This document shows positions 1 to 64,000 of a stretch of 64,000 nucleotides of DNA, piece by piece. Location of the stretch: positions 124,001 through 188,000 of the forward strand of contig NZ_JACZCQ010000009.1 in assembly GCF_014904705.1 (NCBI RefSeq). The letters run 5' to 3'. The notes beneath the pieces were generated by a model. It had not been told where the DNA came from. It was given only the letters and a program-made list of their open reading frames with translations, and did not search any database. Numbering within the stretch: position 1 is the stretch's first letter; every line of letters begins with the position of its first letter. The DNA comes from Nisaea sediminum (lineage in GTDB: Bacteria > Pseudomonadota > Alphaproteobacteria > Thalassobaculales > Thalassobaculaceae). A program made the translations under genes and the position numbers.

Positions 1-92
1 TCCGCCTCGAGCGCGAGGTCCAACTGGCTGAGCCGGCGGCGGCGGCGCCAATCGCGGAGCTGCTGTCCGATAGGGTGTTGCTGCTGTGTCAT
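1..92 (-). CDS. XRE-family HTH regulator, N-terminal fragment
   Basis: The gene runs off the left edge; only its first 30 codons are visible, starting at the ATG whose first base is 92. They encode a Gln-rich start, an arginine cluster (DWRRRRRLSQLDLALEA) and the beginning of a helix-turn-helix typical of Cro/C1-type regulators whose N-terminus reads 'LRxWRxxRxLSQLDLA'. It is divergent from the small membrane protein at 229, so it may control that gene. Seen: start codon, the motif and an open frame to base 1. Inferred: regulator function. The ligand and C-terminal domain are unknown. Confidence 0.7.
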   Translation of the reverse strand, partial: MTQQQHPIGQQLRDWRRRRRLSQLDLALEA

Positions 93-228
93 GGAGCACA
101 AGATTAGGTGCGCTCAGGAGGCGAAACAATTACCTCCGAGTTAATTGAGCGCATTCCTGAGCGGGGCGAGGCTCCTCGGCAATGCGGCGGTCACGGGGAT
201 CGCCGCGTCATAGCCAAGGAGCGACGTC

Positions 229-633
229 ATGAATTTCCTCTCATCTCCGCGTGCCCTCAATAACGTGCTGCTGCTCGATGCGGCCGCGACGCTCGCGACG
301 GTCGTCCTGCTGGTCGCCGGCGGCGGGTTTCTGGCAGGGTTACTCGATCTGCCGGAATCATTGCTGCGCGGTGCCGGTCTCATCCTGCTGCCATTCGTCG
401 GCTTCGTCGTCTGGGTGGCGCGGCGAGAGAGCCCTCCCGCAGTGGCGGTCTGGATCATCGTCGTAGCCAATCTCCTCTGGGTTATCGCGAGTGCGGGTCT
501 GATCCTCGGGCCGTGGTTGCAGCCGAACCAGCTCGGCATTGCCTTTATCGCGATGCAGGCCGTGGTGGTCGCGGGGTTTGCCGAGCTGCAGGCGATTGCG
601 CTGTGGCGCCGTCCCGTAGCCTCGCTTGCCTGA
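229..633 (+). CDS. small integral membrane protein, function unknown
   Basis: This 134-aa protein is almost entirely hydrophobic, with about four membrane segments (roughly residues 12-35, 45-63, 72-95 and 102-125) separated by short charged turns. The start is supported by an AAGGAG ribosome binding site seven bases upstream. It stands alone between a divergent XRE-type regulator and a convergent tetR gene, and a strong hairpin follows it. I recognise no family motif, so function is not assigned. A regulator-controlled inner membrane protein of the type often found beside XRE regulators is plausible but unproved. Confidence 0.75.
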   Translation: MNFLSSPRALNNVLLLDAAATLATVVLLVAGGGFLAGLLDLPESLLRGAGLILLPFVGFVVWVARRESPPAVAVWIIVVANLLWVIASAGLILGPWLQPNQLGIAFIAMQAVVVAGFAELQAIALWRRPVASLA

Positions 634-692
634 ACCTTTTGGGGATCGCGTTCCGTCGCCGACCTGTCGATGGGGCGCTTGGGCCCGTACAG

Positions 693-726
693 CAGCAAGG
701 CCGGATCAGCCGGTCCGGCCTTGCTG
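693..726. terminator. strong hairpin between convergent genes
   Basis: Arms CAGCAAGGCCGGA (693-705) and TCCGGCCTTGCTG (714-726) pair perfectly over 13 bp with an 8-base loop. It lies between the ends of two convergent genes, where a bidirectional terminator is expected. Neither side has a clear U-run, so it may be a rho-aided or processing hairpin. Confidence 0.5.
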
Positions 727-758
727 CCAATTGACCGGTTTCCTCGTGGGCGATCCGT

Positions 759-1355
759 CTATACCCCGCGGGCGCCCCGCAGCCAGGTGCAAGCCAGGTC
801 CAGCTTGCCTTCATCATCGAGCCCCTGCTCGTCGAGACTGGACCAGGTGGTGAACCTGAGGGCGTGCCGGATCGTGGCGGCGATGCGATCGCGATTTTGA
901 GTGTCGTCGAATGCCGTGATCAGAGTGTCGCAGACACTGTCGAGAAATTCGCTGAAGTCTGACATCGGTTTCTGCAGGGCCGGGACAAACGCCACATCAT
1001 GATGGGACATGGTCCACATCCGCCGCGTCCGTGTGAAATAGCTGTAGAAGGCCGCGGCCGAAGCCCGAAAGCGCGCTTCGGCGCTTTCGATTTCTGCCCA
1101 GCTCTCCGGGTCCGGGGGAGGATTGAGGGACAGCCAGTGCGCCGTGCAGGCCTGGAAGACCGACGTTTCGTCGGGGAAATAGCGGTACACCGTGAGCCGC
1201 TGGACCCCGGCGCGTTTCGCGATCGCGCTGATCGAGGTGGCGCGTGGACCGAGTTCCTCATGCAGATGCATCGTGGCCTCGACGATTTTCTCCCGCGTCG
1301 CCTCCTCGGACCGGGCCCGCTCCCGCTTCAGGTAGATGCGTTTTCGTTCTTTCAT
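759..1355 (-). CDS. TetR/AcrR family transcriptional regulator
   Basis: A 198-aa one-component repressor. Residues 20-65 form the TetR DNA-binding domain, with the helix-turn-helix at about 41-60 (SISAIAKRAG then VQRLTVYRYF). The C-terminal half is the variable ligand-binding and dimerisation part. It is divergent from a metallo-beta-lactamase-fold gene. A perfect palindrome begins at its own ATG and a second one sits before the divergent gene, so autorepression and repression of the neighbour are likely. No Shine-Dalgarno precedes the ATG: the base before it already belongs to the operator, and a -35/-10 pair would place the transcript start close to the ATG, so a leaderless mRNA is possible. 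Inducer unknown. Confidence 0.85.
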   Translation of the reverse strand: MKERKRIYLKRERARSEEATREKIVEATMHLHEELGPRATSISAIAKRAGVQRLTVYRYFPDETSVFQACTAHWLSLNPPPDPESWAEIESAEARFRASAAAFYSYFTRTRRMWTMSHHDVAFVPALQKPMSDFSEFLDSVCDTLITAFDDTQNRDRIAATIRHALRFTTWSSLDEQGLDDEGKLDLACTWLRGARGV

Positions 1356-1380
1356 TCAGTGAACATGATCGTTCACTGAA
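1355..1380. promoter_or_regulatory. TetR operator O1
   Basis: Perfect inverted repeat with arms TTCAGTGAAC (1355-1364) and GTTCACTGAA (1371-1380) around six bases. It touches the tetR start codon and covers the likely -10 of the minus-strand promoter. The same left arm recurs at 1417, which supports a shared protein ligand, most simply the adjacent TetR. Confidence 0.75.
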
Positions 1381-1383
1381 ATC

Positions 1384-1390
1384 TTGACAA
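1384..1390. promoter_or_regulatory. shared -35 element of divergent promoters
   Basis: TTGACAA reads TTGACA on the plus strand and TTGTCA on the minus strand. Plus: possible -10 CCTAAT at 1405-1410 (15-bp spacing, short). Minus: possible -10 CATGTT 17 bp away, inside operator O1. Both promoters would be occluded by a repressor bound at the flanking palindromes. Confidence 0.45.
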
Positions 1391-1416
1391 GAGGCAATTC
1401 CTCGCCTAATCGCAAA

Positions 1417-1442
1417 TTCAGTGAACAATGATGTTTATTGAA
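1417..1442. promoter_or_regulatory. TetR operator O2
   Basis: Imperfect copy of O1: arm TTCAGTGAAC (1417-1426), six bases, then GTTTATTGAA (1433-1442), which differs from the perfect arm at two positions. It lies between the likely plus-strand -10 and the start codon of the metallo-hydrolase gene, the classic place for repression by roadblock. Confidence 0.65.
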
Positions 1443-1455
1443 AATGGTGAGAATG

Positions 1456-2262
1456 ATGAAACACGTCACTGAACCCCTCCAGCTCGAGACCCGGAGCGTC
1501 ACGGAAACATGGTCGGCTCTTCCGTCCTGGCTGCCGGTGCCCGGTCTTGGCGCGTTGCCGGTCAATGCGTTTCTGATGAAGGGACCGGAGCCGGTACTGG
1601 TCGATACAGGTTTGAGCGCCCTGCGCGCGCCGATGCTCGAGAGATTGTTCCAGGAGATCGACCCGGAGGATCTGCGCTGGATCTGGCTCAGTCACACCGA
1701 CGCCGACCATATCGGGAATCTCGATCGGATTCTGGAGCTGGCACCCAACGCCACGGTGGTGACCAGTTTCCTCGGGGCTGGAAAGATGGGATTGATGGGG
1801 GTCGGCGATCCCGACCGCTTCCGTCTCCTGGAGCCGGGTGAAGTGTTCGAGGCCGGCGGACGCCGGCTACATCAGGTCAAGCCGCCTTACTACGACGCAC
1901 CCGAGACCATGGGATTCTTCGACGAGACCGATCGCGTCCTGTTCGCGGCCGATGCTTTCGGAGCCTTGGTGCAAGGCCGCGCCGATGAAATCGACGAGAT
2001 TCCGGCGCCGGCGCTGCGCGAAGGCATGATCGCCTGGTCGAGCGTCGACGCGCCTTGGCTGGCGAACATAGACCGGCCATCATTGGCCGGAATTTTGGGA
2101 ATGCTGGAGTCGCTCGGACCGGAAGTCATGCTCTCGGGGCATCTACCGGTCGCGCATCGGCTCGAAACCCTCACAGGAATAATCCGCGGAGCATATGGGC
2201 TCGGCATCACAGATATTGTGAGGCCGGAAGCGGCGGCAGAAATTGAAGCCGCATTTTCCTGA
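1456..2262 (+). CDS. MBL-fold metallo-hydrolase
   Basis: A 268-aa protein of the metallo-beta-lactamase fold. The zinc-binding HTDADH motif is at about residues 80-85, followed later by a metal-ligand aspartate (FAADAFG) and a C-terminal histidine (LSGHLP). The family includes hydrolases and diiron flavoprotein-type domains, so the substrate cannot be read from the motif. In-frame starts exist at TTG 1438 and ATG 1444, 1453 and 1456; I favour 1456 because GGTGAG ends four bases before it and the upstream choices lie at the edge of operator O2. It is the probable target of the divergent TetR regulator, suggesting inducible turnover of a small molecule. Confidence 0.85.
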   Translation: MKHVTEPLQLETRSVTETWSALPSWLPVPGLGALPVNAFLMKGPEPVLVDTGLSALRAPMLERLFQEIDPEDLRWIWLSHTDADHIGNLDRILELAPNATVVTSFLGAGKMGLMGVGDPDRFRLLEPGEVFEAGGRRLHQVKPPYYDAPETMGFFDETDRVLFAADAFGALVQGRADEIDEIPAPALREGMIAWSSVDAPWLANIDRPSLAGILGMLESLGPEVMLSGHLPVAHRLETLTGIIRGAYGLGITDIVRPEAAAEIEAAFS

Positions 2263-2308
2263 GCTCGTTCGAGCGGCCGGGGCATCGCTCCGGCCGCTCG
2301 GCGGTCCA

Positions 2309-3028
2309 TTATTCGCCGAACTGCGTCATCGGGCGATAACGGATCAGGCTGGTATCTATTCGTTCCGCGACGCTCGTTTTCATTGCCTCGACGTTACCGG
2401 CAATCGCGAGGTTCCAGCTGTTCGCACGGAGCCTGCTGTATTTCTGCGGGTCGAGATCTCTCAGATATTGTCCCGAGGCCAATACCACGTCGCCGACATA
2501 GAGAACCTCGCCCGCTTCGACGTGAAACACCGGAACGCCCGCGCGCAATTTGTCCTCCTTGACCGAACGGACGATGGTGGTGCTGTTCATCGAGCGGACG
2601 ATCTGGCGATCCAGGAACCAGTCGCCCGGCGTTACCTGGACTATCGCGTAATTTGTGGACCCGAACCTCTCTACCGGGTCTGGAAGGCTGAGAAGCTTGT
2701 TCGGCTTGCTGAGCGGAACCGGAATGAGCTCGGGCGAGGGATCTTCAAGGACGAGTTTGTCCAGATCGTCGCCGGTCGTCGGGTCATAACGCCTGAAGGA
2801 TGCGGACGCCTCGGAGAGGACCGCCGGGACGCGCAGCGGAAGCGACACCACCTCGATCTCGTCGACTTGCCCGGCCGGTCCGAAATTGGGAACCAGGAAC
2901 GCACCGCCGACTATCACGATGGCCTTGCCGGGGGCGGGGCCGCCTTTGAAGGTGCTTTGGGTTGAAATCGCGCAGGCGCTCAGGAGAGCGCAGAGCAGGA
3001 GCGCGGTGAAACGCTTAAGAGCAGGCAT
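2309..3028 (-). CDS. putative outer-membrane-type lipoprotein, unknown function
   Basis: A 239-aa protein with a clear lipoprotein signal: MPALKRF, a hydrophobic stretch, and lipobox LSAC with the lipidated cysteine at residue 19. The mature part has no motif I recognise; it is beta-rich with many Val/Leu-Pro pairs. The open frame extends further upstream to 3262, but that part is antisense to the pirin 3' end and lacks a signal peptide, so the start at 3028 (preceded by a GGGGG run) is preferred. It is convergent with the MBL gene and downstream of the pirin gene on the same strand. Location in the cell envelope is well supported; function is not. Confidence 0.75.
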   Translation of the reverse strand: MPALKRFTALLLCALLSACAISTQSTFKGGPAPGKAIVIVGGAFLVPNFGPAGQVDEIEVVSLPLRVPAVLSEASASFRRYDPTTGDDLDKLVLEDPSPELIPVPLSKPNKLLSLPDPVERFGSTNYAIVQVTPGDWFLDRQIVRSMNSTTIVRSVKEDKLRAGVPVFHVEAGEVLYVGDVVLASGQYLRDLDPQKYSRLRANSWNLAIAGNVEAMKTSVAERIDTSLIRYRPMTQFGE

Positions 3029-3099
3029 GGGACCCCCGGTCGAGATTTCGCGAAGGCTAGTCCGGTGTCGGGAGGCCTGCAACTCCTGCGGTCTGCCGC

Positions 3100-4062
3100 T
3101 CAGTCGAAACTCCGCCCGCCGACGGCTCTGCGCGGCCGTCCCTTGCCTTCGGGCAGGGGGATGAACTCCTCCTCGTCGCCCGGCACGGTTTCGAACCGCC
3201 CGCGGCGCCATTCCTCCTTCGCCTGCTCGATCCGTTCGAGCCGGGAGGAGACGAAGTTCCACCAGATATAGCGCGGCCCCTCCATCGGCTCGCCGCCGAA
3301 CAGCATGAAGCGGCTGTCGCGTGCGGCGCGTACCATTGCAGGGATGCCGAGATGGATAACCAGCAGGGTGCCCGGCCCGTGCCGGTCGCCATCGACCTCG
3401 ATCTCGCCGGTCAGCACATAGAGCGCGCGCTCCTCGTGGCTCGCCTCTACCTGATAGGATCCGCCGCCGCCGAGTTTGATATCGGCATAGAGGGTTTCCG
3501 ACGCGGTCCGGAGCGGCGAGCTCACCCCGTGCAGCGAACCGGCGATCAGGTGCATGGAGAGCTTGCCGTCGGTGATGGAGGGAATCTCGCCTTCGGCGTA
3601 ATGGAGGAAGTCCGGTGGCGTTTCCTCTTCCGCTTCGGGAAGGGCGACCCAGGTCTGCAGGCCGAAGAGGCGCTGGCCGGTTTTCCGCAGGTCGTCGGAG
3701 GTGCGTTCCGAATGAACGATGCCGCTCCCGGCCTTCATCCAGTTCACCGCGCCCGGACGGATCGCCTGTTCGGTGCCGAGGCTGTCCCGATGCAGGATCT
3801 CTCCATCCAGCAGGTAGGTGACGGTGGCAAGGTTGATATGCGGGTGCGGGCGCACGTCGATGCCCTCGTCGGTCAGGAACTCCGCCGGGCCCATCTGGTC
3901 GAAGAAGATGAAGGGGCCGACCATCTGCCGTTTCACGCTCGGCAGCGCGCGGCGGACCTCCATTTCGCCGAGATCGACGGCGCGCGGCACGATCACGGTC
4001 TCGATCGCGTCGCAGGCGGCCTCGTCGCCAAGGACCGGGTCGGGGCAGGGGCTCCAGCTCAT
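3100..4062 (-). CDS. pirin family protein (cupin)
   Basis: A 320-aa bicupin. The pirin metal site is visible: RPHPHINLATVTYLL (His73, His75) and GSGIVHSER (His117, Glu119), spaced as in characterised pirins. A C-terminal cupin follows, and the last 50 residues are basic and acidic. Pirins bind a single iron and have been described as quercetinases or redox-sensing cofactors, so the biochemical role here is open. It lies downstream of the dctPQM-gntR operon on the same strand, 115 bp after gntR, and could be read through from it. Confidence 0.9.
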   Translation of the reverse strand: MSWSPCPDPVLGDEAACDAIETVIVPRAVDLGEMEVRRALPSVKRQMVGPFIFFDQMGPAEFLTDEGIDVRPHPHINLATVTYLLDGEILHRDSLGTEQAIRPGAVNWMKAGSGIVHSERTSDDLRKTGQRLFGLQTWVALPEAEEETPPDFLHYAEGEIPSITDGKLSMHLIAGSLHGVSSPLRTASETLYADIKLGGGGSYQVEASHEERALYVLTGEIEVDGDRHGPGTLLVIHLGIPAMVRAARDSRFMLFGGEPMEGPRYIWWNFVSSRLERIEQAKEEWRRGRFETVPGDEEEFIPLPEGKGRPRRAVGGRSFD

Positions 4063-4177
4063 TCTCGTCTCCGCTCGCGTCTTCTGAGTGCTTGCGGAGT
4101 CAGGTGAGCCTCCGAGGCGAGAAAACCAGTGCTGTCAGGTGAAAGGATTGTTTCCACTGGCGGCCGCCGAGGGAAAG

Positions 4178-4906
4178 TCAGTCCCGTTTTTCGAAATGAT
4201 CGGGATGCGCCGCCATGATCGCCGGGATCGAGGCCATGGTCCCGGACAGGTGCTCGCGGACCTGCAGCTCGACCCTCTCAAGGTCGCCGGCGGTAATCGC
4301 TGCGAGGATGCGATCGTGGAGATCGAGGACCTGCGCCATCTTGCCGGGGTCCGGCAGGTTGAGGGTCCTGAGCCGGTCGATATGGCCGGAACGCCCCGAG
4401 ATCAGGTGCCAGAGCGAGGCGACACCTGCCGCCTGGAAGAGCGAGAGATGGAACAGCCGGTCGAGGGCGGTGAATTCCGGAATGTCGTGATCCTCACCTG
4501 CCATCTTCTGCATCTTGAGGACCCGGATGGTCGGAAGCAGCAGGTCCGGGTTGCCCGCCTTGGCGAGGGTCTTCGCGACCTCGATCTCGACGCTGATGCG
4601 CAGAAACTGGGTCTCGCGCGCCTGCTCCGTATCGATCCGGGTCACCAGCGTCTTGGACTGGGGATAGGAGACCACCAGGCCTTCCTGCTCCAGCTTCAGG
4701 ATCGCCTCGCGGACGGGAGACTGGCTGACCTGGTGTTCCCTGGCGATCTCGGCGCGCGAGAGGACTGTGTCCGGCAGCAGCTCAAGCGAGATGATGCGGG
4801 CCCGGAGCCGCGCATAGACCCGCGCGGCGGCGGTGCCTTGCTGGTTCGGGGCCGTCAGGTCGTCTGACGCCTTGATCAGGGCTTCGGACAGGGAACCGAA
4901 GTTCAT
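4178..4906 (-). CDS. GntR family regulator, FCD subfamily
   Basis: A 242-aa regulator: N-terminal winged helix at about residues 30-95, with recognition region HQVSQSPVREAILKLEQEGL, and a C-terminal all-helical FCD effector domain with spaced metal-binding positions (LDRLFHLSLF, LHDRIL, VREHLS). FCD regulators commonly sense carboxylic or sugar acids. It closes the dctPQM operon, 32 bp after dctM, which suggests a substrate-responsive local regulator. A candidate binding site lies before dctP. Confidence 0.9.
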   Translation of the reverse strand: MNFGSLSEALIKASDDLTAPNQQGTAAARVYARLRARIISLELLPDTVLSRAEIAREHQVSQSPVREAILKLEQEGLVVSYPQSKTLVTRIDTEQARETQFLRISVEIEVAKTLAKAGNPDLLLPTIRVLKMQKMAGEDHDIPEFTALDRLFHLSLFQAAGVASLWHLISGRSGHIDRLRTLNLPDPGKMAQVLDLHDRILAAITAGDLERVELQVREHLSGTMASIPAIMAAHPDHFEKRD

Positions 4907-4938
4907 GCAATTACCTCGTTCTAGCGCGATCTCATGAC

Positions 4939-6222
4939 CTACATGAGCCGTCCCGGCATGAAAAGCGAAAGCGCCGGAAAGGCGACCAGCATCAGCAGGA
5001 AGACGAAGAGGGCCAGGAAATAGGGTGCCGACGCTTTCGAGAAGGCGCCGGTCTTGACGTCGAGAATGCCGCAGACCGTGAACATGATGACGCCGACCGG
5101 CGGCGTCAGGCCGCCGATATTGATCAGGGTGACCATGAGGATGCCCATATGGACCGGGTCGAACCCCGCCTGCACCAGCACCGGCAGCACGATCGGTGTC
5201 ACCAGCAGGATGTTTGCCGCGCCCTCGAGGAACATGCCGCTGACCAGCAGCAGCAGGAGCACGAGGGCGAGGATGAAGAACGGTTCCGAGGTGAGCGTGG
5301 TGACCATCGCGGCGATCTGCTGCGGTCCCTGCTCGAGTGTGACGGCGTAACCGAGGACTGCCGCCATCATTATGAGCAGCATGACCATGCCGAGATCGGT
5401 CACGGTGCTCCGGATTGCCTCGTAGAGTTTCGCCAGCGTCAGTTCCCGGTAGATCACGGTGCCGACGAAGAGGGCGTAGAACACCAGGAAGGCGCCGGCC
5501 TCGGTCGCGGTGAAGAAGCCGAAGCGGAAGCCGACGATCAGGATCACCGGGAAGGCGAGCGCCCAGGCGCTTTCCTTGAAGCTCGCCCAGAGCCCCGCCG
5601 TTGTCGGCAGTTCTTTCATGTCCGCCGCGTAACCGTTGCGCCGGGCGACGATCCAGGCGGTCAGCATCAGCGTCGCGGTCAGCAGGATGCCGGGCACCAC
5701 GCCGGCGAGGAACAGGCGGCCGATCGAGACCTCGTTGATGAAGCCGAAAAGGATCAGCCCGATGCTCGGCGGGATCGTCGCGGTGATGATCGAGCCGAAA
5801 GCGAGGACCGCCGCGGTCGCGGCTTTCGAATAGCCGCCCTTGGAAATCATGCTCGGTCCCAGCAGCCGCGCTTCCATCGAGGCGTCGGCGACGGCGGAGC
5901 CGGAGATCCCGCCCATCATCAGGCTGAGGACGATCGAGACCTGGCCGAGCCCGCCGGCGAGCCAGCCGGTCAGGAGGCGGGCGAAGGTGATCAGCCGCTC
6001 GGTAATGCCGGTCGAGTTCATCAGGTTGCCGGCGAAGATGAAGAATGGAACGGCGAGAAGGGGAAAGCTCTGTGTCGCGGTCACCATCTTCTGGATCGCC
6101 ACCGTCGGCGGCATCGTGCCGGTCAGGGTGAAGACCGGAAAGGCGGCCAGCGCCAGTGCGAAGGCGACCGGCAGTCCGCTCAGCAGGAAGAGGAGGAAGA
6201 GCGCTGCAATGAGAGTCAGCAT
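4939..6222 (-). CDS. dctM: TRAP transporter large permease, DctM
   Basis: A 427-aa membrane protein with about twelve transmembrane helices and the DctM family signatures: LSGLPVAFALAL at the N-terminus, SGSAVADASMEA near residue 115, and TPPVGVIMF in the last quarter. It forms the sodium-coupled transport channel with DctQ and receives substrate from the periplasmic DctP. It starts six bases after dctQ. The substrate is a small organic acid by family; the exact compound cannot be read from sequence. Confidence 0.93.
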   Translation of the reverse strand: MLTLIAALFLLFLLSGLPVAFALALAAFPVFTLTGTMPPTVAIQKMVTATQSFPLLAVPFFIFAGNLMNSTGITERLITFARLLTGWLAGGLGQVSIVLSLMMGGISGSAVADASMEARLLGPSMISKGGYSKAATAAVLAFGSIITATIPPSIGLILFGFINEVSIGRLFLAGVVPGILLTATLMLTAWIVARRNGYAADMKELPTTAGLWASFKESAWALAFPVILIVGFRFGFFTATEAGAFLVFYALFVGTVIYRELTLAKLYEAIRSTVTDLGMVMLLIMMAAVLGYAVTLEQGPQQIAAMVTTLTSEPFFILALVLLLLLVSGMFLEGAANILLVTPIVLPVLVQAGFDPVHMGILMVTLINIGGLTPPVGVIMFTVCGILDVKTGAFSKASAPYFLALFVFLLMLVAFPALSLFMPGRLM

Positions 6223-6228
6223 CTGATG

Positions 6229-6675
6229 TCAGGCCTTGCTTCGGACACGCTGGAGAAGCTGGATGGCGAGCGTCCGCATCATCAGCGCGAAACCCACCAC
6301 CATGCTGGCGTGAAAATAGGAGCCGGGGATCTGCAGGGCGCCGTCGAGCCGGGGATGCATCAGGATGGTGTTCTTCCAGGCGAACCGCATCAGGTAGGCT
6401 AGCAACCCGATCATCACCAGGAGATTGACGATCTCGACCAGCTTGCGGGCACCTGGCGGCACGTTGTCGAGCAGCAGGCCGATGCCGAAATGCCGGTCGT
6501 GCTGCAGGGCGAGATCGATCGAGAGGATGCAGAGCCAGAGGAACAGCAGCTGCGCCACCTCGATCGACCAGATGATCGGCGACCCCGTCGCCCGGGCGAC
6601 GGAGGCGATACCGACCAGGAGCACCACGGCGACCAGCAGCAGCGCGGCGCAGGCATATTCAATTCGTCTCAACAT
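6229..6675 (-). CDS. dctQ: TRAP transporter small permease, DctQ
   Basis: A 148-aa protein with four membrane helices, the usual size and topology of DctQ subunits, including the short loop WLCILSIDLALQHDRHFGI typical of the family. It partners DctM. It lies between dctP (43 bp upstream) and dctM (6 bp downstream) in one operon, which supports the assignment strongly. Confidence 0.9.
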   Translation of the reverse strand: MLRRIEYACAALLLVAVVLLVGIASVARATGSPIIWSIEVAQLLFLWLCILSIDLALQHDRHFGIGLLLDNVPPGARKLVEIVNLLVMIGLLAYLMRFAWKNTILMHPRLDGALQIPGSYFHASMVVGFALMMRTLAIQLLQRVRSKA

Positions 6676-6718
6676 GGGGCCGCCTTGTTTCTGAGCCTGC
6701 GCCGCGCGGAAGTGCGGA

Positions 6719-7699
6719 TTAGCGTCCGAGAACCTTGTTCACGATCGCGACTTCCTTGTTGAGGTTCAGCAACTCGTAGACCCCGGATACGGCCTTCTTG
6801 TAGGGCGCGAGATCGGTTTCCGAGATGGTGACGCCGCTCGCGGCGACGTCGGCCAGCGCCTTCTCACCGAGATCGATGGTGAGCTGCGAGGCGTAGCGGC
6901 CGTTCTCCACGGCGAGATCGCGCACGATCTTCTGGTTCTCCGCTGAGATCTGGTCCCAGGCTTCGGCGGAAACCACGAGCGCGGTCACGAGCTGGATGTG
7001 GCCGGTCTTGGTCACGTGCTTGATGACCTCGTAGAGCTTCGCGCCCTTGATTGCCGTCGGCTGTGCTTCGGCGGCGTCGATCACGCCCATCTGCAGGGCG
7101 GAATAGACCTCGCCCCAGGCAATCGGGGTGGGCTCCGCACCCATGGCGCGGATAGTCTCGATCCAGATCGGCGCGCCGATGGTGCGCATGCGCACGCCCT
7201 TGAGGTCCGCCGGCCCGGAGATCGGCTTCTGGGTCAGCGCATGACGCGGGCCCTGGTACCAGTTGGAGGCCAGCATCACGAGGCCGGACTTTTCCTTCAG
7301 CGTGTCGCCCCAGGCGAGATATTCCTCGGACAGCGCGAACTTGTCGGCCTGGTCGTAGGTATCGAACAGGAACGGCGCCGACATGATGGCGAGCGACGGC
7401 ACGAAGCTGGAGAGCCGTGCCACGTCGGTCACGGTGCCGACATTCGCGCCCGCGCGTGCCTGGTCGATCATCTCGGTGGTGTCGCCAAGCTGCGAGCTAT
7501 GGAAGACCTGCACCTGGACTTCGCCCTTGGTGGCCGCTTCCACTTCTGACTTGAACTTGTCGAGCCCCCGGCCCATCGGATCGTCCGGCGCGAGGACGGT
7601 GCCGATGCGAAGGGTCGTGGCCGCGATCGTGGGCATGGCGGTGCCGATGCAGATGGCGGCGGCCGCACAGACTCCGAGCAGTTTCCTTGTAAAGGTCAT
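6719..7699 (-). CDS. dctP: TRAP transporter substrate-binding protein, DctP
   Basis: A 326-aa periplasmic binding protein with a Sec signal peptide (about residues 1-26, ending near TIAA). The body carries DctP-family features: an early DPMGRGLDKF segment, the GVRMRTIGAPIW region containing the conserved substrate carboxylate-binding arginine, and VYSALQMGVIDAAE. It is first in the operon dctP-dctQ-dctM-gntR, as expected for the most abundant component. The ligand is a carboxylate by family; the exact identity is unknown. Confidence 0.93.
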   Translation of the reverse strand: MTFTRKLLGVCAAAAICIGTAMPTIAATTLRIGTVLAPDDPMGRGLDKFKSEVEAATKGEVQVQVFHSSQLGDTTEMIDQARAGANVGTVTDVARLSSFVPSLAIMSAPFLFDTYDQADKFALSEEYLAWGDTLKEKSGLVMLASNWYQGPRHALTQKPISGPADLKGVRMRTIGAPIWIETIRAMGAEPTPIAWGEVYSALQMGVIDAAEAQPTAIKGAKLYEVIKHVTKTGHIQLVTALVVSAEAWDQISAENQKIVRDLAVENGRYASQLTIDLGEKALADVAASGVTISETDLAPYKKAVSGVYELLNLNKEVAIVNKVLGR

Positions 7700-7722
7700 G
7701 AGATCCTCCCTGTGGATTATTA

Positions 7723-7748
7723 AGATGTTAAATCATCTAATATATTAG
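7723..7748. promoter_or_regulatory. candidate GntR operator before dctP
   Basis: Two overlapping symmetric elements: AGATG (7723-7727) with CATCT (7734-7738), and the palindrome CTAATATATTAG (7737-7748). They lie 24-49 bp upstream of dctP in an AT-rich island within GC-rich DNA. Assignment to the GntR regulator encoded at the operon end is an inference from position. Confidence 0.45.
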
Positions 7749-7874
7749 TTGTGCGGCATGCTATTTTCGCCGCCGGCGCACTGTCAACTGGTTTTCAAGT
7801 AATGAGGGGAACGCGCGGGCCTACCTGCCGTATCAGGCATGGCCTATCGGTCTTCCTGGCTGTACAGAGATGGG

Positions 7875-8762
7875 ATGTATCACAAGGGCGCCCTCCTGGC
7901 GGTCGCGGGGATCCTGCTTCTCAGTTTCGATGTTCCCCTGATCCGCATGATCAGTGCTGACAGCTGGACGGTCATCGTCTGGCGTGGCGGGCTGACGGCG
8001 ATCTCGTTTTCGCTGTTCGCTGCACTGCATCCGCGAATGCGGGAACGGTTCTTCCGCGTCCCAAGCGCCGGCACACTGCTGACCGGTCTGCTGTTCAGCG
8101 GAAGCACGGTCGCCTTCGTCCTCGCGGCAAAACTCATTCCTGTCTCGAGCGTGCTTACATTCGTCGCGACCATTCCGCTCGGCGCCGCCCTGCTGTCGCG
8201 GGTCTTTCTCGGCGAGCGTCTGGACACGTCTCTGATCTTCGCTCTCATCGGCGCCTCCTTCGGGGCGGCCCTGGTCGCGCGCGGGGACTGGGCGGCCGGA
8301 GATCCTCTCGGCTACGGGGTGAGCGTGCTGATCGTTCTCTGTGTCGGCGGATACCTGACGGCTCTCAGGAGCAGGCTCAAACCCTATGCGCCGCAGGCGC
8401 TGGCCCTGTCGGGCCTGTTCGCCTCGGTCGTTGGTTTGGCTGTGGGCGGAATGCCCGCTGTGGTCGCGGCCGACATTCCCTATCTGCTGACGCTCGGCTT
8501 GGTGGTCGTGCCGGTGTCCGTGGCGCTCCTTTCTGCCAGCACGAGATACATCAGCGCCTCCGACGTCGGCATGATCATGGTCCTGGAACTCGTTTTCGGC
8601 GTGTTCTGGGCCTGGCTCTTTCTCGGCGAGGAGATGGCGCGCGTGACCGCCGTCGGCGTCACTATCGTCTTTCTCGTGCTCATGCTGCGGGCACGGATCG
8701 CCTCGCGGAAATCGGAGCAGATCCCTGAGGAGATCGTCGTGCGTGCCGAGCGGGCAGACTGA
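7875..8762 (+). CDS. EamA/DMT family transporter
   Basis: A 295-aa inner membrane protein with ten predicted helices arranged as two EamA repeats, each ending in a helix that contains the typical late motif (AKLIPVSSVLTFVATIPL and TRYISASDVGMIMVLELVF). Members export or import metabolites such as amino acids. An in-frame ATG at 7839 would add twelve hydrophilic residues and has no ribosome binding site, whereas 7875 follows GAGATGGG, so 7875 is preferred. It is divergent from dctP and shares its upstream region. Confidence 0.85.
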   Translation: MYHKGALLAVAGILLLSFDVPLIRMISADSWTVIVWRGGLTAISFSLFAALHPRMRERFFRVPSAGTLLTGLLFSGSTVAFVLAAKLIPVSSVLTFVATIPLGAALLSRVFLGERLDTSLIFALIGASFGAALVARGDWAAGDPLGYGVSVLIVLCVGGYLTALRSRLKPYAPQALALSGLFASVVGLAVGGMPAVVAADIPYLLTLGLVVVPVSVALLSASTRYISASDVGMIMVLELVFGVFWAWLFLGEEMARVTAVGVTIVFLVLMLRARIASRKSEQIPEEIVVRAERAD

Positions 8763-8879
8763 TCCCGCCTTGCGCCGGCATGCTCCCTGATTCCGCAAAA
8801 ACTTGAGGTTGCGCGCGCGGATGACCATAAAGGGCGCGTAACGGACGAAACGAGTGCCGCGCAACCGTACGAGGAGCGC

Positions 8880-9869
8880 ATGCAGGCCGCCGCGCAACCA
8901 CACCGCATATCCGTCGCACCGATGATGGACTGGACCGACCGGCACGACCGCTATTTCCTGCGGCTGATCAGCCGGCGGGCGGTGCTCTATACCGAGATGG
9001 TGACGACCGGCGCGCTGCTGCACGGGGATGCGGCGCGGTTCCTGCGCTTTGACGGCACGGAACACCCGGTGGTTCTGCAGCTCGGCGGCAGCGAGCCGGA
9101 AGCGATGGCGGAATGCGCCCGGATGGCCGAGGCCTCAGGCTATGACGAGGTGAACATCAATGTCGGCTGCCCAAGCGACCGGGTGCAGTCCGGCAGCTTC
9201 GGCGCCTGCCTGATGCGCGAGCCGGATCTTGTCGCGCGCTGCGTCGAGGCAATGAGTGAAGCGGTCTCGATCCCGGTCACGGTGAAGTCGCGCATCGGCG
9301 TCGACGACCAGGTGCCGGAGGAGGTGCTTCCCGACTTCATCCGGCAGGTCAGCGATGCGGGATGCCGGCATGTCATCGTCCATGCCCGCAAGGCCTGGCT
9401 GCAGGGGCTCAGCCCGAAGGAGAACCGGGATGTCCCGCCACTCGACTATCCGCTTGTCCATGCGATGAAGCAGGCGCGGCCGGATCTGACGGTCTCCATC
9501 AACGGCGGCATCCAGAGCCTCGACGAGGCGGAGCAGCAGCTCGCCCATGTCGACGGGGTGATGATCGGGCGTGCGGCCTACCAGACGCCGTGGGTCCTCG
9601 CAGATGTCGATCGTCGCTTCTATGGCGAGACCGGGGCGACGGTAGACCCGTGGGAAATCGCCGAGGCGATGGTGGACTATGCCGGCGCCCGGATGGCAGA
9701 GGGCGTGCCGCTGAAAAGCATCACCCGGCACATGCTCGGCCTCTTCCAGGGCCGCGCCGGTGCGCGCGCCTGGCGGCGGCATCTCTCGGAGAACGCACAT
9801 CTCGACGGCGCCCGCCCGGAAGTGATCCGCGAGGCGGCCGCCCTGGTGCCCCGTCAGGAAGCTGCCTAG
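8880..9869 (+). CDS. dusA: tRNA-dihydrouridine(20/20a) synthase DusA
   Basis: A 329-aa FMN-dependent enzyme that reduces uridine in the D-loop of tRNA. Seen: SVAPMMDWTD at the N-terminus, the catalytic-cysteine motif NINVGCPSDRV (Cys97), VKSRIGVDD, and the DusA-specific HARKAWLQGLSPKENR. Length and motif order fit DusA rather than DusB or DusC. The start is backed by GAGGAG six bases upstream. It is a housekeeping gene whose neighbours give no functional link. Confidence 0.95.
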   Translation: MQAAAQPHRISVAPMMDWTDRHDRYFLRLISRRAVLYTEMVTTGALLHGDAARFLRFDGTEHPVVLQLGGSEPEAMAECARMAEASGYDEVNINVGCPSDRVQSGSFGACLMREPDLVARCVEAMSEAVSIPVTVKSRIGVDDQVPEEVLPDFIRQVSDAGCRHVIVHARKAWLQGLSPKENRDVPPLDYPLVHAMKQARPDLTVSINGGIQSLDEAEQQLAHVDGVMIGRAAYQTPWVLADVDRRFYGETGATVDPWEIAEAMVDYAGARMAEGVPLKSITRHMLGLFQGRAGARAWRRHLSENAHLDGARPEVIREAAALVPRQEAA

Positions 9870-9930
9870 CCGGAGCCGGCCATTCGGTGTTTGATGCGCG
9901 TTCGGACTGACGACACGAGCGGGCAATGCA

Positions 9931-10566
9931 ATGAATGTCTTCGAAGACCGGGCCTTCTTTCACGAGGGCATGCGCGACTGGCAGGATCGCTTCGACGGGC
10001 GGCGCACGGCGGAAGCGATCGAGAAGAACCGTAAGCATTATGCGTTCTGGGAGGATGAGATCGCGTTCATCCAGGCGGCGCCGTTCTTCTTCATCGCCTC
10101 GACCTTCGAGGATTATGTCGACTGCAACATCAAGTCAGGCGATCCGGGCTTCATCAAAATCGTCGGTCCCAACATCCTCGAATATCCCGAATATGACGGG
10201 AACTCGATGTACCGCACGGTCGGGAATATTGCGAAGAACCCGAATGTCGGACTGCTCTTCGTCGCCTTCGACGGCAAGAGCCGGCGTATCCGCGTCAATG
10301 GCAAGGCGGAGATCCTGACCGACCCGGAAGCGCTCGAGCGGCATTACGGGGCAAAGATGGTCGTTCGCATCGAGTGCGAGATCTATCCGAACTGTCCTCG
10401 CTATACCCCGAACCTGGCCGATCGGGAGCCGTCGCCGCATGTGCCTAGGGAGGGCGAGGGCACGCCGCCTCCGCCGGAATGGAAGACCCGCGACTACATC
10501 AGGCGGATCCTGCCTGAAGGCGATCCGCATACGTCGCTGGTCAACAAGGACGGCAGGGAAAAGTGA
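9931..10566 (+). CDS. pyridoxamine 5'-phosphate oxidase-like flavin-binding protein
   Basis: A 211-aa protein of the split-barrel PNPOx-like family. The barrel part spans roughly residues 30-150 and includes 'FIASTFEDYVDCNIKSGDPG', 'NSMYRTVGNIAKNPNVGLLF' and RIRVNGKAEI, which fit a flavin nucleotide-binding fold. The C-terminal tail holds the pattern YPNCPRY found in the MSMEG_1061-type subgroup. Substrate unknown; the family includes oxidoreductases for quinones and cofactors. It stands 61 bp after dusA and probably has its own promoter. Confidence 0.8.
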   Translation: MNVFEDRAFFHEGMRDWQDRFDGRRTAEAIEKNRKHYAFWEDEIAFIQAAPFFFIASTFEDYVDCNIKSGDPGFIKIVGPNILEYPEYDGNSMYRTVGNIAKNPNVGLLFVAFDGKSRRIRVNGKAEILTDPEALERHYGAKMVVRIECEIYPNCPRYTPNLADREPSPHVPREGEGTPPPPEWKTRDYIRRILPEGDPHTSLVNKDGREK

Positions 10567-10588
10567 TGCTGCGGGGCGCTGCCTGAGT

Positions 10589-11035
10589 TCAGGAAAGGGC
10601 GATCAGTTCCGCCCGGAGGCTGTCCGGATCGCCGCTCGGCAGGAGGCGGTCGATCTCGTCGTGGGTTTTCCGCCAGACCGGTAGGGCGTCCTTCAGCACG
10701 TTCCGGCCAGCATCCGTGAGGCTCAGCCGCCGCCCGCGGCGGTCTTCGGGATCGATCGCAATCTCAACGAGGCCGCGCCGTTCAAGCGGTTTCAGGTTGG
10801 CCGTCAGCGTTGTCCTGTCCATGGCGAGGAACGGCGCGACATCCTTTATCCTCGGGGGCTCGGGCCGGTTCAGCGCCATCAGCAGCGAGAATTGCCCGTT
10901 GGTCAGGCCGTAGGGCCGGAGCGCCTCGTCGAAACGCCGGCCGATGGCGCGGGCGGCGCGCTGGACATGGAGGCAGAGACAGCGGTCCCGGACCTCGCGG
11001 GTGACTTCGATCGGCAGGTCGGCATGCATGTTCAT
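10589..11035 (-). CDS. MarR family transcriptional regulator
   Basis: A 148-aa winged-helix regulator. Seen: LTNGQFSLLMALNR, then the DNA-binding helices around 'DVAPFLAMDRTTLTANLKPL' and the wing 'RRGLVEIAIDPEDRRGRRLS', an unmistakable MarR pattern. The open frame continues to 11086, but 11035 is preferred: the extra residues would be read across the -10 and operator DNA. It is divergent from a DUF1428 gene, so a shared regulatory region is likely. Confidence 0.88.
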   Translation of the reverse strand: MNMHADLPIEVTREVRDRCLCLHVQRAARAIGRRFDEALRPYGLTNGQFSLLMALNRPEPPRIKDVAPFLAMDRTTLTANLKPLERRGLVEIAIDPEDRRGRRLSLTDAGRNVLKDALPVWRKTHDEIDRLLPSGDPDSLRAELIALS

Positions 11036-11042
11036 GTTTCTA

Positions 11043-11070
11043 ATTATGTTGACATCAACGTATTGATCAA
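11043..11070. promoter_or_regulatory. MarR promoter with candidate operators
   Basis: On the minus strand CATAAT (from 11048) with TTGATC 16 bp upstream forms a plausible promoter for marR. Two symmetric elements overlap it: GTTGA-CA-TCAAC (11048-11059) and TTGATCAA (11063-11070). MarR proteins favour TTGA/TCAA half sites, so autoregulation and control of the divergent DUF1428 gene are plausible. Confidence 0.5.
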
Positions 11071-11144
11071 GAAGCATCCGCACCATCGGCCAGCGACCGG
11101 CTGAAAGCGAGCGAAACCGAAAAATGCGAAAAGGGAGATTTCAG

Positions 11145-11501
11145 ATGGGATACGTCACCGGATGCGTGATGGCGGTGCCGACGGCTCGGAAGGACGAGTT
11201 CCTCGAGCATTGTGCCGCCTGTGCGGATGTCCTGAAGGAGAACGGGGCGCTCGAGATCTTCGAATGCTGGGGCGACGAGGTGCCGGACGGGGAAGTGACC
11301 TCTTTCCCCATGGCGGTCAAATGCGAGACGGACGAGACCGTTGTCTTCTCCTGGATCCTCTGGCCCTCCAAGCAGGCCTGCGAGACGGGCATGCAGGTGA
11401 TGATGGAACATCCGAGCCTGAAACCGGAGGTGCTGCCGATGCCGTTCGACGGCCAGCGGATGATCTATGGCGGGTTCGAGGTGATCTCGGAAATCCGATA
11501 A
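11145..11501 (+). CDS. DUF1428 family protein
   Basis: A 118-aa alpha/beta-barrel type small protein. The sequence contains the DUF1428 landmarks ALEIFECWGDEVPDGE, SFPMAVKCETDE and the C-terminal 'PMPFDGQRMIYGGFEVI'. Start at 11145 follows GGAG seven bases upstream; the in-frame ATG at 11124 lacks a site. Genes of this family often accompany PhnB-like/VOC proteins, as here (next gene 21 bp downstream). Biochemical role unknown. Confidence 0.88.
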   Translation: MGYVTGCVMAVPTARKDEFLEHCAACADVLKENGALEIFECWGDEVPDGEVTSFPMAVKCETDETVVFSWILWPSKQACETGMQVMMEHPSLKPEVLPMPFDGQRMIYGGFEVISEIR

Positions 11502-11522
11502 GGCCGGCTGCTGGCAGGGAGA

Positions 11523-12011
11523 ATGGAAATGACCGAGATCGTCACATGCCTGTGGTTCGACCATGGCGAAGCCGGAAAGGCGGCGGAATTCTATGCCGCC
11601 ACCTTTCCGGACAGCCATGTCGACCGGGCGAATGCCTCTCCGGCGGACTTTCCGGGAGGCGCCGCGGGAACCGAATTGACCGTCGAATTCACCGTGCTGG
11701 GCCGACGGTTCGTCGGCCTCAACGGCGGGCCGGTCTTCACGCCGAACGAGGCCGTCAGCTTCATGGTGCTGACCGAGAGCCAGGAAGAGACCGACCGCTA
11801 CTGGGACGCGATCGTCGGCAGTGGCGGCCAGGAGAGCGAATGCGGCTGGTGCAAGGACCGCTGGGGCCATTCCTGGCAGATTACGCCGAGGCGCTTGCTC
11901 GACCTCATGGCGGATGACGATCGCGACAAGGCTCGCCGCGCCATGGAAGCGATGATGACGATGCGGAAAATCGATATCGCGACGCTCGAGGCGGCGGCGG
12001 ACGCCGCATAA
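11523..12011 (+). CDS. PhnB-like VOC superfamily protein
   Basis: A 162-aa protein of the '3-demethylubiquinone-9 3-methyltransferase' Pfam group, a misnamed VOC/glyoxalase-fold family. Typical features are [20 protein letters not shown] at the N-terminus, [20 protein letters not shown] in the middle, and '[19 protein letters not shown]'. Probably co-transcribed with the upstream DUF1428 gene and likely controlled by the divergent MarR. The substrate is not known and no methyltransferase activity should be assumed. Confidence 0.88.
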
Positions 12012-12027
12012 CGGACGCGTTCCCGGT

Positions 12028-13185
12028 TCAGGTCCGGCGCGAAAGCCACCAGAGACCGGGCAGGGCGAGGAGCGAGCAGAGACCCATCGCGTTGTAGGCC
12101 GCCGGTCCGAAGCTCTCGTAAAGCGTTCCGGCAAGGGGCATCATCGCGCCCATCAGCACCCCGCCGGTCAGCGCGTAATAGAGGCTCTGGCCGGTGGCGC
12201 CGACGCTGTCGGGAATGGTCCGCGTCAGATAGGCCATGGCACCGAGATGGGCGGCCCCGAAGGTAAGCGCGTGCAGGGACTGCAGTGGCACCAGCAGCCA
12301 CGGATCGTAGGTAAGCGGCGTCAGCGGCCAGCGGATCACCCCGCCGATCGCGGCGATGGCGAGGAAGCCGAGCGGTCCGATCCGGCGGGCGAAACGGCCC
12401 GCGAAGGCAAAGAGGATCACCTCCGCGACCACGCCGACGGCCCAGAGCAGACCGATCACGCTCTCGTCCAGCCCCGCATTGCGCCAGGAGATCGAACCGA
12501 AGGCGTAATAGACGGCGTGGCTGACCTGAAGCAGCCCTGCCGATACGACGAACAGCAGGAAGTCCGGACGGGCGAGCAGGCCCAACGGGTTGGCACGCTC
12601 CGTCGAGACCTTGCGCGGGACTTCCGGCATCGCGAAGCAGGCAATCAGGATAAGCGCGACCGTGCCGCTGGCGATCCAGATCACCCAGTCAGGATCACGC
12701 CCTGTAAGGAAGGCCCCCGTCGCGGTGGTGCCGAGAATGAAGCTGATCGAGCCCCAGAGCCGGACGCGTCCATAGTCGAGCCCGGCATCACGGACGGTCC
12801 GGAGCGCGATGTTCTCCATTATCGGCAGGATCGGATTGTGCAGGGCGTAGAACAGCCCGGCGAGCAGGGCAATCGGCCAGAACCCGACGGCGCTGTTCAT
12901 CGCAAGGCAGACGAGAAGCGCAAGCGCGGCAAGCACGATGGAGAGTTTGCGTCCCGCGCTCCGGCGGTCGGCGATCTGCGCGACCAGCGGATGCGCGATC
13001 ATCTTGACCCAGAATACAGCGGCCATGATCGAGGCGATCTCGACGGCGCCGAGCCCGCGATGGTCAAGCCAGACCGGCCAGAACGGCATCAGCACGCCGA
13101 ACAACAGGAAAAAGGCGCCGTAGAACGCGGAAAGGCGGAGGAACAGGCTCTGTCGGCTCGGGGCTGCGGCGCTCTCGACGGACAT
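12028..13185 (-). CDS. MFS transporter, MFS_1-like/HcaT type
   Basis: A 385-aa protein with about twelve membrane helices. The N-terminal FFLLFGVLMPFWPVWLDHRG and VFWVKMIAHPLVAQIADR match the sugar/aromatic-acid porter subgroup (HcaT, NupG/LacY-like MFS_1_like). It begins 22 bp after the iron permease gene stop and may be the last gene of the fbpAB transcript. A link to iron-chelate or siderophore movement is possible from position only; a carboxylate or nucleoside substrate is equally possible. Confidence 0.85.
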   Translation of the reverse strand: MSVESAAAPSRQSLFLRLSAFYGAFFLLFGVLMPFWPVWLDHRGLGAVEIASIMAAVFWVKMIAHPLVAQIADRRSAGRKLSIVLAALALLVCLAMNSAVGFWPIALLAGLFYALHNPILPIMENIALRTVRDAGLDYGRVRLWGSISFILGTTATGAFLTGRDPDWVIWIASGTVALILIACFAMPEVPRKVSTERANPLGLLARPDFLLFVVSAGLLQVSHAVYYAFGSISWRNAGLDESVIGLLWAVGVVAEVILFAFAGRFARRIGPLGFLAIAAIGGVIRWPLTPLTYDPWLLVPLQSLHALTFGAAHLGAMAYLTRTIPDSVGATGQSLYYALTGGVLMGAMMPLAGTLYESFGPAAYNAMGLCSLLALPGLWWLSRRT

Positions 13186-13207
13186 GCCGTGACTTTCGGG
13201 GCCGGCC

Positions 13208-14908
13208 TCAGGCGGAGCGGCGATGCCCGGGCCGGGAAGCGGAGATCGCGCGGCTCAGGACTATCACCGGCAAGATGCCGGCCGCAACGATGGCGAGGGC
13301 CGCGAGCGCGCATTGTTCCAGCAGTTCGTCCGAGGCGTATTGATAGACATAGGTCGCGAGCGTCTGGAAATTGAAGGGCCGCAGCACCAGGGTCGCCGGC
13401 AGTTCCTTCATCGTGTCGACGAAGACCAGCACGATGGCGGTCAGCAGGCTGCCCCGGATCAAGGGCAGATGCACCTTGCGCAGGGTTGCGAGCGGTCCGT
13501 GGCCGAGCGCCCGGGCGGCAAGATCCATGTTCGGCGTGACCTTGCCGAGCCCCGCCTCGACCGCGCCGAAGGAGATCGCCATGAAGCGGACCATATAGGC
13601 GAAGACCAGAGCCGTGGTGGTGCCGCTCAGCAGGAGGCCGGTCGGAAAGCCGAACTGTTCGCGCGAGAAGGCGTCGATCGCATTGTCGAGCGCACCGGCC
13701 GGGATCAGGATGCCGATCGCCAGCACGGCCCCCGGAATGGCGTATCCGACACTCGCAAGGCGGGAGGCAAAGCGGACGCCGCGGCCGGGATTGAGGCGCA
13801 CCGCATAGCCGAGCAGCACCGCGGCGGCGACCGTTGCGACGGCGCTGATGAGCGAGAGCTTCAGGCTGTTCTCTGCGTAATGCAGGAAGTCCGCCGTCCA
13901 GGATTGTTCGAAGTACTCGAAGGCGTAATAGCCGAGCACCGAGGCCGGGACGACGAAGCCGAGCAGGATCGGCAGGGCACAGGCCAGAACAGCGCCGGCG
14001 CGCTTCGCCCCGGTCAACTGATAACCGGGCAGGGCGCGGACGTGACTCGAGGTATGGTGGAAGCGCTGCCGTGCGCGGGAACTGCGTTCGATCCAGATCA
14101 GGCCGACGACGAAGACCAGCATGACCAGCGCGATCTGCGCCGCGCCGCCGGGATTGCCCATGAAGAACCAGGTATCGAAGACACCGCGAGTCAATGTGCG
14201 GACAGCGAAATAGTCGACCGTGCCGAAATCGTTCAGCGTCTCCATGAGCGCGAGGGTCAGGCCGACGACGATGGCCGGGCGGGCGAGCGGCAGGGCGACG
14301 GTGAAGAAGGCCCGCCAGGCGGTCGAGCCGAGGGTGCGGCTGACCTCGAGCACGCAGACCGACTGCTCCAGAAAGGCGGCCCGTGCCATGGCATAGACGT
14401 AGGGATAGAGCACGAGCGAGATCATCGCGATCGCGCCGCCCATGGTACGGATATCGGGGAACCAGTAGTCGCGCTTGGTCTCCCATCCGAAGATCGCGCG
14501 CAGTCCGGTCTGCAGCGGTCCCGCGAATTCCAGCAGGTCGGTATAGGTATAGGCGATGACGTAGGCGGGCACCGCGAGCGGCAGCAGCAGCGCCCATTCG
14601 AAGACGCGCCGTCCAGGAAAGCGGCAGCTCACGACCAGCCAGGCGGTGCCGGTGCCGATCAGAACGACGCTGACGCCGACGCCGGTCATCAGGAGCAGCG
14701 TGCTGGAGAGGTAGGTGCCGAGGACGGTGGCGAAGAGATGCGGCCAGATGTTTTCGGCCGGGTTAAAGGCGATCCAGACAAGCGCGGCGATCGGTGCGAC
14801 CACGAGCGCGGCAAGGACGAAAGCGGCAAGCAGCCACGGTCCGCCGCCGCTATGCCGGACCGGGCGGGCCTCGTCGATGGCGCTATGCGCGGAAAATGCC
14901 TCGTCCAT
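13208..14908 (-). CDS. fbpB: ferric iron ABC transporter permease, FbpB-like
   Basis: A 566-aa double-domain permease with about twelve helices and two binding-protein-dependent transport inner membrane motifs, near 'VALPLARPAIVVGLTLALME' and HLPLIRGSLLTAIVLVFVD, where the cytoplasmic EAA loops contact the ATPase. Length and fusion of two halves match FbpB/SfuB. It follows the iron-binding protein gene after an 86-bp gap that holds a GC hairpin. No cognate fbpC is next to it, so the ATPase must come from elsewhere. Confidence 0.88.
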   Translation of the reverse strand: MDEAFSAHSAIDEARPVRHSGGGPWLLAAFVLAALVVAPIAALVWIAFNPAENIWPHLFATVLGTYLSSTLLLMTGVGVSVVLIGTGTAWLVVSCRFPGRRVFEWALLLPLAVPAYVIAYTYTDLLEFAGPLQTGLRAIFGWETKRDYWFPDIRTMGGAIAMISLVLYPYVYAMARAAFLEQSVCVLEVSRTLGSTAWRAFFTVALPLARPAIVVGLTLALMETLNDFGTVDYFAVRTLTRGVFDTWFFMGNPGGAAQIALVMLVFVVGLIWIERSSRARQRFHHTSSHVRALPGYQLTGAKRAGAVLACALPILLGFVVPASVLGYYAFEYFEQSWTADFLHYAENSLKLSLISAVATVAAAVLLGYAVRLNPGRGVRFASRLASVGYAIPGAVLAIGILIPAGALDNAIDAFSREQFGFPTGLLLSGTTTALVFAYMVRFMAISFGAVEAGLGKVTPNMDLAARALGHGPLATLRKVHLPLIRGSLLTAIVLVFVDTMKELPATLVLRPFNFQTLATYVYQYASDELLEQCALAALAIVAAGILPVIVLSRAISASRPGHRRSA

Positions 14909-14943
14909 CGGGACTCCTCAAGCTTTCGATCCAAACGCCCAAA

Positions 14944-14965
14944 GGCCCGCGCTATGGCGCGGGCC
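14944..14965 (-). terminator. intercistronic hairpin after fbpA
   Basis: Arms GGCCCGCGC (14944-14952) and GCGCGGGCC (14957-14965) with loop TATG, lying between fbpA and fbpB. On the minus strand it is followed by a short TTT. It probably acts as a partial terminator or RNA-stabilising element giving more binding protein than permease. Confidence 0.6.
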
Positions 14966-14994
14966 CGGGCTCTCGGAACCGAAAGGGTAGGCGT

Positions 14995-16008
14995 TTAGTC
15001 GTTATAGCCGACCCGGTCCACCATCATGATGGCTTCCTTGCGGAGCTCGGCGACCTCGGCGAGGCTCAGTGTGTCCGACTTGAACTCGCCCCAGGACTTC
15101 ACTTCCGGGAGCCATTCCACGGTCGGGTTGACCGGATATTCGAAGTTCTGCTCGGCATAGAGGGTCTGCCCGGCGCCGCTCAGGAACTCCATCAGCTTCA
15201 GGGCGTTCGCCTTGTTCGGCGCGGACTTGGTCATGGAGACGCCGGAGATGTTCACGTGCGTGCCGCGGTTCTCCTGGTTCGGGAATACGAGGTAGACGGA
15301 GTCGGCCCAGGGCTTCTGCTTCTCGTCATGCAGCATCTTGCCGTAATAGTAGTGATTGCCGACCGCGATATCGCACTCGCCTTCCTTGATCGCCTTGACC
15401 TGCGCCCGGTCATTGCCCTGCGGCTTGCGCGCGAGGTTGTCCTTCACCTTGGAGAGCCAGGCTTCCGCCTCGTCCTTGCCGTGATGGGCGATCATCGAAG
15501 CGATGAGGGCGACGTTGTAGACATGCTTGCCGCTGCGGGTGCACAGGCGGCCCTTCCACTTCGGATCGGCGAGATCCTCGTAGCTGGTGATCTCGCCCGG
15601 CTTCACCCGGTCCTTCGAGGCATAGATGATGCGCGCGCGCGTGGTCATGCCGTACCAGAGCCCGTCCGGATGGCGGAAGTTCGCCGGGATGTTCTTTTCC
15701 AGCGTCGGGCTGGTGACGGGCTGGGTGACGCCCGCATCGACGGCGTCGTTCAGCTTGCCGATATCGACGGTGAAGATCAGGTCGGCCGGGCTGTTGTCGC
15801 CCTCGGCCTGGACGCGCTCGATCAGACCCTTGTCGGAGAAGACGACGTTGACCTTGATTCCGGTCTCCTTGGTGAAGGCATCGAACAACGGCTTCACCAG
15901 GAATTCCTGACGGTAGGAGTAGACGTTGACTTCCTCGGCGGCATTCGCAGCGGGCGCGAGCATGGACGCGCCGATCAGGCCGAACAGGAGTTTCTTCAAC
16001 TGAGCCAC
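14995..16008 (-). CDS. fbpA: Fe(3+) ABC transporter periplasmic binding protein
   Basis: A 337-aa binding protein. A GTG start at 16008 is chosen: it follows AGGGGAAA at suitable distance and leads directly into a signal peptide (LKKLLFGLIGASM, cleavage near ANAAEE). The longer frame starting at 16047 would cross an iron box. The mature protein starts EVNVYSYRQEFLVKPL and contains the iron-ligand tyrosine cluster VGNHYYYGKM, typical of FbpA/FutA. It binds ferric iron in the periplasm for FbpB. A TGA-N9-TCA element just upstream points to iron control. Confidence 0.92.
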   Translation of the reverse strand: MAQLKKLLFGLIGASMLAPAANAAEEVNVYSYRQEFLVKPLFDAFTKETGIKVNVVFSDKGLIERVQAEGDNSPADLIFTVDIGKLNDAVDAGVTQPVTSPTLEKNIPANFRHPDGLWYGMTTRARIIYASKDRVKPGEITSYEDLADPKWKGRLCTRSGKHVYNVALIASMIAHHGKDEAEAWLSKVKDNLARKPQGNDRAQVKAIKEGECDIAVGNHYYYGKMLHDEKQKPWADSVYLVFPNQENRGTHVNISGVSMTKSAPNKANALKLMEFLSGAGQTLYAEQNFEYPVNPTVEWLPEVKSWGEFKSDTLSLAEVAELRKEAIMMVDRVGYND

Positions 16009-16031
16009 GGAGTTTCCCCTAGTTCTATTAA

Positions 16032-16046
16032 TGAGAATTAGTCTCA
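16032..16046 (-). promoter_or_regulatory. iron-responsive box (TGA-N9-TCA) before fbpA
   Basis: TGAGA (16032-16036) and TCTCA (16042-16046) flank five bases, satisfying the alphaproteobacterial IRO motif TGA-N9-TCA recognised by RirA/Rhizobium-type regulators; Fur-type binding is an alternative. It lies 24 bp upstream of the GTG start of an iron-transport gene. Confidence 0.6.
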
Positions 16047-16121
16047 ATTTCTTTAGAGATGCGTGAAGCGCCGTTCCGGGTCAAGTCCGAAATGAACGAA
16101 CCCTGACCGATCACAGTCACG

Positions 16122-17258
16122 TTATGCGGTTGGAATGATTCCAGGTTTTTCGGAGGCGGCGCGCTTGCCTCCGCCGGGGATCAGGCGGCGGTCGACGGCG
16201 CTGCTCTTGATCAGGGCGAAAACCTCTCTGCCCGGTGCGAGGTCGAGACGCACCACGCTTTCCCGCGTGATGCGCGACCGGAGGCCGGTCCCGTCCAGAT
16301 CCATCAGGACTTCGGCGAAGGCGCCTTCCTCGATGAAGATCTCCGAAATGCGGGCCCGGAGCGCGTTGCGGATGCTGATCGCCGCAGGCTCCTCCGTGGC
16401 GATCGAAACGTCGCGCGCGCGGATGCGGACCCTGACGATGGTACCCTTTTCGGCATCGATATTCGGCATGCGGAGGATCTGATTGCCGATCGCAAGGTCG
16501 GTCATGGCGAATTCCGGATCATGGGCGACAACCGGGCCCTCGAGAATCACACCGGCTTCGAAACGTCCCATCATCGGGCCGAGATCCATCCGCTGCATGA
16601 CATCCGGCACGGCGCCCTGGGCGGCCACGGTGCCGCCCCGGATCAGCAGCATGTGATCCGCGAGGCGGCTGAGTTCGTCGATGGAGTGGGTGACGTAGAG
16701 GACCGGCAGGTTCATCTCCTCCCGGAGACGCTCGATATAGGGCAGGATTTCCATCTTGCGCCGGAGATCAAGGGCGGACAGAGGTTCGTCCATCAGCAGC
16801 AGGCGAGGACGCGAGACGAGGGCGCGTCCAATGGCGACGCGTTGGGTCTCCCCTCCGGACAGGTCCTCGATACGGCGATGGAGCAGTGGCGAGAGGTCGA
16901 GCATGTCGACAATCTGGTCACGTGTCGGCTCCTTCCGCTCGGGGCTCGCCCGGCGGACGGCGTAATCGAGGTTTCCGCCCGCAGTCAGATGCGGAAACAG
17001 CCGGCTGTCCTGGAAGACGAAGCCGATGCTACGCCTGTGTGGCGACACGAAAATGCCTCGCCGGTCGTCCTGCCAGATCTCGCCCGCATGTTCGACATAA
17101 GTGTCGGTGCCCCGCTCCAGTCCCGCCGCGAGCCTCAATAGCGTCGTCTTGCCATGTCCGGAGGGTCCGAAGAGACCTACGATGCCGGCAAGCGGAGTCG
17201 AGACGTCCACGTCGGCGGCGAATTCCGGAAAGCGGATGGTGCTGCGGAGAACCAGCAT
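16122..17258 (-). CDS. modC: molybdate ABC transporter ATP-binding protein ModC
   Basis: A 378-aa ATPase. Walker A GPSGHGKTT is at residues 31-39, the Q-loop in FVFQDSRLFPHLTAGGNL, the signature LSGGETQRVAIGR around residue 135, and Walker B LLLMDEPLSALDL. After about residue 285 comes a molybdate/tungstate-binding TOBE (MOP) domain, which separates ModC from other importer ATPases. It is the last mod gene, six bases after modB. The fbpAB genes that follow lack an ATPase, so functional sharing is conceivable though unproved. Confidence 0.93.
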   Translation of the reverse strand: MLVLRSTIRFPEFAADVDVSTPLAGIVGLFGPSGHGKTTLLRLAAGLERGTDTYVEHAGEIWQDDRRGIFVSPHRRSIGFVFQDSRLFPHLTAGGNLDYAVRRASPERKEPTRDQIVDMLDLSPLLHRRIEDLSGGETQRVAIGRALVSRPRLLLMDEPLSALDLRRKMEILPYIERLREEMNLPVLYVTHSIDELSRLADHMLLIRGGTVAAQGAVPDVMQRMDLGPMMGRFEAGVILEGPVVAHDPEFAMTDLAIGNQILRMPNIDAEKGTIVRVRIRARDVSIATEEPAAISIRNALRARISEIFIEEGAFAEVLMDLDGTGLRSRITRESVVRLDLAPGREVFALIKSSAVDRRLIPGGGKRAASEKPGIIPTA

Positions 17259-17264
17259 GGTGTT

Positions 17265-17942
17265 TCAGCCGACCCTGACCGGTGCGCGGCGGTGCAGGAT
17301 CGTGACCGCCATCAGCACAAGGAAGGAAAACACCAGGAGGCCGATCGAAAGCCGGTGCGCCTCGGCATAGGAGAGGGTTTCCACATGTTCGAAGATCGCG
17401 ATCGAGATGACCCGGGTGCGCTCGGGAATGTTCCCGCCGACCATCAGCACGACGCCGAATTCGCCGATGGTGTGGGCGAAGGTGAGGACAAGGGCGGTGA
17501 TATAGCCGCGGAGCGCGATCGGCGAGGCGACGGTGAGGAATGCATCGAACGGCGAAGCGCCGAGCGTGGCCGCCGCTTCCAAATGCTTTACCCCGACAGC
17601 CTGGAACGCGGTCTGCAACGGCTGTACGGCAAACGGCAGCGAATAGACCATGGAGGCGATCAGCAGACCGGCGAAGGAGAAAGCCAGACTTTCGCCGGTG
17701 AGCGCGACCCAGGCGCTACCGAGACCGCCGGCCGGACCGAGCAGGATCAGCAGATAGAAGCCGAGCACGGTCGGCGGCAGGACCAGGGGCAGGGCGACGA
17801 CAGGCTCGACGATCCAGCGCAGCCGCGAGCGGGTATGCGCCAGCCACCAAGCGAGCGGTGTCGCGAGCAGCAGCAGGATGACGGAGGTCGCGCCAGCCAG
17901 CTTCAGGGTCAGCAGGATCGCGGAAAGATCGCCGTCGCTCAC
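17265..17942 (-). CDS. modB: molybdate ABC transporter permease ModB
   Basis: A 225-aa permease with five to six helices and the EAA-type loop 'HLEAAATLGASPFDAFLTVA'. The GTG start at 17942 overlaps the modA stop (GTGA), so translation is coupled; the frame upstream of this GTG is antisense noise. It forms the channel for molybdate delivered by ModA. Length fits ModB. Confidence 0.92.
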   Translation of the reverse strand: MSDGDLSAILLTLKLAGATSVILLLLATPLAWWLAHTRSRLRWIVEPVVALPLVLPPTVLGFYLLILLGPAGGLGSAWVALTGESLAFSFAGLLIASMVYSLPFAVQPLQTAFQAVGVKHLEAAATLGASPFDAFLTVASPIALRGYITALVLTFAHTIGEFGVVLMVGGNIPERTRVISIAIFEHVETLSYAEAHRLSIGLLVFSFLVLMAVTILHRRAPVRVG

Positions 17943-18739
17943 GGGCAGCTCTCGGCGGGTGCGTAGCCGGCAGCCCTGATCGCGGTGCAGGCCTCGGCTT
18001 CTGTCAGGAACGCGAGGAAAGCCTTCGCAGCGGGATTGCCCTTGCCGCGGAGCAGCAGCACGGCGTCCTGCCGGATCGGGGTGTGCAGTTCCGCCGGAAC
18101 GACCCAATGGCTTCCTTTTAGCCCGGCCGGTGCGTCCTGGAGCTGGGACAGCGCAACGAAGCCCGCCGACACGCCTCCGGAGGCGGTGATCTGGAACGCC
18201 TGTGCGATGTTCTGTCCCATCACGATCCGATCGCGATAGCCGTCCCATAGCCCCATCGCTTCGAGGCTCTCGCGGGCGGCCAGCCCATATGGGGCGAGCT
18301 TCGGGTTTGCGAGCGCGATGCGGCCAACCTTGTCCGAGGCGAGAAAGGCCGCGCCATCGCTGGAAATGCGCCCCGGATCGGGACTCCAGAGCGCCAATTG
18401 TCCGGTCGCGTAGGTAAAGGGTTTGGCTGCGGCCTGTTTTTCCGCGAAGAGCCTTGCCGGGCGGAGCTGGTCTGCGGCAAGCAGCGCGTCGAACGGAGCC
18501 CCCTGGCGGATCTGGGCATAGAGTTGCCCAGTCGACCCGGTAGCGATCACCAGTTTGTGGCCGCTCCGCCGCTCGAAGGTGTCGGCAAGCTTTTGAGCCG
18601 TCGAGGTGAAATTGGCCGCGACCGCCACAGTGCCTTCAGCGGCGCCGGCATCGCAGGCGATGGCGCCGAGAGCGACGGCCAGTCCGAGAACTCGGCATAT
18701 CGGATGCCGGGTGATCCTGCTCGAAAGTCGGAATTGCAT
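17939..18739 (-). CDS. modA: molybdate-binding periplasmic protein ModA
   Basis: A 266-aa binding protein with a signal peptide (about 1-33, cleavage near DAGAAEG). The mature start VAVAANFTSTAQKL, the GSTGQLYAQIRQGAPFD segment and LANPKLAPYGLAARE near residue 148 are diagnostic of ModA and line the oxyanion pocket. It is first in modABC, downstream of a ModE-like operator. Confidence 0.94.
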   Translation of the reverse strand: MQFRLSSRITRHPICRVLGLAVALGAIACDAGAAEGTVAVAANFTSTAQKLADTFERRSGHKLVIATGSTGQLYAQIRQGAPFDALLAADQLRPARLFAEKQAAAKPFTYATGQLALWSPDPGRISSDGAAFLASDKVGRIALANPKLAPYGLAARESLEAMGLWDGYRDRIVMGQNIAQAFQITASGGVSAGFVALSQLQDAPAGLKGSHWVVPAELHTPIRQDAVLLLRGKGNPAAKAFLAFLTEAEACTAIRAAGYAPAESCP

Positions 18740-18779
18740 GGACGGTCTCGTAGCCGATATCTGGTGCGCAACGGGATAT

Positions 18780-18803
18780 CGTTATATTCATTCGGATACA
18801 ACG
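18780..18803. promoter_or_regulatory. ModE-box operator
   Basis: Arms CGTTATAT (18780-18787) and ATACAACG (18796-18803) pair at seven of eight positions around eight bases. This resembles the known ModE recognition pattern with CGTTATAT half sites. It lies between modE and modA, 41 bp before modA, so molybdate-bound ModE probably represses modABC from here. Confidence 0.75.
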
Positions 18804-18808
18804 GTGCG

Positions 18809-19198
18809 TCAAGCGTCGGACCCGGTCTCACCCAAATCGCGACCTTCGGCGAGAAGGCCACGCAAACGCTCGATCTCGGGCGCCAGAACCTCGGCCGCAC
18901 GCGCTTCCATCTGCCGGTAGCAGGCCGCGACCTCTTGTCCCAGCGCCGTCAATCGTGCGCCGCCGCCACTGCTTCCGCCCTTGGCGGTCACCACCAGCGG
19001 CGCGGAGAAATGCGCGTTCATTTTCTGCACCAGCAGCCAGGCGCGACGGTAGCTCATGCCCATCCGCCGCCCGGCCTTGCTTATCGAACCGGTCTCTCCG
19101 ATCGCTTCCAGAAGGTCTGCCTGGCCGGGGCCGATGGCGACATTCTCGTCCAGCACGACGCGCAACCGTGGACCGAGGGTTTTGTTTCCTGCTTTCAT
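18809..19198 (-). CDS. modE: ModE N-terminal-domain regulator (single-domain ModE)
   Basis: A 129-aa protein made of a LysR-like winged helix: DLLEAIGETGSISKAGRRMG, MSYRRAWLLVQKMN, and the wing VVTAKGGSSGGGARLTALG, all diagnostic of the ModE DNA-binding domain. The C-terminal tandem MOP domains of E. coli ModE are absent; the protein ends in a helix. Such short forms bind DNA but sense molybdate by a less clear route. Start at the second in-frame Met (19198) is preferred. It precedes modABC, with the operator after its stop codon. Confidence 0.88.
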   Translation of the reverse strand: MKAGNKTLGPRLRVVLDENVAIGPGQADLLEAIGETGSISKAGRRMGMSYRRAWLLVQKMNAHFSAPLVVTAKGGSSGGGARLTALGQEVAACYRQMEARAAEVLAPEIERLRGLLAEGRDLGETGSDA

Positions 19199-19274
19199 GG
19201 CGCCGACTTTGCCACGGTATCCTCCGTGGCACATCGGCAAAATCGAAAGACCTGAAAGGTCGGCGGGAGGCGTA

Positions 19275-20063
19275 ATGACGGGCGCAACGGACGAACTTCT
19301 CTACGAGGTGAGGAACGGGATCGGCTGGATCACCTTCAACCGGCCGCAGGCGCGCAATGCCTTCACCTTCGCAATGTACGAGGGGGTCGCCAGGATCTGC
19401 CGCGAGGCACGGGCGGGCGGCGATGTCGCCGCCATCGTGATGTCCGGGGCCGGCGACAAGGCCTTCGCCGCCGGGACCGATATCGGCCAGTTCAAGCACT
19501 TCAGCGGAGCGGACGATGCGCTCGCCTACGAGGCGAACGGCAACAGGATGATGAACGATATCGAGCGTTGCCAGGTGCCGACCATTGCGGCGATCCACGG
19601 TGCCTGCACCGGAGGCGGGGCGGCGATCGCGGCCGCCTGCGACATCCGTATTGCCGCGGCTGACCTGAAATACGGTTTCCCGATCGCACGCACCCTCGGC
19701 AATTGTCTCTCCAATGAAAATCTCCGGCGCCTCTCCTGGCTTGTCGGTCCGGCCCGGGTGTCCGAGATGCTGCTGACCGCGCGTCTGATCGAAGGCGAGG
19801 AAGCGAAGGCCATCGGGCTGATTTCCGAGGTGCTGGCGGACAAGGACGCGGTGATCGCGCGGGCGGAGGAACTTGCTACCAGGATGAAGGGCCATGCCCC
19901 GATCACCATGCGGGTCACCAAGGAAGCGCTCCGCCGTCTGAAGAGCAGCGGCGGTGTGCCCGACGATCACGACCTTATCGTCGCCGCCTATACCAGCGAC
20001 GATTTCCGCGAGGGCATGTCGGCCTTCCTCGAGAAGCGCAAACCAGACTGGAAGGGCCGCTAG
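19275..20063 (+). CDS. crotonase-fold protein (enoyl-CoA hydratase/isomerase family)
   Basis: A 262-aa crotonase. Seen: the CoA-binding region VRNGIGWITFNRPQARNAF, oxyanion segment AAGTDIGQF and 'IHGACTGGGAAIAAACDIRI'. The usual catalytic glutamates of hydratases are not obvious: the first position reads Ala-Ala in GGGAAIAAACD instead of GGGxEL, and no PExG motif follows. It may therefore be an isomerase, hydrolase or decarboxylase-type member. The start at ATG 19275 is set by GGGAGG upstream; the frame open from 19056 is antisense to modE. Divergent from modE. Confidence 0.85.
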   Translation: MTGATDELLYEVRNGIGWITFNRPQARNAFTFAMYEGVARICREARAGGDVAAIVMSGAGDKAFAAGTDIGQFKHFSGADDALAYEANGNRMMNDIERCQVPTIAAIHGACTGGGAAIAAACDIRIAAADLKYGFPIARTLGNCLSNENLRRLSWLVGPARVSEMLLTARLIEGEEAKAIGLISEVLADKDAVIARAEELATRMKGHAPITMRVTKEALRRLKSSGGVPDDHDLIVAAYTSDDFREGMSAFLEKRKPDWKGR

Positions 20064-20093
20064 GCGGATATCGCTTGGTGAATTGGGAGCCGC

Positions 20094-20690
20094 TCACGCC
20101 GGGTCGTTGAGGTTGCTTCCGCCCAGTGCCGGAACCAGCTGATCTCCGTCACCTCTCTTGTCTTCGAGACGTGCAGCGAGATAGCCGCGGAGAGCGAACA
20201 GGATGACGAGCGGCAATGCGACGCTCGTCAGGCTGTCACCGGCGTGGAAATAAGCCCACGGAATCGCGCCGGTTACAGCGGCCAGAATGACGAGCGAATA
20301 GCGGAACCTGATCCGCGCGGGTCCCGTGTCAGTGCCGATCAAGCCGCGCTCGGTCGTTCCGATCAGGAGAGCGCCGACAAGAGCAACGACCACGAAGAGG
20401 GCGGTCTGTGCTTGGTGCCGGAGCGTCTCTGCCCATTCGTCGAAACCCAGCTTGTACAGGCCGACGATCGCCGGCGTGATCAGGAGGAGGTGAATATTGA
20501 TCCCGAGAACGACCGGGCTGAATTTCGGTCTGGTCACGCCGATCGCCCCGAGGACGAGAGCGGCGCTTGCCGCGCCGGACCAGCCCGCGGTCTCCAGTCC
20601 GAAGCCGCCGCGCCAAAGGGAGAGAAACACCAGCGTAGGCAGCATTTCCGCGCTGGCGACGAGCCACGCATTCTGACTGGTTTTGCTCAT
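20094..20690 (-). CDS. hydrophobic membrane protein, unknown function
   Basis: A 198-aa protein with about five to six membrane segments, for example VVLGINIHLLLITPAIVGLY and ALFVVVALVGALLIG, ending in a charged tail. The ATG at 20690 fits the start of the hydrophobic pattern; the frame open to 20885 is antisense and arginine-rich. I do not recognise a family. It is convergent with the crotonase-fold gene and co-oriented with the GNAT gene but separated from it by about 125 bp. Confidence 0.7.
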   Translation of the reverse strand: MSKTSQNAWLVASAEMLPTLVFLSLWRGGFGLETAGWSGAASAALVLGAIGVTRPKFSPVVLGINIHLLLITPAIVGLYKLGFDEWAETLRHQAQTALFVVVALVGALLIGTTERGLIGTDTGPARIRFRYSLVILAAVTGAIPWAYFHAGDSLTSVALPLVILFALRGYLAARLEDKRGDGDQLVPALGGSNLNDPA

Positions 20691-20815
20691 ATGTCGGCCT
20701 CCCGGACCAGATGGCGAACAAACCGCATTTAAACGATTGCGGGCAATTAACCGAAGGAAGACAAAGTCGGTCAAGGAATGGCCGAATGCAAGCTGTGCGG
20801 GTCTCCGGTCCGGAT

Positions 20816-21277
20816 TCAGGCAGCGATCTCGCAGGTCATGAAGGTGCTGTGGGGATCGAGCCTGTAGCTGCCGAAGGGCGGGCATTCGGTAAAGCCGAAG
20901 CGGGCATAGAGCGCCCGCGCCGGAGCGAAGGCCTCCATGGAGCCGGTCTCCAGGCTGATGCGGCGGTAGCCGCGCGCCCGTGCTTCTTTCAGAATATGTT
21001 CGACCATCGCCCGTCCGACGCCCTTGCCGCGATGGCGGGCGGCAGTGTGCATGGATTTCAGCTCGCCATGTTCCGGCGAGAGCTCCCGGAGCGCGCCGCA
21101 GCCGAGCAGGTCCCCGTCTTCCCAGGCGCTCCAGAAGGTGATGTCCGGACGTCTCAACCCGTCCAGATCGAGAGCGTGGACGCTTTCCGGCGGGGAGTGG
21201 GCGTTCCCGTGGTCGAGATGCGCACTCAGCAGCATGGCGATTTCGTGGCCGGTCAGATCGTCAACGCGGATATGCAT
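20816..21277 (-). CDS. GNAT family N-acetyltransferase (YsnE-like)
   Basis: A 153-aa acetyltransferase. The acetyl-CoA loop is seen as RHRGKGVGRAMVEHI, with SMHTAARHRG before it. The sequence SPPESVHALDLDGLR, 'DITFWSAWEDGDLLGCGALR' and 'RISLETGSMEAFAPARALYA' is characteristic of the YsnE-like subgroup, which can be read from this signature. ATG 21277 is set by GAGGA eight bases upstream. Acyl acceptor unknown. Confidence 0.9.
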   Translation of the reverse strand: MHIRVDDLTGHEIAMLLSAHLDHGNAHSPPESVHALDLDGLRRPDITFWSAWEDGDLLGCGALRELSPEHGELKSMHTAARHRGKGVGRAMVEHILKEARARGYRRISLETGSMEAFAPARALYARFGFTECPPFGSYRLDPHSTFMTCEIAA

Positions 21278-21462
21278 TTCATAGTCCTCTAGCAGCCTTC
21301 CCGGATAGCCTATCAATCCTGCGGGCGATTGCTCAAGGTTCCGCACCGGTTGTCACGTCTCCATCGTCCGGATGAGTGACAAGTCTGGTATTCCGGCTTA
21401 TATTTCAATAAATTGTGGTTCGTACTCCAGAACCAGTCGCGCGATCGGTGGGCTACCTCGAC

Positions 21463-23682
21463 ATGGCGATATCTCTGCAGACGGCAGTGCTCAGCGCGAT
21501 GGTCGGGACCTTGCTGCTCGCGGCGGCACTTACCTATCTTCGGACCTTGCCTAATGCGCCACGCGGTTTGGGTTACTGGTCCGGCGGATTCTGGGTCCAT
21601 GTTTCCGGATATGCCTGTACCGCGTTCATCCAGCCTCCCCTCCAAACTCTGCTCGGCGAGATTCTCCAGGCAGCCTCTGCGATTCTGATTCTGGCGGGGA
21701 CCGCTGTTTTCATGGGGCGGAGCGTTCGCCCGCCGCTGCTCGTCGTCGGAATATCCCTCGTGGCTTTCTGGGCGCTCTTCGGGGCGGTCGCCGAGCTTGG
21801 ATTCGTGCTTCGGACGCTGCCGGTTTTCATGCTGTCGGGCGGCGCGCTGCTGTTGACCGCATGGCTGCTGTGGCGCAGATCCTCGGTTGGCCGTCTCGGG
21901 ACGGGATATCGTGTGGTCAGCGTGGTCTTCGTGCTCTGGGGACTGCACCGGCTCGATTATCCATTTCTGCGTCCAATCGAATCCTTCGCGCCATACGGCT
22001 TCATCATTGCAGAAGTGCTTGCCATTGCGGCGGCGGTCGGGCTGATGCTCGTGGCACAGCATAGTCTGATGGAGAGGGCCGAGGCGGAGGGCGCGGCGCG
22101 CAACCTTGCCGACAAGGCGTTGCGCAAGCAGCTGGATATCCAGCAGAGCATCATCGATGCGGTCTCGATCCCGATTTTCCTGAAGGATTCGGACGACAGG
22201 ATCATCAGCGCGAACCGCGCGTTCATGGAGCTGTTCGGCCGGCCGTCTGCGGAGATTCTCGGTATCTCCGTCACGGAGATCTGGAACGACCCGTCGGCCG
22301 ACAAGATCTTCCGCATCGCCGAGGAGTCGCTCGTCAGGGGGCAGTCCGAAGTCGTGGAGACCCAGCTGACGCTACCGGGCAGAGAACGCCGCGATTACGT
22401 GGTCTCGAAAGTGCCGCTTCTGATCGACGGGGCCGAACGTCCGGCGATTGTCGGTGTCCTGCAGGACATGACCGACCACAAGCGGGCGGAACTTAAGCTG
22501 TTCGAGAGCGAGAAACGCTTCCGAGATTTTGCCGAGTCGTCGTCCGACTGGCTCTGGGAAACGGATGTCGACGGGCGCTTCACCTTCTTCGCCCATGGAA
22601 GCGGGAACTATAGCGGTCATGTTCCGGAGACAAATCTCGGTAAGACCCGCTTCGAGGCGACGATCGAAGACCTAACGTCCGAAAAATGGCGCGCGCACAT
22701 CGCTGATCTAGAGGCCCGCCGCCCGTTCACCGGATTCCGCTATCTCCTGCGCGGCGACGACGGGCACGATGTCGCGGTGGCGATCAACGGAGTGCCGATC
22801 TTCAATGACGATGGCGAGTTCCTTGGTTATCGCGGCACCGGCAGCGACGTGACCCAGCAGCGCGAGGCAGAAATATCGCGGGACCGGGCCCGCCTGGAAG
22901 CCGAGCGCGCGAACCGCGCCAAGTCCGAGTTCCTCGCCACGATGAGCCACGAGTTCCGGACTCCGCTGAACGCAATCCTCGGCTTCAGCGAGATGCTGGC
23001 GAAAGAGGTCCTGGGTCCTCTCGGCAAAGACGGCTACAGGGACTATGCCGACGCGATCCACGACAGCGGAGCGCATATGCTCGCCCTGGTGAACGATATC
23101 CTCGATATTTCCGCTATCGAGGTCGGAAAACGGACTTTCGCCAAGGAAGAGATCGCCGTTCTCGACATGCTCAAGGAATGCACCGTCGAGGTCTCCACCA
23201 TCGCGGCGGACAAATCGATCAATCTCGAGGTCGGCGTCCCGAGCGAGCGGCTGACCGTCCTGGCTGACACGCGGTCGGTCCGGCAGATCGTTCTCAATCT
23301 GCTGTCGAACGCTGTGAAATTCACGCCGGAAGGGGGCTGGATCCGGTTGACCGCAAAACCGGATCGCGGCGACATGATTGCGATTTCCGTCGAGGACAAC
23401 GGCGAGGGCATCGCGCCGGAACGGCTTCCGACCATTACCGACCCGTTTTCACAGTCGGGCAGTCACCCGCACCACAGCCGGGAGGGCACCGGACTTGGTC
23501 TCAGCATCGTGAAATCCCTCGTGGAGGCACATTCGGGCGAGTTCAAAATCGAGAGCACGCTTGGAGTGGGCACCAAGGTGACCGTTTGGCTGCAGGCCTC
23601 ACTCGGCCCCAATCTGGCCGTTGCGGAGCATCAATATGCTGGCCCGAAGGCATTGCCCGAGGAGAATCCGGGCGAGGGATAG
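21463..23682 (+). CDS. membrane PAS-domain sensor histidine kinase
   Basis: A 739-aa kinase: about seven N-terminal membrane helices (to residue ~205), a short coiled linker, two PAS domains (about 225-345 and 350-480; the first with IIDAVSIPIFLKDSDDRII), a HisKA dimerisation domain with phospho-acceptor His496 in ATMSHEFRTPLNAILGF, and an ATPase domain with the N, G1 and G2 boxes (LLSNAVKFTPEGG, SVEDNGEGI, EGTGLGLSIV). No receiver or response regulator lies beside it, so it is an orphan. Start uncertain: an in-frame GTG at 21415 also exists, without a ribosome binding site. The next gene, bacA, lies 99 bp downstream. Confidence 0.88.
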   Translation: MAISLQTAVLSAMVGTLLLAAALTYLRTLPNAPRGLGYWSGGFWVHVSGYACTAFIQPPLQTLLGEILQAASAILILAGTAVFMGRSVRPPLLVVGISLVAFWALFGAVAELGFVLRTLPVFMLSGGALLLTAWLLWRRSSVGRLGTGYRVVSVVFVLWGLHRLDYPFLRPIESFAPYGFIIAEVLAIAAAVGLMLVAQHSLMERAEAEGAARNLADKALRKQLDIQQSIIDAVSIPIFLKDSDDRIISANRAFMELFGRPSAEILGISVTEIWNDPSADKIFRIAEESLVRGQSEVVETQLTLPGRERRDYVVSKVPLLIDGAERPAIVGVLQDMTDHKRAELKLFESEKRFRDFAESSSDWLWETDVDGRFTFFAHGSGNYSGHVPETNLGKTRFEATIEDLTSEKWRAHIADLEARRPFTGFRYLLRGDDGHDVAVAINGVPIFNDDGEFLGYRGTGSDVTQQREAEISRDRARLEAERANRAKSEFLATMSHEFRTPLNAILGFSEMLAKEVLGPLGKDGYRDYADAIHDSGAHMLALVNDILDISAIEVGKRTFAKEEIAVLDMLKECTVEVSTIAADKSINLEVGVPSERLTVLADTRSVRQIVLNLLSNAVKFTPEGGWIRLTAKPDRGDMIAISVEDNGEGIAPERLPTITDPFSQSGSHPHHSREGTGLGLSIVKSLVEAHSGEFKIESTLGVGTKVTVWLQASLGPNLAVAEHQYAGPKALPEENPGEG

Positions 23683-23781
23683 AAATGGGCTTCTCGCTGT
23701 CTGAATGGCGGCGCCGGTTGTTCTTCGCCCATGGCGCCTATACATCCACTGAATTGAACCAAATCGAGAACGGATAACCAG

Positions 23782-24786
23782 ATGTTTCGATCCTTTTTTC
23801 TGACCCGCGAATGGGCGATCTGGGCGTGGGTTGGCATGGCGATCATTTTTGGCGGCACCTGGTATCAGGTTCAGCTGGACGTGCAGATCAACGAGTGGTT
23901 CGGCGGCTTCTACGACATGGTGCAGAAGGCGCTGGCCGAGCCGAACAGCATCACAATCGGAGAGTTCTACAGATTTCTGCTCACATTCGGGCAGATCGCG
24001 GGCATTTATATCTTTGTCGCCGTGATGCTCGGATTCTTCACCAAGCATTGGGTGTTCCGATGGCGTCAGGCGATGAACAATTTCTACATGAGCAATTGGC
24101 AGCATCTGCGCCACATCGAGGGCGCAAGCCAGCGCGTCCAGGAAGATACCCGCCGCTTTGCCACAATCATGGAGACCCTCGGCAGCAGCCTGCTCGACTC
24201 TTTGATGACGCTGGTCGCGTTCCTGCCGATCCTCTGGGGCCTCTCGAAGCAGATCAAGGTGGTGCCCTTCTTCGGTGAAGTCGAGCACGCGCTGGTCTAT
24301 GTCGCCATTCTCTTCGCGCTCTTCGGCACCGCGGTTCTGGCGGCGGTCGGGGTGAAGTTGCCGGGCCTCGAATTCAACAACCAGAAGGTCGAAGCCGCCT
24401 ACCGCAAGGAACTGGTCTATGGCGAGGATCATGAGGAGCGCGCCGACCCGCCGACGGTCCGCGAGCTTTTCCAGAACGTGCGGCGGAACTATTTCCGGCT
24501 GTTCTTCCACTACATGTATTTCGACGTCGCGAAGTGGAGCTATCTGCAGTTCGGCGTCCTGGTGCCCTATATCGCCCTGGCGCCGACCATCGTCGCGGCG
24601 GGCATCACCCTCGGTGTCATGCAGCAGATCGTCCGCGCCTTCGGCCGGGTCGAGTCCTCGTTCCAGTTCTTGGTCCGGAGCTGGGGCACGATCGTCGAGC
24701 TGATCTCGGTCTACAAGCGTCTGCGGGCTTTCGAGGCGCAGATCGGCACCATGCGACCGGTTCCGCAACCGGAGGCGGCGGACTGA
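23782..24786 (+). CDS. bacA: peptide transporter SbmA/BacA family
   Basis: A 334-aa inner membrane protein with about seven to eight helices and conserved SbmA/BacA sequences: WYQVQLDVQINEWFGGFYD, KHWVFRWRQAMNNFYMSNW, IEGASQRVQEDTRRFA and FGRVESSFQFLVRSWGTIVE. It is shorter than E. coli SbmA (about 406 aa), which is common in alphaproteobacteria. The family imports proline-rich antimicrobial peptides and, in rhizobia, nodule peptides, and is needed for very-long-chain fatty acid content. Convergent with the siderophore transport operon. Confidence 0.93.
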   Translation: MFRSFFLTREWAIWAWVGMAIIFGGTWYQVQLDVQINEWFGGFYDMVQKALAEPNSITIGEFYRFLLTFGQIAGIYIFVAVMLGFFTKHWVFRWRQAMNNFYMSNWQHLRHIEGASQRVQEDTRRFATIMETLGSSLLDSLMTLVAFLPILWGLSKQIKVVPFFGEVEHALVYVAILFALFGTAVLAAVGVKLPGLEFNNQKVEAAYRKELVYGEDHEERADPPTVRELFQNVRRNYFRLFFHYMYFDVAKWSYLQFGVLVPYIALAPTIVAAGITLGVMQQIVRAFGRVESSFQFLVRSWGTIVELISVYKRLRAFEAQIGTMRPVPQPEAAD

Positions 24787-24799
24787 TCAGAGTGCTGCG

Positions 24800-26773
24800 T
24801 CAGAGGCCGCGCCGCCGGATGATGGAAATCAGGAGCAGAGCGAACAGATAGCCGCCGCCGATCAGCGCGGCGACGATGCCTGCCGGAAGCTGGTTCGGAT
24901 AGGCGACGAACCGGCCTGTAACCTCGGCGGCCACCAGAAGGATCGTGCCGAGTGCAGTGGCGGCGACGAGCTGCTGGCCCGCCCGCCGCGCCCCGAGCAT
25001 GGTCGCCGCGTGCGGCGCCAGAAGGCCGATGAAGGAGATCGGGCCGACCCAGGCGACAACGCTGCCGGCTCCCGTCGCGACGAGCGCCAGCAGAATGCGC
25101 CGGGCGGGGATCACGCCGACGCCCCGCGCCGCCGCCATGCCCGCTCCGAGGGAAAGCAAGGTCAGCCAGCGCCGTAGCGCAAATGTGAGGCCGAAGATGG
25201 CGATGGCGGTCGCGCACAGCGTTGCGGCGCCATGGGCCGAGACCAGGGAGGTCGCCCCGGTCTTCCATGCCAGCAAGTCGTAGGCTTCCTCGCCGGCCCG
25301 TGCCATTGCGAACTGGATCATCGCGTCGAGCAGGGCCGCGAGGGCGATGCCGGTCAGGATCAGGATCGCCGGCGGGGTTTCGCTCCGCTGCCAGAGGAAG
25401 GACAAAAGGATCAGCACCGCGAAAGCGCCGAGCGCAGCGCTCGGGATCGCGATCTGGGTGGCCGGAAGTCCGAAAAACACGACCCCACCGACCGCGACGA
25501 ATGTCGCGCCCGCAGTGACGCCGAGCACGTCGGGACTGGCGAGCGGATTGCGCAGCAGCCGCTGCAGGATGACACCGATGGTGGCGAGCAGGGCGCCCGC
25601 TCCGGCAGCCGCGACCACGCTCGGCCAGCGCAAGGCGAGGATCATCCCGCGGATCCGTTCCGACTGGTCTCCGATCCAGACGGGGCCGTCGGGCGAGGCG
25701 CCAAAGCCGATGGCGAGGGCGACGGCAGCGAGCGCGGCTGCGCAAAGCGCCGGAATGAGCAGGCGCGGGGAGCGCTCCAGCCCCCATGCCATGTGGAAAC
25801 CGCCCGCTGCTTCCGGCCTGAGTTGCCTGAAGGCGACCAGGATCAAAACCGGCGCCCCGATCAGCGCCGCGCTGGACCCGCTTGGGATCAGGGTGCGCGA
25901 CCAGTCGTTCAGGGCGACCGGGATGGCATCGGTCAGAGCGAGGCTCGCTGCGCCGACGAGGGCGCCGAGCAACAGTGAGGGCACGACCGCCCGGACGCCG
26001 AGCAGGCGGATCACGTTTGGCGCTATCAGGCCGATGAAGCCGATGGCGCCGACTACCGCGATCGAGGCGGCGGTCAGCCAGACCGCAAGGCCGAGCAGGG
26101 CGATCACCAGCGGCAGCACGGCGAGGCCGCGGGCCTTGGCGGCGTCCTGGCCCAGCCGCATGATGGAGAGTGGTCGGGCGAGGGCGAGCAGGAGGATAGC
26201 CCCGGCGGCGATCTGCGGCGCCAACCATCGCGCGTCGGCCCAACCGGTCTGCGTCAGGTCCCCGGCGGACCATACGAACACTGCCTGTATGGTATCGCCG
26301 TTGAGCAGCGCAAGGATCAGGGCCGCACCGCCGAGAAACAGGTTGGTCGCCATGCCCACGACGATGACGACGATCCCATCCATCCGCGCGAGCCCGGATA
26401 CGGTGAGGACCAGCGCCGTCACCCCGAGACCGCCCAAGAGGCAAATCCAGACACCGTAACGGGCCGCGAAATCGGGCCAGAACACGGTCGCGACCATCAG
26501 GGCAAGCCAGGCGCCGGCGATGGTGCCGAGGGTCGAGGGCGAGCCGAGCGGGTTGCGGGTGATCTCCTGCATGGTGCTGCCGGCAAGACCGAGCGCGGCG
26601 CCGACGAGGAGCGCCATTGCGATGCGGGGCAGCTCGGAGCTCCAGAACAGGATGCCGGGCAGGCCGCTGCCATCCAGCATCGTGGCGGCTGTCAGTCCGG
26701 CAGGATAACCGGCGGCGAGATGCAGAGAGGATCCCCCGACCAGCAAGGCCAGGACGACGAGATACGGCCGCAT
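24800..26773 (-). CDS. fhuB: ferric siderophore ABC transporter permease FhuB
   Basis: A 657-aa protein made of two FecCD-type permease halves in tandem (about residues 1-315 and 330-657), each with about ten helices and each carrying the family motif (MQEITRNPLGSPSTLG and LQRLLRNPLASPDVLG). The fused form is typical of FhuB, the hydroxamate-siderophore permease. It overlaps the fhuD stop by one base at 26773, so translation is coupled. It is the last gene of the operon. Confidence 0.94.
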   Translation of the reverse strand: MRPYLVVLALLVGGSSLHLAAGYPAGLTAATMLDGSGLPGILFWSSELPRIAMALLVGAALGLAGSTMQEITRNPLGSPSTLGTIAGAWLALMVATVFWPDFAARYGVWICLLGGLGVTALVLTVSGLARMDGIVVIVVGMATNLFLGGAALILALLNGDTIQAVFVWSAGDLTQTGWADARWLAPQIAAGAILLLALARPLSIMRLGQDAAKARGLAVLPLVIALLGLAVWLTAASIAVVGAIGFIGLIAPNVIRLLGVRAVVPSLLLGALVGAASLALTDAIPVALNDWSRTLIPSGSSAALIGAPVLILVAFRQLRPEAAGGFHMAWGLERSPRLLIPALCAAALAAVALAIGFGASPDGPVWIGDQSERIRGMILALRWPSVVAAAGAGALLATIGVILQRLLRNPLASPDVLGVTAGATFVAVGGVVFFGLPATQIAIPSAALGAFAVLILLSFLWQRSETPPAILILTGIALAALLDAMIQFAMARAGEEAYDLLAWKTGATSLVSAHGAATLCATAIAIFGLTFALRRWLTLLSLGAGMAAARGVGVIPARRILLALVATGAGSVVAWVGPISFIGLLAPHAATMLGARRAGQQLVAATALGTILLVAAEVTGRFVAYPNQLPAGIVAALIGGGYLFALLLISIIRRRGL

Positions 26774-27708
26774 CAGTTCTCGCCGGCCAGCAGGGCTTTC
26801 GTGATCTGCTGGGCGATGCGGCCGATCGAGAGCGCCCCGCCATAGGTCCAGAGTGTCGGCAGGGTGCGGAACCGTCCCGCCTTCACGAAGGGCATCTCCC
26901 GCCAGAGCGCGGTGTCAAACAGCTGATCGCCCTTCGGGAAGGGTTCCATATGCATCACGTAGTCGTCCTCGATTTCCGCCAGCGCGGTGACCGGCTTGAA
27001 GGCGATGCCCCAGCGGGAATTCTCGATCGGATACCCGGTCTCCAGACCGAGCGCGTTCATCGCCGCTTCCGGCAGTCCGTTGGTGCCGGAAATTACCACG
27101 CGTTTGTCGTCGATGAAGCGCACGATGGTGAGTTTAGGCGCGCCGTCCGGAAAGGTGTCGGCGATGTCACGCTTCAGCCGCTCGAGCTTCGCATCCATTT
27201 CCGCCAGTTTCCTCTCCGCCAGGCCCCGGCGGTCGAAGAGCGTGCCGAGCTCGAGGAAGTTGGCGCGGACCGCCGCTTCGTTGTCGTGGTCCTCGCTGAA
27301 AAGTTCGAAATGCAGGGTCGGCGCAATGGCTTCCGCATGGTCGGCATAGTTTGCCTGCTGGCCGCCCAACAGCAGCAGGTCCGGCTGCAGACCGAGGATG
27401 CGTTCGAGGTTCGGGGTTTCGCGTTTGCCGACATCGACGGAAGCCTTCGGGATCGGCGGGTACGCGACCCATTGGGCGTAACCTTCCGGATCGGCGACGC
27501 CGGCTGGTGTGACCCCCAGCTCGATGAGCTGTTCGGTGAGCGCCCAGTTCAGCGAGACGACCCGCTCAGGGACGGAGGAGAAGGCGCGCGAGCCGCGCGA
27601 GTCCGTGATCGTTCTTGCGCTACGGGCGAGGAGGGTTGCCGGGAGGGCAGTGGCGCCGGCGGAGGCCAGCAGGCTTCCGAGGAAAGCGCGTCGTGCGAGG
27701 GGGCGCAT
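26773..27708 (-). CDS. fhuD: siderophore-binding periplasmic protein FhuD
   Basis: A 311-aa binding protein of the TroA/FepB/FhuD class. It carries a twin-arginine-type signal (ARRAFLG, residues 6-12) followed by a hydrophobic core and Ala-rich cleavage region, which is common for FhuD in alphaproteobacteria. The body includes 'RVVSLNWALTEQLIELGVTP' and LGLQPDLLLLGGQQ. It hands ferric siderophore to FhuB in the periplasm. Between fhuC (12 bp) and fhuB (1-bp overlap). Confidence 0.92.
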   Translation of the reverse strand: MRPLARRAFLGSLLASAGATALPATLLARSARTITDSRGSRAFSSVPERVVSLNWALTEQLIELGVTPAGVADPEGYAQWVAYPPIPKASVDVGKRETPNLERILGLQPDLLLLGGQQANYADHAEAIAPTLHFELFSEDHDNEAAVRANFLELGTLFDRRGLAERKLAEMDAKLERLKRDIADTFPDGAPKLTIVRFIDDKRVVISGTNGLPEAAMNALGLETGYPIENSRWGIAFKPVTALAEIEDDYVMHMEPFPKGDQLFDTALWREMPFVKAGRFRTLPTLWTYGGALSIGRIAQQITKALLAGEN

Positions 27709-27720
27709 GAAAGTGTCCTG

Positions 27721-28488
27721 TCAGTCGCTGAGCGCAACGAGACGGTCGTCGCGCGGATGCCGCGTAATGGAAAAGGGATGGCCGAACAATTCGCGCAGAA
27801 GGGAGCCGTCAAGCAGCTCTTCCGGCGATCCTCGAAAGGCGAGGCGACCCTGCTTCAGGGCCACGATGTCGTCGGCATAGCGTGCGGCGAGATTGATGTC
27901 GTGCAGGATGGCGACCACGCCGATCCCGGTTTCCGCGTTCTGCCGGGCGAGATGACTGACGACCTCCACCTGGTGAGCGGTATCGAGCGCGGAGACCGGC
28001 TCGTCGAGCAGGACGCAGCTCGCGTCCTGCGCCAGCGCCATGGCGATCCACCCGCGCTGTCGCTCGCCGCCGGAAAGATGGTCGACGAGCGTATCGGCGA
28101 AATGCTCGACATTCATTGCCCTCAGGCATTTCTGAACGATTTGGTCGTCCTCCCGTCGCCAGCGGGCGAAAGGGCCGCGCCAGGGGTAGCGCCCGAGGGT
28201 GCAGAGCGCCCGGGTGTCGAGCCCGGGGGCCTCCGGAAGGTTCTGTGACAGATAGGCGACCGTGCGGGCGAACTCCGACTGTCCGTACTGCTCAATCGGC
28301 TTGTCCTCGAGAAGGACCTGCCCGCTCCCGGCACGCTGTTGGCGCGCCAGGATTTTCATTAGGGTGGACTTGCCGGAGCCATTCTGTCCGAGGATGACGG
28401 TGAACCGGCCCGGAGCGATGTGAAGCCGTTCGAGATCGAGGACGGTCCGTCCCCCGTAAGTGACCGTGAGGTCGCTGATCCTGAACAT
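27721..28488 (-). CDS. fhuC: ferric siderophore ABC transporter ATP-binding protein FhuC
   Basis: A 255-aa ATPase with Walker A LGQNGSGKSTL near residue 35, Q-loop AYLSQNLPEAPGLD, signature LSGGERQRGWIAMA, Walker B CVLLDEPVSALD and switch His in AILHDINLA. Ferric-siderophore type (FepC/FhuC). ATG 28488 is chosen because the long frame upstream to 28959 is antisense to the receptor gene. Spaced 40 bp after the receptor stop and followed by fhuD. Confidence 0.94.
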   Translation of the reverse strand: MFRISDLTVTYGGRTVLDLERLHIAPGRFTVILGQNGSGKSTLMKILARQQRAGSGQVLLEDKPIEQYGQSEFARTVAYLSQNLPEAPGLDTRALCTLGRYPWRGPFARWRREDDQIVQKCLRAMNVEHFADTLVDHLSGGERQRGWIAMALAQDASCVLLDEPVSALDTAHQVEVVSHLARQNAETGIGVVAILHDINLAARYADDIVALKQGRLAFRGSPEELLDGSLLRELFGHPFSITRHPRDDRLVALSD

Positions 28489-28528
28489 TGTATCGGTGCT
28501 CCGCGCCCGTCTCGTATGCCGTTTTTGC

Positions 28529-30625
28529 TCAGAACTTGACGCTGTAGGCCAGCGCGACCGTCCGCCCCGGTCCCTTGACGTAGTAGTAGTCGTCATAGGC
28601 GTAGGACTGCACCGAGTAGGACTGCTGCAGCACCGGCACGTAGCTCTCGTTGAAGATGTTCTCGATCCCGAAGCTGAGGGTGCCGGGGCCGACCTGGAAG
28701 CGGCCGAGCAGGTCGACGAGGAAATAGTTGTCGATGGTCTGCAGGCCGGAGAACTGGTCGCTGTCCGGGTTGCGGGTGCCGGAATAGAGCGTCTGCAGGC
28801 GCAGCGAGCCGAAGTCCCAGGGACGCGCCTCGACATAGGTCGTGATCTTGGCCGGCGCGATTCGGTCGGAGCCGAGGTCGGTATCGTAACCGCCGTCGCC
28901 GTTGGCGTCGTAGCGGCCTTCGAGCCAGGTGAAGGTGCCGCCGATATCGACTTTCTCATGCAGCGCGTAGGACGCCGCCACCTCGACGCCGTAGACCTTC
29001 TCCGGCGCGAGCTGGATGTTCAGGTTCCGGTCGTAGGTCACGCCGTTGTTGGACTCGTTGTAGAACACGGTCGGCTGGACCATGAAGCCGGCATGCTCGA
29101 TGCGGAAGCCGAGCTCGTAGCTTTTGGTCTTCTGGCCTTCGGAGGAGAGCTGGGAGACGTCGGTGAAGTTCGAGTCGTAGAGATAGCGCCCCAGATCTCC
29201 GAGCTGGAAGCCTTCCGAATAGCCGCCGAACACGCCGAGACCGTCGAGCAGCTGATAAGACGCGCTGATGTTGAACAGCGGCTCGCGGTAATCGACCGTG
29301 CCGCCGTTCACATTGTTGCCGAGTTCATTGACGTGGGTCGGGATATCAACGTCGATGATCTCGTAGCGGACGCCGCCGGTGATCTTGAGATCGGAGGTCA
29401 GGTCGGCCTGGAGCTGCGCGAAGGGCGCGTAGCCGTTCATCGTGTAGTCGGGCACCGTCGAGGGTGCGTCGATGTCGTTTACCACGGTTTTGTCGTGGAT
29501 GTAGTCGACGCCCCAGATCAGGTTCAGCGGTAGCGGGGAGGCTTCGATCGGCGTGTCGATGGTCAGCCGGGAGCCGAATTTCGAGGATTCGGTCTCGTAC
29601 TGGTTATAGACGGTGTTCAGGAACTCGGTCCGGGTGAAGGTCGTGGTGTTGTTGTTGTAATAGCCCTGCAGGCTGACCGCGCTGCCCAGCACGTCGATAT
29701 TGCTGTAGGTCGCGTTCAGCGTGAGATTTTCGATCCCGGGCTTCCTGGTGTTGAGGTTGCCCCGGGATGGTGTCGCGCTGGTGTTGTTCGTGACGCTGCC
29801 GCCGCCGACCAGGCCGGCCCAGTCGCTGTCCTGGGTGTAGTCGTAGTAGTTGGCGCTGAATTCGAGCCGGTGATCCTCGCGCTCGACTCCGAGCTTGCCG
29901 AGGAAGTTGTAGGAGGTGATGTCGTCGGTGCCGCCCTGGGTGCCGTAGCTGTCCGGCGGGCGGCGTTCTCCGTCGGCGGTGAAGCTGCTGCCGGCCTTGT
30001 CGAAGTTCCCGTTCAGTAGATAGTCGATGTGACCGGTGCGGCCCGATGCGCCGAGATTGGTCGTGTAGCTCGCGGACTCGCCGACATCTTCCGGCTGGAA
30101 ACGGAAACCGGCGGCGGCGGTGTAATTGACCTCACCGTCCTCCGGTTTCCTGGTGATGATGTTGACGAGGCCGCCCGGTGCGCCGAAGCCGTAGGCGGCG
30201 GTCGCGCCGCGTACCACTTCGATCCTTTCGATCGCGCTCGAGCTGATGCTGTTCAGCGCGCGGTAGTTGTTGTTCAGGGTATTGGTCTGCGGCACGCCAT
30301 CGATCAGGGTGAGAAAGTTACGTCCGCGCAGGGTCTGGCCGTATTCCGTCAGGTTTTCCGTCGCCTGGCCGAAGCCGGGAACCGTCTTGGCGAGGATCTG
30401 GCCGACCGGTGTGTTGACGGAACTCTGTTCCTCGATTTCTTCGCGGGTGACGACGGTGACGGAGACCGTTGTTTCCTCGACCGGGGTTTCGGTCCGGGTC
30501 GCCGACGTCACGGTGATCTTGTCGAGCGTCGCCGACGCACCGGCGTTGGGCTTGTCCTGCGCCAGTGCCGTCGCAGCCGTCAGGGCCGTCGTGGCGGTCA
30601 ACGCGAGCAGAAGCAGCTTGTTCAT
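28529..30625 (-). CDS. TonB-dependent siderophore receptor
   Basis: A 698-aa outer membrane receptor. A signal peptide spans residues 1-23; a TonB-box-like stretch (DKITVTS) follows, then the plug domain with 'VVRGATAAYGFGAPGGLVNI' and a beta barrel ending in VALAYSVKF, whose terminal phenylalanine is the outer-membrane insertion signal. Length is normal for ferric hydroxamate/catecholate receptors. A first Met at 30652 would add nine residues; 30625 better fits the signal peptide. It is in one operon with the reductase upstream and fhuCDB downstream. The exact siderophore is not clear. Confidence 0.94.
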   Translation of the reverse strand: MNKLLLLALTATTALTAATALAQDKPNAGASATLDKITVTSATRTETPVEETTVSVTVVTREEIEEQSSVNTPVGQILAKTVPGFGQATENLTEYGQTLRGRNFLTLIDGVPQTNTLNNNYRALNSISSSAIERIEVVRGATAAYGFGAPGGLVNIITRKPEDGEVNYTAAAGFRFQPEDVGESASYTTNLGASGRTGHIDYLLNGNFDKAGSSFTADGERRPPDSYGTQGGTDDITSYNFLGKLGVEREDHRLEFSANYYDYTQDSDWAGLVGGGSVTNNTSATPSRGNLNTRKPGIENLTLNATYSNIDVLGSAVSLQGYYNNNTTTFTRTEFLNTVYNQYETESSKFGSRLTIDTPIEASPLPLNLIWGVDYIHDKTVVNDIDAPSTVPDYTMNGYAPFAQLQADLTSDLKITGGVRYEIIDVDIPTHVNELGNNVNGGTVDYREPLFNISASYQLLDGLGVFGGYSEGFQLGDLGRYLYDSNFTDVSQLSSEGQKTKSYELGFRIEHAGFMVQPTVFYNESNNGVTYDRNLNIQLAPEKVYGVEVAASYALHEKVDIGGTFTWLEGRYDANGDGGYDTDLGSDRIAPAKITTYVEARPWDFGSLRLQTLYSGTRNPDSDQFSGLQTIDNYFLVDLLGRFQVGPGTLSFGIENIFNESYVPVLQQSYSVQSYAYDDYYYVKGPGRTVALAYSVKF

Positions 30626-30643
30626 GGAATAACTCACTCTACG

Positions 30644-30658
30644 CAATGACATTCATTG
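30644..30658. promoter_or_regulatory. symmetric element between reductase and receptor
   Basis: CAATG (30644-30648) and CATTG (30654-30658) around ACATT form a short perfect inverted repeat just upstream of the receptor start and overlapping the reductase stop region. Placement in an iron operon suggests a regulator site, but the sequence is short and may be chance. Confidence 0.3.
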
Positions 30659-31693
30659 GGATTTGGCGGTTTCGTCGCGCCGCCAGTAGACGGCGCTGTA
30701 CCTGCGCTCCGGCGCGAGGCCGAGCGCGGTTTTGAAATGTTCGCGAATCTCTTTCGCCTGTTCTGCCTCGCCGGCAAACCAGCCGGTCTGGTCCGCGCCA
30801 CGCGCCGCCGTCGCCGCTTTCAGCGCGGCGGGCAGATCGTCAATCGGGACCCAGTCGAGGGTGAACCCGTCCGGCAGGGAGACAGCGAGGGGGTCCTGAT
30901 GCGGCCGCAATCCGATGATTGCATGACCTCCATCGGTGCCGGATCGGGCTTCGAGGATCCGCATGATCGCGGGAACGGCGGTGTCGTCTCCGCCGATCGC
31001 AAGCCATCCGCCGGCCGGGAAATGGCCGCCACCCGGTCCAATCATGCCGATCCGGTCGCCCGGCCGCGCAGACTCGGCCCAGTCCGAGAAGAGGCCGCCG
31101 GCATGGCGCACGATGTCGATCTCGACCTCGCCCCGCTCTGGGGAAATCTCGCGGACCGTGTAAACGCGGACGGTCAGTTCGTCCTTTCCGGCCGGAAACC
31201 GGATGGCGCCGGAGGTCTCGATTGTCGGCCAGACGATCTCGGGGCGTGCCGGATCCCGCGGCAGCATGAGGCGGACATGCAATCCACGCTCGGTGAACGG
31301 CGTGAGGTCCTTTCCTTTGAGGGTCATGCGCAGCAGCCAATCGCAGAGCGCCCTCGTGCGGACGATCGTCATTTCCCGCAGGTTCTTCGGCCGCCCCGGC
31401 GCCGGTGCCGTTCCGCTCCAGACGATGCCTTTCGCCAGGGCCGGGTCGTGGGCGATCAGATATTCCGAAACGGAGCCCTGCAGCACGGTCAGGCCGTCCT
31501 CGTCCGGGGAGTCGATCCGAACACTGAGCCGGTCCGCGTCAGCGGCGAGTCGGATCTTTCCGTACGAGGTCTCGAAGACGGCCCGGTCCCGGTGCCGCGC
31601 AACAGGATGGAGATCATGCGTCGCAAGATGACGGACATGGTCTTCCAGCCAAACCCCGGCATTTCCGATTTCCACGGATATTTCTGACTGCAT
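30653..31693 (-). CDS. siderophore-interacting protein with N-terminal DUF2218
   Basis: A 346-aa fusion. Residues ~3-85 form DUF2218 (VRHLATHDLHPVARHRDRAV, IRLAADADRLSVRI), and the rest is the siderophore-interacting FAD/NAD(P)H reductase: FAD-binding region 'REMTIVRTRALCDWLLRMTL', FPAGGWLAIGGDDTAVPAI and C-terminal WFAGEAEQAKEIR with YWRRDE. It reduces iron in siderophores in the cytoplasm to release it. Start at 31693; the frame extending to 31762 crosses the regulatory repeat. First gene of the receptor-fhuCDB operon. Confidence 0.92.
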   Translation of the reverse strand: MQSEISVEIGNAGVWLEDHVRHLATHDLHPVARHRDRAVFETSYGKIRLAADADRLSVRIDSPDEDGLTVLQGSVSEYLIAHDPALAKGIVWSGTAPAPGRPKNLREMTIVRTRALCDWLLRMTLKGKDLTPFTERGLHVRLMLPRDPARPEIVWPTIETSGAIRFPAGKDELTVRVYTVREISPERGEVEIDIVRHAGGLFSDWAESARPGDRIGMIGPGGGHFPAGGWLAIGGDDTAVPAIMRILEARSGTDGGHAIIGLRPHQDPLAVSLPDGFTLDWVPIDDLPAALKAATAARGADQTGWFAGEAEQAKEIREHFKTALGLAPERRYSAVYWRRDETAKSQ

Positions 31694-31728
31694 GGCCCCG
31701 CGCCCGTTGCGGCATCGGGTGCCGCTAT

Positions 31729-31749
31729 TGCAAATGAGAGTTGTTTGCA
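31729..31749. promoter_or_regulatory. inverted repeat upstream of siderophore operon
   Basis: TGCAAA (31729-31734) and TTTGCA (31744-31749) form a perfect 6-bp inverted repeat with 9-base spacer, 36 bp before the first gene of an iron-acquisition operon. It contains TGAGAG, similar to the half site before fbpA, so an iron-responsive regulator is a sensible candidate. Confidence 0.45.
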
Positions 31750-31847
31750 GAATCAGTCGCATAATTTGCGCGATGTCAAGCGCGGAGGCATGGTGCCGTC
31801 ACCCGATCAGCGGCGAAAACTCGCTATGTGGAAATGCATGGGGGTCG

Positions 31848-31864
31848 GCCGGACCTCGTCCGGC
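31848..31864 (-). terminator. hairpin downstream of quiC
   Basis: GCCGGAC (31848-31854) and GTCCGGC (31858-31864) form a tight 7-bp stem with a 3-base loop directly after the quiC stop codon. No U-run on the minus strand, so a rho-assisted terminator or mRNA end-protecting hairpin is likely. Confidence 0.5.
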
Positions 31865-33760
31865 TTACACGGATGCGGCGGTCACGCCAGTGCTCAAGGC
31901 CCGCTTCTGGGCCGTGATCCGGAACTGCGCGTTTGCGGCGCCATATCCCGCACAGCCGTTTCGCCGTTCGACGATCTCGAAGAAGAAACCGTCGCCGTAA
32001 TTCGGGCTGTAGAGCTGGAAATACTCTCCCCGATCGTCCCGGTCGTAGAGGATGTTCGCCTTTTTCAGACGGTCGAGCAGGTCCGGGGCGAGACCGAAGC
32101 GGGCTTCCAGATCGTCATAATAGTTCGGCGAAATGGCGAGCGGCACGAAGCCGGTTTTTCGCAGGCTCTCTGCGGTCTCGAAAATGTCATCCGTGCGGAA
32201 GGCGATGTGCTGCACGGCCGAGCCAAAGCTCTCTGAAATGAAGTGCCCGGCCAGCGTCCGGCTGTTCTCGGCGCCGTTGAGGGTGATGCGAAGCGAACCC
32301 TCCGCATTCTCGATGGCCTGGCTGCGGACGAGACCGGCAGGATCGACGACATCGACCATAGGCGTCTTACGGGTTTCGAAGATCGAGGTGTAGAAGAGCA
32401 GCCAGGTCAGCATCTCCTCGTAGTTCATCGTCTGGGCTATGTGGTCGATCGCGGTGAGCCCGACGTCACCAGCCGCTGCTTCATCCACTTCCGGCTTGAA
32501 CTCGATCTCCCAGACACGGGCGAGATCGCTCTTGCCGTCGAGGAAATGAATGAGGCCGCCGCCGACCCCGCGGATCGCGGGGATCTTCAGCTCGCCGGGG
32601 CCGACCGGCTGCTCGAACGGCGTTGCTCCGAGTGCCTTCGCCCTCTCCACGGTCGCGCCCGCATCCTCGACCTTGAGGCCGATATCGCAGACCGTCGTGC
32701 CGTGCACGAGATAGGAGGAATGGGCGAAGCCCTCGCGCTCGGTATTGATGACGATATTGATTCCGCCCTGGCGCCAGAGCATCACGTCCTTCGCGATATG
32801 CCGCCCGGCGCGCCGGAAACCGAGGCGCCGGAGCATCGCAGCGAGATCCTCGGCCTCGCCCTCATCGGCTGCGAACTCAATGAACTCGATGCCTGATGCC
32901 TTGACCCGGGCCGGCATGTCCGGGACCTGGATCGCGATGCCCGGCTCGGCGCGTTTCACCTGGTCCATCAGGTAGAGCAGGGAGCGATGGCCGTCGACGG
33001 CGATGGTGCGGGGCGAGCCGCCGCGGAACTGGTCGTTGAAGATCTCCAGCGAGACCACGCCGTCATATCCGGTCGCGCAGACCGCACGCATGAAGCCGGT
33101 CACGTCGAGATCGCCTTCGCCGGGCATGTTCCGGTAATGGCGGCTCCAATGGAACAGGTCCATGTCCACTTTCGGCGCGTCGGCGAGCTGTACGAAGAAG
33201 ATCCGGTCGCCGGGGATCGAACGGATCGATTCCGGGCTGAGGCCCTTTCCGAGCGTGTGGAAGGAATCGAGGATCAGGCCGACATTCGGATGGTCGGCCC
33301 GACGCACGATCTCCCAAGCGTCCCTGTGGTCGCTGACATGGCGGCCCCAGGCCAGCGCTTCGTAGCCGATGCGGATCCCGCGCTTCGCCGCGCGCTCGCC
33401 GAGTTCGGCGAAATCCGCCGCCGCCCGGTCGATCCCGCCGAGCGAGAGCGGGGAGATGTTGGAGCAGATCAGCACGAGGTCCGCACCGAGTTCTCCCATC
33501 AGGTCGAACTTGCGCTCGGCCCGGTCGAAGGTGCGGCTGCGCTGCGGCTCGGGCATCCCCTCGAAGTCGCGGAACGGCTGGAAGAGGGTGATCTCGAGGC
33601 CGCTGTCGCGGACCAACTGTCCGGCCTCGCGCGGCGAGCCGTCGAAAGCGAGGAAATCGTTCTCGAAGATCTCGATCCCGTCGAATCCGGCGGCGGCGAT
33701 GGCTGCCAGCTTTTCCTCGAAATCTCCCGAGATCGAGACCGTGGCGATGGATGTCTTCAT
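31865..33760 (-). CDS. quiC: 3-dehydroshikimate dehydratase fused to HPPD-like domain (QuiC1 type)
   Basis: A 631-aa two-domain protein. Residues 1-275 form a xylose-isomerase-like TIM barrel with metal ligands in YEALAWGRHV, LILDSFHTLG and VSLEIFND. Residues 285-630 form a vicinal-oxygen-chelate module of the 4-hydroxyphenylpyruvate dioxygenase type with intact iron ligands (IDHIAQT, QHIAFRTDD, FFFEIVERR). This architecture is that of Pseudomonas QuiC1, which converts 3-dehydroshikimate to protocatechuate. It ends the operon tctC-tctB-tctA-quiC, suggesting import of a hydroaromatic acid. The HPPD module's role is unsettled. Confidence 0.9.
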   Translation of the reverse strand: MKTSIATVSISGDFEEKLAAIAAAGFDGIEIFENDFLAFDGSPREAGQLVRDSGLEITLFQPFRDFEGMPEPQRSRTFDRAERKFDLMGELGADLVLICSNISPLSLGGIDRAAADFAELGERAAKRGIRIGYEALAWGRHVSDHRDAWEIVRRADHPNVGLILDSFHTLGKGLSPESIRSIPGDRIFFVQLADAPKVDMDLFHWSRHYRNMPGEGDLDVTGFMRAVCATGYDGVVSLEIFNDQFRGGSPRTIAVDGHRSLLYLMDQVKRAEPGIAIQVPDMPARVKASGIEFIEFAADEGEAEDLAAMLRRLGFRRAGRHIAKDVMLWRQGGINIVINTEREGFAHSSYLVHGTTVCDIGLKVEDAGATVERAKALGATPFEQPVGPGELKIPAIRGVGGGLIHFLDGKSDLARVWEIEFKPEVDEAAAGDVGLTAIDHIAQTMNYEEMLTWLLFYTSIFETRKTPMVDVVDPAGLVRSQAIENAEGSLRITLNGAENSRTLAGHFISESFGSAVQHIAFRTDDIFETAESLRKTGFVPLAISPNYYDDLEARFGLAPDLLDRLKKANILYDRDDRGEYFQLYSPNYGDGFFFEIVERRNGCAGYGAANAQFRITAQKRALSTGVTAASV

Positions 33761-33794
33761 CTTCGTCGTGCCTCCGTTGTCGAGGGCGTTCAGA

Positions 33795-35300
33795 CTAGCT
33801 TTTCCGTGCCAAGAGGCTCCGTGCCCAGCGCCAGAGCGGGGTCTGCGAGGCGAGCATCAGCAGGAAGGATATGGTCAGCACGGCCGTGATCGGGTTCGAA
33901 ACCAGATCCCAGAAGAAGGTTCCGACATCTTCGCGGGCACCGATCATGGCCCTTCGGTAGTTCTCGTCCATCATCGGCCCGAGAATGACCCCGAGAATGA
34001 CCGGTCCGACCTGGAAGCCGTAGGTCTTCATGAAGTAGCCAACCACGCCGAAGCCGAGCATCCAATAGATGTGGGCCGGGTCGTTCTGGATGGCGTAGGT
34101 TCCGACCGCTGAAAGGACGATGATCAGCGGGATCAGGATCGCTTTCGGGCATTCGACGATCTTGGTGAAGATCTTGATGCCGGTCAGGCCGAAGATCAGA
34201 AGGAAGACATTGGCCAGCGCCAGATTGCCGACTGTGAACCAGAACAGATGCGGTGTGTCGGTCAGCAATAGCGGGCCGGGTTTCAGGCCGTGAATGAAGA
34301 GGGCGCCGATGATGACCGCCGTCACGGCGTCGCCCGGGATGCCAAGGGTCAGCATCGGTATGAAGGCTCCGCCGACCGCAGCGTTGTTGGCCGCTTCGGG
34401 GGCAACCAGCCCTTCCTTGTTTCCCTGGCCGAACGGCACTTCCGGATTCTTGGTCGAGCGCTTGGCGTGATCGTAGGCGAGCAAGGCCGCGATGTCTCCG
34501 CCGGTGCCGGGCAGGGCACCGATGATGGTGCCGATCCCCGATGCGCGGATCGCAAGCGCGAAGTAGCGTTTCACATCTGACAGGTGCGGAATGATCCGGT
34601 CGATCTTCTGTTTGACCGCCGCCCGGTCGAGGCCGTGCAGCTGTACCAGCGCCTCGGCGACGCCGAAGAAGCCGATCATCGCGGCGACATAGGGAATGCC
34701 GCCCATCAGCGTGATCGAGCCGAAGGTGAAGCGTCCTTCCGCGGTCATCGGATCGAGCCCGACCATGCCGATCAGCACACCGAGGGCGCCGGCGAAGACG
34801 CCCTTGGCGAAGCTCTCGCCGGAGAGGGTGCCGACGAGCAGGATGCCGATCAGTCCGAGAAGGAGATAGTCGCGAGACTGGAACTTGAGCGCGAAGCTCG
34901 AGATCGCCGGGGCGAAGAGGGCGAGCGCGATGATCCCGACAAAGCCGCCGAAGACGGACATCACGGTGGTCAGCCCGATCGCCTCGCCGGCCTCGCCGCG
35001 TTTGGCCATCGGATAGCCCTCGAGGGCGGTGGCGATGGCGCTCGGCGCGCCCGGGATGTTCAGCAGTATCGCGGTACGGGAGCCGCCATAGACGCCACCG
35101 ACGAAGATGCCGGCGATCAGCGCGAGGGCGTCGTTCACCTCCCATTTGAAGGTGAAAGAGATCAGGATCGAGGTCGCCATGGTGACCGAAAGGCCGGGGA
35201 TCGCGCCGACATAGATGCCGGCGAACGTTCCGGCCGCAGTCAGGAACAGGAGCCAGGGATCGAACCAGGACGTGGCGAGGAAGGAGAGGGTTTCCGTCAT
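33795..35300 (-). CDS. tctA: tripartite tricarboxylate transporter large permease TctA (1)
   Basis: A 501-aa permease with about twelve helices and TctA signatures: GTFAGIYVGAIPGLSVTMA near the N-terminus, 'GGVYGGSRTAILLNIPGAPS', and 'NAAVGGAFIPMLTLGIPGDA' in the middle. It forms the channel with TctB and receives ligand from TctC. Starts one base after the tctB stop codon and is followed 34 bp later by quiC, which points to a hydroaromatic substrate rather than citrate. Confidence 0.93.
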   Translation of the reverse strand: MTETLSFLATSWFDPWLLFLTAAGTFAGIYVGAIPGLSVTMATSILISFTFKWEVNDALALIAGIFVGGVYGGSRTAILLNIPGAPSAIATALEGYPMAKRGEAGEAIGLTTVMSVFGGFVGIIALALFAPAISSFALKFQSRDYLLLGLIGILLVGTLSGESFAKGVFAGALGVLIGMVGLDPMTAEGRFTFGSITLMGGIPYVAAMIGFFGVAEALVQLHGLDRAAVKQKIDRIIPHLSDVKRYFALAIRASGIGTIIGALPGTGGDIAALLAYDHAKRSTKNPEVPFGQGNKEGLVAPEAANNAAVGGAFIPMLTLGIPGDAVTAVIIGALFIHGLKPGPLLLTDTPHLFWFTVGNLALANVFLLIFGLTGIKIFTKIVECPKAILIPLIIVLSAVGTYAIQNDPAHIYWMLGFGVVGYFMKTYGFQVGPVILGVILGPMMDENYRRAMIGAREDVGTFFWDLVSNPITAVLTISFLLMLASQTPLWRWARSLLARKS

Positions 35301-35301
35301 C

Positions 35302-35796
35302 TCAGAACAGCCCTCTCAACAGGGAGCCCTGCGGCAGTACGACCTGGAACACGAGGCGGAAGACAACGTAGATAGCTCCGAGCGAGAACGCGGCCAGCAG
35401 GGCGGTCGGGACCGGCCCTTTGCGCCAGAGCAGGAAAAACGCGGCGAAGAGGAAAAGCCCCGAGCTGGCGATAAAGCCGAGCCACGGCATCGCCATGAGA
35501 TAGAGCAGGATCAGACCGAGCAGCGCGACATGCCGTAGCGGCAGGACCTCGTGGAAAAACCGCGGAAACGCCTTGGCGCGGCCTCCGTCCGCCCGGGGCT
35601 TGGCGAGGCAAGCGACGAGATTGAAGAGCGCCGCCAGTATCATCGCGCCGGAGGCGAGCATCGGAAAGACACCGGCCGAGGTGAGGCTGGAAAAACCGGA
35701 AATGTCGTGCGCCTGCCAGAGGGCCACAAGGCTGAAGGCGAGCAGGGCAATGGCGAAGACAAGCTCGCCGGGACGCCGGGTGGGGATCGAGGTCAT
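35302..35796 (-). CDS. tctB: tripartite tricarboxylate transporter small permease TctB (1)
   Basis: A 164-aa protein with four membrane helices, of normal TctB size and weak overall conservation. Typical features are the N-terminal LVFAIALLAFSLVALW and the glycine-rich LLGLILLYLMAMPWLGFIA. It sits between tctC and tctA in a compact operon, so assignment rests on context and topology together. Confidence 0.88.
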   Translation of the reverse strand: MTSIPTRRPGELVFAIALLAFSLVALWQAHDISGFSSLTSAGVFPMLASGAMILAALFNLVACLAKPRADGGRAKAFPRFFHEVLPLRHVALLGLILLYLMAMPWLGFIASSGLFLFAAFFLLWRKGPVPTALLAAFSLGAIYVVFRLVFQVVLPQGSLLRGLF

Positions 35797-35821
35797 CGGT
35801 CTCTTTTCACCGCGCAGGGGT

Positions 35822-35846
35822 GCCCGGCCCCGCGGCAGGGCCGGGC
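35822..35846 (-). terminator. intercistronic hairpin after tctC (1)
   Basis: GCCCGGCCC (35822-35830) and GGGCCGGGC (35838-35846) with a 7-base loop lie between tctC and tctB. As with fbpA, a hairpin after the binding-protein gene would favour its higher expression. Confidence 0.55.
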
Positions 35847-35856
35847 GACCGCTTCC

Positions 35857-36852
35857 TTACGGACGCGGGATACCGATGGTTTCCGGGTTCACCTTGGCGG
35901 CGCCGGTATCCTGAAGGGCCCAGGCGGTCACCTGCTGCCATTTCTTCAGGAAGGTCACGGCCTCGTCGCCGGAGATGTTCATCACCACGTTGCCGCGGTT
36001 CGCCATCAGGGTCGTGAAAGCTTCGCTGGTCGCCGCCTTCTTGAACGCTGCGACCATGGTCGCCTTGACGTCGTCCGGCACGTCACCGCGCACGAAGACG
36101 CCGTAGAAGGGGCCCCAGGGAAGGAACTTCTTCATGTCGGGGATGGCGTCGGTGATCGGCGGTACGCCCGGAAGCGTGTCGACTGCGGTCGGGTTCACCA
36201 CCGCGAGCGCGCGCATCTTGCCGGCCTTGATCTGTTCGGCCGCGGCGGAAATGCCGGAGGGCATGAAATCGACCTCGCCGCCGAGCATGGCCGTGAGGCC
36301 GGGGCCTTCACCGCCGAACGGAATGGCGGTGACGTCGAACGGCGCGGAGTTCTTGATCAGCGCGCCGACCGTGCTCGGCAGTCCGCCGGGACCGGTCGAT
36401 CCCATCTTGACCGCTCCGGGATTGGCCTTGATGTCCGCCAGAAGGTCCGCCATCGACTTGTACTTGGAGTCCGCCGGGACCACGACGACAGCGACGCCGC
36501 GTCCAAGAATGTTCACCGGATAGAAGCTGGAATAGTCGAGCTTCGAGACCCCCATGACAGGATGCAGCTGCGGGTTTTCCGCACCGTAAAGAAACGTGTA
36601 GCCGTCGGCCGGGGCGGCGTTCACGAAAGCGGTCGAGATGGCGCCGGCACCGCCGGACTTGTTCAGCACGACGATCGGCTTGCCGAGAGCCTCCTCGGCG
36701 GCCGGGTTGACGGCGCGGGCAACGGTGTCCGTGGCGCCGCCGGCGCCCCACATGACGACGCCGAGCACTTCACGTTCGGGATAATCGGCCTGTGCGGCCG
36801 CGCCGGTGAAGAGGGCGAGAGCGGTCACCGCTCCAAAAAGCGTTCGGATCAT
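35857..36852 (-). CDS. tctC: tripartite tricarboxylate transporter binding protein TctC (1)
   Basis: A 331-aa periplasmic protein of the Bug/TctC family with signal peptide 'MIRTLFGAVTALALFTGAAA' (about 1-21). The mature domain contains MWGAGGATDTVARAV and VLNKSGGAGAISTAF, the loops that hold the ligand carboxylate through two water molecules. ATG 36852 is set by GGGAGGAAG upstream; the frame open to 36957 has no signal. Likely ligand is the acid metabolised by QuiC or its precursor. Confidence 0.92.
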   Translation of the reverse strand: MIRTLFGAVTALALFTGAAAQADYPEREVLGVVMWGAGGATDTVARAVNPAAEEALGKPIVVLNKSGGAGAISTAFVNAAPADGYTFLYGAENPQLHPVMGVSKLDYSSFYPVNILGRGVAVVVVPADSKYKSMADLLADIKANPGAVKMGSTGPGGLPSTVGALIKNSAPFDVTAIPFGGEGPGLTAMLGGEVDFMPSGISAAAEQIKAGKMRALAVVNPTAVDTLPGVPPITDAIPDMKKFLPWGPFYGVFVRGDVPDDVKATMVAAFKKAATSEAFTTLMANRGNVVMNISGDEAVTFLKKWQQVTAWALQDTGAAKVNPETIGIPRP

Positions 36853-37007
36853 AACTTCCTCCCATGGGCGGATTTTCCCGCCGGTTTCTTTGAACTGGCG
36901 CCGCGAACACGCGCCGAGTAATCGAGAGCCGTCGACAAGTTTGAGACAGCTTCGCAAAAAGATGGCAAATCAGCTAAATTAACTCAAATACCAAAACATA
37001 CGGATTA

Positions 37008-37024
37008 CATAACAGAATGTTATG
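37008..37024. promoter_or_regulatory. candidate LysR-type regulator site
   Basis: CATAAC (37008-37013) and GTTATG (37019-37024) around AGAAT contain the 15-bp form ATAA-N7-TTAT, a typical LysR-type T-N11-A palindrome. It overlaps the lysR stop codon and lies about 155 bp upstream of tctC, so the LysR protein probably binds here to activate tctCBA-quiC. Confidence 0.5.
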
Positions 37025-38039
37025 GTTTGGCGAGGAAATGCTCCGTTGCGTCTCCCGCCATCTCCTCACGTAACTCGATTACGAACTGCTCGGCAAAGCC
37101 GGAGAATTCAAGGTCCTTGCGAACTGCGACATAGGTCTCGAAAGAGGTGTCCGCCTCGATCGGCAGGACCGCGACGCGTCCGTCCATGTCGAGTTCGTCG
37201 CCAATCGTGAAGCGGTCGATCACCGCCATTCCCATGCCCTGCTTCACCAACTGAACGACGGTCGTCCCGAAGCGCGCGCGGATTGCGATGTCGTATGAGA
37301 GACCGCGCTCCTCGAATATGCGCGCCATGATGCCGCCGTAGGGGTCGTTCGGATCGATACCGATCAGCGGGCGCTTCGAGATCTCTTCCGGCGTGATCGA
37401 TTTTCTCTTCGCCTGCGGGTCATTCGCGCCGACGATACAGACGAGGCTGCCGCGTGCGAGCGGCAGGAACTCGATGGAGGGATGGTCGAACTTGTAGCTC
37501 ATGCAGACCAGTTCACCCCGTCCAAGCATAAGGAAGTCGATGGCTTCCTCAATCTTCAGCACCTCGATATTCAGTTTGATGTCCGGGAAGCGGCCCTTCA
37601 GGCGGGCGGCAGCTCGAGGCACCATCACATGGGCGATGCTGGGAACCGAACCGATCGAGAGTTCGACGTCCTGCCCGCGCCCAAGCTGGTTGATCGAGAA
37701 TTGAAGATCGTCGAGCTTCTTGTGGACTTCCTGCAGCTGGGCGAAGACGTCGCGCGCTTCTGGCGTTGGGGTGAAGCGCCCGCCCTGACGCGTGAACAGC
37801 TTGATGCCGAGCACCGAATCCAAATGCTTGATGGTCCTGCTGACGCCGGGCTGCGCCACATTAAGCAGGCGTGCGGCGCCGGCGATCGAGCCGCTGACCA
37901 TTATCGCCCTGATTACTTCGATCTGACGCAGCGTCAGTGCCTTTTCCAACCTTGGTCCGCCCCCGGCCGTCTCGCGATCCCTCGATCCTAGATCGAAGGG
38001 CGGGGGGAGAACAGGGCGCGGGTCAGGAACAGGCGGCAT
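37020..38039 (-). CDS. LysR family transcriptional regulator
   Basis: A 339-aa regulator. N-terminal winged helix: LTLRQIEVIRAIMVSGSIAG, AARLLNVAQPGVSRTIKHLD. C-terminal periplasmic-binding-like sensor domain follows. The first 30 residues before LEKALTLRQ are proline-rich and unusual; a TTG start near 37943 would give a normal LysR N-terminus, so the ATG at 38039 is doubtful. It lies upstream of tctCBA-quiC on the same strand and is the obvious regulator, sensing perhaps a dehydroshikimate-related acid. The first part overlaps a small ORF. Confidence 0.85.
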   Translation of the reverse strand: MPPVPDPRPVLPPPFDLGSRDRETAGGGPRLEKALTLRQIEVIRAIMVSGSIAGAARLLNVAQPGVSRTIKHLDSVLGIKLFTRQGGRFTPTPEARDVFAQLQEVHKKLDDLQFSINQLGRGQDVELSIGSVPSIAHVMVPRAAARLKGRFPDIKLNIEVLKIEEAIDFLMLGRGELVCMSYKFDHPSIEFLPLARGSLVCIVGANDPQAKRKSITPEEISKRPLIGIDPNDPYGGIMARIFEERGLSYDIAIRARFGTTVVQLVKQGMGMAVIDRFTIGDELDMDGRVAVLPIEADTSFETYVAVRKDLEFSGFAEQFVIELREEMAGDATEHFLAKP

Positions 38040-38184
38040 CGTGCCAGGCGCCTTTACGGCGCTCTGACTCGGCGCAATATTTCATCGCCCTCAGATAGCC
38101 GTGGATCAGGCCTGCGCCTCCGTCGACCGCTACATCTCCGGCTGCGCTCGTATGCCGGGTGCAATCAACAGAATTTTCAGACAT
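38023..38184 (-). CDS. small 53-aa ORF upstream of lysR
   Basis: ATG at 38184 is preceded by AAAGGCGTAA, a good ribosome binding site, and opens 53 codons ending in TGA at 38023. The product has a polar N-terminus, a central GYLRAMKYCAESERRKG helix-like stretch, three cysteines and C-terminal WHDAACS. No family is recognised. It ends inside the first codons of the annotated lysR frame, so it may be translated from the lysR mRNA as a leader. Being short, it could be chance, but the ribosome binding site and codon pattern argue for it. Confidence 0.45.
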   Translation of the reverse strand: MSENSVDCTRHTSAAGDVAVDGGAGLIHGYLRAMKYCAESERRKGAWHDAACS

Positions 38185-38383
38185 TTACGCCTTTCTTAAC
38201 CGTTTGATTACGTTAAGCGCGCCAGCATGTATGCCGGATGCTTTTGGCATTGGAAAATTGTGAGAAATCAGACACGGCTGACGCATGCTGCAACTGAAGA
38301 TGTCGTATTGCCTCGACTCCTGAGGACCGGGAAGGCTTACTCCCGTTGGGTTTTAGGCGCGAAACAGCAGGACGGAAGGATCG

Positions 38384-39769
38384 ATGAAGCAGTCTTCTCC
38401 GCATCGGATCGAGAGACCTGCTGTCTACGATGCAGCGGCCGATCTGATGTTTCAGCGCATTGAACCGCTCTTCAGTTCGAATCTTCCGGCGCTTGCCAAC
38501 GTCGCGATCGCGGCGCTGATTTCTTTTGCCGCCAGGGATCATGTTCCATCCATCTATCTCCTCGGATGGGTGCTCCTCACGGGAGGGTTTTCTCTCTACC
38601 GCGTGTACCTGGTCGACAGATTTCGCCGGTCAGACCCGGAACCTTCGGAGGCGCCCCTCTGGGAGCGCCGGATGTTCCTCTGTGCGGCGGCGCAGGGTCT
38701 CGTCTGGTCTCTGACCGGCCTCGCGGTCGCGCGTTTCCCGATGCCGATCGAGGTTCTCGGGATCGTCTCTGTCGGGGTCTGCGGGATGCTGGCGGGGGCC
38801 ACCTTCACACTTACGGGCAGCCAGAGAATCTTCAGGGTCTATGTCTTGCCGGCCGGGATCGGGTTGATCACGGGAATTATGTTCATCGATAAGCCGGGAG
38901 GGCAGGTGATCGCCCTCATGGGCCTTGTCTATCTCACTGTCGTGCTGGTCTGGGGACGCGAGATCGGGCGCTCGGCCGAAGAACGGCTCGCGCTGGCGGC
39001 GGAAAAGGAGCATCTGCTCGCCAATCTGGAATTCGCGCAGCGCGAGACCGAACTGGAGAAGGAATTCAAGCAGGAGACCTTCAACAAGCTGGGTCACGAA
39101 CTGAGAACGCCGCTTAACAGCATCATCGGGTTCGCCGAGGTTATCGCGAGCGAGGCCGTCGGACCGGTCGGGACCTCGAAATACAAGGAGTATGCGTCGC
39201 TCGTCGCGGAGAGCGGGAAGCATCTTTCCAATCTGATCGACGAGATGCTCACTCTCGTAAAGGGCGACTCCCTGCAGGCTGGAGCCCATAGCGAGCCGGT
39301 GGATGTGAGCGAGATCATGGTGTTTTGCCGGGACATGCTCGCGCCCTTTGCCAAGACGCGGGGGATCGAGCTGCGCCTGATCCGCGGCGAGGAAAATCTT
39401 CCGCCGGTCCGGATCGATCCTCTGAAGTTGCGTCAGGTCCTGATCAATCTGCTCAACAATGCCATTCACTACACGCTGCAGGGTGGAAGGATCGAGCTGA
39501 CGGCGAAACGGAATGGGGGCGACGCCATCGAGATCAGTGTCTCCGACACCGGGATCGGAATGTCCGAAGCGGATATCCCGAAAGCCCTCGAGCCGTTCAA
39601 TCAGCTTGAAAACGGCAAGACCCACAATCCGCACGGCAAGGGTATCGGGCTGGCGCTCTCGAAGAAGTTCGTTGAACTCTACGGCGGGCGCATGGATATC
39701 GAGAGCGAACTCGGGGTCGGCACGACGATCACGGTCCGATTGCCGGCTGGTGCGAGAGGATCTGCATAA
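38384..39769 (+). CDS. membrane sensor histidine kinase
   Basis: A 461-aa kinase with an N-terminal membrane part of about six helices (roughly 35-190), a coiled linker 195-232 (EERLALAAEKEHLLANLE), HisKA with His238 in NKLGHELRTPLNSIIGF, and an ATPase domain with LLNNAIHYTLQGG, SVSDTGIGMSEADI and GKGIGLALSKKFVELYGG. It has no PAS domain and no response regulator nearby, so its partner is elsewhere. The architecture resembles DivJ/PleC-type membrane kinases of alphaproteobacteria. Directly followed by a pseudogene remnant, so it marks the edge of the well-ordered region. Confidence 0.9.
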   Translation: MKQSSPHRIERPAVYDAAADLMFQRIEPLFSSNLPALANVAIAALISFAARDHVPSIYLLGWVLLTGGFSLYRVYLVDRFRRSDPEPSEAPLWERRMFLCAAAQGLVWSLTGLAVARFPMPIEVLGIVSVGVCGMLAGATFTLTGSQRIFRVYVLPAGIGLITGIMFIDKPGGQVIALMGLVYLTVVLVWGREIGRSAEERLALAAEKEHLLANLEFAQRETELEKEFKQETFNKLGHELRTPLNSIIGFAEVIASEAVGPVGTSKYKEYASLVAESGKHLSNLIDEMLTLVKGDSLQAGAHSEPVDVSEIMVFCRDMLAPFAKTRGIELRLIRGEENLPPVRIDPLKLRQVLINLLNNAIHYTLQGGRIELTAKRNGGDAIEISVSDTGIGMSEADIPKALEPFNQLENGKTHNPHGKGIGLALSKKFVELYGGRMDIESELGVGTTITVRLPAGARGSA

Positions 39770-39788
39770 GGGGTGCATCCCCTCAGCA

Positions 39789-40078
39789 TACGGTGTGATT
39801 GAAGACGGCCCTGTTGTTGCGGTTTATCGCTATCGCGCTCTACAGGATGCGATCCGACAGGCGAACGCGCTGCCGACTGCCTTTCAGGCCAGTATTTTCG
39901 CGCAGGATGTCGATGTCGCGATGCAAGCCGCCGACCGGCTCGATGCTTCGGCGGTGATGATCAATGATCCCACCGCTTTCCGGACCGACTGGATGCCGGT
40001 CGCCGCGAATCCGGCTATGGCACCGGAGACATCCCTTACACCATGCGCGACATGGCACAGGAAGAGCAAGTTGGCTAA
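39789..40078 (+). pseudogene. aldehyde dehydrogenase C-terminal remnant, frameshifted
   Basis: Reading from about 39789 gives GPVVAVYRYRALQDAIRQAN, 'ANALPTAFQASIFAQDVDVA', MQAADRLDASAVMINDPTAF and RTDWMPVA, a strong match in pattern to the C-terminal third of NAD-dependent aldehyde dehydrogenases. Near 40002-40005 about four bases are missing compared with the expected GR turn; after a frame change the text continues RESGYGTGDIPYTMRDMAQE and stops at 40078. The N-terminal two thirds, including the catalytic cysteine and glutamate, are absent. No start codon or promoter is present. It is a dead fragment, left by deletion at a junction. Confidence 0.8.
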
Positions 40079-40254
40079 ATCGGCCGGTTGGACCCAAAGC
40101 GGACATTGAAAGCATTCGTCGGACGCTGAGCAGTCGGGCATCATCCGGGACGACCTACCCGCTCAGGCATTCTTTGCCGCACTCAAAGATCGGATCGGCG
40201 TGGAGCGCGTTCCATTCCGATCAACATCCGGAGGTCCGATACGAGACCGCTCAC
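40079..40254. other. short intergenic stretch, no gene seen
   Basis: About 175 bp between the aldehyde dehydrogenase remnant and the LysR gene. No convincing frame, hairpin or promoter was seen; it probably continues the decayed junction. Confidence 0.4.
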
Positions 40255-41172
40255 CTATTCGACGGCGTCTGCTCCGCGTTCATAACTCTCGACCTTGATG
40301 CGGTCGCGCATCCAATCGAGGAACTTGATCAAGGTGCGTGACGGTTCCGAATTCTTGGGCCATGTCAAAAAATATCCTTCGCCACTGTAACAGGTCAGGT
40401 CGCCGAATGGCGCAACCAGACTGCCGCTCTGCAATTGTCGTTTGACGAAAATCTTCACGGCCAGTGCGACCCCGCTATCCATGGACGCCGCTTCATAGGC
40501 CAGCGCCGAATTTTCGAAGCGAATACCAGGCTCCGGGTCAACCTCCGCGCCGACTCGTTTGATCCATGCGGTCCAGTCCGTCGGGCGCGCCATTGAGTGC
40601 AGCAGGCGCACACGCCCGAGTTCGTCCGGTTCGATTAGCTTGTGCTGTCGCTGATATTCGGGAGTGCAGACCGGGATGAGTTCGACGTCGACCAACTTCT
40701 CGGAATGCAGGTTCGGCCAATCGCCTTTCCCGGCTCTGATCGCGGCATCCAGATTCTGGCTTTCGAAATCGACAGGCGCGATCGAGGAACTCAGGCGCAC
40801 CTCAATGCGTGGGTGCGTATCGTGAAAATTTGTCAGGCGCGGGATGAGCCAACGCTGCGAGAATGTCGTATAGGATTGTATGGCTAGGATGTCGCGCCGC
40901 CCGCGACGGGACACACGTCGCGCGGCCGTGGCGATATCCTGGAAAGCGTGGGATATTCCTTCGTACAGCTGACGCCCCTCATCGGTAAGTTCCACGCCGC
41001 GATGCAAGCGCCGGAACAGGGCCACCCCCAGATAATCCTCCAGCGTCTTGACCTGACGGCTGACCGCGACCTGACTGACGTTCAACTCCTCCGCAGCCAG
41101 CGTCAGACTGCACAGACGTGCTGCAACTTCGAAAGTGCGCAGCGGATTAAGGGGAGGAACCGGGTGCATCAT
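40255..41172 (-). CDS. GcvA-like LysR family regulator
   Basis: A 305-aa regulator with N-terminal 'PPLNPLRTFEVAARLCSLTL', AAEELNVSQVAVSRQVKTLE and LFRRLHRGVELTDEG, the pattern of the GcvA/AmpR subgroup. The C-terminal sensor domain holds SYTTFSQRWLIPRLTNFHD. It is oriented like the long catabolic operon and sits at its far end, downstream of the thiolase (154 bp gap), so it may control it in trans. The substrate it senses is unknown. Confidence 0.9.
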   Translation of the reverse strand: MMHPVPPLNPLRTFEVAARLCSLTLAAEELNVSQVAVSRQVKTLEDYLGVALFRRLHRGVELTDEGRQLYEGISHAFQDIATAARRVSRRGRRDILAIQSYTTFSQRWLIPRLTNFHDTHPRIEVRLSSSIAPVDFESQNLDAAIRAGKGDWPNLHSEKLVDVELIPVCTPEYQRQHKLIEPDELGRVRLLHSMARPTDWTAWIKRVGAEVDPEPGIRFENSALAYEAASMDSGVALAVKIFVKRQLQSGSLVAPFGDLTCYSGEGYFLTWPKNSEPSRTLIKFLDWMRDRIKVESYERGADAVE

Positions 41173-41325
41173 TTTTTCGGTCTTGCTGTTTGCAATCCCC
41201 TCACGACGGAATCAGATCGAATTGAAACGAGGGGGGCGACAGAGTCACCCATGGGCGATACTCTGATCACTACATTCATAAATCGAAAACACGCCCTTTA
41301 TTAATACAAGGCCAATGATGGAAAG

Positions 41326-42525
41326 CTAGAGCCGTTCCAACGCTATGGCGATCCCCTGGCCGACGCCGATGCACATGGTCGACAGCGATTTCTCACCCGG
41401 TTTCAAATCCAACATCGCCGTACCTGTGATCCGCGCACCCGACATGCCGAGAGGGTGACCCAATGCGATGGCGCCGCCATTGCGGTTTACGCGAGCATCG
41501 TCATCAGGAATTCCCAGATCACGCAGGGTCGCCAGACCTTGAGAGGCAAAGGCTTCGTTCAGTTCGATGACCGCGAAGTCCTGTTGCACAAGGCCAAGCC
41601 TTGCCATCATCTTCTTAGATGCGGGCGCCGGGCCAAAACCCATGATGCGCGGAGCGACGCCGGCGGCTGCACCGCCCAGAACCCTGGCAATCGGAGTCAG
41701 CCCGTTTTTCTCGGCGGCTTCCATCGTCGCCAGAACCAACGCCGCCGCGCCGTCATTGACTCCCGAGGAATTGCCCGCCGTCACACTGCCGTCAGCTTTT
41801 ACGAAGGTCTTGAGGTTCTGCAGATCCTCGAGCCTTGTCGACGGGCGTGGGTGTTCATCCATCGTCACCACGACCGGATCGCCCTTGCGCTGGGGGATGC
41901 TGACAGCGGTAATTTCCTGCGCCAGTCGCCCACTCTCCATCGCCGCAGCAGCCTTGTGCTGCGATCGTAGAGCGAACGCATCCTGATCGGCGCGGCTGAC
42001 GCCAAAATCCTCGGCCACGTTCTCCGCCGTTTCCGGCATGCTGTCGACGCCGTACTGAGCCTTCATCAGCGGGTTGACGAAGCGCCAGCCGATCGTCGTG
42101 TCGTGGATTTCGTTGCCGCGGCCGAAGGCCGTCGTCGCCTTGGGCATCACGAAGGGAGCGCGGGACATGGACTCGACGCCGCCCGCGATAATCACTTCGG
42201 CTTCTCCGGCCTTGATCGCGCGCGACGCCGTGATCACAGCATCCATGCCTGACCCGCAGAGCCGATTGATCGTCGTGCCGGGCACGCTGTCCGGGAAGCC
42301 TGCCAGCAGCAGCGACATCCGGGCTACGTTACGGTTATCTTCGCCTGCCTGATTGGCGCAACCGAAGATGACCTCATCGACGGCGGCCAAATTCAGCCGT
42401 GGATTTCGCTCGACCAGCGCCCGCAACGGAATTGCCCCCAAATCGTCAGCGCGCACCGAAGACAGCGCACCGCCATAGCGGCCGATCGGCGTGCGAATGT
42501 AGTCGCATATGTAAACGTCCGTCAT
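41326..42525 (-). CDS. thiolase, 3-oxoadipyl-CoA thiolase (PcaF/PaaJ)-like
   Basis: A 399-aa thiolase with acyl-enzyme Cys90 in TTINRLCGSGMD, base His in ALGHPLGMSGAR near residue 357 and second cysteine in STMCIGVGQGIA near 385; all three catalytic residues are intact. The start DVYICDYIRTPIGRYGGALS and overall pattern resemble PcaF/PaaJ, which cleave 3-oxoadipyl-CoA to succinyl-CoA and acetyl-CoA. In this operon it would perform the final thiolytic step. Start at 42525 is preferred over the first Met at 42543. Confidence 0.9.
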   Translation of the reverse strand: MTDVYICDYIRTPIGRYGGALSSVRADDLGAIPLRALVERNPRLNLAAVDEVIFGCANQAGEDNRNVARMSLLLAGFPDSVPGTTINRLCGSGMDAVITASRAIKAGEAEVIIAGGVESMSRAPFVMPKATTAFGRGNEIHDTTIGWRFVNPLMKAQYGVDSMPETAENVAEDFGVSRADQDAFALRSQHKAAAAMESGRLAQEITAVSIPQRKGDPVVVTMDEHPRPSTRLEDLQNLKTFVKADGSVTAGNSSGVNDGAAALVLATMEAAEKNGLTPIARVLGGAAAGVAPRIMGFGPAPASKKMMARLGLVQQDFAVIELNEAFASQGLATLRDLGIPDDDARVNRNGGAIALGHPLGMSGARITGTAMLDLKPGEKSLSTMCIGVGQGIAIALERL

Positions 42526-42598
42526 ATCCCTGGTCCTCGGCACAATAAGGCTCTGGCGGAGCTGCCATCCACCTCCGCAGCAATGGGCGCATGTCGGG

Positions 42599-44665
42599 TC
42601 AGTCGAGCACGATCAGGCTGTCGCCGGCCCACGCTCCCTGTCCTTCCGGCAGAACGAAAACCGGGTTGATCTCGGCTTCACTAAGGCGACTATCGAGAGT
42701 CTCCGCCATGGCCGAAAATGCGATCATGGCGTCGATCAGAGCCTCGATGTCGGCCTTGGGTTTGCCGCGGAATCCCCGAAGCAGAGCGCCTGCCTTTATC
42801 TCGTCGATCATGTCCCTTGCGCTGGCACGGTCCAGCGGCAAAAGACGGATCGCCACGTCGTTATACAACTCGGTCGTCACGCCGCCCGCCCCCAGCAGGA
42901 CATAGGCTCCCAGTTGAGGATCGCGATTGTATCCGAGGATCAGCTCGACCCCGCCCGTGACCATTTCCTGCACGAGAAAGCCGTCAATCTTTGCCGATGT
43001 CGCCGCCCGCACGCGGGCCATCATGGCCGCGCATTCACGACCTACGTCTGCCGGATCGACGTTCAACACGACACCGCCCATCTCGGACTTGTGCAGAATC
43101 TCGTTCGACAGAATCTTGATTGCCACACGGCCGCCGAAATCGCCTGCGGCTTTCGCCGCCGCGTCCGGTGTCTCTGCCGTGACTTCGCGCGTCACCGATA
43201 TGCCGAAGCGGGCAAATACCTTCTTAGCGTCCGCCTCGTTGAGCGTTCCGGCAGGAACATCGCTGCAATCAATATTCTTCGCATTCGAGGCGCTTTCATT
43301 TCGCCCATCCCTCGGCGCTGCCAGAGAGTGCAAGGCCGAAGCACAGCTTTCGGGCGCGGCAAAAGCCGGAATCCCCCTGGCATTGAGCTGGCGGATGATG
43401 CCGGGCGCATCCGGACTGACGTAAGCCAAAATGGGTTTGTCGGTCAGTGCCAGCGTTTCAAGAACCGGCTGAGCGACCAAATCGGGTTGGGCAATCGACG
43501 ACGACCCGACAACCACGACAATCGCGTCATAGCTGGGGCTTTCGACCAATATCCGCAGGACCGCGCGGAAGAGGTCGGGACGCAGCCCGGCCAGCGTCAC
43601 GTCAATCGGGTTCCGGTCAAGCTCTGCCTCCTTCAGTTCCAGCTCGATCAGCTTGCCGGCGGTCTCCGTGTCGGGTGCGGGTACTTCCAGGCCCAATAGA
43701 CCGACATTGTCCGCCACCACAGTGGCGGCACCGCCGGTCGAGGTCACGATGGCCACACGATTGCTTGTCATCGCACGGCCTTGTGCCAGCGCCGCCGGAA
43801 TGTCCAACAGGTCGGCAAAGGTCCGGGCGCGGATGATGCCAAGCTGCTTGAATAGCGCATCATAAACCTCGTCGGCTCCGGCCAGCGCGCCGGTGTGCGA
43901 CACCGCAGAGCGCGCGCCGGATTCCGAGCGCCCGACCTTGTAGGCAACGATGGACTTACCGGCTGCGGTCGCCTTTGTGGCCGCCGAGCGGAACTTGCGT
44001 ACGTCGCGGATGGTTTCCAGATAAAGCGCGACCACTTTCGTCTCGTCATCCTCAGCCAGCGCCTCAAGAAAATCCGAGACTTCCAGATCGGCCTCGTTGC
44101 CCGTGGCCACCAGCTTGGAAAAGCCGATGCCTCGTGCAACGGCCCGCGACAACAGCGAACCGAGGATGCCTCCCGATTGCGACAGAAGAGCGATCTTGCC
44201 GGCCGGCAGGTCCTCGACTTCCATCGCTCCTGACGCGGTCAGCGGAATCCCCTCGGTCAGGTTCACGGCGCCAATGGTATTAGGCCCGAGAATGCGCATG
44301 CCTCCTGCCGCTTCACGCAATTGCTCCTGCCGCTCGCGGCCGTCCGCTCCCGCCTCGCCGAAACCTGAAGCAAGGACAATCGCCGCTTTGGTCCCGCGCG
44401 CTGCCAGATCGCGCACTGCCTCGACAACTCGATGCGCACCCACAAGCACGAGGCCCAGATCCGGCGCTTCCGGTAGGTCCGCGACGTTGGCATAACTTCT
44501 CAGCCCGGCAATCTCTTCATAGCGCGGGTTGACCGGATAAATCGCGCCCGCGTACCCATGCTTTTGCAGGAAGGCAATCGGTCGCCCGGTCAGCTTTGCC
44601 GGATCGTTCGAGGCCCCGACGACAGCAACGCAGGCCGGGTTCAGAATGGCGCGCATCTTGGACAT
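42599..44665 (-). CDS. NDP-forming acid-CoA ligase (acetate-CoA ligase family)
   Basis: A 688-aa protein with fused alpha and beta parts: N-terminal CoA-binding VAVVGASNDPAKLTGRP, the succinyl-CoA-ligase-like middle with the phospho-histidine motif AVSHTGALAG (about residue 260), and a C-terminal ATP-grasp domain (VAIKILSNEILHKSEMGGV) from about residue 470. Such enzymes make or break acyl-CoA with ADP/ATP. Together with the CoA-transferase of the same operon it gives two ways to add or remove CoA. Acid substrate unknown. Confidence 0.9.
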   Translation of the reverse strand: MSKMRAILNPACVAVVGASNDPAKLTGRPIAFLQKHGYAGAIYPVNPRYEEIAGLRSYANVADLPEAPDLGLVLVGAHRVVEAVRDLAARGTKAAIVLASGFGEAGADGRERQEQLREAAGGMRILGPNTIGAVNLTEGIPLTASGAMEVEDLPAGKIALLSQSGGILGSLLSRAVARGIGFSKLVATGNEADLEVSDFLEALAEDDETKVVALYLETIRDVRKFRSAATKATAAGKSIVAYKVGRSESGARSAVSHTGALAGADEVYDALFKQLGIIRARTFADLLDIPAALAQGRAMTSNRVAIVTSTGGAATVVADNVGLLGLEVPAPDTETAGKLIELELKEAELDRNPIDVTLAGLRPDLFRAVLRILVESPSYDAIVVVVGSSSIAQPDLVAQPVLETLALTDKPILAYVSPDAPGIIRQLNARGIPAFAAPESCASALHSLAAPRDGRNESASNAKNIDCSDVPAGTLNEADAKKVFARFGISVTREVTAETPDAAAKAAGDFGGRVAIKILSNEILHKSEMGGVVLNVDPADVGRECAAMMARVRAATSAKIDGFLVQEMVTGGVELILGYNRDPQLGAYVLLGAGGVTTELYNDVAIRLLPLDRASARDMIDEIKAGALLRGFRGKPKADIEALIDAMIAFSAMAETLDSRLSEAEINPVFVLPEGQGAWAGDSLIVLD

Positions 44666-44676
44666 CGCGGAAAACC

Positions 44677-45477
44677 TTATTTCGACAGCTTGTTGAGAAA
44701 ATCTTCGACCGCTTTTCGGTGTTCCGCCGTCGTGTAGCAGACCGCCTGCGCCTTGCGGCCAAGCGCGAAGATCTCCTCATCCGACCGCTCGAAGGTCTTG
44801 TCGATGATTTCCTTGGTCAGGGCGATTGCCGTGGCGGAACCCACGGTCAGCTCCTTCGCCCACGCATGCGCCTCGTCCAGCAGCGCGCCGGGGGCAGCAA
44901 CTCGGTCGATCAAGCCGATAGCCAGCGCTTCCGCAGTTGCCATGACCTTGGCCGAAAAGATCAGTTCCTTGGCTTTGGGCAAGCCGACGCGGCGAGGCAG
45001 GAAATACATGCCGCCACCATCTGACACGAGGCCCCGCTTGATAAAGCTCATCGACATCTCGGAGCCTTCGGCAGCGATGATGAAATCGCAGGCCAGCGCC
45101 ATGTCGAGCCCAAGGCCATATGCATCGCCGTTGATCGCCGCGATCACAGGTTTGGTGACCCCGTGGATGGCGGCCACGCCGCGGTGCGTGCTCTTCTGCC
45201 TTTTCCAGCCGTTGAAGGCCACCTCGCCAGAGGGCGCCTCAAGTCGCGCCCGCATCCCAGCTATATCGCCGCCCGAGCAAAAGCTCTTGCCTGCGCCGGT
45301 CAGGATGATCCCGCGGACCTCCGTGTCAGCATCCGCGTCTGTAAAAGCCGCAATCAATTCCGCACGCATCTGATCGTTGATCGCATTGCGCTTGTCGGGG
45401 CGATCCAGCGTGATCGTGGCGATTCCCTCGCAGTTGGAAACGGTGATGAACTCTGGCAGAGAAACTGCGGTGTTCAT
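44677..45477 (-). CDS. crotonase, PaaG-like enoyl-CoA isomerase/hydratase
   Basis: A 266-aa crotonase with N-terminal 'GIATITLDRPDKRNAINDQM', oxyanion loop KSFCSGGDIAGM and 'INGDAYGLGLDMALACDFII'. The two catalytic-glutamate positions of hydratases are aspartates or absent (GLGLDMA and GLVSDGGGMYFLPRRVG). The GLVxDGGG form is known from PaaG-type isomerases, so double-bond shift is as likely as hydration. It lies between the ligase (11 bp) and the PrpD gene in one operon. Confidence 0.88.
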   Translation of the reverse strand: MNTAVSLPEFITVSNCEGIATITLDRPDKRNAINDQMRAELIAAFTDADADTEVRGIILTGAGKSFCSGGDIAGMRARLEAPSGEVAFNGWKRQKSTHRGVAAIHGVTKPVIAAINGDAYGLGLDMALACDFIIAAEGSEMSMSFIKRGLVSDGGGMYFLPRRVGLPKAKELIFSAKVMATAEALAIGLIDRVAAPGALLDEAHAWAKELTVGSATAIALTKEIIDKTFERSDEEIFALGRKAQAVCYTTAEHRKAVEDFLNKLSK

Positions 45478-45517
45478 GGCTATTCCTTCTCATCAATGCG
45501 CAGCCGAGGCAGCGATT

Positions 45518-46873
45518 TCAATTCTTAACTTTTGTTTTCTTGGTCACAGCGTCGGGCAGTTCGGCGCCGTCAAAAATGATCCGGCGCAGCCGGTCCTTCT
45601 CCGCCTCCGGCAGAACAGAAGTAGCCAGTTCTTCATATTTTGCCATTAGATCGGCCAACGAGATCGGGTTGTCCGGATCACCGCGCCGCGAGCGTTGGAA
45701 ATGCGACAGTTTGCGCCCGTCCTTTAGCTGCACATGCAGACGAGCCATGCGTTTGCGCGGATATTCTGTCGCCAGATCCTCGGCCCTCTCAACGGTGATG
45801 CGCGGCATGATCGCGCGTATATTCGGGTCCCTCAGAGCTTCGGGCGTGAATGCGGCAAGCCGCACGCCTCCCAGCACCAACAGTGCCGACAGACAGTACT
45901 GCGCACTGAATCGCGCCTCCTGCGCGCTCCGCGGGTTCGGACGGTCGCAAATATCCTTGGTGGCACCGTAGCCTTCGATGTGGATCGCCTCGACCGCCTC
46001 GGGACCGAAGCCGTGCTCGGCACGCAGCATCGCGAGAGCATCCAGAGACGGAAAAATGTGCCCGCAACAGCCGTGGATCTTTACCGTCATGCGAGTGATC
46101 GGCGTCCAATCCCCCGCGCCCTCAAATGCAGCCTCCCAATTGCCGATGCCATCGCTGGTTGCCGCGGCATAGCCTTTGGAACCATCCAGGCTTTCCCAAG
46201 AGCCGGTCGCCCCGGCAAGGGCGGCGTAGGCGGCCAGGATTCCCGCATCGGCGGCATGTCCGGAATGCATCGCTTTCACCATGCTCTGTCCCTGGAGGTT
46301 TTGCTGAATGCCGCCGGCAAGGCTGGCCGAGATGGCGAGTGCATTGGCGATCCCGTCGCGGTCGCAGCCAAGCAGCATCGCCGCAGCCGCAGCCGCTCCG
46401 AAGGTACCGACAGTGCCCGTGATATGCCAGAACTCGTAGTGGCTGGGTTGCAGTGCCATCGCCAAGCGGCAGCCGACCTCGTAGCCGCCGATCACCGCGC
46501 GGTCGAACGCATCCCTCGGCGCACCTATATCCTGCGCTACGGCCAACGCCGCTGCAAAGGTTGGTGAACCGGGGTGATAACCGCCATCCCGGTATATATC
46601 GTCGAACTCGACCGTGTGGCTGGCCGATCCATTGATGAAGGCGGCTCCGCGGGGATCAATCCGCCGTTCACTCGTATAACACCAGGCATTGCCGCCCGGG
46701 CGGCCAAGTCCAGTCGCCGACAACAAAGTGGCCGGAGCCTGCAATGTGCCCGGCAGGGTCGTGGCGAACCAGTCCAGCGTCGCGCAATGTACCGCGTGAA
46801 GTACCTCGGGCGGTATGGGCACGTGCAACCAATCTGCGGCCAGACCGGCCAGTCTTTCGATAGCGGTTGTCAT
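45518..46873 (-). CDS. MmgE/PrpD family protein
   Basis: A 451-aa protein of the MmgE/PrpD superfamily, which includes 2-methylcitrate dehydratase and cis-aconitate decarboxylase. Seen: DWFATTLPGTLQAPATLLSA, the conserved 'GSASHTVEFDDIYRDGGYHP' (active-site histidine/aspartates), LLGCDRDGIANALAISASLA and KIHGCCGHIFPSLDAL. ATG 46873 overlaps the CoA-transferase stop (ATGA), so the pair is coupled. Likely a dehydratase or decarboxylase acting on the imported polycarboxylate. Exact substrate unknown. Confidence 0.88.
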   Translation of the reverse strand: MTTAIERLAGLAADWLHVPIPPEVLHAVHCATLDWFATTLPGTLQAPATLLSATGLGRPGGNAWCYTSERRIDPRGAAFINGSASHTVEFDDIYRDGGYHPGSPTFAAALAVAQDIGAPRDAFDRAVIGGYEVGCRLAMALQPSHYEFWHITGTVGTFGAAAAAAMLLGCDRDGIANALAISASLAGGIQQNLQGQSMVKAMHSGHAADAGILAAYAALAGATGSWESLDGSKGYAAATSDGIGNWEAAFEGAGDWTPITRMTVKIHGCCGHIFPSLDALAMLRAEHGFGPEAVEAIHIEGYGATKDICDRPNPRSAQEARFSAQYCLSALLVLGGVRLAAFTPEALRDPNIRAIMPRITVERAEDLATEYPRKRMARLHVQLKDGRKLSHFQRSRRGDPDNPISLADLMAKYEELATSVLPEAEKDRLRRIIFDGAELPDAVTKKTKVKN

Positions 46874-48108
46874 GACTGTGCCTCTTCCCTGGCTACCAAG
46901 CTTCCGGCCTGCAGCGCCAGACCGGCCAGACACAGTGCTTCGATTTCGTCATCGCCAAAGCCGATGGAACGCAGAACTTCCGCCGTTTGCGCCCCCACCC
47001 GCTGAGGTGGCAGGGTCACACCGGAATCCGACTGCGACATCCGGAACGCGACCGAGGGAACCCGTAGCCCGTCAAGGCGGCCGCTAGGGTCCGCCAGCCG
47101 CAGGAATTGTGCGCGTGCCTCGGCTTGGGGGTCGTTCAACGCCTCTTCCAGGCGGCGAACGCGGGACGCCGGGACCCGTCGCTCCGTCAGGAACTCTTCC
47201 CAATAGGCGGCGGGCATGGTCGAGATGATCGACTCCAGCGCCGCGTGCTCTGTCTCATAATCGTCGATCCGAGACAGGTTATCCGACTTGACGAGATCCT
47301 CGCGGCCCAGCCCGATCCACAGCCGCCGCTGCTGACGCAGGTTCGAGGCGGCGATCATAATCGGGCCATCGGAAGCCTGAAACATGCCCAACGTCGCGAA
47401 GGCAAACTTGTTGCCTTTGGCCTTGGGGTGTTTGCCCGTCCAAAGGAAATCCGTCGCGGGCGCGGTCATCAACGTGAGCGCGACGTCCAGCATTGACACT
47501 TCGATGTTTTGCCCCATACCGGTGCGTTCACGCTGGAACAGCGCGGCGGAAATCGCAAAGGCCGCCGTCAAGCCGGTCGAATAGTCAACAACGGGCGCGC
47601 CACATTTCAGCGGGCGGTCATCGCCATGTCCGGTCATGTCCATGATACCGGAAAAAGCCTGAATAACATTGTCATAGCCGGTCTGATGCCGGCGCGGTCC
47701 GGTTGCACCGAAGGCGGACACCGAACAATAGATCAGGCGCGGATTGATCCGGGCCATATCCTCATAACCGAGCCCCAGCTCGTTGAACGCGCCAGGTCGG
47801 TAATTTTCCACAAAGACATCGGCTGTCTCTATTAACCGCAGCAAGGCACCACGGCCCGCCTCGGATTTTAGATCCAGCGCCAGCGCTTTCTTGCCAGCGC
47901 CTTGCGCCAGAAACGCTGTTCCCATGGCGTCCCGAACCAGATCGCGATCGGTGCCGGTGAACCGGGCCTGATCGGGGTCATTCGGAGCCTCGAGCTTGAT
48001 CACCTCCGCTCCCAGAAGCGCCATCTGGTAGCTCGCGTAAGGGCCGGCAAGAACATGCGTCGTGTCAACGACCCGCAGGCCGGTGAATGCACCGGTCATG
48101 TTGGACAC
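46870..48108 (-). CDS. CaiB/BaiF family CoA-transferase
   Basis: A 412-aa class III CoA-transferase. Seen: GLRVVDTTHVLAGPYASYQM, LGAEVIKLEAPNDPDQARFT, 'LDLKSEAGRGALLRLIETAD', VFVENYRPGAFNELGL and 'HQTGYDNVIQAFSGIMDMTG', all in the family order. The family moves CoA from a donor acyl-CoA to a carboxylic acid. It starts 69 bp after a hairpin that follows tctC and overlaps the PrpD gene. It probably activates the imported acid. Confidence 0.92.
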   Translation of the reverse strand: MSNMTGAFTGLRVVDTTHVLAGPYASYQMALLGAEVIKLEAPNDPDQARFTGTDRDLVRDAMGTAFLAQGAGKKALALDLKSEAGRGALLRLIETADVFVENYRPGAFNELGLGYEDMARINPRLIYCSVSAFGATGPRRHQTGYDNVIQAFSGIMDMTGHGDDRPLKCGAPVVDYSTGLTAAFAISAALFQRERTGMGQNIEVSMLDVALTLMTAPATDFLWTGKHPKAKGNKFAFATLGMFQASDGPIMIAASNLRQQRRLWIGLGREDLVKSDNLSRIDDYETEHAALESIISTMPAAYWEEFLTERRVPASRVRRLEEALNDPQAEARAQFLRLADPSGRLDGLRVPSVAFRMSQSDSGVTLPPQRVGAQTAEVLRSIGFGDDEIEALCLAGLALQAGSLVAREEAQS

Positions 48109-48137
48109 CTTCCGTGAATGAGAAACCGTCTGAGAAC

Positions 48138-48165
48138 GGCCTCTCCTTTGTTCGAAGGAGAGGCC
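48138..48165 (-). terminator. hairpin after tctC (2)
   Basis: GGCCTCTCCTT (48138-48148) and AAGGAGAGGCC (48155-48165) pair perfectly over 11 bp with a 6-base loop. It lies between tctC and the CoA-transferase on the minus strand. Without a U-run it is more likely an mRNA-protecting or attenuating hairpin than a full terminator. Confidence 0.6.
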
Positions 48166-48177
48166 GGGAACGAAAAA

Positions 48178-49167
48178 TCACTCGATAATGCCAGCCGCCT
48201 TGAGCTGTTCTTCCGCCACAGAGCTCATCTGCTTGATAAAGGCCGAATATTCTTTGGGGCCGTAATCGCTGTCCTGGACCCCGGCCGCGCGGGCGTAGGT
48301 CTGGTAGCTGTCGCTCGCCATGGCCTTGTGGATGGCATCGGCGATCTGCTGCTGCAGCTCCATCGGCATGCCCTTGGGACCAAAGACACCGCGAATCTGC
48401 AGCCAGCTGGTGTCCACGTTGTAACCCTGCTCGCCAAAGGTCTGCATGTCGGGCAAAGAAGCCAGACGCTTGTCGCCGAGAACACCAAGTCCTTTCAGGC
48501 GGCCCGCCTCGAAAAACGACAGGGTCGGACCGAGGTTGGATACGCCGACATCCATGTGCCCCCCGAGAACGGCGGCGATGATATCGGGGGTCGACTGGTG
48601 GGCAACCCAGTTGAACTTCACGCCTGCGGCTTTTTCCAGCATCGCCATGCCGATATTCTGCATCGAGCCGACGGGACCGAAACCGGCGATGTTCACTTCG
48701 CCGCCATTGGCTTTGGCCAGTTCGACCAGATCGGTGATCGAGTTCAGTTTGGAATCCTTGGCCACGAAGAACATGATCGGGTCGATCTGAGCCAGCGCAA
48801 TCCACTCGAAATCTTCAGGCGAAAAGGTGCCGCGCAGATTGGTTTTCATGCCGGTCAGGTGGGTGACGGTGTTGACGCCAAGGGTCAGACCGTCGGGCTT
48901 GGCCACGCGAAGCTTGGCCATTTGCGTCGCACCGCCGCCGCCGGGTGCGTTTACAACCACGATAGACTGGCCGATGATCGGCTCCAACTCTTTTGCCAGG
49001 GTCCGGCTGAACACATCGACACCTCCTCCCGGCTTGGTATGCAGAACAAAGCTGACTGGCGCATCCGGAGCCCAGTCTTTGGCCTCCGCACTCTGGGCGA
49101 CGCTCAATGTCAGGGTCGCGACGCCGACGATGCCCAAGACCAGTTTCTTAAGGTTGCACGCTGTCAT
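48178..49167 (-). CDS. tctC: tripartite tricarboxylate transporter binding protein TctC (2)
   Basis: A 329-aa Bug/TctC periplasmic protein. The signal peptide spans about residues 1-28 (LKKLVLGIVGVATLTLSVAQ). The mature domain has FVLHTKPGGGVDVFSRTLA and VVVNAPGGGGATQMAKL, the two ligand-binding loops. It is only distantly similar in text to the first TctC, so the ligand should differ. It lies after tctA with a 118-bp gap containing a hairpin, and before the CoA-transferase. Confidence 0.92.
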   Translation of the reverse strand: MTACNLKKLVLGIVGVATLTLSVAQSAEAKDWAPDAPVSFVLHTKPGGGVDVFSRTLAKELEPIIGQSIVVVNAPGGGGATQMAKLRVAKPDGLTLGVNTVTHLTGMKTNLRGTFSPEDFEWIALAQIDPIMFFVAKDSKLNSITDLVELAKANGGEVNIAGFGPVGSMQNIGMAMLEKAAGVKFNWVAHQSTPDIIAAVLGGHMDVGVSNLGPTLSFFEAGRLKGLGVLGDKRLASLPDMQTFGEQGYNVDTSWLQIRGVFGPKGMPMELQQQIADAIHKAMASDSYQTYARAAGVQDSDYGPKEYSAFIKQMSSVAEEQLKAAGIIE

Positions 49168-49231
49168 TTCTTCCTCCCATGGCAGTCTTCGAATTTTGCG
49201 GTGTTCCCACCATGGGGGTAGTTTCCGTGTT

Positions 49232-49271
49232 CCCGTTGCCTGGGTGAACTGAGCGTTTGTCAGGCAACGGG
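49232..49271 (-). terminator. hairpin between tctA and tctC (2)
   Basis: CCCGTTGCCTG (49232-49242) and CAGGCAACGGG (49261-49271) pair over 11 bp with an 18-base loop, in the gap after tctA on the minus strand. It may attenuate or process the transcript so that tctC is expressed separately. Confidence 0.5.
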
Positions 49272-49285
49272 GACTCGAAACTTGG

Positions 49286-50782
49286 TCAAATCGACCTGGC
49301 CTTGGCGCGGCGGGCCCGCACCAGGGATACGCCGGGCCAAACGAGAGCCAGAACGGCGATCAGGATTAGGATCACGGTCATGGGCGAGGTGTAGAAGATG
49401 TCCCATTCGCCTTTGTTCGAGATCAGCGCGCGTCGGAAGCTGGTTTCCATCATTTCGCCGAGGACCAGTGCGAGGACGATCGGCGCCAGTGGAAACTTGA
49501 GCTTGCGCAAGACATATCCCAGCACACCAAACACTGTCATGACATGAACCGGAAACATCGTGGTGTGCGAAGCGTAAGCGCCGACAAAGCAGATTCCAGC
49601 GACGATCGCGGCAACGGCTGGGCGCGGGATATTCGCGACATGGGCCCAGACCTTTGCCCCCGCTAGACCGACCAGCACCATCACCGGCACGCCGACCCAA
49701 AGCGAAGCAAAGACCGTGTAGGGGATTTCGGGCGATCTGGCGAATAGAAGCGGTCCCGGCTGGATGCCCTGGACCATCAGCGCACCGACCATAATCGCCG
49801 TTGTGGGAGAACCCGGAATGCCAAGCGCCAGCAGAGGCGCCAATGCCCCGGCCACAGCAGAATTGTTCGCCGCTTCCGATGAGGCAACCCCTTCGAGGGA
49901 GCCCTTGCCGAATTTCTCCGGTGTCTTGGAAGCCCGTTTGGAAACCGCATAGGACACGAAGGATGCGATGGACGCTCCTGCTCCGGGAATGACTCCGATC
50001 GCATAACCGAGTACAGAACTGCGCAGGATGACCTTTTTGAGGCTCAGGATCGTTTTAACCGGCAATGCCAGGAGTCCGCCAATCGGTGTACTCTTCAGTT
50101 TTTCCGACGGACCCTCCTCAATCATGAATAAGACCTCGGAAAGAGCGTAGAGTCCCAGCAGAACGGGAACCAGCGGCAGACCTTCATAAAACTCGGGATT
50201 GCCCATTGAGAAACGTGGCACGCCTGTCTGCACATCGAGACCGACAGTGGCCAGTGCGAGACCGATCCCCATCGCCACAGTTCCTTTAAGTGGCGATCCT
50301 TCAGAAAGGCCGGCCACAAGACTGAGACCCACCAGGGCCAAGGCAAAGTATTCCCCCGGGCCAAAGCGCAGGGCGAATTCGGACAGCGGAACCGCTGTCA
50401 GGATCAGGAACAGGGTCGAAATGAAGATGCCCGCGCCCGACGACAAGATCGAAACCGTCAGCGCTTCTCCCGTCCGTCCCTGTTTGGTCAGCGGATAACC
50501 GTCCCAAGAGGTAGCGACCGCGGCGGCGGTACCAGGAGAGTTGATCAAGATTGCGGTGATCGCGCCACCATATTCCGCCGCGGCATAAAGCGCGACAAGA
50601 CCGACGATCGAAACGACCGGATCCATTCCATAAGTGAACGGGATCAACAGCGCGACGCCGAGGCTCGGACCAAGGCCCGGAATAGCCCCAATCAGGTAGC
50701 CCGCCAAAGCGCCAAATACGAGGGCGATCCAGACCATTGGGTCGCCAAAGGCGGAAAAACCGATCGCAAGACTCTCAAGCAT
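49286..50782 (-). CDS. tctA: tripartite tricarboxylate transporter large permease TctA (2)
   Basis: A 498-aa permease with about twelve helices and TctA motifs: ALAGYLIGAIPGLGPSLGVA, EYGGAITAILINSPGTAAAV and NNSAVAGALAPLLALGIPGS. The start at 50782 is taken because the frame above it is arginine-rich and antisense. It follows tctB by 11 bp. In contrast with the first TTT system, the gene order is tctB-tctA-tctC, showing a different origin. Confidence 0.92.
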   Translation of the reverse strand: MLESLAIGFSAFGDPMVWIALVFGALAGYLIGAIPGLGPSLGVALLIPFTYGMDPVVSIVGLVALYAAAEYGGAITAILINSPGTAAAVATSWDGYPLTKQGRTGEALTVSILSSGAGIFISTLFLILTAVPLSEFALRFGPGEYFALALVGLSLVAGLSEGSPLKGTVAMGIGLALATVGLDVQTGVPRFSMGNPEFYEGLPLVPVLLGLYALSEVLFMIEEGPSEKLKSTPIGGLLALPVKTILSLKKVILRSSVLGYAIGVIPGAGASIASFVSYAVSKRASKTPEKFGKGSLEGVASSEAANNSAVAGALAPLLALGIPGSPTTAIMVGALMVQGIQPGPLLFARSPEIPYTVFASLWVGVPVMVLVGLAGAKVWAHVANIPRPAVAAIVAGICFVGAYASHTTMFPVHVMTVFGVLGYVLRKLKFPLAPIVLALVLGEMMETSFRRALISNKGEWDIFYTSPMTVILILIAVLALVWPGVSLVRARRAKARSI

Positions 50783-50793
50783 GTTGCGGTCCT

Positions 50794-51294
50794 TCAGGGC
50801 AAATTGACGTCGAGCGCGAGGCGGAAAACGAGATAGATGAACGCGGCCAGCGCGACGGGAACACCGATCAGGTGCAATGGTCGGCGCTCGCCGCAAGCCA
50901 GCATCGTTAATAGGGCAAAGGTCAGAACGCTCGGCAGCATGCCGAGCGCTTCGAAGCAGATTGACTGGAGAACCAGAAGCCCAACTGTTGCCAAAACGAA
51001 TAGCGGCCGCCGGATCGACACCCAGATAACGGGTACCGGGTCCACCAATCGCACGATGGCGGCACCCGCGACCGACACGATGGCGATCAAGGTGGCAACA
51101 GCCAGCAAGATGGGAAATCCGCCGGCCCCGATATCGATCTTGTTGAACGGTGGCGGCAGAGCCGAAGCCTGCGCGAAATATTGCCAGAACATCACCAGGA
51201 GTGCTGCGCAGCCGATCAAGTCGAGTATCGGTAAAGAACCGCGAACCACGTCCATCCGGACCCGCCAGCCTGACGCTGTGTGGTCTTCTTCCAT
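50794..51294 (-). CDS. tctB: tripartite tricarboxylate transporter small permease TctB (2)
   Basis: A 166-aa protein with four membrane helices (about residues 18-35, 50-72, 88-120 and 135-160). Normal TctB size. It is the first gene of the catabolic operon that ends with the thiolase. Assigned through topology and position beside tctA. Confidence 0.85.
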   Translation of the reverse strand: MEEDHTASGWRVRMDVVRGSLPILDLIGCAALLVMFWQYFAQASALPPPFNKIDIGAGGFPILLAVATLIAIVSVAGAAIVRLVDPVPVIWVSIRRPLFVLATVGLLVLQSICFEALGMLPSVLTFALLTMLACGERRPLHLIGVPVALAAFIYLVFRLALDVNLP

Positions 51295-52088
51295 TTGATC
51301 CTCCCGCGCCGGAGCCGGTGTCGATGCCTCGGCAAGCCTTTTTTTGCCACCATCGCCGATCCGCCCGGAAGCCGTGAACTAAGTATTCGTTTGTCTAGGG
51401 CGTACTTTGAATTGGTCTTGGAAATCCTTTTGAATTCAAAGCTATGGATGGACATGAAGGGATTGAGCCTTCGATTTGACCTCATGCAGAGATCGGCTCC
51501 CTGACGTGCAGCGACGCCAATCGCGACTGAGGCAACCGTATGCCGTGGGCTGCTTTGTGCCCGGTCAGGTGCTCAGGTGCGGCCTTCGTCGTCGCCTTGA
51601 TCTTGCTGTTCCTTCCGGCGCGTTACACCGCATGTATCCGGCTCAAGCAGACTGATGAAAGCATTAGTGAGGCCGAGGGTCGGCATTCTCATCTCGATCT
51701 GCCATCACGCCTAGTCACAGACCTTTAATCGGAGATGCGAATTCGACATACGGCGGGCCGAGATCGCTTTTCGGTCTGAGAGGTCGCTTCTGGCCGGCCA
51801 ATTCTCCCCTAGTCCAGGGAGCGTGGGGTGAGGAGCTTCCAAACTCTCCAAGCTCGGTAGACATCGCTGAGTCCTCATAAAGGAACAGCCCCTCCCTCCT
51901 GATCTGGGATTCAATCCCTCCGCGCTCATCCTGGCAGCAGGCGACCCTAAGGGGTCACTTCCGCGAGTAGCAAAGGCACCGTCTCTTGGTTTTGCGGATC
52001 ATTTTGCTCAGTCATGCATCGCTTTGAGGCCCGAGATGGTGTTGCTGATCGGTCCCCACAGTCGCATACGCAGATTCTTAAGACGGTC
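51295..52088. other. 790-bp stretch without convincing gene
   Basis: The first 150 bp must contain the promoter of the catabolic operon on the minus strand; I cannot name the boxes with confidence. The rest holds only short frames with poor codon patterns and no start signals. The segment near 51795-51840 carries CTCCC/GGGTGAGG complementary blocks of a kind seen in dispersed intergenic repeats. Probably decayed DNA between two acquired blocks. Confidence 0.5.
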
Positions 52089-52949
52089 TCATAGCCCCTG
52101 ACCGGGGCCTTTCCCCGGTTCCTCGCCAGGCCACAGTCTGGTTGCGGCCGCGAGGTCGGGCCAGCCGATGGGCGCGCCGGCCTCGCGGGCAGCCTCGCGC
52201 TCCGGAAGCGAGGTGTTCCAGAACCCCGCGATATAGCGCTTGCCCGTGATGCCGTCGGAGTCCGGGCTGGCCAGCCATGCCGCCGGCGGTCCCATGACGG
52301 ACGGCTTGAGCATCTTCTCCCTCGGAATGCCGGCATCGGGATGGATGAAAGCGGTATCGGTTGGGCCTCCCGGAACCAGGACATTCACCGTCACGCCGGT
52401 GTCCTTGAGTTCAGCCGCCCATACGGCCGAGCTTGCCTCCAGTGCGGCTTTCAGCGGGCCGTATGGGAGGACACGCATCATGGTGATGAAGCTGGTCGTA
52501 TTGTTGATGACCCGGCCCCAGCCTCGCTCGACCATGGCGGGGACGGTGGCGCGGATCATGTGGACCGCCCCCATGAAGTTGATGCGGTAGAAGCGGTCCA
52601 TCAGATCGGGCGTCAGTTCCGTGATTGTCGGAAGGTTGGTTTCCGCATCGCCGCGAAAGCTGCTGACGCTGATGCCGGCATTGTTGAAGAGGATGTCGAC
52701 GCTGCCGAAGCGGTCAACCGTATCCCTGACGGCGCGCACACAGTCCGCTTCCTTGGAGACATCGTGCGCGAGCGCGATGGCGGATCCGTCTCCGTGCGCC
52801 TTGTTAAGGTTCTGCGCCACCTTTTCGGCAGCTGCGAGATCGATGTCTGTCACCGCGATCCTGACGCCGCGCGCCGCAACGGCGCTCGCCATGGCAGCTC
52901 CTATCCCGCCTCCGCCGCCGGTTACCATGGCTACCCTGGACTGAATCAT
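52089..52949 (-). CDS. SDR family oxidoreductase
   Basis: A 286-aa short-chain dehydrogenase. The NAD(P) loop TGGGGGIGAAMASAVAARG starts at residue 10; NNAG occurs as FNNAGIS near residue 90; the catalytic tetrad reads NTTSFITMMRVLPYGPLKAA (Ser, then Tyr-Gly-Pro-Leu-Lys). The last 60 residues form an extended tail with WNTSLPEREAAREAGAPIGW. Substrate unknown. It stands alone, high in GC, between the decayed stretch and the integrated element. Confidence 0.9.
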   Translation of the reverse strand: MIQSRVAMVTGGGGGIGAAMASAVAARGVRIAVTDIDLAAAEKVAQNLNKAHGDGSAIALAHDVSKEADCVRAVRDTVDRFGSVDILFNNAGISVSSFRGDAETNLPTITELTPDLMDRFYRINFMGAVHMIRATVPAMVERGWGRVINNTTSFITMMRVLPYGPLKAALEASSAVWAAELKDTGVTVNVLVPGGPTDTAFIHPDAGIPREKMLKPSVMGPPAAWLASPDSDGITGKRYIAGFWNTSLPEREAAREAGAPIGWPDLAAATRLWPGEEPGKGPGQGL

Positions 52950-53106
52950 TGATCTTTCTCCACAGCGCTCGGAACACAGGGTCGACTGTATCGAAATTCT
53001 TGCCGGACATGCGCGCAGAAATCAGTCGGACCCCCCCCTGATCTGGCAGAGCGGCGAAGATTATAGGGGCTGGGGAGGATCCGAAGCCGTACCCGGAAAG
53101 AAAAAA

Positions 53107-53132
53107 TGCCGGGAACCGTTAGGTTCCCGGCA
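53107..53132 (-). terminator. rho-independent terminator, minus strand
   Basis: TGCCGGGAACC (53107-53117) and GGTTCCCGGCA (53122-53132) pair perfectly with loop GTTA. On the minus strand the stem is followed by TTTTTT. It is a textbook terminator with no annotated upstream gene on that strand. Confidence 0.85.
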
Positions 53133-53177
53133 AGTTGAACAGGGAGGCTTCACGTCTGGGAGACGTAGGGTGTAGCT

Positions 53178-53202
53178 TCTCATGAAATCTCATGATTTCT
53201 CA
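53178..53202. repeat. 10-bp tandem repeat near integrase
   Basis: TCTCATGAAA (53178-53187) is followed at once by TCTCATGATT (53188-53197) and a partial third copy TCTCA (53198-53202). Short direct repeats upstream of a tyrosine integrase are typical of arm-type binding sites or an attachment core; the other end of the element is outside the window, so it cannot be checked here. Confidence 0.5.
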
Positions 53203-53333
53203 GGCGTCATAATTAATTCATAAAAATCAATTAATTATTATATTTCTTCGTTTCATGTGATTGCATAACAGGTCATGTTCGCTCATCATTCTGTGGACCA
53301 GAAATGGACCAGATCTTTGCCGATGGAGCACGC

Positions 53334-54545
53334 ATGGCAACCACCGACACCGTTTATCGGAGTGCGAAACCTCGCGCCGATCTATACGAGATCCAAGACA
53401 GCGAGGTTCGCGGGTTGGCATTGCGCGTGCATCCAACCGGCTCGAAATCGTGGTCCACGCGTTTATCAATTAGGGGCGCAGGCAGGGTCAGGCGGGATCT
53501 TGGTGCTTATCCGTCCATAGGCGTCGCACAGGCCCGGCGGATCGCGGAAGATTGGCGGAACCAAGCTCGGCGTGGGATAGACCCGCGAGATGAGTTCATC
53601 CGACCTTCAAAGCTGACACTCAAAGCTGCGGCAGATCTTTGGCTGTCGGCAAGCACCAACCGGTCAGCTGATCAATGCCGGCGTCGTCTCGAACTCCACG
53701 TACTGGGTTTTGAGAAGATCGGTGATCTTGATGTCCGAGATATCGAGCAACGTCATGTGGCTCGGCTGCTCACGCATCTGAAGACAAAGAAGCGGCTCAC
53801 TGCTGAGGTCAACCGCGTCCGAAGCACCCTCAGCGCCCTCTATTCGTGGTTGGTCACACAAGGAGAGGTGCAGGAGAACCCAGTGGCGCGGACGGCGAGG
53901 GTTGAAGAAACCAGCATCCGGAAAGCGAAGGAAGGCAACTCCAGGGTGCTGAACGTTACCGAGATAGTGAGGATCTGGCGTTCCGCCGAGCAGTTGCAGC
54001 CCATTCCACGAGCGCTCATCCGGCTGCTCATACTTGTACCGCTTCGTCGACAGGAATGGACGGAGGTCAATCGCGCCGAGGTGATCGAAATAGACGGGTA
54101 CACATGTTTGTCGCTTCCGGCTTCCCGGATGAAGGGGAGGCGCCCACATCTGGTGCCATTACCTCAGCAGGCCGTTGAGATCTTGGAGGCGATGCCACAG
54201 CTGGGGGACATGATTTTCTCGACCGATGGAGTGAGGCCATACGCTGGATGGCGATCTGCCGCCAAGGCGGCCCGTGTCTCAGCGGAACTTGATGAGCCGT
54301 GGTGCGTGCACGATCTGCGTCGGGGTGTCGCCACAGGCATGGGGGAGCTTGGCATTCCGGAAAACGTCATTGCCAGAATACTTGCTCATTCGCCAATGAG
54401 GTTGATGGGGGTGACCGCCGTGTATGATCGCTCTCAACGCCTGAGGGAGCTTAGCAATGCTCTGAACCGGTGGGCCGTATTCATCGAGCAGGAAGTGCTC
54501 GGGCGCCGAAACGTGGTGTCGCTTCCGTTGGGGCAGATCCAATGA
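53334..54545 (+). CDS. int: tyrosine-type integrase of a genomic island
   Basis: A 403-aa recombinase. Arm-binding N-terminal domain (DUF4102-like: SAKPRADLYEIQDSEVRGLA and LGAYPSIGVAQARRIAEDWR), core-binding middle, and catalytic domain with Arg238/239 (LVPLRRQEW), His326-x-x-Arg329 (HDLRRGVAT), His352 (LAHS) and Tyr364 (VYDRS); all catalytic residues are present. ATG 53334 follows GGAG; an earlier ATG at 53304 exists. It is the first gene of the element and would integrate and excise it. Stop overlaps the next gene start (ATGA). Confidence 0.92.
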   Translation: MATTDTVYRSAKPRADLYEIQDSEVRGLALRVHPTGSKSWSTRLSIRGAGRVRRDLGAYPSIGVAQARRIAEDWRNQARRGIDPRDEFIRPSKLTLKAAADLWLSASTNRSADQCRRRLELHVLGFEKIGDLDVRDIEQRHVARLLTHLKTKKRLTAEVNRVRSTLSALYSWLVTQGEVQENPVARTARVEETSIRKAKEGNSRVLNVTEIVRIWRSAEQLQPIPRALIRLLILVPLRRQEWTEVNRAEVIEIDGYTCLSLPASRMKGRRPHLVPLPQQAVEILEAMPQLGDMIFSTDGVRPYAGWRSAAKAARVSAELDEPWCVHDLRRGVATGMGELGIPENVIARILAHSPMRLMGVTAVYDRSQRLRELSNALNRWAVFIEQEVLGRRNVVSLPLGQIQ

Positions 54546-55105
54546 GCGGGTCGCGGAGGAAGCGGCTCAAAATCATCCCGGAAGATCTAATGACGATTGA
54601 AGGAACCGTTGAGGGCGGTGATCACGAAGCTCATTGCGTGATGCTGCTCTTGGGGCTTCGCGCCAAAGGCTATGAGGTCGAACTACCTCGTCACGCCTTG
54701 GATGTTCTCGGGAACGCATTCTCCGGAGCCGTTGAAGCCATCCTTGAAGGTAGAAATTCGCGAGATGTCTCTGATGCTCTTGCGAAAGGTCTTGGGGTGG
54801 TCGGCTCCAGCGGTCCGAGTGACCTACAATATTTTTCAGAGCATTGGAGATCACATCTCCGAGTAGAAGCGATAGCCTACTATCGGGCTAAGCAAGGTTT
54901 ATCCATCCGGGAAGCGGCGATCCGAGCCTCCGACGATTGGCCGGAGCTTGGTGGCGCCGATGTCATTCGCAAGGCTTGGGAGGGCCGAGCGAAGTCGTGG
55001 ACGGATGCAAATGGCCAAGTGCACAAATCTCCTCTCGTCGGCGAGCGCTGGGCAGAGAATGGTCATGGACGGGAATTGATCGAACGGTTCTCAAAGCGAA
55101 TATAG
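54542..55105 (+). CDS. integrase-coupled hypothetical protein
   Basis: A 187-aa soluble protein translated in overlap with int. It begins with basic SGSRRKRLKIIPEDLM, then EGGDHEAHCVMLLLGLRAKG. From about residue 105 it has helices 'HLRVEAIAYYRAKQGLSIRE' and AAIRASDDWPELGGADVIRK, which look like a DNA-binding helix-turn-helix. I do not recognise a named family. The coupling suggests a role in recombination directionality or integrase control. Confidence 0.7.
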   Translation: MSGSRRKRLKIIPEDLMTIEGTVEGGDHEAHCVMLLLGLRAKGYEVELPRHALDVLGNAFSGAVEAILEGRNSRDVSDALAKGLGVVGSSGPSDLQYFSEHWRSHLRVEAIAYYRAKQGLSIREAAIRASDDWPELGGADVIRKAWEGRAKSWTDANGQVHKSPLVGERWAENGHGRELIERFSKRI

Positions 55106-55209
55106 CCCCAAATCCTGCGATGATTTGTAGGGCGAGTTGCGGTCGTTTGAGCGGCTATTCGTTCTCCTGCGACGAGATGATCGTCGTTGACATGTAGAGG
55201 AGATCAACG

Positions 55210-55398
55210 ATGAGCCGTGAGCTAATGAGTGTCCAAGAGGTTTGCGACGTAGCTGGGATTAGCTGTGCAACCCTTTATCGAAGGATCGCCGCTGGCGAAC
55301 TCCGCGCTGTGAAATGTGGCCGGCGGACGTTTTTTAGAGCGGTCGATTTTCAGGATTGGGTCGAGAGCTTTCCTGCGATCGAACCCCGTGCTGCCTGA
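55210..55398 (+). CDS. AlpA-like excisionase/helix-turn-helix protein
   Basis: A 62-aa protein: MSVQEVCDVAGISCATLYRR, then IAAGELRAVKCGRRTFFRAV and the aromatic end DFQDWVESF. This is the MerR-like winged helix of AlpA/excisionase proteins in mobile elements. An AGGAG lies eight bases before the ATG. It probably bends DNA for excision or activates int. Followed by a terminator hairpin. Confidence 0.88.
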   Translation: MSRELMSVQEVCDVAGISCATLYRRIAAGELRAVKCGRRTFFRAVDFQDWVESFPAIEPRAA

Positions 55399-55411
55399 CA
55401 ATCAAAAATAA

Positions 55412-55437
55412 AAGCGGGGCTCTTCCCAGCCCCGCTT
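55412..55437. terminator. terminator after alpA-like gene
   Basis: AAGCGGGGCT (55412-55421) and AGCCCCGCTT (55428-55437) form a perfect 10-bp stem with a 6-base loop. The minus side is followed by TTTTATTTTTG; the plus side is weaker. It probably isolates the integration genes from the replication gene. Confidence 0.7.
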
Positions 55438-55562
55438 ATCACTCCCGAACAACGCCGCGCAACGCCCGCGACATCGTCACCAACACATCTGCCACCCTAC
55501 ATGGCAGTCATTAAAAAGTCAACTATTTGAGTGCGTTATGCGGCCTCATATGAGGTCGAGAT

Positions 55563-58187
55563 ATGTCTGACAAGAGAAGCGCGGAAGCGCAAACTGAACT
55601 CTCCGCGATGGGGCAAGCGGCCCTTGAATATGCAGCTCGTGGTTATTTTGTCCTGCCGTGCAGAGCGGACAAATCCTGTTTGTTGCCGGCTGTCGAAGGC
55701 GGAAATGGGGGGCACCATTTGGCGTCCCGCGATCCTGACGTCATTGAGGCATGGTGGCGGAAGTGGCCGAATGCGAACATTGGCCTAAACCTGAAAAAGT
55801 CAGGCCTCGCGGCAATCGATGTGGATGCTTACAAGCCCGAATGCGCCTGGCACGCCTTCGTTCAATTTCGGGAGTTGCCGGATACCTGGGAACAGTCGAC
55901 CCCGCGTGGGGGCAGACACTTCATTTTCAAGGACGGAGGCCAGTCGTTCAGAGGAAGCCTTTGCAAAGGCGTCGACATCAAACACGACGGATACATTCTT
56001 TTGGAGCCGTCAGAGTTTCGAGACGAGATCACAGGCGAGCTCATCGGCAAATACGTTTGCCAAAAAGACGACGAGCCGGCACCGGTTCCTGACTGGGTTC
56101 CCCGCAATACCGACGCGTCATTCGAGCCTTCCCATGGCGAAGCGCCCGATGGCTGGGATGAGATCGATGCGGACGGCCTGATGCAAGCGCTGCCCTCTGA
56201 ATTGAAATCATTGATCTGCGACGGGCAAACTGGAGATCGATCAAAAGACTTCATGCACGCCGTAGGCTGGCTCAAGGAGCTCCACATTGCGGTGGAAGAG
56301 GTCTTCGCCATCATGTCCAACCATCCGTCTGGTCCGGCTGAAAAGTACCTTGAGGGCCGAGCCGACCTTTGGCGTGAGGTCCAGCGGGCATATTCGAAGT
56401 GCAAAAGCCCGTGCGCGTCGGCGCAGACCGCGTCCTCTTCGGAGAGTGGGACAGAAAAGACGGCATTCGGATGGCGAAAAGCCTCGGAAATTGACCCGGT
56501 GCTTGATCAGCATGCCCTCATCGAAGACGTCATCCCCCGTCAAGGTGTTGTGACGGTTTATGGCCAGTCAGGGCATGGCAAGACGTTCGCCGTTATAGAT
56601 CTAGCCGGCCACATTGCGGCGGGAGTTCCGTGGCGTGGGAAAGACGTTGAGCAAGCGGCGGTAGCGTACGTGTCTTCCGAAGGCGGCAGGGCAACAGGCA
56701 ATCGCTTCCGTGCGTGGTGTAGTCGATACGGTATCTCAGACCTACCGCTCTACCAGACCGATGCGACACTTGATCTGAGGAGCTCGGAAGCTGACGTCGT
56801 TGCTCTAATCGATGAACTGCGATTGTTGGGCGAGAAAATCGGGCATCCAATTGGACTGTTGGTACTGGACACGCTCTCGAGGAACTTCGGGGGCGGTGAT
56901 GAGAATTCCAGCAGCGATATGACCAAGTTCATTAAAAATATGGATCGTGTCCGCGAAGCGATTGGATGTACGGTCCTGGCCGTCCATCACAGCGGTAAGG
57001 ACCAGGCCAGAGGTGCACGCGGCCACTCATCCCTGAGAGCCGCTGCTGACGCCGAGATTGAGATCACTTCCTCTAACGGAAGCAGAAAGATCGAAGTAAC
57101 CAAGAGCCGCGACGGCGAAACCGGAATTGCTTTTGGATTTCGTCTGGACGTCGTCGTCATGGGTAGGAACAGGAAGGGAAAAGACGTCACGACATGTGTG
57201 GCGGTCCCTGCAGACTTCGTGCAATGCGCAAGTGGGAAGCCGCGTGGTAAAGCCGATCCAGTGCTCTTGGAAGTGCTCTCGGAGATGATGGCCGAAAAAA
57301 TAGCTGACGAAAATAGTGCGCCGCTGGGCGCCAACATCCCGGTTTCTTACAAAGAGTGGCGCAATCGCTGCCTTGCTTCTCCGCGAATTGCAGATGGAGA
57401 TAACGCAGCGACGAGACGTAAGGCTTTTTTGCGCGCCCGAGATGCTCTTGCTGAAGTTGGTCAAATCGCGTTCGACCAAGAGGTCGATGCGGTTTGGGAG
57501 CCGAAGATGCCCTCAACGCTCCCGAATTCTGGGACAAGCGAGACAAGTCGCGTATCTGTCGTGTCGCGTCCCGCAGAGACCTTACGAGACAGACAAGACA
57601 CCCCCCCTTTAGGGGGGTGTTGTCTGTCGCGTTCTGCCGCTTCAAATATCGATGTGCGCTATTTTGCATGGGCACGTAGTTCTGCATTCAATATGACCCG
57701 TCTTTGTGTCACGGCAGATGCTTACGCAATTGCGCCTAAGGCGCGCAAAGTGGCTCGACCAGCCAAATTGGCCTCTAACGCGGACTACTGTTTGGGCGTG
57801 AATGCAAAAAGTCCGAGCAGCCCCAAACCAATTCCAGAGGCGAGTGCGCCGTACGCCAAAGTCAGGCATAAGAGCCTTGCTCTTGAGAACCTTTTTTGGG
57901 CCAACCGACCCTCTTCAATTGGGTATTCGTCAACAACAGTCGACGCAAGGCGAAGCCCTGCCTTGTGGAGGCGACCCCATTCTAGGGATGAGACCCCCAC
58001 AGTCGCGGCAGCACCTAGCACAAAGCAGCATGCAGCCAGGAACACGGTCAAAGGGAGCTCATTCTGCTGTGCGATGAGTGTCCCACTCAAAGTGAGCGTA
58101 GATAGCAACCCGCCGCTATTCGCGAACATCGCCACTCTACGCAGGCGCTCAGCTACCTCATCGATCTCAGGGCGGACCTTGTCATAG
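55563..58187 (+). CDS. primase/polymerase-helicase replication protein
   Basis: Open frame of 874 codons. Residues ~15-190 form a bifunctional primase/polymerase (PrimPol) domain: LEYAARGYFVLPCRADKSCL, metal motif IDVD (Asp86, Asp88) and TPRGGRHFIF (His119). Residues ~310-560 form an AAA/RepA-like helicase: Walker A GQSGHGKT (334-341), Walker B VLDTLSR (Asp436), sensor VHHSGKD. Function: autonomous or induced replication of the element. Odd: beyond about codon 680 the frame enters a strong hairpin and then runs antisense through a membrane-protein gene, with low-complexity sequence; the natural C-terminus may be near 57600 or lost by frameshift at a seven-C run. Confidence 0.82.
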   Translation: MSDKRSAEAQTELSAMGQAALEYAARGYFVLPCRADKSCLLPAVEGGNGGHHLASRDPDVIEAWWRKWPNANIGLNLKKSGLAAIDVDAYKPECAWHAFVQFRELPDTWEQSTPRGGRHFIFKDGGQSFRGSLCKGVDIKHDGYILLEPSEFRDEITGELIGKYVCQKDDEPAPVPDWVPRNTDASFEPSHGEAPDGWDEIDADGLMQALPSELKSLICDGQTGDRSKDFMHAVGWLKELHIAVEEVFAIMSNHPSGPAEKYLEGRADLWREVQRAYSKCKSPCASAQTASSSESGTEKTAFGWRKASEIDPVLDQHALIEDVIPRQGVVTVYGQSGHGKTFAVIDLAGHIAAGVPWRGKDVEQAAVAYVSSEGGRATGNRFRAWCSRYGISDLPLYQTDATLDLRSSEADVVALIDELRLLGEKIGHPIGLLVLDTLSRNFGGGDENSSSDMTKFIKNMDRVREAIGCTVLAVHHSGKDQARGARGHSSLRAAADAEIEITSSNGSRKIEVTKSRDGETGIAFGFRLDVVVMGRNRKGKDVTTCVAVPADFVQCASGKPRGKADPVLLEVLSEMMAEKIADENSAPLGANIPVSYKEWRNRCLASPRIADGDNAATRRKAFLRARDALAEVGQIAFDQEVDAVWEPKMPSTLPNSGTSETSRVSVVSRPAETLRDRQDTPPLGGCCLSRSAASNIDVRYFAWARSSAFNMTRLCVTADAYAIAPKARKVARPAKLASNADYCLGVNAKSPSSPKPIPEASAPYAKVRHKSLALENLFWANRPSSIGYSSTTVDARRSPALWRRPHSRDETPTVAAAPSTKQHAARNTVKGSSFCCAMSVPLKVSVDSNPPLFANIATLRRRSATSSISGRTLS
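57588..57628. promoter_or_regulatory. very strong hairpin at the 3' end of the replication gene
   Basis: Left arm GACAGACAA, a 2-base bulge, CACCCCCC; right arm GGGGGGTGTTGTCTGTC (57612-57628). Seventeen pairs with one bulge, loop CTTTA. Upstream (about 57530-57590) several GAGACAAG and GTCGCG blocks recur. Could be a terminator, a replication origin iteron/hairpin, or an inverted-repeat cut site for the encoded replication protein. Confidence 0.6.
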
Positions 58188-58240
58188 GCCTGCTCTATCT
58201 GCTCTTCGATGCTCTCGCTTGGATCATAAGGGTTAATCAC
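57785..58240 (-). CDS. small membrane protein with long N-terminal helix
   Basis: A 151-aa protein. Residues 1-36 are charged and helical (SESIEEQIEQAYDKVRPEID), then hydrophobic segments at about 40-85 and 120-148 (LCLTLAYGALASGIGLGLLG). The codon pattern is good, and the opposite strand carries only low-complexity frame of the replication gene, so this strand is preferred. No family recognised; helix-plus-TM layout resembles membrane effector or sensor components of defence systems, without proof. It lies 38 bp after the last gene of the minus-strand defence operon. Confidence 0.65.
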   Translation of the reverse strand: MINPYDPSESIEEQIEQAYDKVRPEIDEVAERLRRVAMFANSGGLLSTLTLSGTLIAQQNELPLTVFLAACCFVLGAAATVGVSSLEWGRLHKAGLRLASTVVDEYPIEEGRLAQKRFSRARLLCLTLAYGALASGIGLGLLGLFAFTPKQ

Positions 58241-58278
58241 GTGGCTGCCTCATTTGCCGCTAGTGAAGCAGATCCTCT

Positions 58279-59337
58279 TTACTCATCCGCATCAACGCTA
58301 CCAAATTCGGTGGCTAAGAAATCGAGGGTCGCCGGATGGGTTAGCTTGCAGACGACATTCTGGTTGGCAAATACGCCAGAGAATGTCTTTGCATCGGCAA
58401 TTGGGACAGTCTTCTTCCATTCGACGCCGACTACATAATCGGCAATTTCAGGGTCGTCCGGGTCGTGGAGGATATTCGGTTGCCGAAGGTGCACTTCGCT
58501 GAGTGATCGACCGTCCGACAGCACGAAGTCTTTGGCCATGACGGAGGGGCTTCTTACTATGCCGAAGCCAACGTAGCCTTGCCCTTTCTGATAAACGTAA
58601 ACTGGATCGCCGGCGCTAAGTTGTTCTAAGCGCTGGGAGTAGAAACGACCGTAGCCTGCGGCGATGAAGCCAAACTGCCGCATGTCTTCCCACCAGCGGA
58701 CGTTGGTGTCATCGCCGGCGTTGACGTAATAGTATCCTGTCCAGGGCGCCTTCTTTTTGCTCTCGGAGCGTTCGACAACCTGCTGCTGGTCCATCAGCCA
58801 ATCTGTGGCGAGAAGCTGCTGGCCGTTCTCTTCGAATATCGTGAAGAAGGCGGTGTTGATTGCCACACCGTGCACGTTGGCGAGGTACTTCACGATACGC
58901 TCGGACGATGCATCGAACTCGCTGGCGACGATGACCATGTTGTGGTTGCCGTTCAGGGTTTCCGGCAAGGAGGTTTCGAACCGCTCTTTGAAGGCATCCG
59001 TCAGGGACCCATTGAGCTTTCTATTCGCGATCTCGTGCACGTCTTTCGTCGTCAGCCCGGCAACCCAGCTCGCGTAGTCGAGTACCTGTGCAATGACTTC
59101 GCGCGGCGTTCTGTCCCGCTTCAGCTCGATGATCGAGAGGTCACCTTCGCGGTCGATGGCGAGAATATCAATCCGTCCGCCGTTCTCGATGGTTACTTCC
59201 CGGCCAATCACGAGAACGTCCAGGCCTACAATGCTGGGATCTTTCGCGACCCAGCCTTGCAACATGGCTTCATTGGCCAATGACGAACGCTTGACCGGGA
59301 CGAGACCGCTACCATCGATCTTGTAGAGAGTTGTCAT
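58279..59337 (-). CDS. DUF91/NucS-like nuclease fused to putative EVE/PUA-like domain
   Basis: A 352-aa protein. Residues 20-110 carry a PD-(D/E)xK nuclease centre as in NucS/DUF91: GGRIDILAI (Asp57), SIIELKR (Glu71, Lys73) and AQVLDYASWV (Gln84). Residues ~210-340 look like a PUA/EVE-type reader (GYYYVNAGDDTNVRWWEDMR, DPVYVYQKGQGYVGFGIV). EVE domains bind modified bases, so a modification-dependent nuclease is the inference. The start at 59337 lies four bases after the stop of the SIR2-like gene. Last gene of the restriction operon. Confidence 0.78.
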   Translation of the reverse strand: MTTLYKIDGSGLVPVKRSSLANEAMLQGWVAKDPSIVGLDVLVIGREVTIENGGRIDILAIDREGDLSIIELKRDRTPREVIAQVLDYASWVAGLTTKDVHEIANRKLNGSLTDAFKERFETSLPETLNGNHNMVIVASEFDASSERIVKYLANVHGVAINTAFFTIFEENGQQLLATDWLMDQQQVVERSESKKKAPWTGYYYVNAGDDTNVRWWEDMRQFGFIAAGYGRFYSQRLEQLSAGDPVYVYQKGQGYVGFGIVRSPSVMAKDFVLSDGRSLSEVHLRQPNILHDPDDPEIADYVVGVEWKKTVPIADAKTFSGVFANQNVVCKLTHPATLDFLATEFGSVDADE

Positions 59338-59341
59338 AGAG

Positions 59342-60400
59342 CTAACCCCAAATTTGCGCGCTTTCTGCGTCAAAGAAAACGACATCAAGCGACTTTCGGC
59401 CTCTGGTTCGCGTTTGACGGTTCGTATTCATCTGCTGCGCGCGTGCGATCACCTGTTGGTTTTCGGGCGTATTCGGATCGCCATAGATGCTGACGAACAG
59501 GCGCGCAATTTTGCCGTCTTCGATCACTCTCCAAATGTGCGTGTCATTGTCGGCAAGCGAGTGCCCATAGATATACAGGCTTCCGTAGACGCTCTCTAAG
59601 CTTCGCAGACCTTTGTGCAGGTAAGCGCTGTGCGTGATCTTGGTGAGCTTTGAGGTGCTGTCGCCTTCCGATACGAACAACGGATATCGATTGGCATCAA
59701 GCGCAGCGCGAACTTGATCGATAATGGGGCGATCCGTTCGTGACCAAGTGTATTTCTGGAGTTCGTGCCCTGCATCAAACAGATGGAGGGCACCATGCAG
59801 AAAATGGACTGTTGCTTTTTGGCTTTCCTGCCAAGTCACATACTCCGCAAAATCGTCTCCATCATCATCGTCCGGCGCGCGAAAACCGTCGTCACACATG
59901 TAGCCGAGATCATCCATTTCTTCGTCGTCGTGCATCATTGTCCAGTAAAGCAGGACATCGTAATTCAGCGTGTAGATGTGGCCGTTGTTCTCGGCAAACT
60001 GGTTCAAAAATGCACGGCAATTTGCGTACTGTTCATCTTCGATATCGTAGGGACGGTCTGGGTGCCGACCGGCAATCGCATCGACAAGGATTGTCTTGAT
60101 CGCTTCAGCGTCTTTTGCGAGAGCGTCAACCAGTTCGGGTGGTAGTCCCTCGTAGGCCGGAAGCACCTTTGAGGTATCTAGCAGTGCTTTGATAACTGTC
60201 TCGAAGTCCCGTGTTTGAAGTAGGTCGAAAACCTCACGAAGGTGCGGAGCATCATCGAAATTAGCGTCTTCAAACAATGCGTTATAGGAGAAAATGTCAG
60301 GCTTCAGGGCGATGCTGAAACCGTTTCCGAGAAGGAGATGTTTCTTCCCGGTGCCTGCCGCCATCGCTTCTACGAAAGATATGATCGATGGAGTAGTCAT
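59342..60400 (-). CDS. SIR2-like DUF4917 protein
   Basis: A 352-aa protein. Four pieces match SIR2-fold defence proteins: LLGNGFSIA (25-29 region), YTLNYDVLLYW with Asn146, FLHGALHLF with His202, and YIYGHSLADNDTHIW (279-286). Asn and His correspond to the NAD-hydrolysis residues of SIR2 NADases. An acidic stretch (DDDDGDDF) sits in the loop near 177-184. I infer an NAD-consuming effector; DUF4917 itself has no proven role that I can cite. It follows hsdS by 13 bp. Confidence 0.75.
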   Translation of the reverse strand: MTTPSIISFVEAMAAGTGKKHLLLGNGFSIALKPDIFSYNALFEDANFDDAPHLREVFDLLQTRDFETVIKALLDTSKVLPAYEGLPPELVDALAKDAEAIKTILVDAIAGRHPDRPYDIEDEQYANCRAFLNQFAENNGHIYTLNYDVLLYWTMMHDDEEMDDLGYMCDDGFRAPDDDDGDDFAEYVTWQESQKATVHFLHGALHLFDAGHELQKYTWSRTDRPIIDQVRAALDANRYPLFVSEGDSTSKLTKITHSAYLHKGLRSLESVYGSLYIYGHSLADNDTHIWRVIEDGKIARLFVSIYGDPNTPENQQVIARAQQMNTNRQTRTRGRKSLDVVFFDAESAQIWG

Positions 60401-60413
60401 CGCGATGCTTCTT

Positions 60414-61613
60414 TTAATGCAGTAGATTTTGGGAGAGAGCGTTGGCTAGGTTGACGCAGTATTTTTCATTCTCAGTTAGCCGTTTTTTCGTTTTTCTCAC
60501 CGCCTGCTTGATCCGAACCCAATCTTGCTGTTGCGACCGTGGTGGAACGGCAATCGGCACGGATCGGATGTCGTCGAAGTTCAAACCCGATTTCACACCC
60601 GATCGATCCAGTCGCTTGAACTCGTGCTGTGGCCCTCTACTAGACAACGCACTAGCCAAAAACTCTGGCTCAATGGAACTTGTTCTGAGAAGCGCCAGGT
60701 GCTGGTTGATGTATGCGTCTCCGATGTCATCTGGAACAACAGCAACTCTGCCTAGGTCTGCGGTTATGCTGAGCAACACGTCCCCAGGCTGTACCCGTGT
60801 TCTATTAGCTTCGGCAGTGTTTGGGGGAATTACGTGAGCTAGGTCATTTTCATCGAACGCATCGGAACGGACGTTCTGAATTCTAATGAAACTACTGCCT
60901 TCAGAGACATAGTACTTCGCCCACCCTCGTGAACCGCTTGTTAAAAAATCAAGATGATCTCCAAGTGGAGCCATAGGTAATTGAGCGGAGTTATTAAGAG
61001 TATCGCCAAACATCTCCAAGAAGACGGAGCGCAGGAAGGCATTGGAGTGAGCGAGGGCTTGGTCGTATTTGCGTCGAATGGCGTCGGCCTTGTCGAGGAT
61101 GGCAGCGATAAGCCGCTGCTCCTCTAGTGGCGGGAGGGGGATTTCGAAAGATCTAACCACTTTGTCGGTAACCGCAGGGTAGTTCGCCCCAGTGGAATTC
61201 CTGACGAGGTATTCCACAAAACCCGGCGTCTTCGTAACCTGAAATAGGTAACTCGGAAGAAGAGCGTTCTGTTTAGCTCGGAGCACAGAGAAACCTGTGG
61301 ACCCTATGCTCCCAGTAAGCTCGCCTGGAACCATGGCGACGCCATTCAGGTTTGGTCGAACTGTAGATACGATTACGTCCTGTGCTTGCAGTACCTGTCG
61401 TGCTCGGCTTGGTGCGTCTTGACTTGCAACAGTTGGAACATCCGCTATTTGCTTTACATCCTTGTCGACCGATGAGATGTCCACGTACCTGAATGACTTC
61501 TGGTTTCGCTGACGTTTTGGGTCTTGTTTCTTGATCGGCGCGGTGATCTCCCCTAGCGCAACCCTTGGCCATTCGCGACCGACTAGGTCTCGTATCTTCG
61601 TCACAGCGCTCAT
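60414..61613 (-). CDS. hsdS: type I restriction system specificity subunit HsdS
   Basis: A 399-aa specificity subunit with two target-recognition domains (about 10-180 and 215-380), each ended by a helical spacer: LPPLEEQRLIAAILDKADAI and VPPRSQQQDWVRIKQAVRKT. It directs HsdM and HsdR to a bipartite DNA site. It overlaps the 205-aa gene stop (ATGA). Full length with no interruption visible. Confidence 0.93.
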   Translation of the reverse strand: MSAVTKIRDLVGREWPRVALGEITAPIKKQDPKRQRNQKSFRYVDISSVDKDVKQIADVPTVASQDAPSRARQVLQAQDVIVSTVRPNLNGVAMVPGELTGSIGSTGFSVLRAKQNALLPSYLFQVTKTPGFVEYLVRNSTGANYPAVTDKVVRSFEIPLPPLEEQRLIAAILDKADAIRRKYDQALAHSNAFLRSVFLEMFGDTLNNSAQLPMAPLGDHLDFLTSGSRGWAKYYVSEGSSFIRIQNVRSDAFDENDLAHVIPPNTAEANRTRVQPGDVLLSITADLGRVAVVPDDIGDAYINQHLALLRTSSIEPEFLASALSSRGPQHEFKRLDRSGVKSGLNFDDIRSVPIAVPPRSQQQDWVRIKQAVRKTKKRLTENEKYCVNLANALSQNLLH

Positions 61614-62227
61614 TGCGCCACCTTTTTTGGTCGCTGCGGGTAACTATCTCTGTGATCTTTGTGCCACCAAAACATCCACTGATCGACCTGTTGCGGCTTC
61701 CAGTGCAGCTCTTTAGCTAAGCTTCTCAACTTGGCGATGTAATCGGACCAATTATAGGGAGAAAGGTTAACGCCGTAGATTTTTTGGAGCGCGACGCTTC
61801 CATCGTCCTCAAGTTTCCGTTCTAACAATCCGGCCCCATTCATGACTTGCCAGGTGCGGAAATCGATAACCCCCCATTTCTTAGGTTCTCGCCACGCAAG
61901 GATCGCTGACGCTGTTGGCACGGATACCCCGCGCAATGCAGTTAGGATCGAGATACGGATGGTTTCACTTTTCACGGTCGTCGTGTTGAATGCGAGCCTG
62001 ACGGCTTCTGCGACCAAGTCGGCGTCGTTGTCGCGAACCAAAGCGGCTCGTCGAGGGCTTTTGACCTCGGCGATCCGTTTGATCAGCTTCTGATCGATTT
62101 CAGTGTGGGAACTGAGGTTGGCCAGATCAGACATCAGTTCCTTAACTTCTTTTCCTTTCTTGTTCCTTTCGCGGGGCCTTTTTCGCATCGCGGTAATCAA
62201 CTCATCGCGGGAATTTATCTCGTTCAT
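61610..62227 (-). CDS. HhH-glycosylase-like protein within the hsd operon
   Basis: A 205-aa basic protein. Residues 92-126 resemble the helix-hairpin-helix and active-site loop of HhH-GPD DNA glycosylases: [18 protein letters not shown] followed by [12 protein letters not shown], where Asp122 takes the position of the conserved catalytic aspartate (compare the OGG1/MutY 'VDxHVxR' loop). The N-terminus is charged ([17 protein letters not shown]) and the C-terminus aromatic ([11 protein letters not shown]). It is coupled by ATGA overlaps to hsdM before and hsdS after it. Glycosylase activity is inference; no 4Fe-4S cluster cysteines are seen. Confidence 0.72.
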
Positions 62228-63774
62228 TCCGCTGCCTCGACCCGATCCACCCCGGCGTCTTTGAGCATGACTTCCAACTCGTTGAGGTCGCCCAAAATCT
62301 CGGCTTCCAGCGTCTTCATTTTGGCCAGTATCTGCATCGGAGGCTCGTACTCCTGAGCCTCGTGGACCACTTCCTTGTAGCGGCTGACTGATAAATCAAA
62401 CTTCTTCTCACGGATTTCCCCAACAGGAACCCAGAAGCCTTTTTTGGTGCGATCGTTGTGATCGACGTTAGCCGCATTCCTCTCCCGCCAGCGGTCCAGT
62501 GCATCGGGCAAATCGTTCGCGTTCACCTTGTTGCGCTTGTCATCGAGCGAGAGGCCGTCCGCCTCCACTTCGTAGAACCAGACCCGGTCCGTGCGTCCGC
62601 CCTTGGTGAAAACGAGGATGGCTGTAGAGACGCCTGCATAGGGCTTGAATACACCGGAGGGAAGCGAGATCACCCCTTCCAGCTGGTTCTCGTCGACAAG
62701 CTTCTGGCGCAGGCCCTGATGAGCCTTGGAGGAGCCGAACAGGACGCCGTCCGGAACGACAGCCGCCGACCGTCCGCCCAACTTCAACATACGTATGATC
62801 AGAGCGACGAACAGCAGCTCGGTCTTCTTAGTTTTCACTGTGGCTGTGAGAGAGCGATGCACATCCTCCTCGTCAAGTGATCCCTTGAACGGCGGGTTGG
62901 CGAGGATGATGTCGAACGCATCACGTGCCCGTTTCGGGAACCGTTCAGTGAAGCCGGTTGCGAGCGTGTCTTGATAGTGAATGTCTGGTGCATCGACGCC
63001 ATGCAGGAGCAGGTTCATTGCCGCGATACGGAGCATGGTGGTGTCAAAATCGAAACCGTGGAACATGTGCCGGCGGACGTGATCGAGATAGGGCTCCAGC
63101 TTGTCGCCACTATAGGATTTCGCGCCTGTTTCGGGGTCGACAAACACCTGATCCGGAGATGTGTAGGTCTCCCAAAGATACTGAGCTACGCCGACGAGGA
63201 ACCCACCGGTGCCACAGGCGGGGTCGCCCACGGTTTCCGTCGGCTTTGGCTCCAGCATGTCCACCATAAAGCGGATGATGTGGCGCGGCGTGCGGAACTG
63301 GCCATTAATCCCGGCAGTTGTCAGCTTGCTGAGTAGATACTCATAGAGATCACCTTTGCTGTCATCGTCCTCCAGTGGGAGTGCATCCACCATGCCAATA
63401 GCGGAAACGAGCAGGCTCTCTTTCTGGATCAGCAGTTGGGCGTCTTTCATGTACTCGGCATAGACCGCGCCATCCATGGCAACGGTGCGGAAGTGAGGAA
63501 ACACTTCATCTCGAACCAGCGGGAGCATTTGCGTCGAACGCAGATCCTTGAACTTGGACCAGCGAAGGTGTTGCTGGTCGTCATTGAACAGAAAATCCTG
63601 ATCCTTGCCGGTGCGCATCTGGATGCGTTCCAGCTTCTGCTCCCGCAGGTCCAGCATGCGGGCAAACATCAGGAATGTGATCTGTTCGATAACGGTCAGC
63701 GGGTTGGTGATGCCGCCCGTCCAAAACTCCTCCCAGAGCTTATCGATTTGGCTGCGCAGTTTCCCCGTGATCAT
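62224..63774 (-). CDS. hsdM: type I restriction system DNA methyltransferase HsdM
   Basis: A 516-aa N6-adenine methyltransferase. N-terminal helical domain ([20 protein letters not shown]), SAM motif [19 protein letters not shown] near residue 195, and catalytic NPPF in [18 protein letters not shown] 63774 is used because the frame above it is antisense to hsdR and arginine-rich. It starts one base after the hsdR stop and overlaps the next gene by ATGA. With HsdS it protects host DNA, and with HsdR it cuts foreign DNA. Confidence 0.95.
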
Positions 63775-63775
63775 T

Positions 63776-64000
63776 TTATGCCCCTTGGTCCTCAGCTGGG
63801 TGATGAGGTGTTTTTGGCTGGAACGATCGTACGATGTCCAGCAAGTCGTCGATCTGACTGTCTTCAGAGAACACACCGTCGGGACCATCCGGATCGACGC
63901 GCGTGAACGGTTGGTCGTATAGCCGCTCGATCTCGACCACGCCGTATTGGGCAATGTGGTTCTGCAGCATCCCAAGGAAACGCGTCTGTTTCGCGGTCAG
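63776..64000 (-). CDS. hsdR: type I restriction endonuclease subunit HsdR, C-terminal fragment
   Basis: The last 74 residues before TAA at 63776-63778: [40 protein letters not shown] and [10 protein letters not shown], the usual C-terminal region of type I R subunits. It runs out of the window at base 64000. The stop lies one base from the hsdM start, fixing the order hsdR-hsdM. The nuclease and helicase parts lie outside. Confidence 0.8.

Follow-up and report, generated by a model that had tools for sequence, protein, structure and literature searches.

An apparently laterally acquired operon of Nisaea sediminum that may couple transport of a branched succinate-type acid to CoA-dependent β-oxidation

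A nine-gene block of Nisaea sediminum, apparently acquired laterally and shared with some marine bacteria, is tentatively read here as a co-regulated operon that imports a branched acid, a di- or tricarboxylate of the 2-substituted succinate type, and degrades it by CoA-dependent β-oxidation. The sequence shows gene content, gene order, conservation, active-site residues, thiolase family, and acquisition. The block lies within an analyzed stretch of 64,000 nucleotides (the window) and comprises the following features.

50794..51294, minus strand: tctB, small membrane subunit of a TTT transporter (PF07331, 46.3 bits versus a cut-off of 29.1; 78% identity to the Tropicibacter locus L034)
49286..50782, minus strand: tctA, large membrane subunit of the TTT transporter (PF01970, 483.8 bits; 91% identity to L034)
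48178..49167, minus strand: tctC, periplasmic binding protein with a signal peptide-like N terminus (PF03401, 125.2 bits; best solved relative 25HK, 139 bits)
46870..48108, minus strand: CaiB-type (class III) CoA-transferase (PF02515, CoA_transf_3, 347.7 bits; Asp175 corresponds to the Asp of four solved relatives)
45518..46873, minus strand: MmgE/PrpD protein, putative 2-substituted succinate isomerase/epimerase (PF03972/PF19305; active-site residues; model nearest 2hp3/2hp0)
44677..45477, minus strand: PaaG-like crotonase, proposed enoyl-CoA isomerase (PF00378, ECH_1; Asp153)
42599..44665, minus strand: ADP/NDP-forming acyl-CoA ligase of the ACD type, fused alpha and beta (PF13380, PF13607, PF13549; 8wzu 309 bits, 7cm9 242 bits)
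41326..42543, minus strand: PcaF/PaaJ 3-oxoadipyl-CoA thiolase (ATG at 42525; Thiolase_N/C; TIGR02430 and NF006551 above cut-off; 64% to E. coli PaaJ)
40255..41172, minus strand: GcvA-type LysR regulator, which closes the block (NF008352, 289.8 bits versus a cut-off of 288; 86% identity to L034)
51374..51392, minus strand: candidate operator AAACGAATACTTAGTTCAC, approximately 80 bp before tctB (pattern match)
40266..51396, minus strand: putative laterally acquired module, extent by DNA homology (blastn versus L034, L035, and L033)

The original prediction had placed TctBAC, a CoA-transferase, MmgE/PrpD, a crotonase, a ligase, and a thiolase together in one direction. In the open reading frame (ORF) list and in Pfam/NCBIfam profile searches, all eight genes were indeed present and intact on the minus strand, in the 5′ to 3′ order tctB–tctA–tctC–CaiB–MmgE/PrpD–crotonase–ADP-forming acyl-CoA ligase–PcaF thiolase, followed by the GcvA-type LysR gene. 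Intergenic gaps from tctB through the thiolase measure 11, 118, 69, −4, 40, 11, and 73 bp in order, and 153 bp separate thiolase and LysR genes. TctA, TctB, and TctC each score above the Pfam cut-off, as expected of a TTT transporter, and the ligase combines the Pfam domains CoA_binding_2, Succ_CoA_lig, and ATP-grasp_5. For MmgE, we judge the ATG at 46873 better placed than the GTG at 46933 of the ORF list, given its 4-bp overlap with the CaiB stop and a pLDDT below 50 for the 20 extra residues; for tctA, the ATG at 50782 was preferred over the listed TTG at 50896. Neither the LysR gene (40255–41172) nor the lateral acquisition of the block figured in the original prediction.

The same gene order was observed in Tropicibacter (L034), Pseudooceanicola (L035), L149, and plasmid pB of Sinorhizobium meliloti LMB1 (L113), and up to the ligase, where the contig ends, in Celeribacter (L033); the LysR and thiolase genes of L036 and L037 are inverted. 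This shared order argues against a chance grouping. The LysR gene is conserved together with the operon. The description as one catabolic operon that depends on CoA and brings a TTT transporter of its own is supported. Association of transporter and enzymes is kept at 5 of 80 MmgE loci and additionally in L113, L116, and L149. In blastn comparisons at 78 to 81% identity, L034 matched 40266–41157 and 41322–51335, L035 matched up to 51305, and L033 matched 42488–51396. Because DNA of Tropicibacter, Pseudooceanicola, and Celeribacter matches at 78 to 79%, while across 35 further genomes from the order of the host the best MmgE matches listed reach at most 49% identity, the module appears to have been acquired laterally. 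All nine genes gave pN/pS values of 0.09 to 0.22 against L034 (dS 0.8–1.4; own Nei-Gojobori script), consistent with purifying selection on each, these ratios mostly reflecting the time before transfer. A FadB gene precedes tctB in L033–L035 and is absent from the window as well as from L037. Between tctB and an integrase gene, no remnant of FadB, AbrB, or hydrolase was detected, no match apart from a short-chain dehydrogenase/reductase (SDR) being better than E 0.02. That SDR (52089–52949) was rejected as an operon member, lying 0.8 kb off, outside the homology block, and at most 31% identical to the SDRs of related clusters.

A candidate operator pattern matched the 64 kb once at up to three mismatches (0.01 expected), and this sole good candidate stands before tctB. 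Its core is exact in L033, L034, and L035, the three loci from which the pattern was derived, and 15 of 19 positions are kept in L149 and L116. An additional promoter scan returned sites no more frequent than in shuffled sequences. Separate regulation of transporter and enzymes had been named as an outcome that would speak against the operon; the single candidate operator upstream of tctB suggests joint regulation, short of proof. The nearest solved protein to TctC (25HK) binds unsaturated alginate oligosaccharides, and the folds nearest to the TctC model bind terephthalate; sequence and model point to general TctC relatives only and indicate no ligand.

Membership of MmgE in the MmgE/PrpD family is evident from PF03972 (185.2 bits) and PF19305 (128.1 bits; cut-off 32.1 each) and from a TM score of 0.82 to 2hp3. 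Numbered along the 471-aa ORF, the protein has His106, Glu109, His120, Tyr166, His170, Lys220, and Lys285, all of them unchanged in each of the 16 relatives aligned. The active site of the Pseudomonas aeruginosa methylsuccinate isomerase described in 2025 comprises His88, Glu91, His102, Tyr148, His152, Lys202, and Lys266 (PMC12290011), and all seven match, shifted by 18 positions in six cases and by 19 at Lys266/Lys285. Two Cupriavidus proteins, putative methylsuccinate isomerases by their neighbors, carry the same seven, and all residues expected of a two-base isomerase (Tyr, His, Glu/Asp, two Lys) are in place (7/7). MmgE exhibits the Tyr-His pair of the two known epimerases/isomerases of the family, whereas the Tyr166 position is occupied by Met in cis-aconitate decarboxylase and by Asn in E. 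coli PrpD. Some unassigned relatives have the Tyr as well (the C1 paralogue of the host and two of three further Cupriavidus proteins), so the seven residues are necessary but not sufficient for assignment as an isomerase. Among full-length matches to the structural model, iminodisuccinate epimerase (2hp3/2hp0) ranked top (TM 0.82–0.83), ahead of decarboxylases (0.72–0.77) and dehydratases (0.66–0.72). Sequence and model together suggest that MmgE is probably an isomerase or epimerase of a 2-substituted succinate-type acid. It does not qualify as a methylsuccinate isomerase proper: it is only ∼30% identical to the two putative Cupriavidus isomerases, a tree flagged for long branches places it in a different clade (support 98/99), and the operon has no ich or ccl.

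The CoA-transferase belongs to class III, with active-site Asp175, and scored 235.8 bits against the succinate-glutarate transferase model NF052585 (cut-off 750), so that succinyl-CoA as its CoA donor is a guess. Crotonase Asp153 aligns with the Asp of E. coli and Thermus-type PaaG, standing at the Asp of GLxxDxGG that we take to be catalytic in PaaG, and Phe replaces the Glu of the hydratase PaaF; the protein falls below the PaaG equivalog TIGR02280 (157.7 versus 345.15). The thiolase passes two 3-oxoadipyl-CoA thiolase equivalogs (TIGR02430, 672.7 versus 597; NF006551, 708.9 versus 605).

The original prediction took the gene set to be enough for breakdown. Its named enzymes are present, but the operon contains neither an acyl-CoA dehydrogenase nor a 3-hydroxyacyl-CoA dehydrogenase, both of which relatives carry alongside, so the host must supply them. 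One particular acyl-CoA dehydrogenase type (at least 50% identity) was found near 42 of 80 MmgE loci, in 36 of the 80 together with an ACD1-type ligase; its nearest named family is 3-sulfinopropanoyl-CoA desulfinase, the cut-off of which is not reached. On contig 12, the host copy (64%) neighbors a paralogue of MmgE, and the type was not seen in the compared DNA of L033–L035 and L113. Other 3-hydroxyacyl-CoA dehydrogenases are encoded in the host genome.

For the pathway, we infer the isomerase role of MmgE, the CoA donor, and the order of steps as follows. TctBAC would take up the branched acid, and MmgE would invert the C2 stereocenter of the free acid by two-base chemistry through an enolate, making both isomers usable. 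The CaiB-type transferase would then place CoA on the acid from succinyl-CoA, with the ADP-forming ligase providing a second, ATP-driven activation of the acid or of a product. A host acyl-CoA dehydrogenase would oxidize the thioester, the PaaG-like crotonase would shift the double bond, and a hydratase/3-hydroxyacyl-CoA dehydrogenase of the host, a role that FadB would fill in relatives, would form the 3-oxo ester, from which PcaF would yield acetyl-CoA and succinyl-CoA, the latter reloading the transferase. The proposal resembles benzylsuccinate β-oxidation (bbs), in which a class III CoA-transferase activates a 2-substituted succinate with succinyl-CoA ahead of β-oxidation and thiolysis; bbs differs in being anaerobic, with a two-subunit transferase, another thiolase, no MmgE, and no TTT transporter. 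On paper, no simple 2-substituted succinate was found whose plain β-oxidation ends exactly at 3-oxoadipyl-CoA. One substrate proposed from paper chemistry, a chiral C7 tricarboxylate along the lines of butane-1,2,4-tricarboxylate (3-carboxyadipate), is rather improbable. In that version, MmgE would be a third kind of epimerase in the family, CaiB would load CoA from succinyl-CoA, the linked-type dehydrogenase would oxidize and decarboxylate to hexenedioyl-CoA as glutaryl-CoA dehydrogenase does, and the PaaG-like enzyme with FadB would lead to 3-oxoadipyl-CoA, cleaved by PcaF to acetyl-CoA and succinyl-CoA for CaiB. All operon enzymes except the ADP-forming ligase would be employed. The broader proposal, in which a new pathway is led by an isomerase and ends at 3-oxoadipyl-CoA, is more probable than this particular substrate.

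An unlikely alternative, and the one that survives best, is a linear C6 dicarboxylate route (adipate, 3-hexenedioate, 3-hydroxyadipate, or lactone-derived oxoadipate) in which CaiB replaces PcaIJ/DcaIJ and MmgE performs a side reaction. By cut-off, the thiolase counts as a full PcaF, and a PaaG-like crotonase stands with it, as in the lower phenylacetate/β-ketoadipate pathways (PaaF, PaaG, PaaH, PaaJ; PcaIJ, PcaF), and the relatives' FadB could replace PaaF and PaaH, giving a lower phenylacetate/adipate route. Related CaiB genes in L150 and L151 occur with an SDR, an amidohydrolase resembling 4-sulfomuconolactone hydrolase (239.3 bits, cut-off 500), and a carboxymuconolactone decarboxylase-like gene, and that of L151 adjoins a PcaF of 73% identity. 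Compared with the described pathways, the operon has CaiB for PcaIJ, no ring-opening genes, and an additional MmgE and ADP-forming ligase. A linear C6 route would leave MmgE and the ligase superfluous; MmgE is the most constant neighbor, yet known MmgE/PrpD substrates have a 1,4-dicarboxylate core, which adipate lacks. Neighbors were counted over 20 stretches, some sharing a genome and most picked for holding MmgE. A glycoside substrate, raised by sugar ABC transporter, GH3, and esterase genes near L037, L117, and L153, was set aside, since these are only 3 of the 20 and two are non-independent.

A variant of the itaconate/methylsuccinate pathway, the nearest described combination, is improbable. 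Methylsuccinate isomerase takes the free acid as substrate and is accompanied by a CaiB transferase and an acyl-CoA dehydrogenase (PMC12290011), and the Cupriavidus and Pseudomonas clusters (ict, ich, mcd, mmgE, ccl; PMC12290011) share with the window operon a CaiB-type transferase adjoining an MmgE/PrpD protein whose active-site residues are the same and, in loci related to the operon, the acyl-CoA dehydrogenase linkage. The operon nevertheless lacks the MaoC-type itaconyl-CoA hydratase and citramalyl-CoA lyase and adds a PaaG-like crotonase, an ADP-forming ligase, a TTT transporter, and a PcaF thiolase, for which that route has no use; the ∼30% identity of MmgE to the putative isomerases also speaks against it.

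Dehydration or decarboxylation of an imported tricarboxylate by MmgE ahead of CoA chemistry, as originally predicted, is hardly probable. Other MmgE/PrpD enzymes with this fold catalyze such reactions, and the transporter family carries tricarboxylates. Against this, Tyr166 replaces the Met or Asn of cis-aconitate decarboxylase and PrpD, making MmgE unlikely to act as a decarboxylase or dehydratase; the model lies nearer the epimerase, the score to the PrpD 2-methylcitrate dehydratase model NF042438 is 35.9 bits (cut-off 950), and the operon contains no prpB/prpC or other citrate synthase- or lyase-like partner gene. Itaconate, methylcitrate, and β-ketoadipate routes were each rejected as plain wholes, their partner genes being missing from the operon. 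A decaying or non-functional import that left FadB behind, to which the missing FadB would point, is very improbable given nine genes free of stops and frameshifts, the low pN/pS, the FadB-less L037, and the host's own dehydrogenases.

Consistent with the original view that the set matches no known route, word searches of the open-access literature returned no description of it among the papers listed. Thiodipropionate catabolism in Variovorax paradoxus TBEA6 likewise involves a CoA-transferase, acyl-CoA dehydrogenases, crotonases, and suggested TTT import of the dicarboxylate, with a different gene set and, in the accessible part of that report, no mention of MmgE/PrpD (PMC6370202).

For most MmgE/PrpD proteins, no reaction has been assigned. 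The operon links one subfamily, spanning alpha- and betaproteobacteria, to CoA activation and a specific acyl-CoA dehydrogenase, and operons of the window type link it further to 3-oxoadipyl-CoA thiolase. The gene set is compact and movable, and both the MmgE reaction and the natural substrate are directly testable. If the favored isomerase-led pathway is correct, branched acids would require a dedicated stereo-inversion step ahead of catabolism.

In the ORF list and the Pfam and NCBIfam scans, eight genes lie together in one direction on the minus strand, bearing out the original prediction on this point, with short intergenic gaps and one overlap of 4 bp. The listed start codons of MmgE and TctA are probably too far upstream. 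Behind the eight stands a ninth gene encoding a GcvA-type LysR regulator (NF008352, 289.8 bits versus a cut-off of 288). The operon ligase is of the ADP/NDP-forming type, with 4-hydroxybutyrate-CoA ligase 8wzu as its top solved relative (309 bits) and DMSP lyase 7cm9 scoring lower (242 bits). The best alignments of the crotonase are with PaaG-type structures, and it retains their catalytic Asp, which appears as Asn in the listed entry 6sla. Where E. coli PaaF has its hydratase Glu, the crotonase carries Phe, and it has Asp at PaaF's other Glu position, where it differs from PaaG; it misses the PaaG equivalog cut-off (157.7 versus 345.15). The thiolase lies above the cut-off of two 3-oxoadipyl-CoA thiolase models and shares 64% identity with E. 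coli PaaJ; the second close copy in the host (67%) sits with a crotonase gene and a dehydrogenase gene, probably in the host paa cluster. CaiB keeps its active-site Asp and, in the NCBIfam scan, falls below the cut-off of every characterised transferase model.

Residues H106, E109, H120, Y166, H170, K220, and K285 of the MmgE/PrpD protein (471-aa ORF numbering) are kept in sixteen aligned relatives. The methylsuccinate isomerase residues named in PMC12290011 are His88, Glu91, His102, Tyr148, His152, Lys202, and Lys266, from which the window protein is offset by 18 throughout and by 19 at the last Lys. That paper describes a 1,4-dicarboxylate backbone as common to known substrates of the family and the free acid, not the CoA ester, as substrate of the isomerase. 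All seven residues are found in two Cupriavidus proteins encoded between an acyl-CoA dehydrogenase and, by eye, a MaoC-type-looking hydratase; these were taken as putative methylsuccinate isomerases from their neighbor genes. The AlphaFold2 model (mean pLDDT 86.9) best matches iminodisuccinate epimerase, and the Tyr position is occupied by Met in human cis-aconitate decarboxylase and Asn in E. coli PrpD. The general idea of a catabolic operon stands, whereas the dehydration or decarboxylation originally assigned to this protein is probably incorrect. As a caution against over-reading it, Tyr also occurs in the third of the host's paralogues and in two out of three additional Cupriavidus paralogues. 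The tree, in which long branches were flagged, places the clade of the window protein (18 rows, support 98/99) apart from the putative methylsuccinate isomerases.

From a scan of named genomes, 80 of 121 MmgE relatives were kept. CaiB, MmgE, and crotonase, each at least 50% identical, co-occur at five of the 80 loci (Celeribacter L033, Tropicibacter L034, Pseudooceanicola L035, and two relatives, L036 and L037, with LysR and thiolase genes turned round), and the same five have a window-type TctA. Three further window-type clusters were found in Sinorhizobium meliloti LMB1 plasmid pB (L113), in Agrobacterium salinitolerans (L116; the record stops after the crotonase, and tctA is annotated in pieces), and at L149. 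CaiB matches at E 1e-125 or better occur in 4/394 genomes of Tropicibacter's family, two with this operon and two (G768, G623) with a different setting. A second cluster type (Martelella L114, L108, L039–L041, L152, and partly Agrobacterium L038/L117) retains MmgE, crotonase, and ligase and adds an SDR and a different TTT set, often with a D-2-hydroxyacid dehydrogenase; CaiB and PcaF are absent from the cluster itself. At 42 of the 80 loci there is an acyl-CoA dehydrogenase that shares 50% identity or more with the one of Agrobacterium T29, and 36 loci combine it with an ACD1-type ligase. Of the 17 matches to this dehydrogenase in the host genome, a single one exceeds 38% identity (64%); it lies directly beside an MmgE paralogue on contig 12, in what seems to be an older host counterpart of this chemistry. 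The coordinates of this locus and of other loci observed are as follows.

L124:7464-10836, host contig 12: MmgE paralogue, linked-type acyl-CoA dehydrogenase, HAD-family gene (by eye)
L150:9507-12919 and L151:8338-13032, Rhodobacteraceae: CaiB relatives with SDR, sulfomuconolactone-hydrolase-like amidohydrolase, and carboxymuconolactone-decarboxylase-like gene; a putative other acid pathway
L153:5808-14375, Tropicibacter, ∼20 kb from its operon: sugar-type ABC transporter genes, esterase-like gene, second TctC (45%), two alpha/beta hydrolases like those of S. meliloti LMB1

Tropicibacter DNA aligns to window 40266-51335 in two pieces at 79 to 81%, that of Pseudooceanicola to the block at 78 to 79%, and that of Celeribacter to 42488-51396 at 79%. 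Across 36 genomes of the host's order, host included, no listed MmgE match from outside the host exceeds 49% identity, those at 49% being fragments; in a sample of 385 genomes from the class, a match at E 1e-120 or better is confined to the host. G+C is 60.6% in the block, 63.7% in window 1-40000, and 55.0% in 53300-64000, a segment starting with a phage-type integrase gene. The block is therefore horizontally acquired and common to the host and Rhodobacterales, with transfer possible in either direction. A FadB-type gene directly precedes tctB in L033–L035; upstream of the window tctB there is no FadB remnant, and homology to these loci stops ∼100 bp before the gene.

Alignment of the tctB leaders of the window and L033–L035 revealed one conserved 19-bp stretch, with a single occurrence in the window at up to 3 mismatches (0.01 expected). 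Since these four sequences supplied the motif, only other loci test it: 15/19 positions match in L149 and L116 (shuffles as good, 1/200 and 0/200), 13/19 in L036 and L037 (10/200 each), and 12/19 in L113 (39/200). Nothing notable was found before the window LysR gene (11/19; 155/200) or before MmgE of L038. The surroundings of the operon contain the following.

31865-38039, minus: second TTT set (TctA 33795-35300, TctC 35857-36957, LysR 37020-38039); beside it, a xylose-isomerase-like barrel (PF01261) fused to an HPPD-like domain (PF14696), reminiscent of 3-dehydroshikimate dehydratase and possibly feeding into protocatechuate
52089-52949, minus: lone SDR gene between integrase and module
53132-53107: strong terminator-like hairpin upstream of that SDR gene
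53304-64000: phage-type integrase, then a low-G+C stretch with a primase-polymerase/AAA protein
58279-59388 and 59342-60400: PADLOC candidates PDC-S11 and PDC-S21
60414-61613 and 62224-63975: HsdS and HsdM of a type I restriction system, HsdR mostly past the window end (L125:1777-5145)

Among the papers listed by word searches of the open-access literature, none describes this gene set and PMC12290011 comes closest; PMC6370202 and PMC13390454 served as material for comparison only. Gene content, conservation, residues, and thiolase family are observations, around which a mechanism can be proposed. The acid would be imported, inverted as the free acid, and receive CoA by transfer; it would then be dehydrogenated by the host's linked-type acyl-CoA dehydrogenase and its double bond shifted. 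Hydration and oxidation would fall to host enzymes (3-hydroxyacyl-CoA dehydrogenase candidates at 33–36%), and thiolysis would yield acetyl-CoA and succinyl-CoA, the latter returning to CaiB. One weakness is that a simple 2-substituted succinate, taken through plain beta-oxidation, does not end at 3-oxoadipyl-CoA; in a bold reading, this end point would be attained from a C7 tricarboxylate by way of a decarboxylating dehydrogenase. The operon is a genuine, mobile, catabolic one and probably includes an isomerase step.
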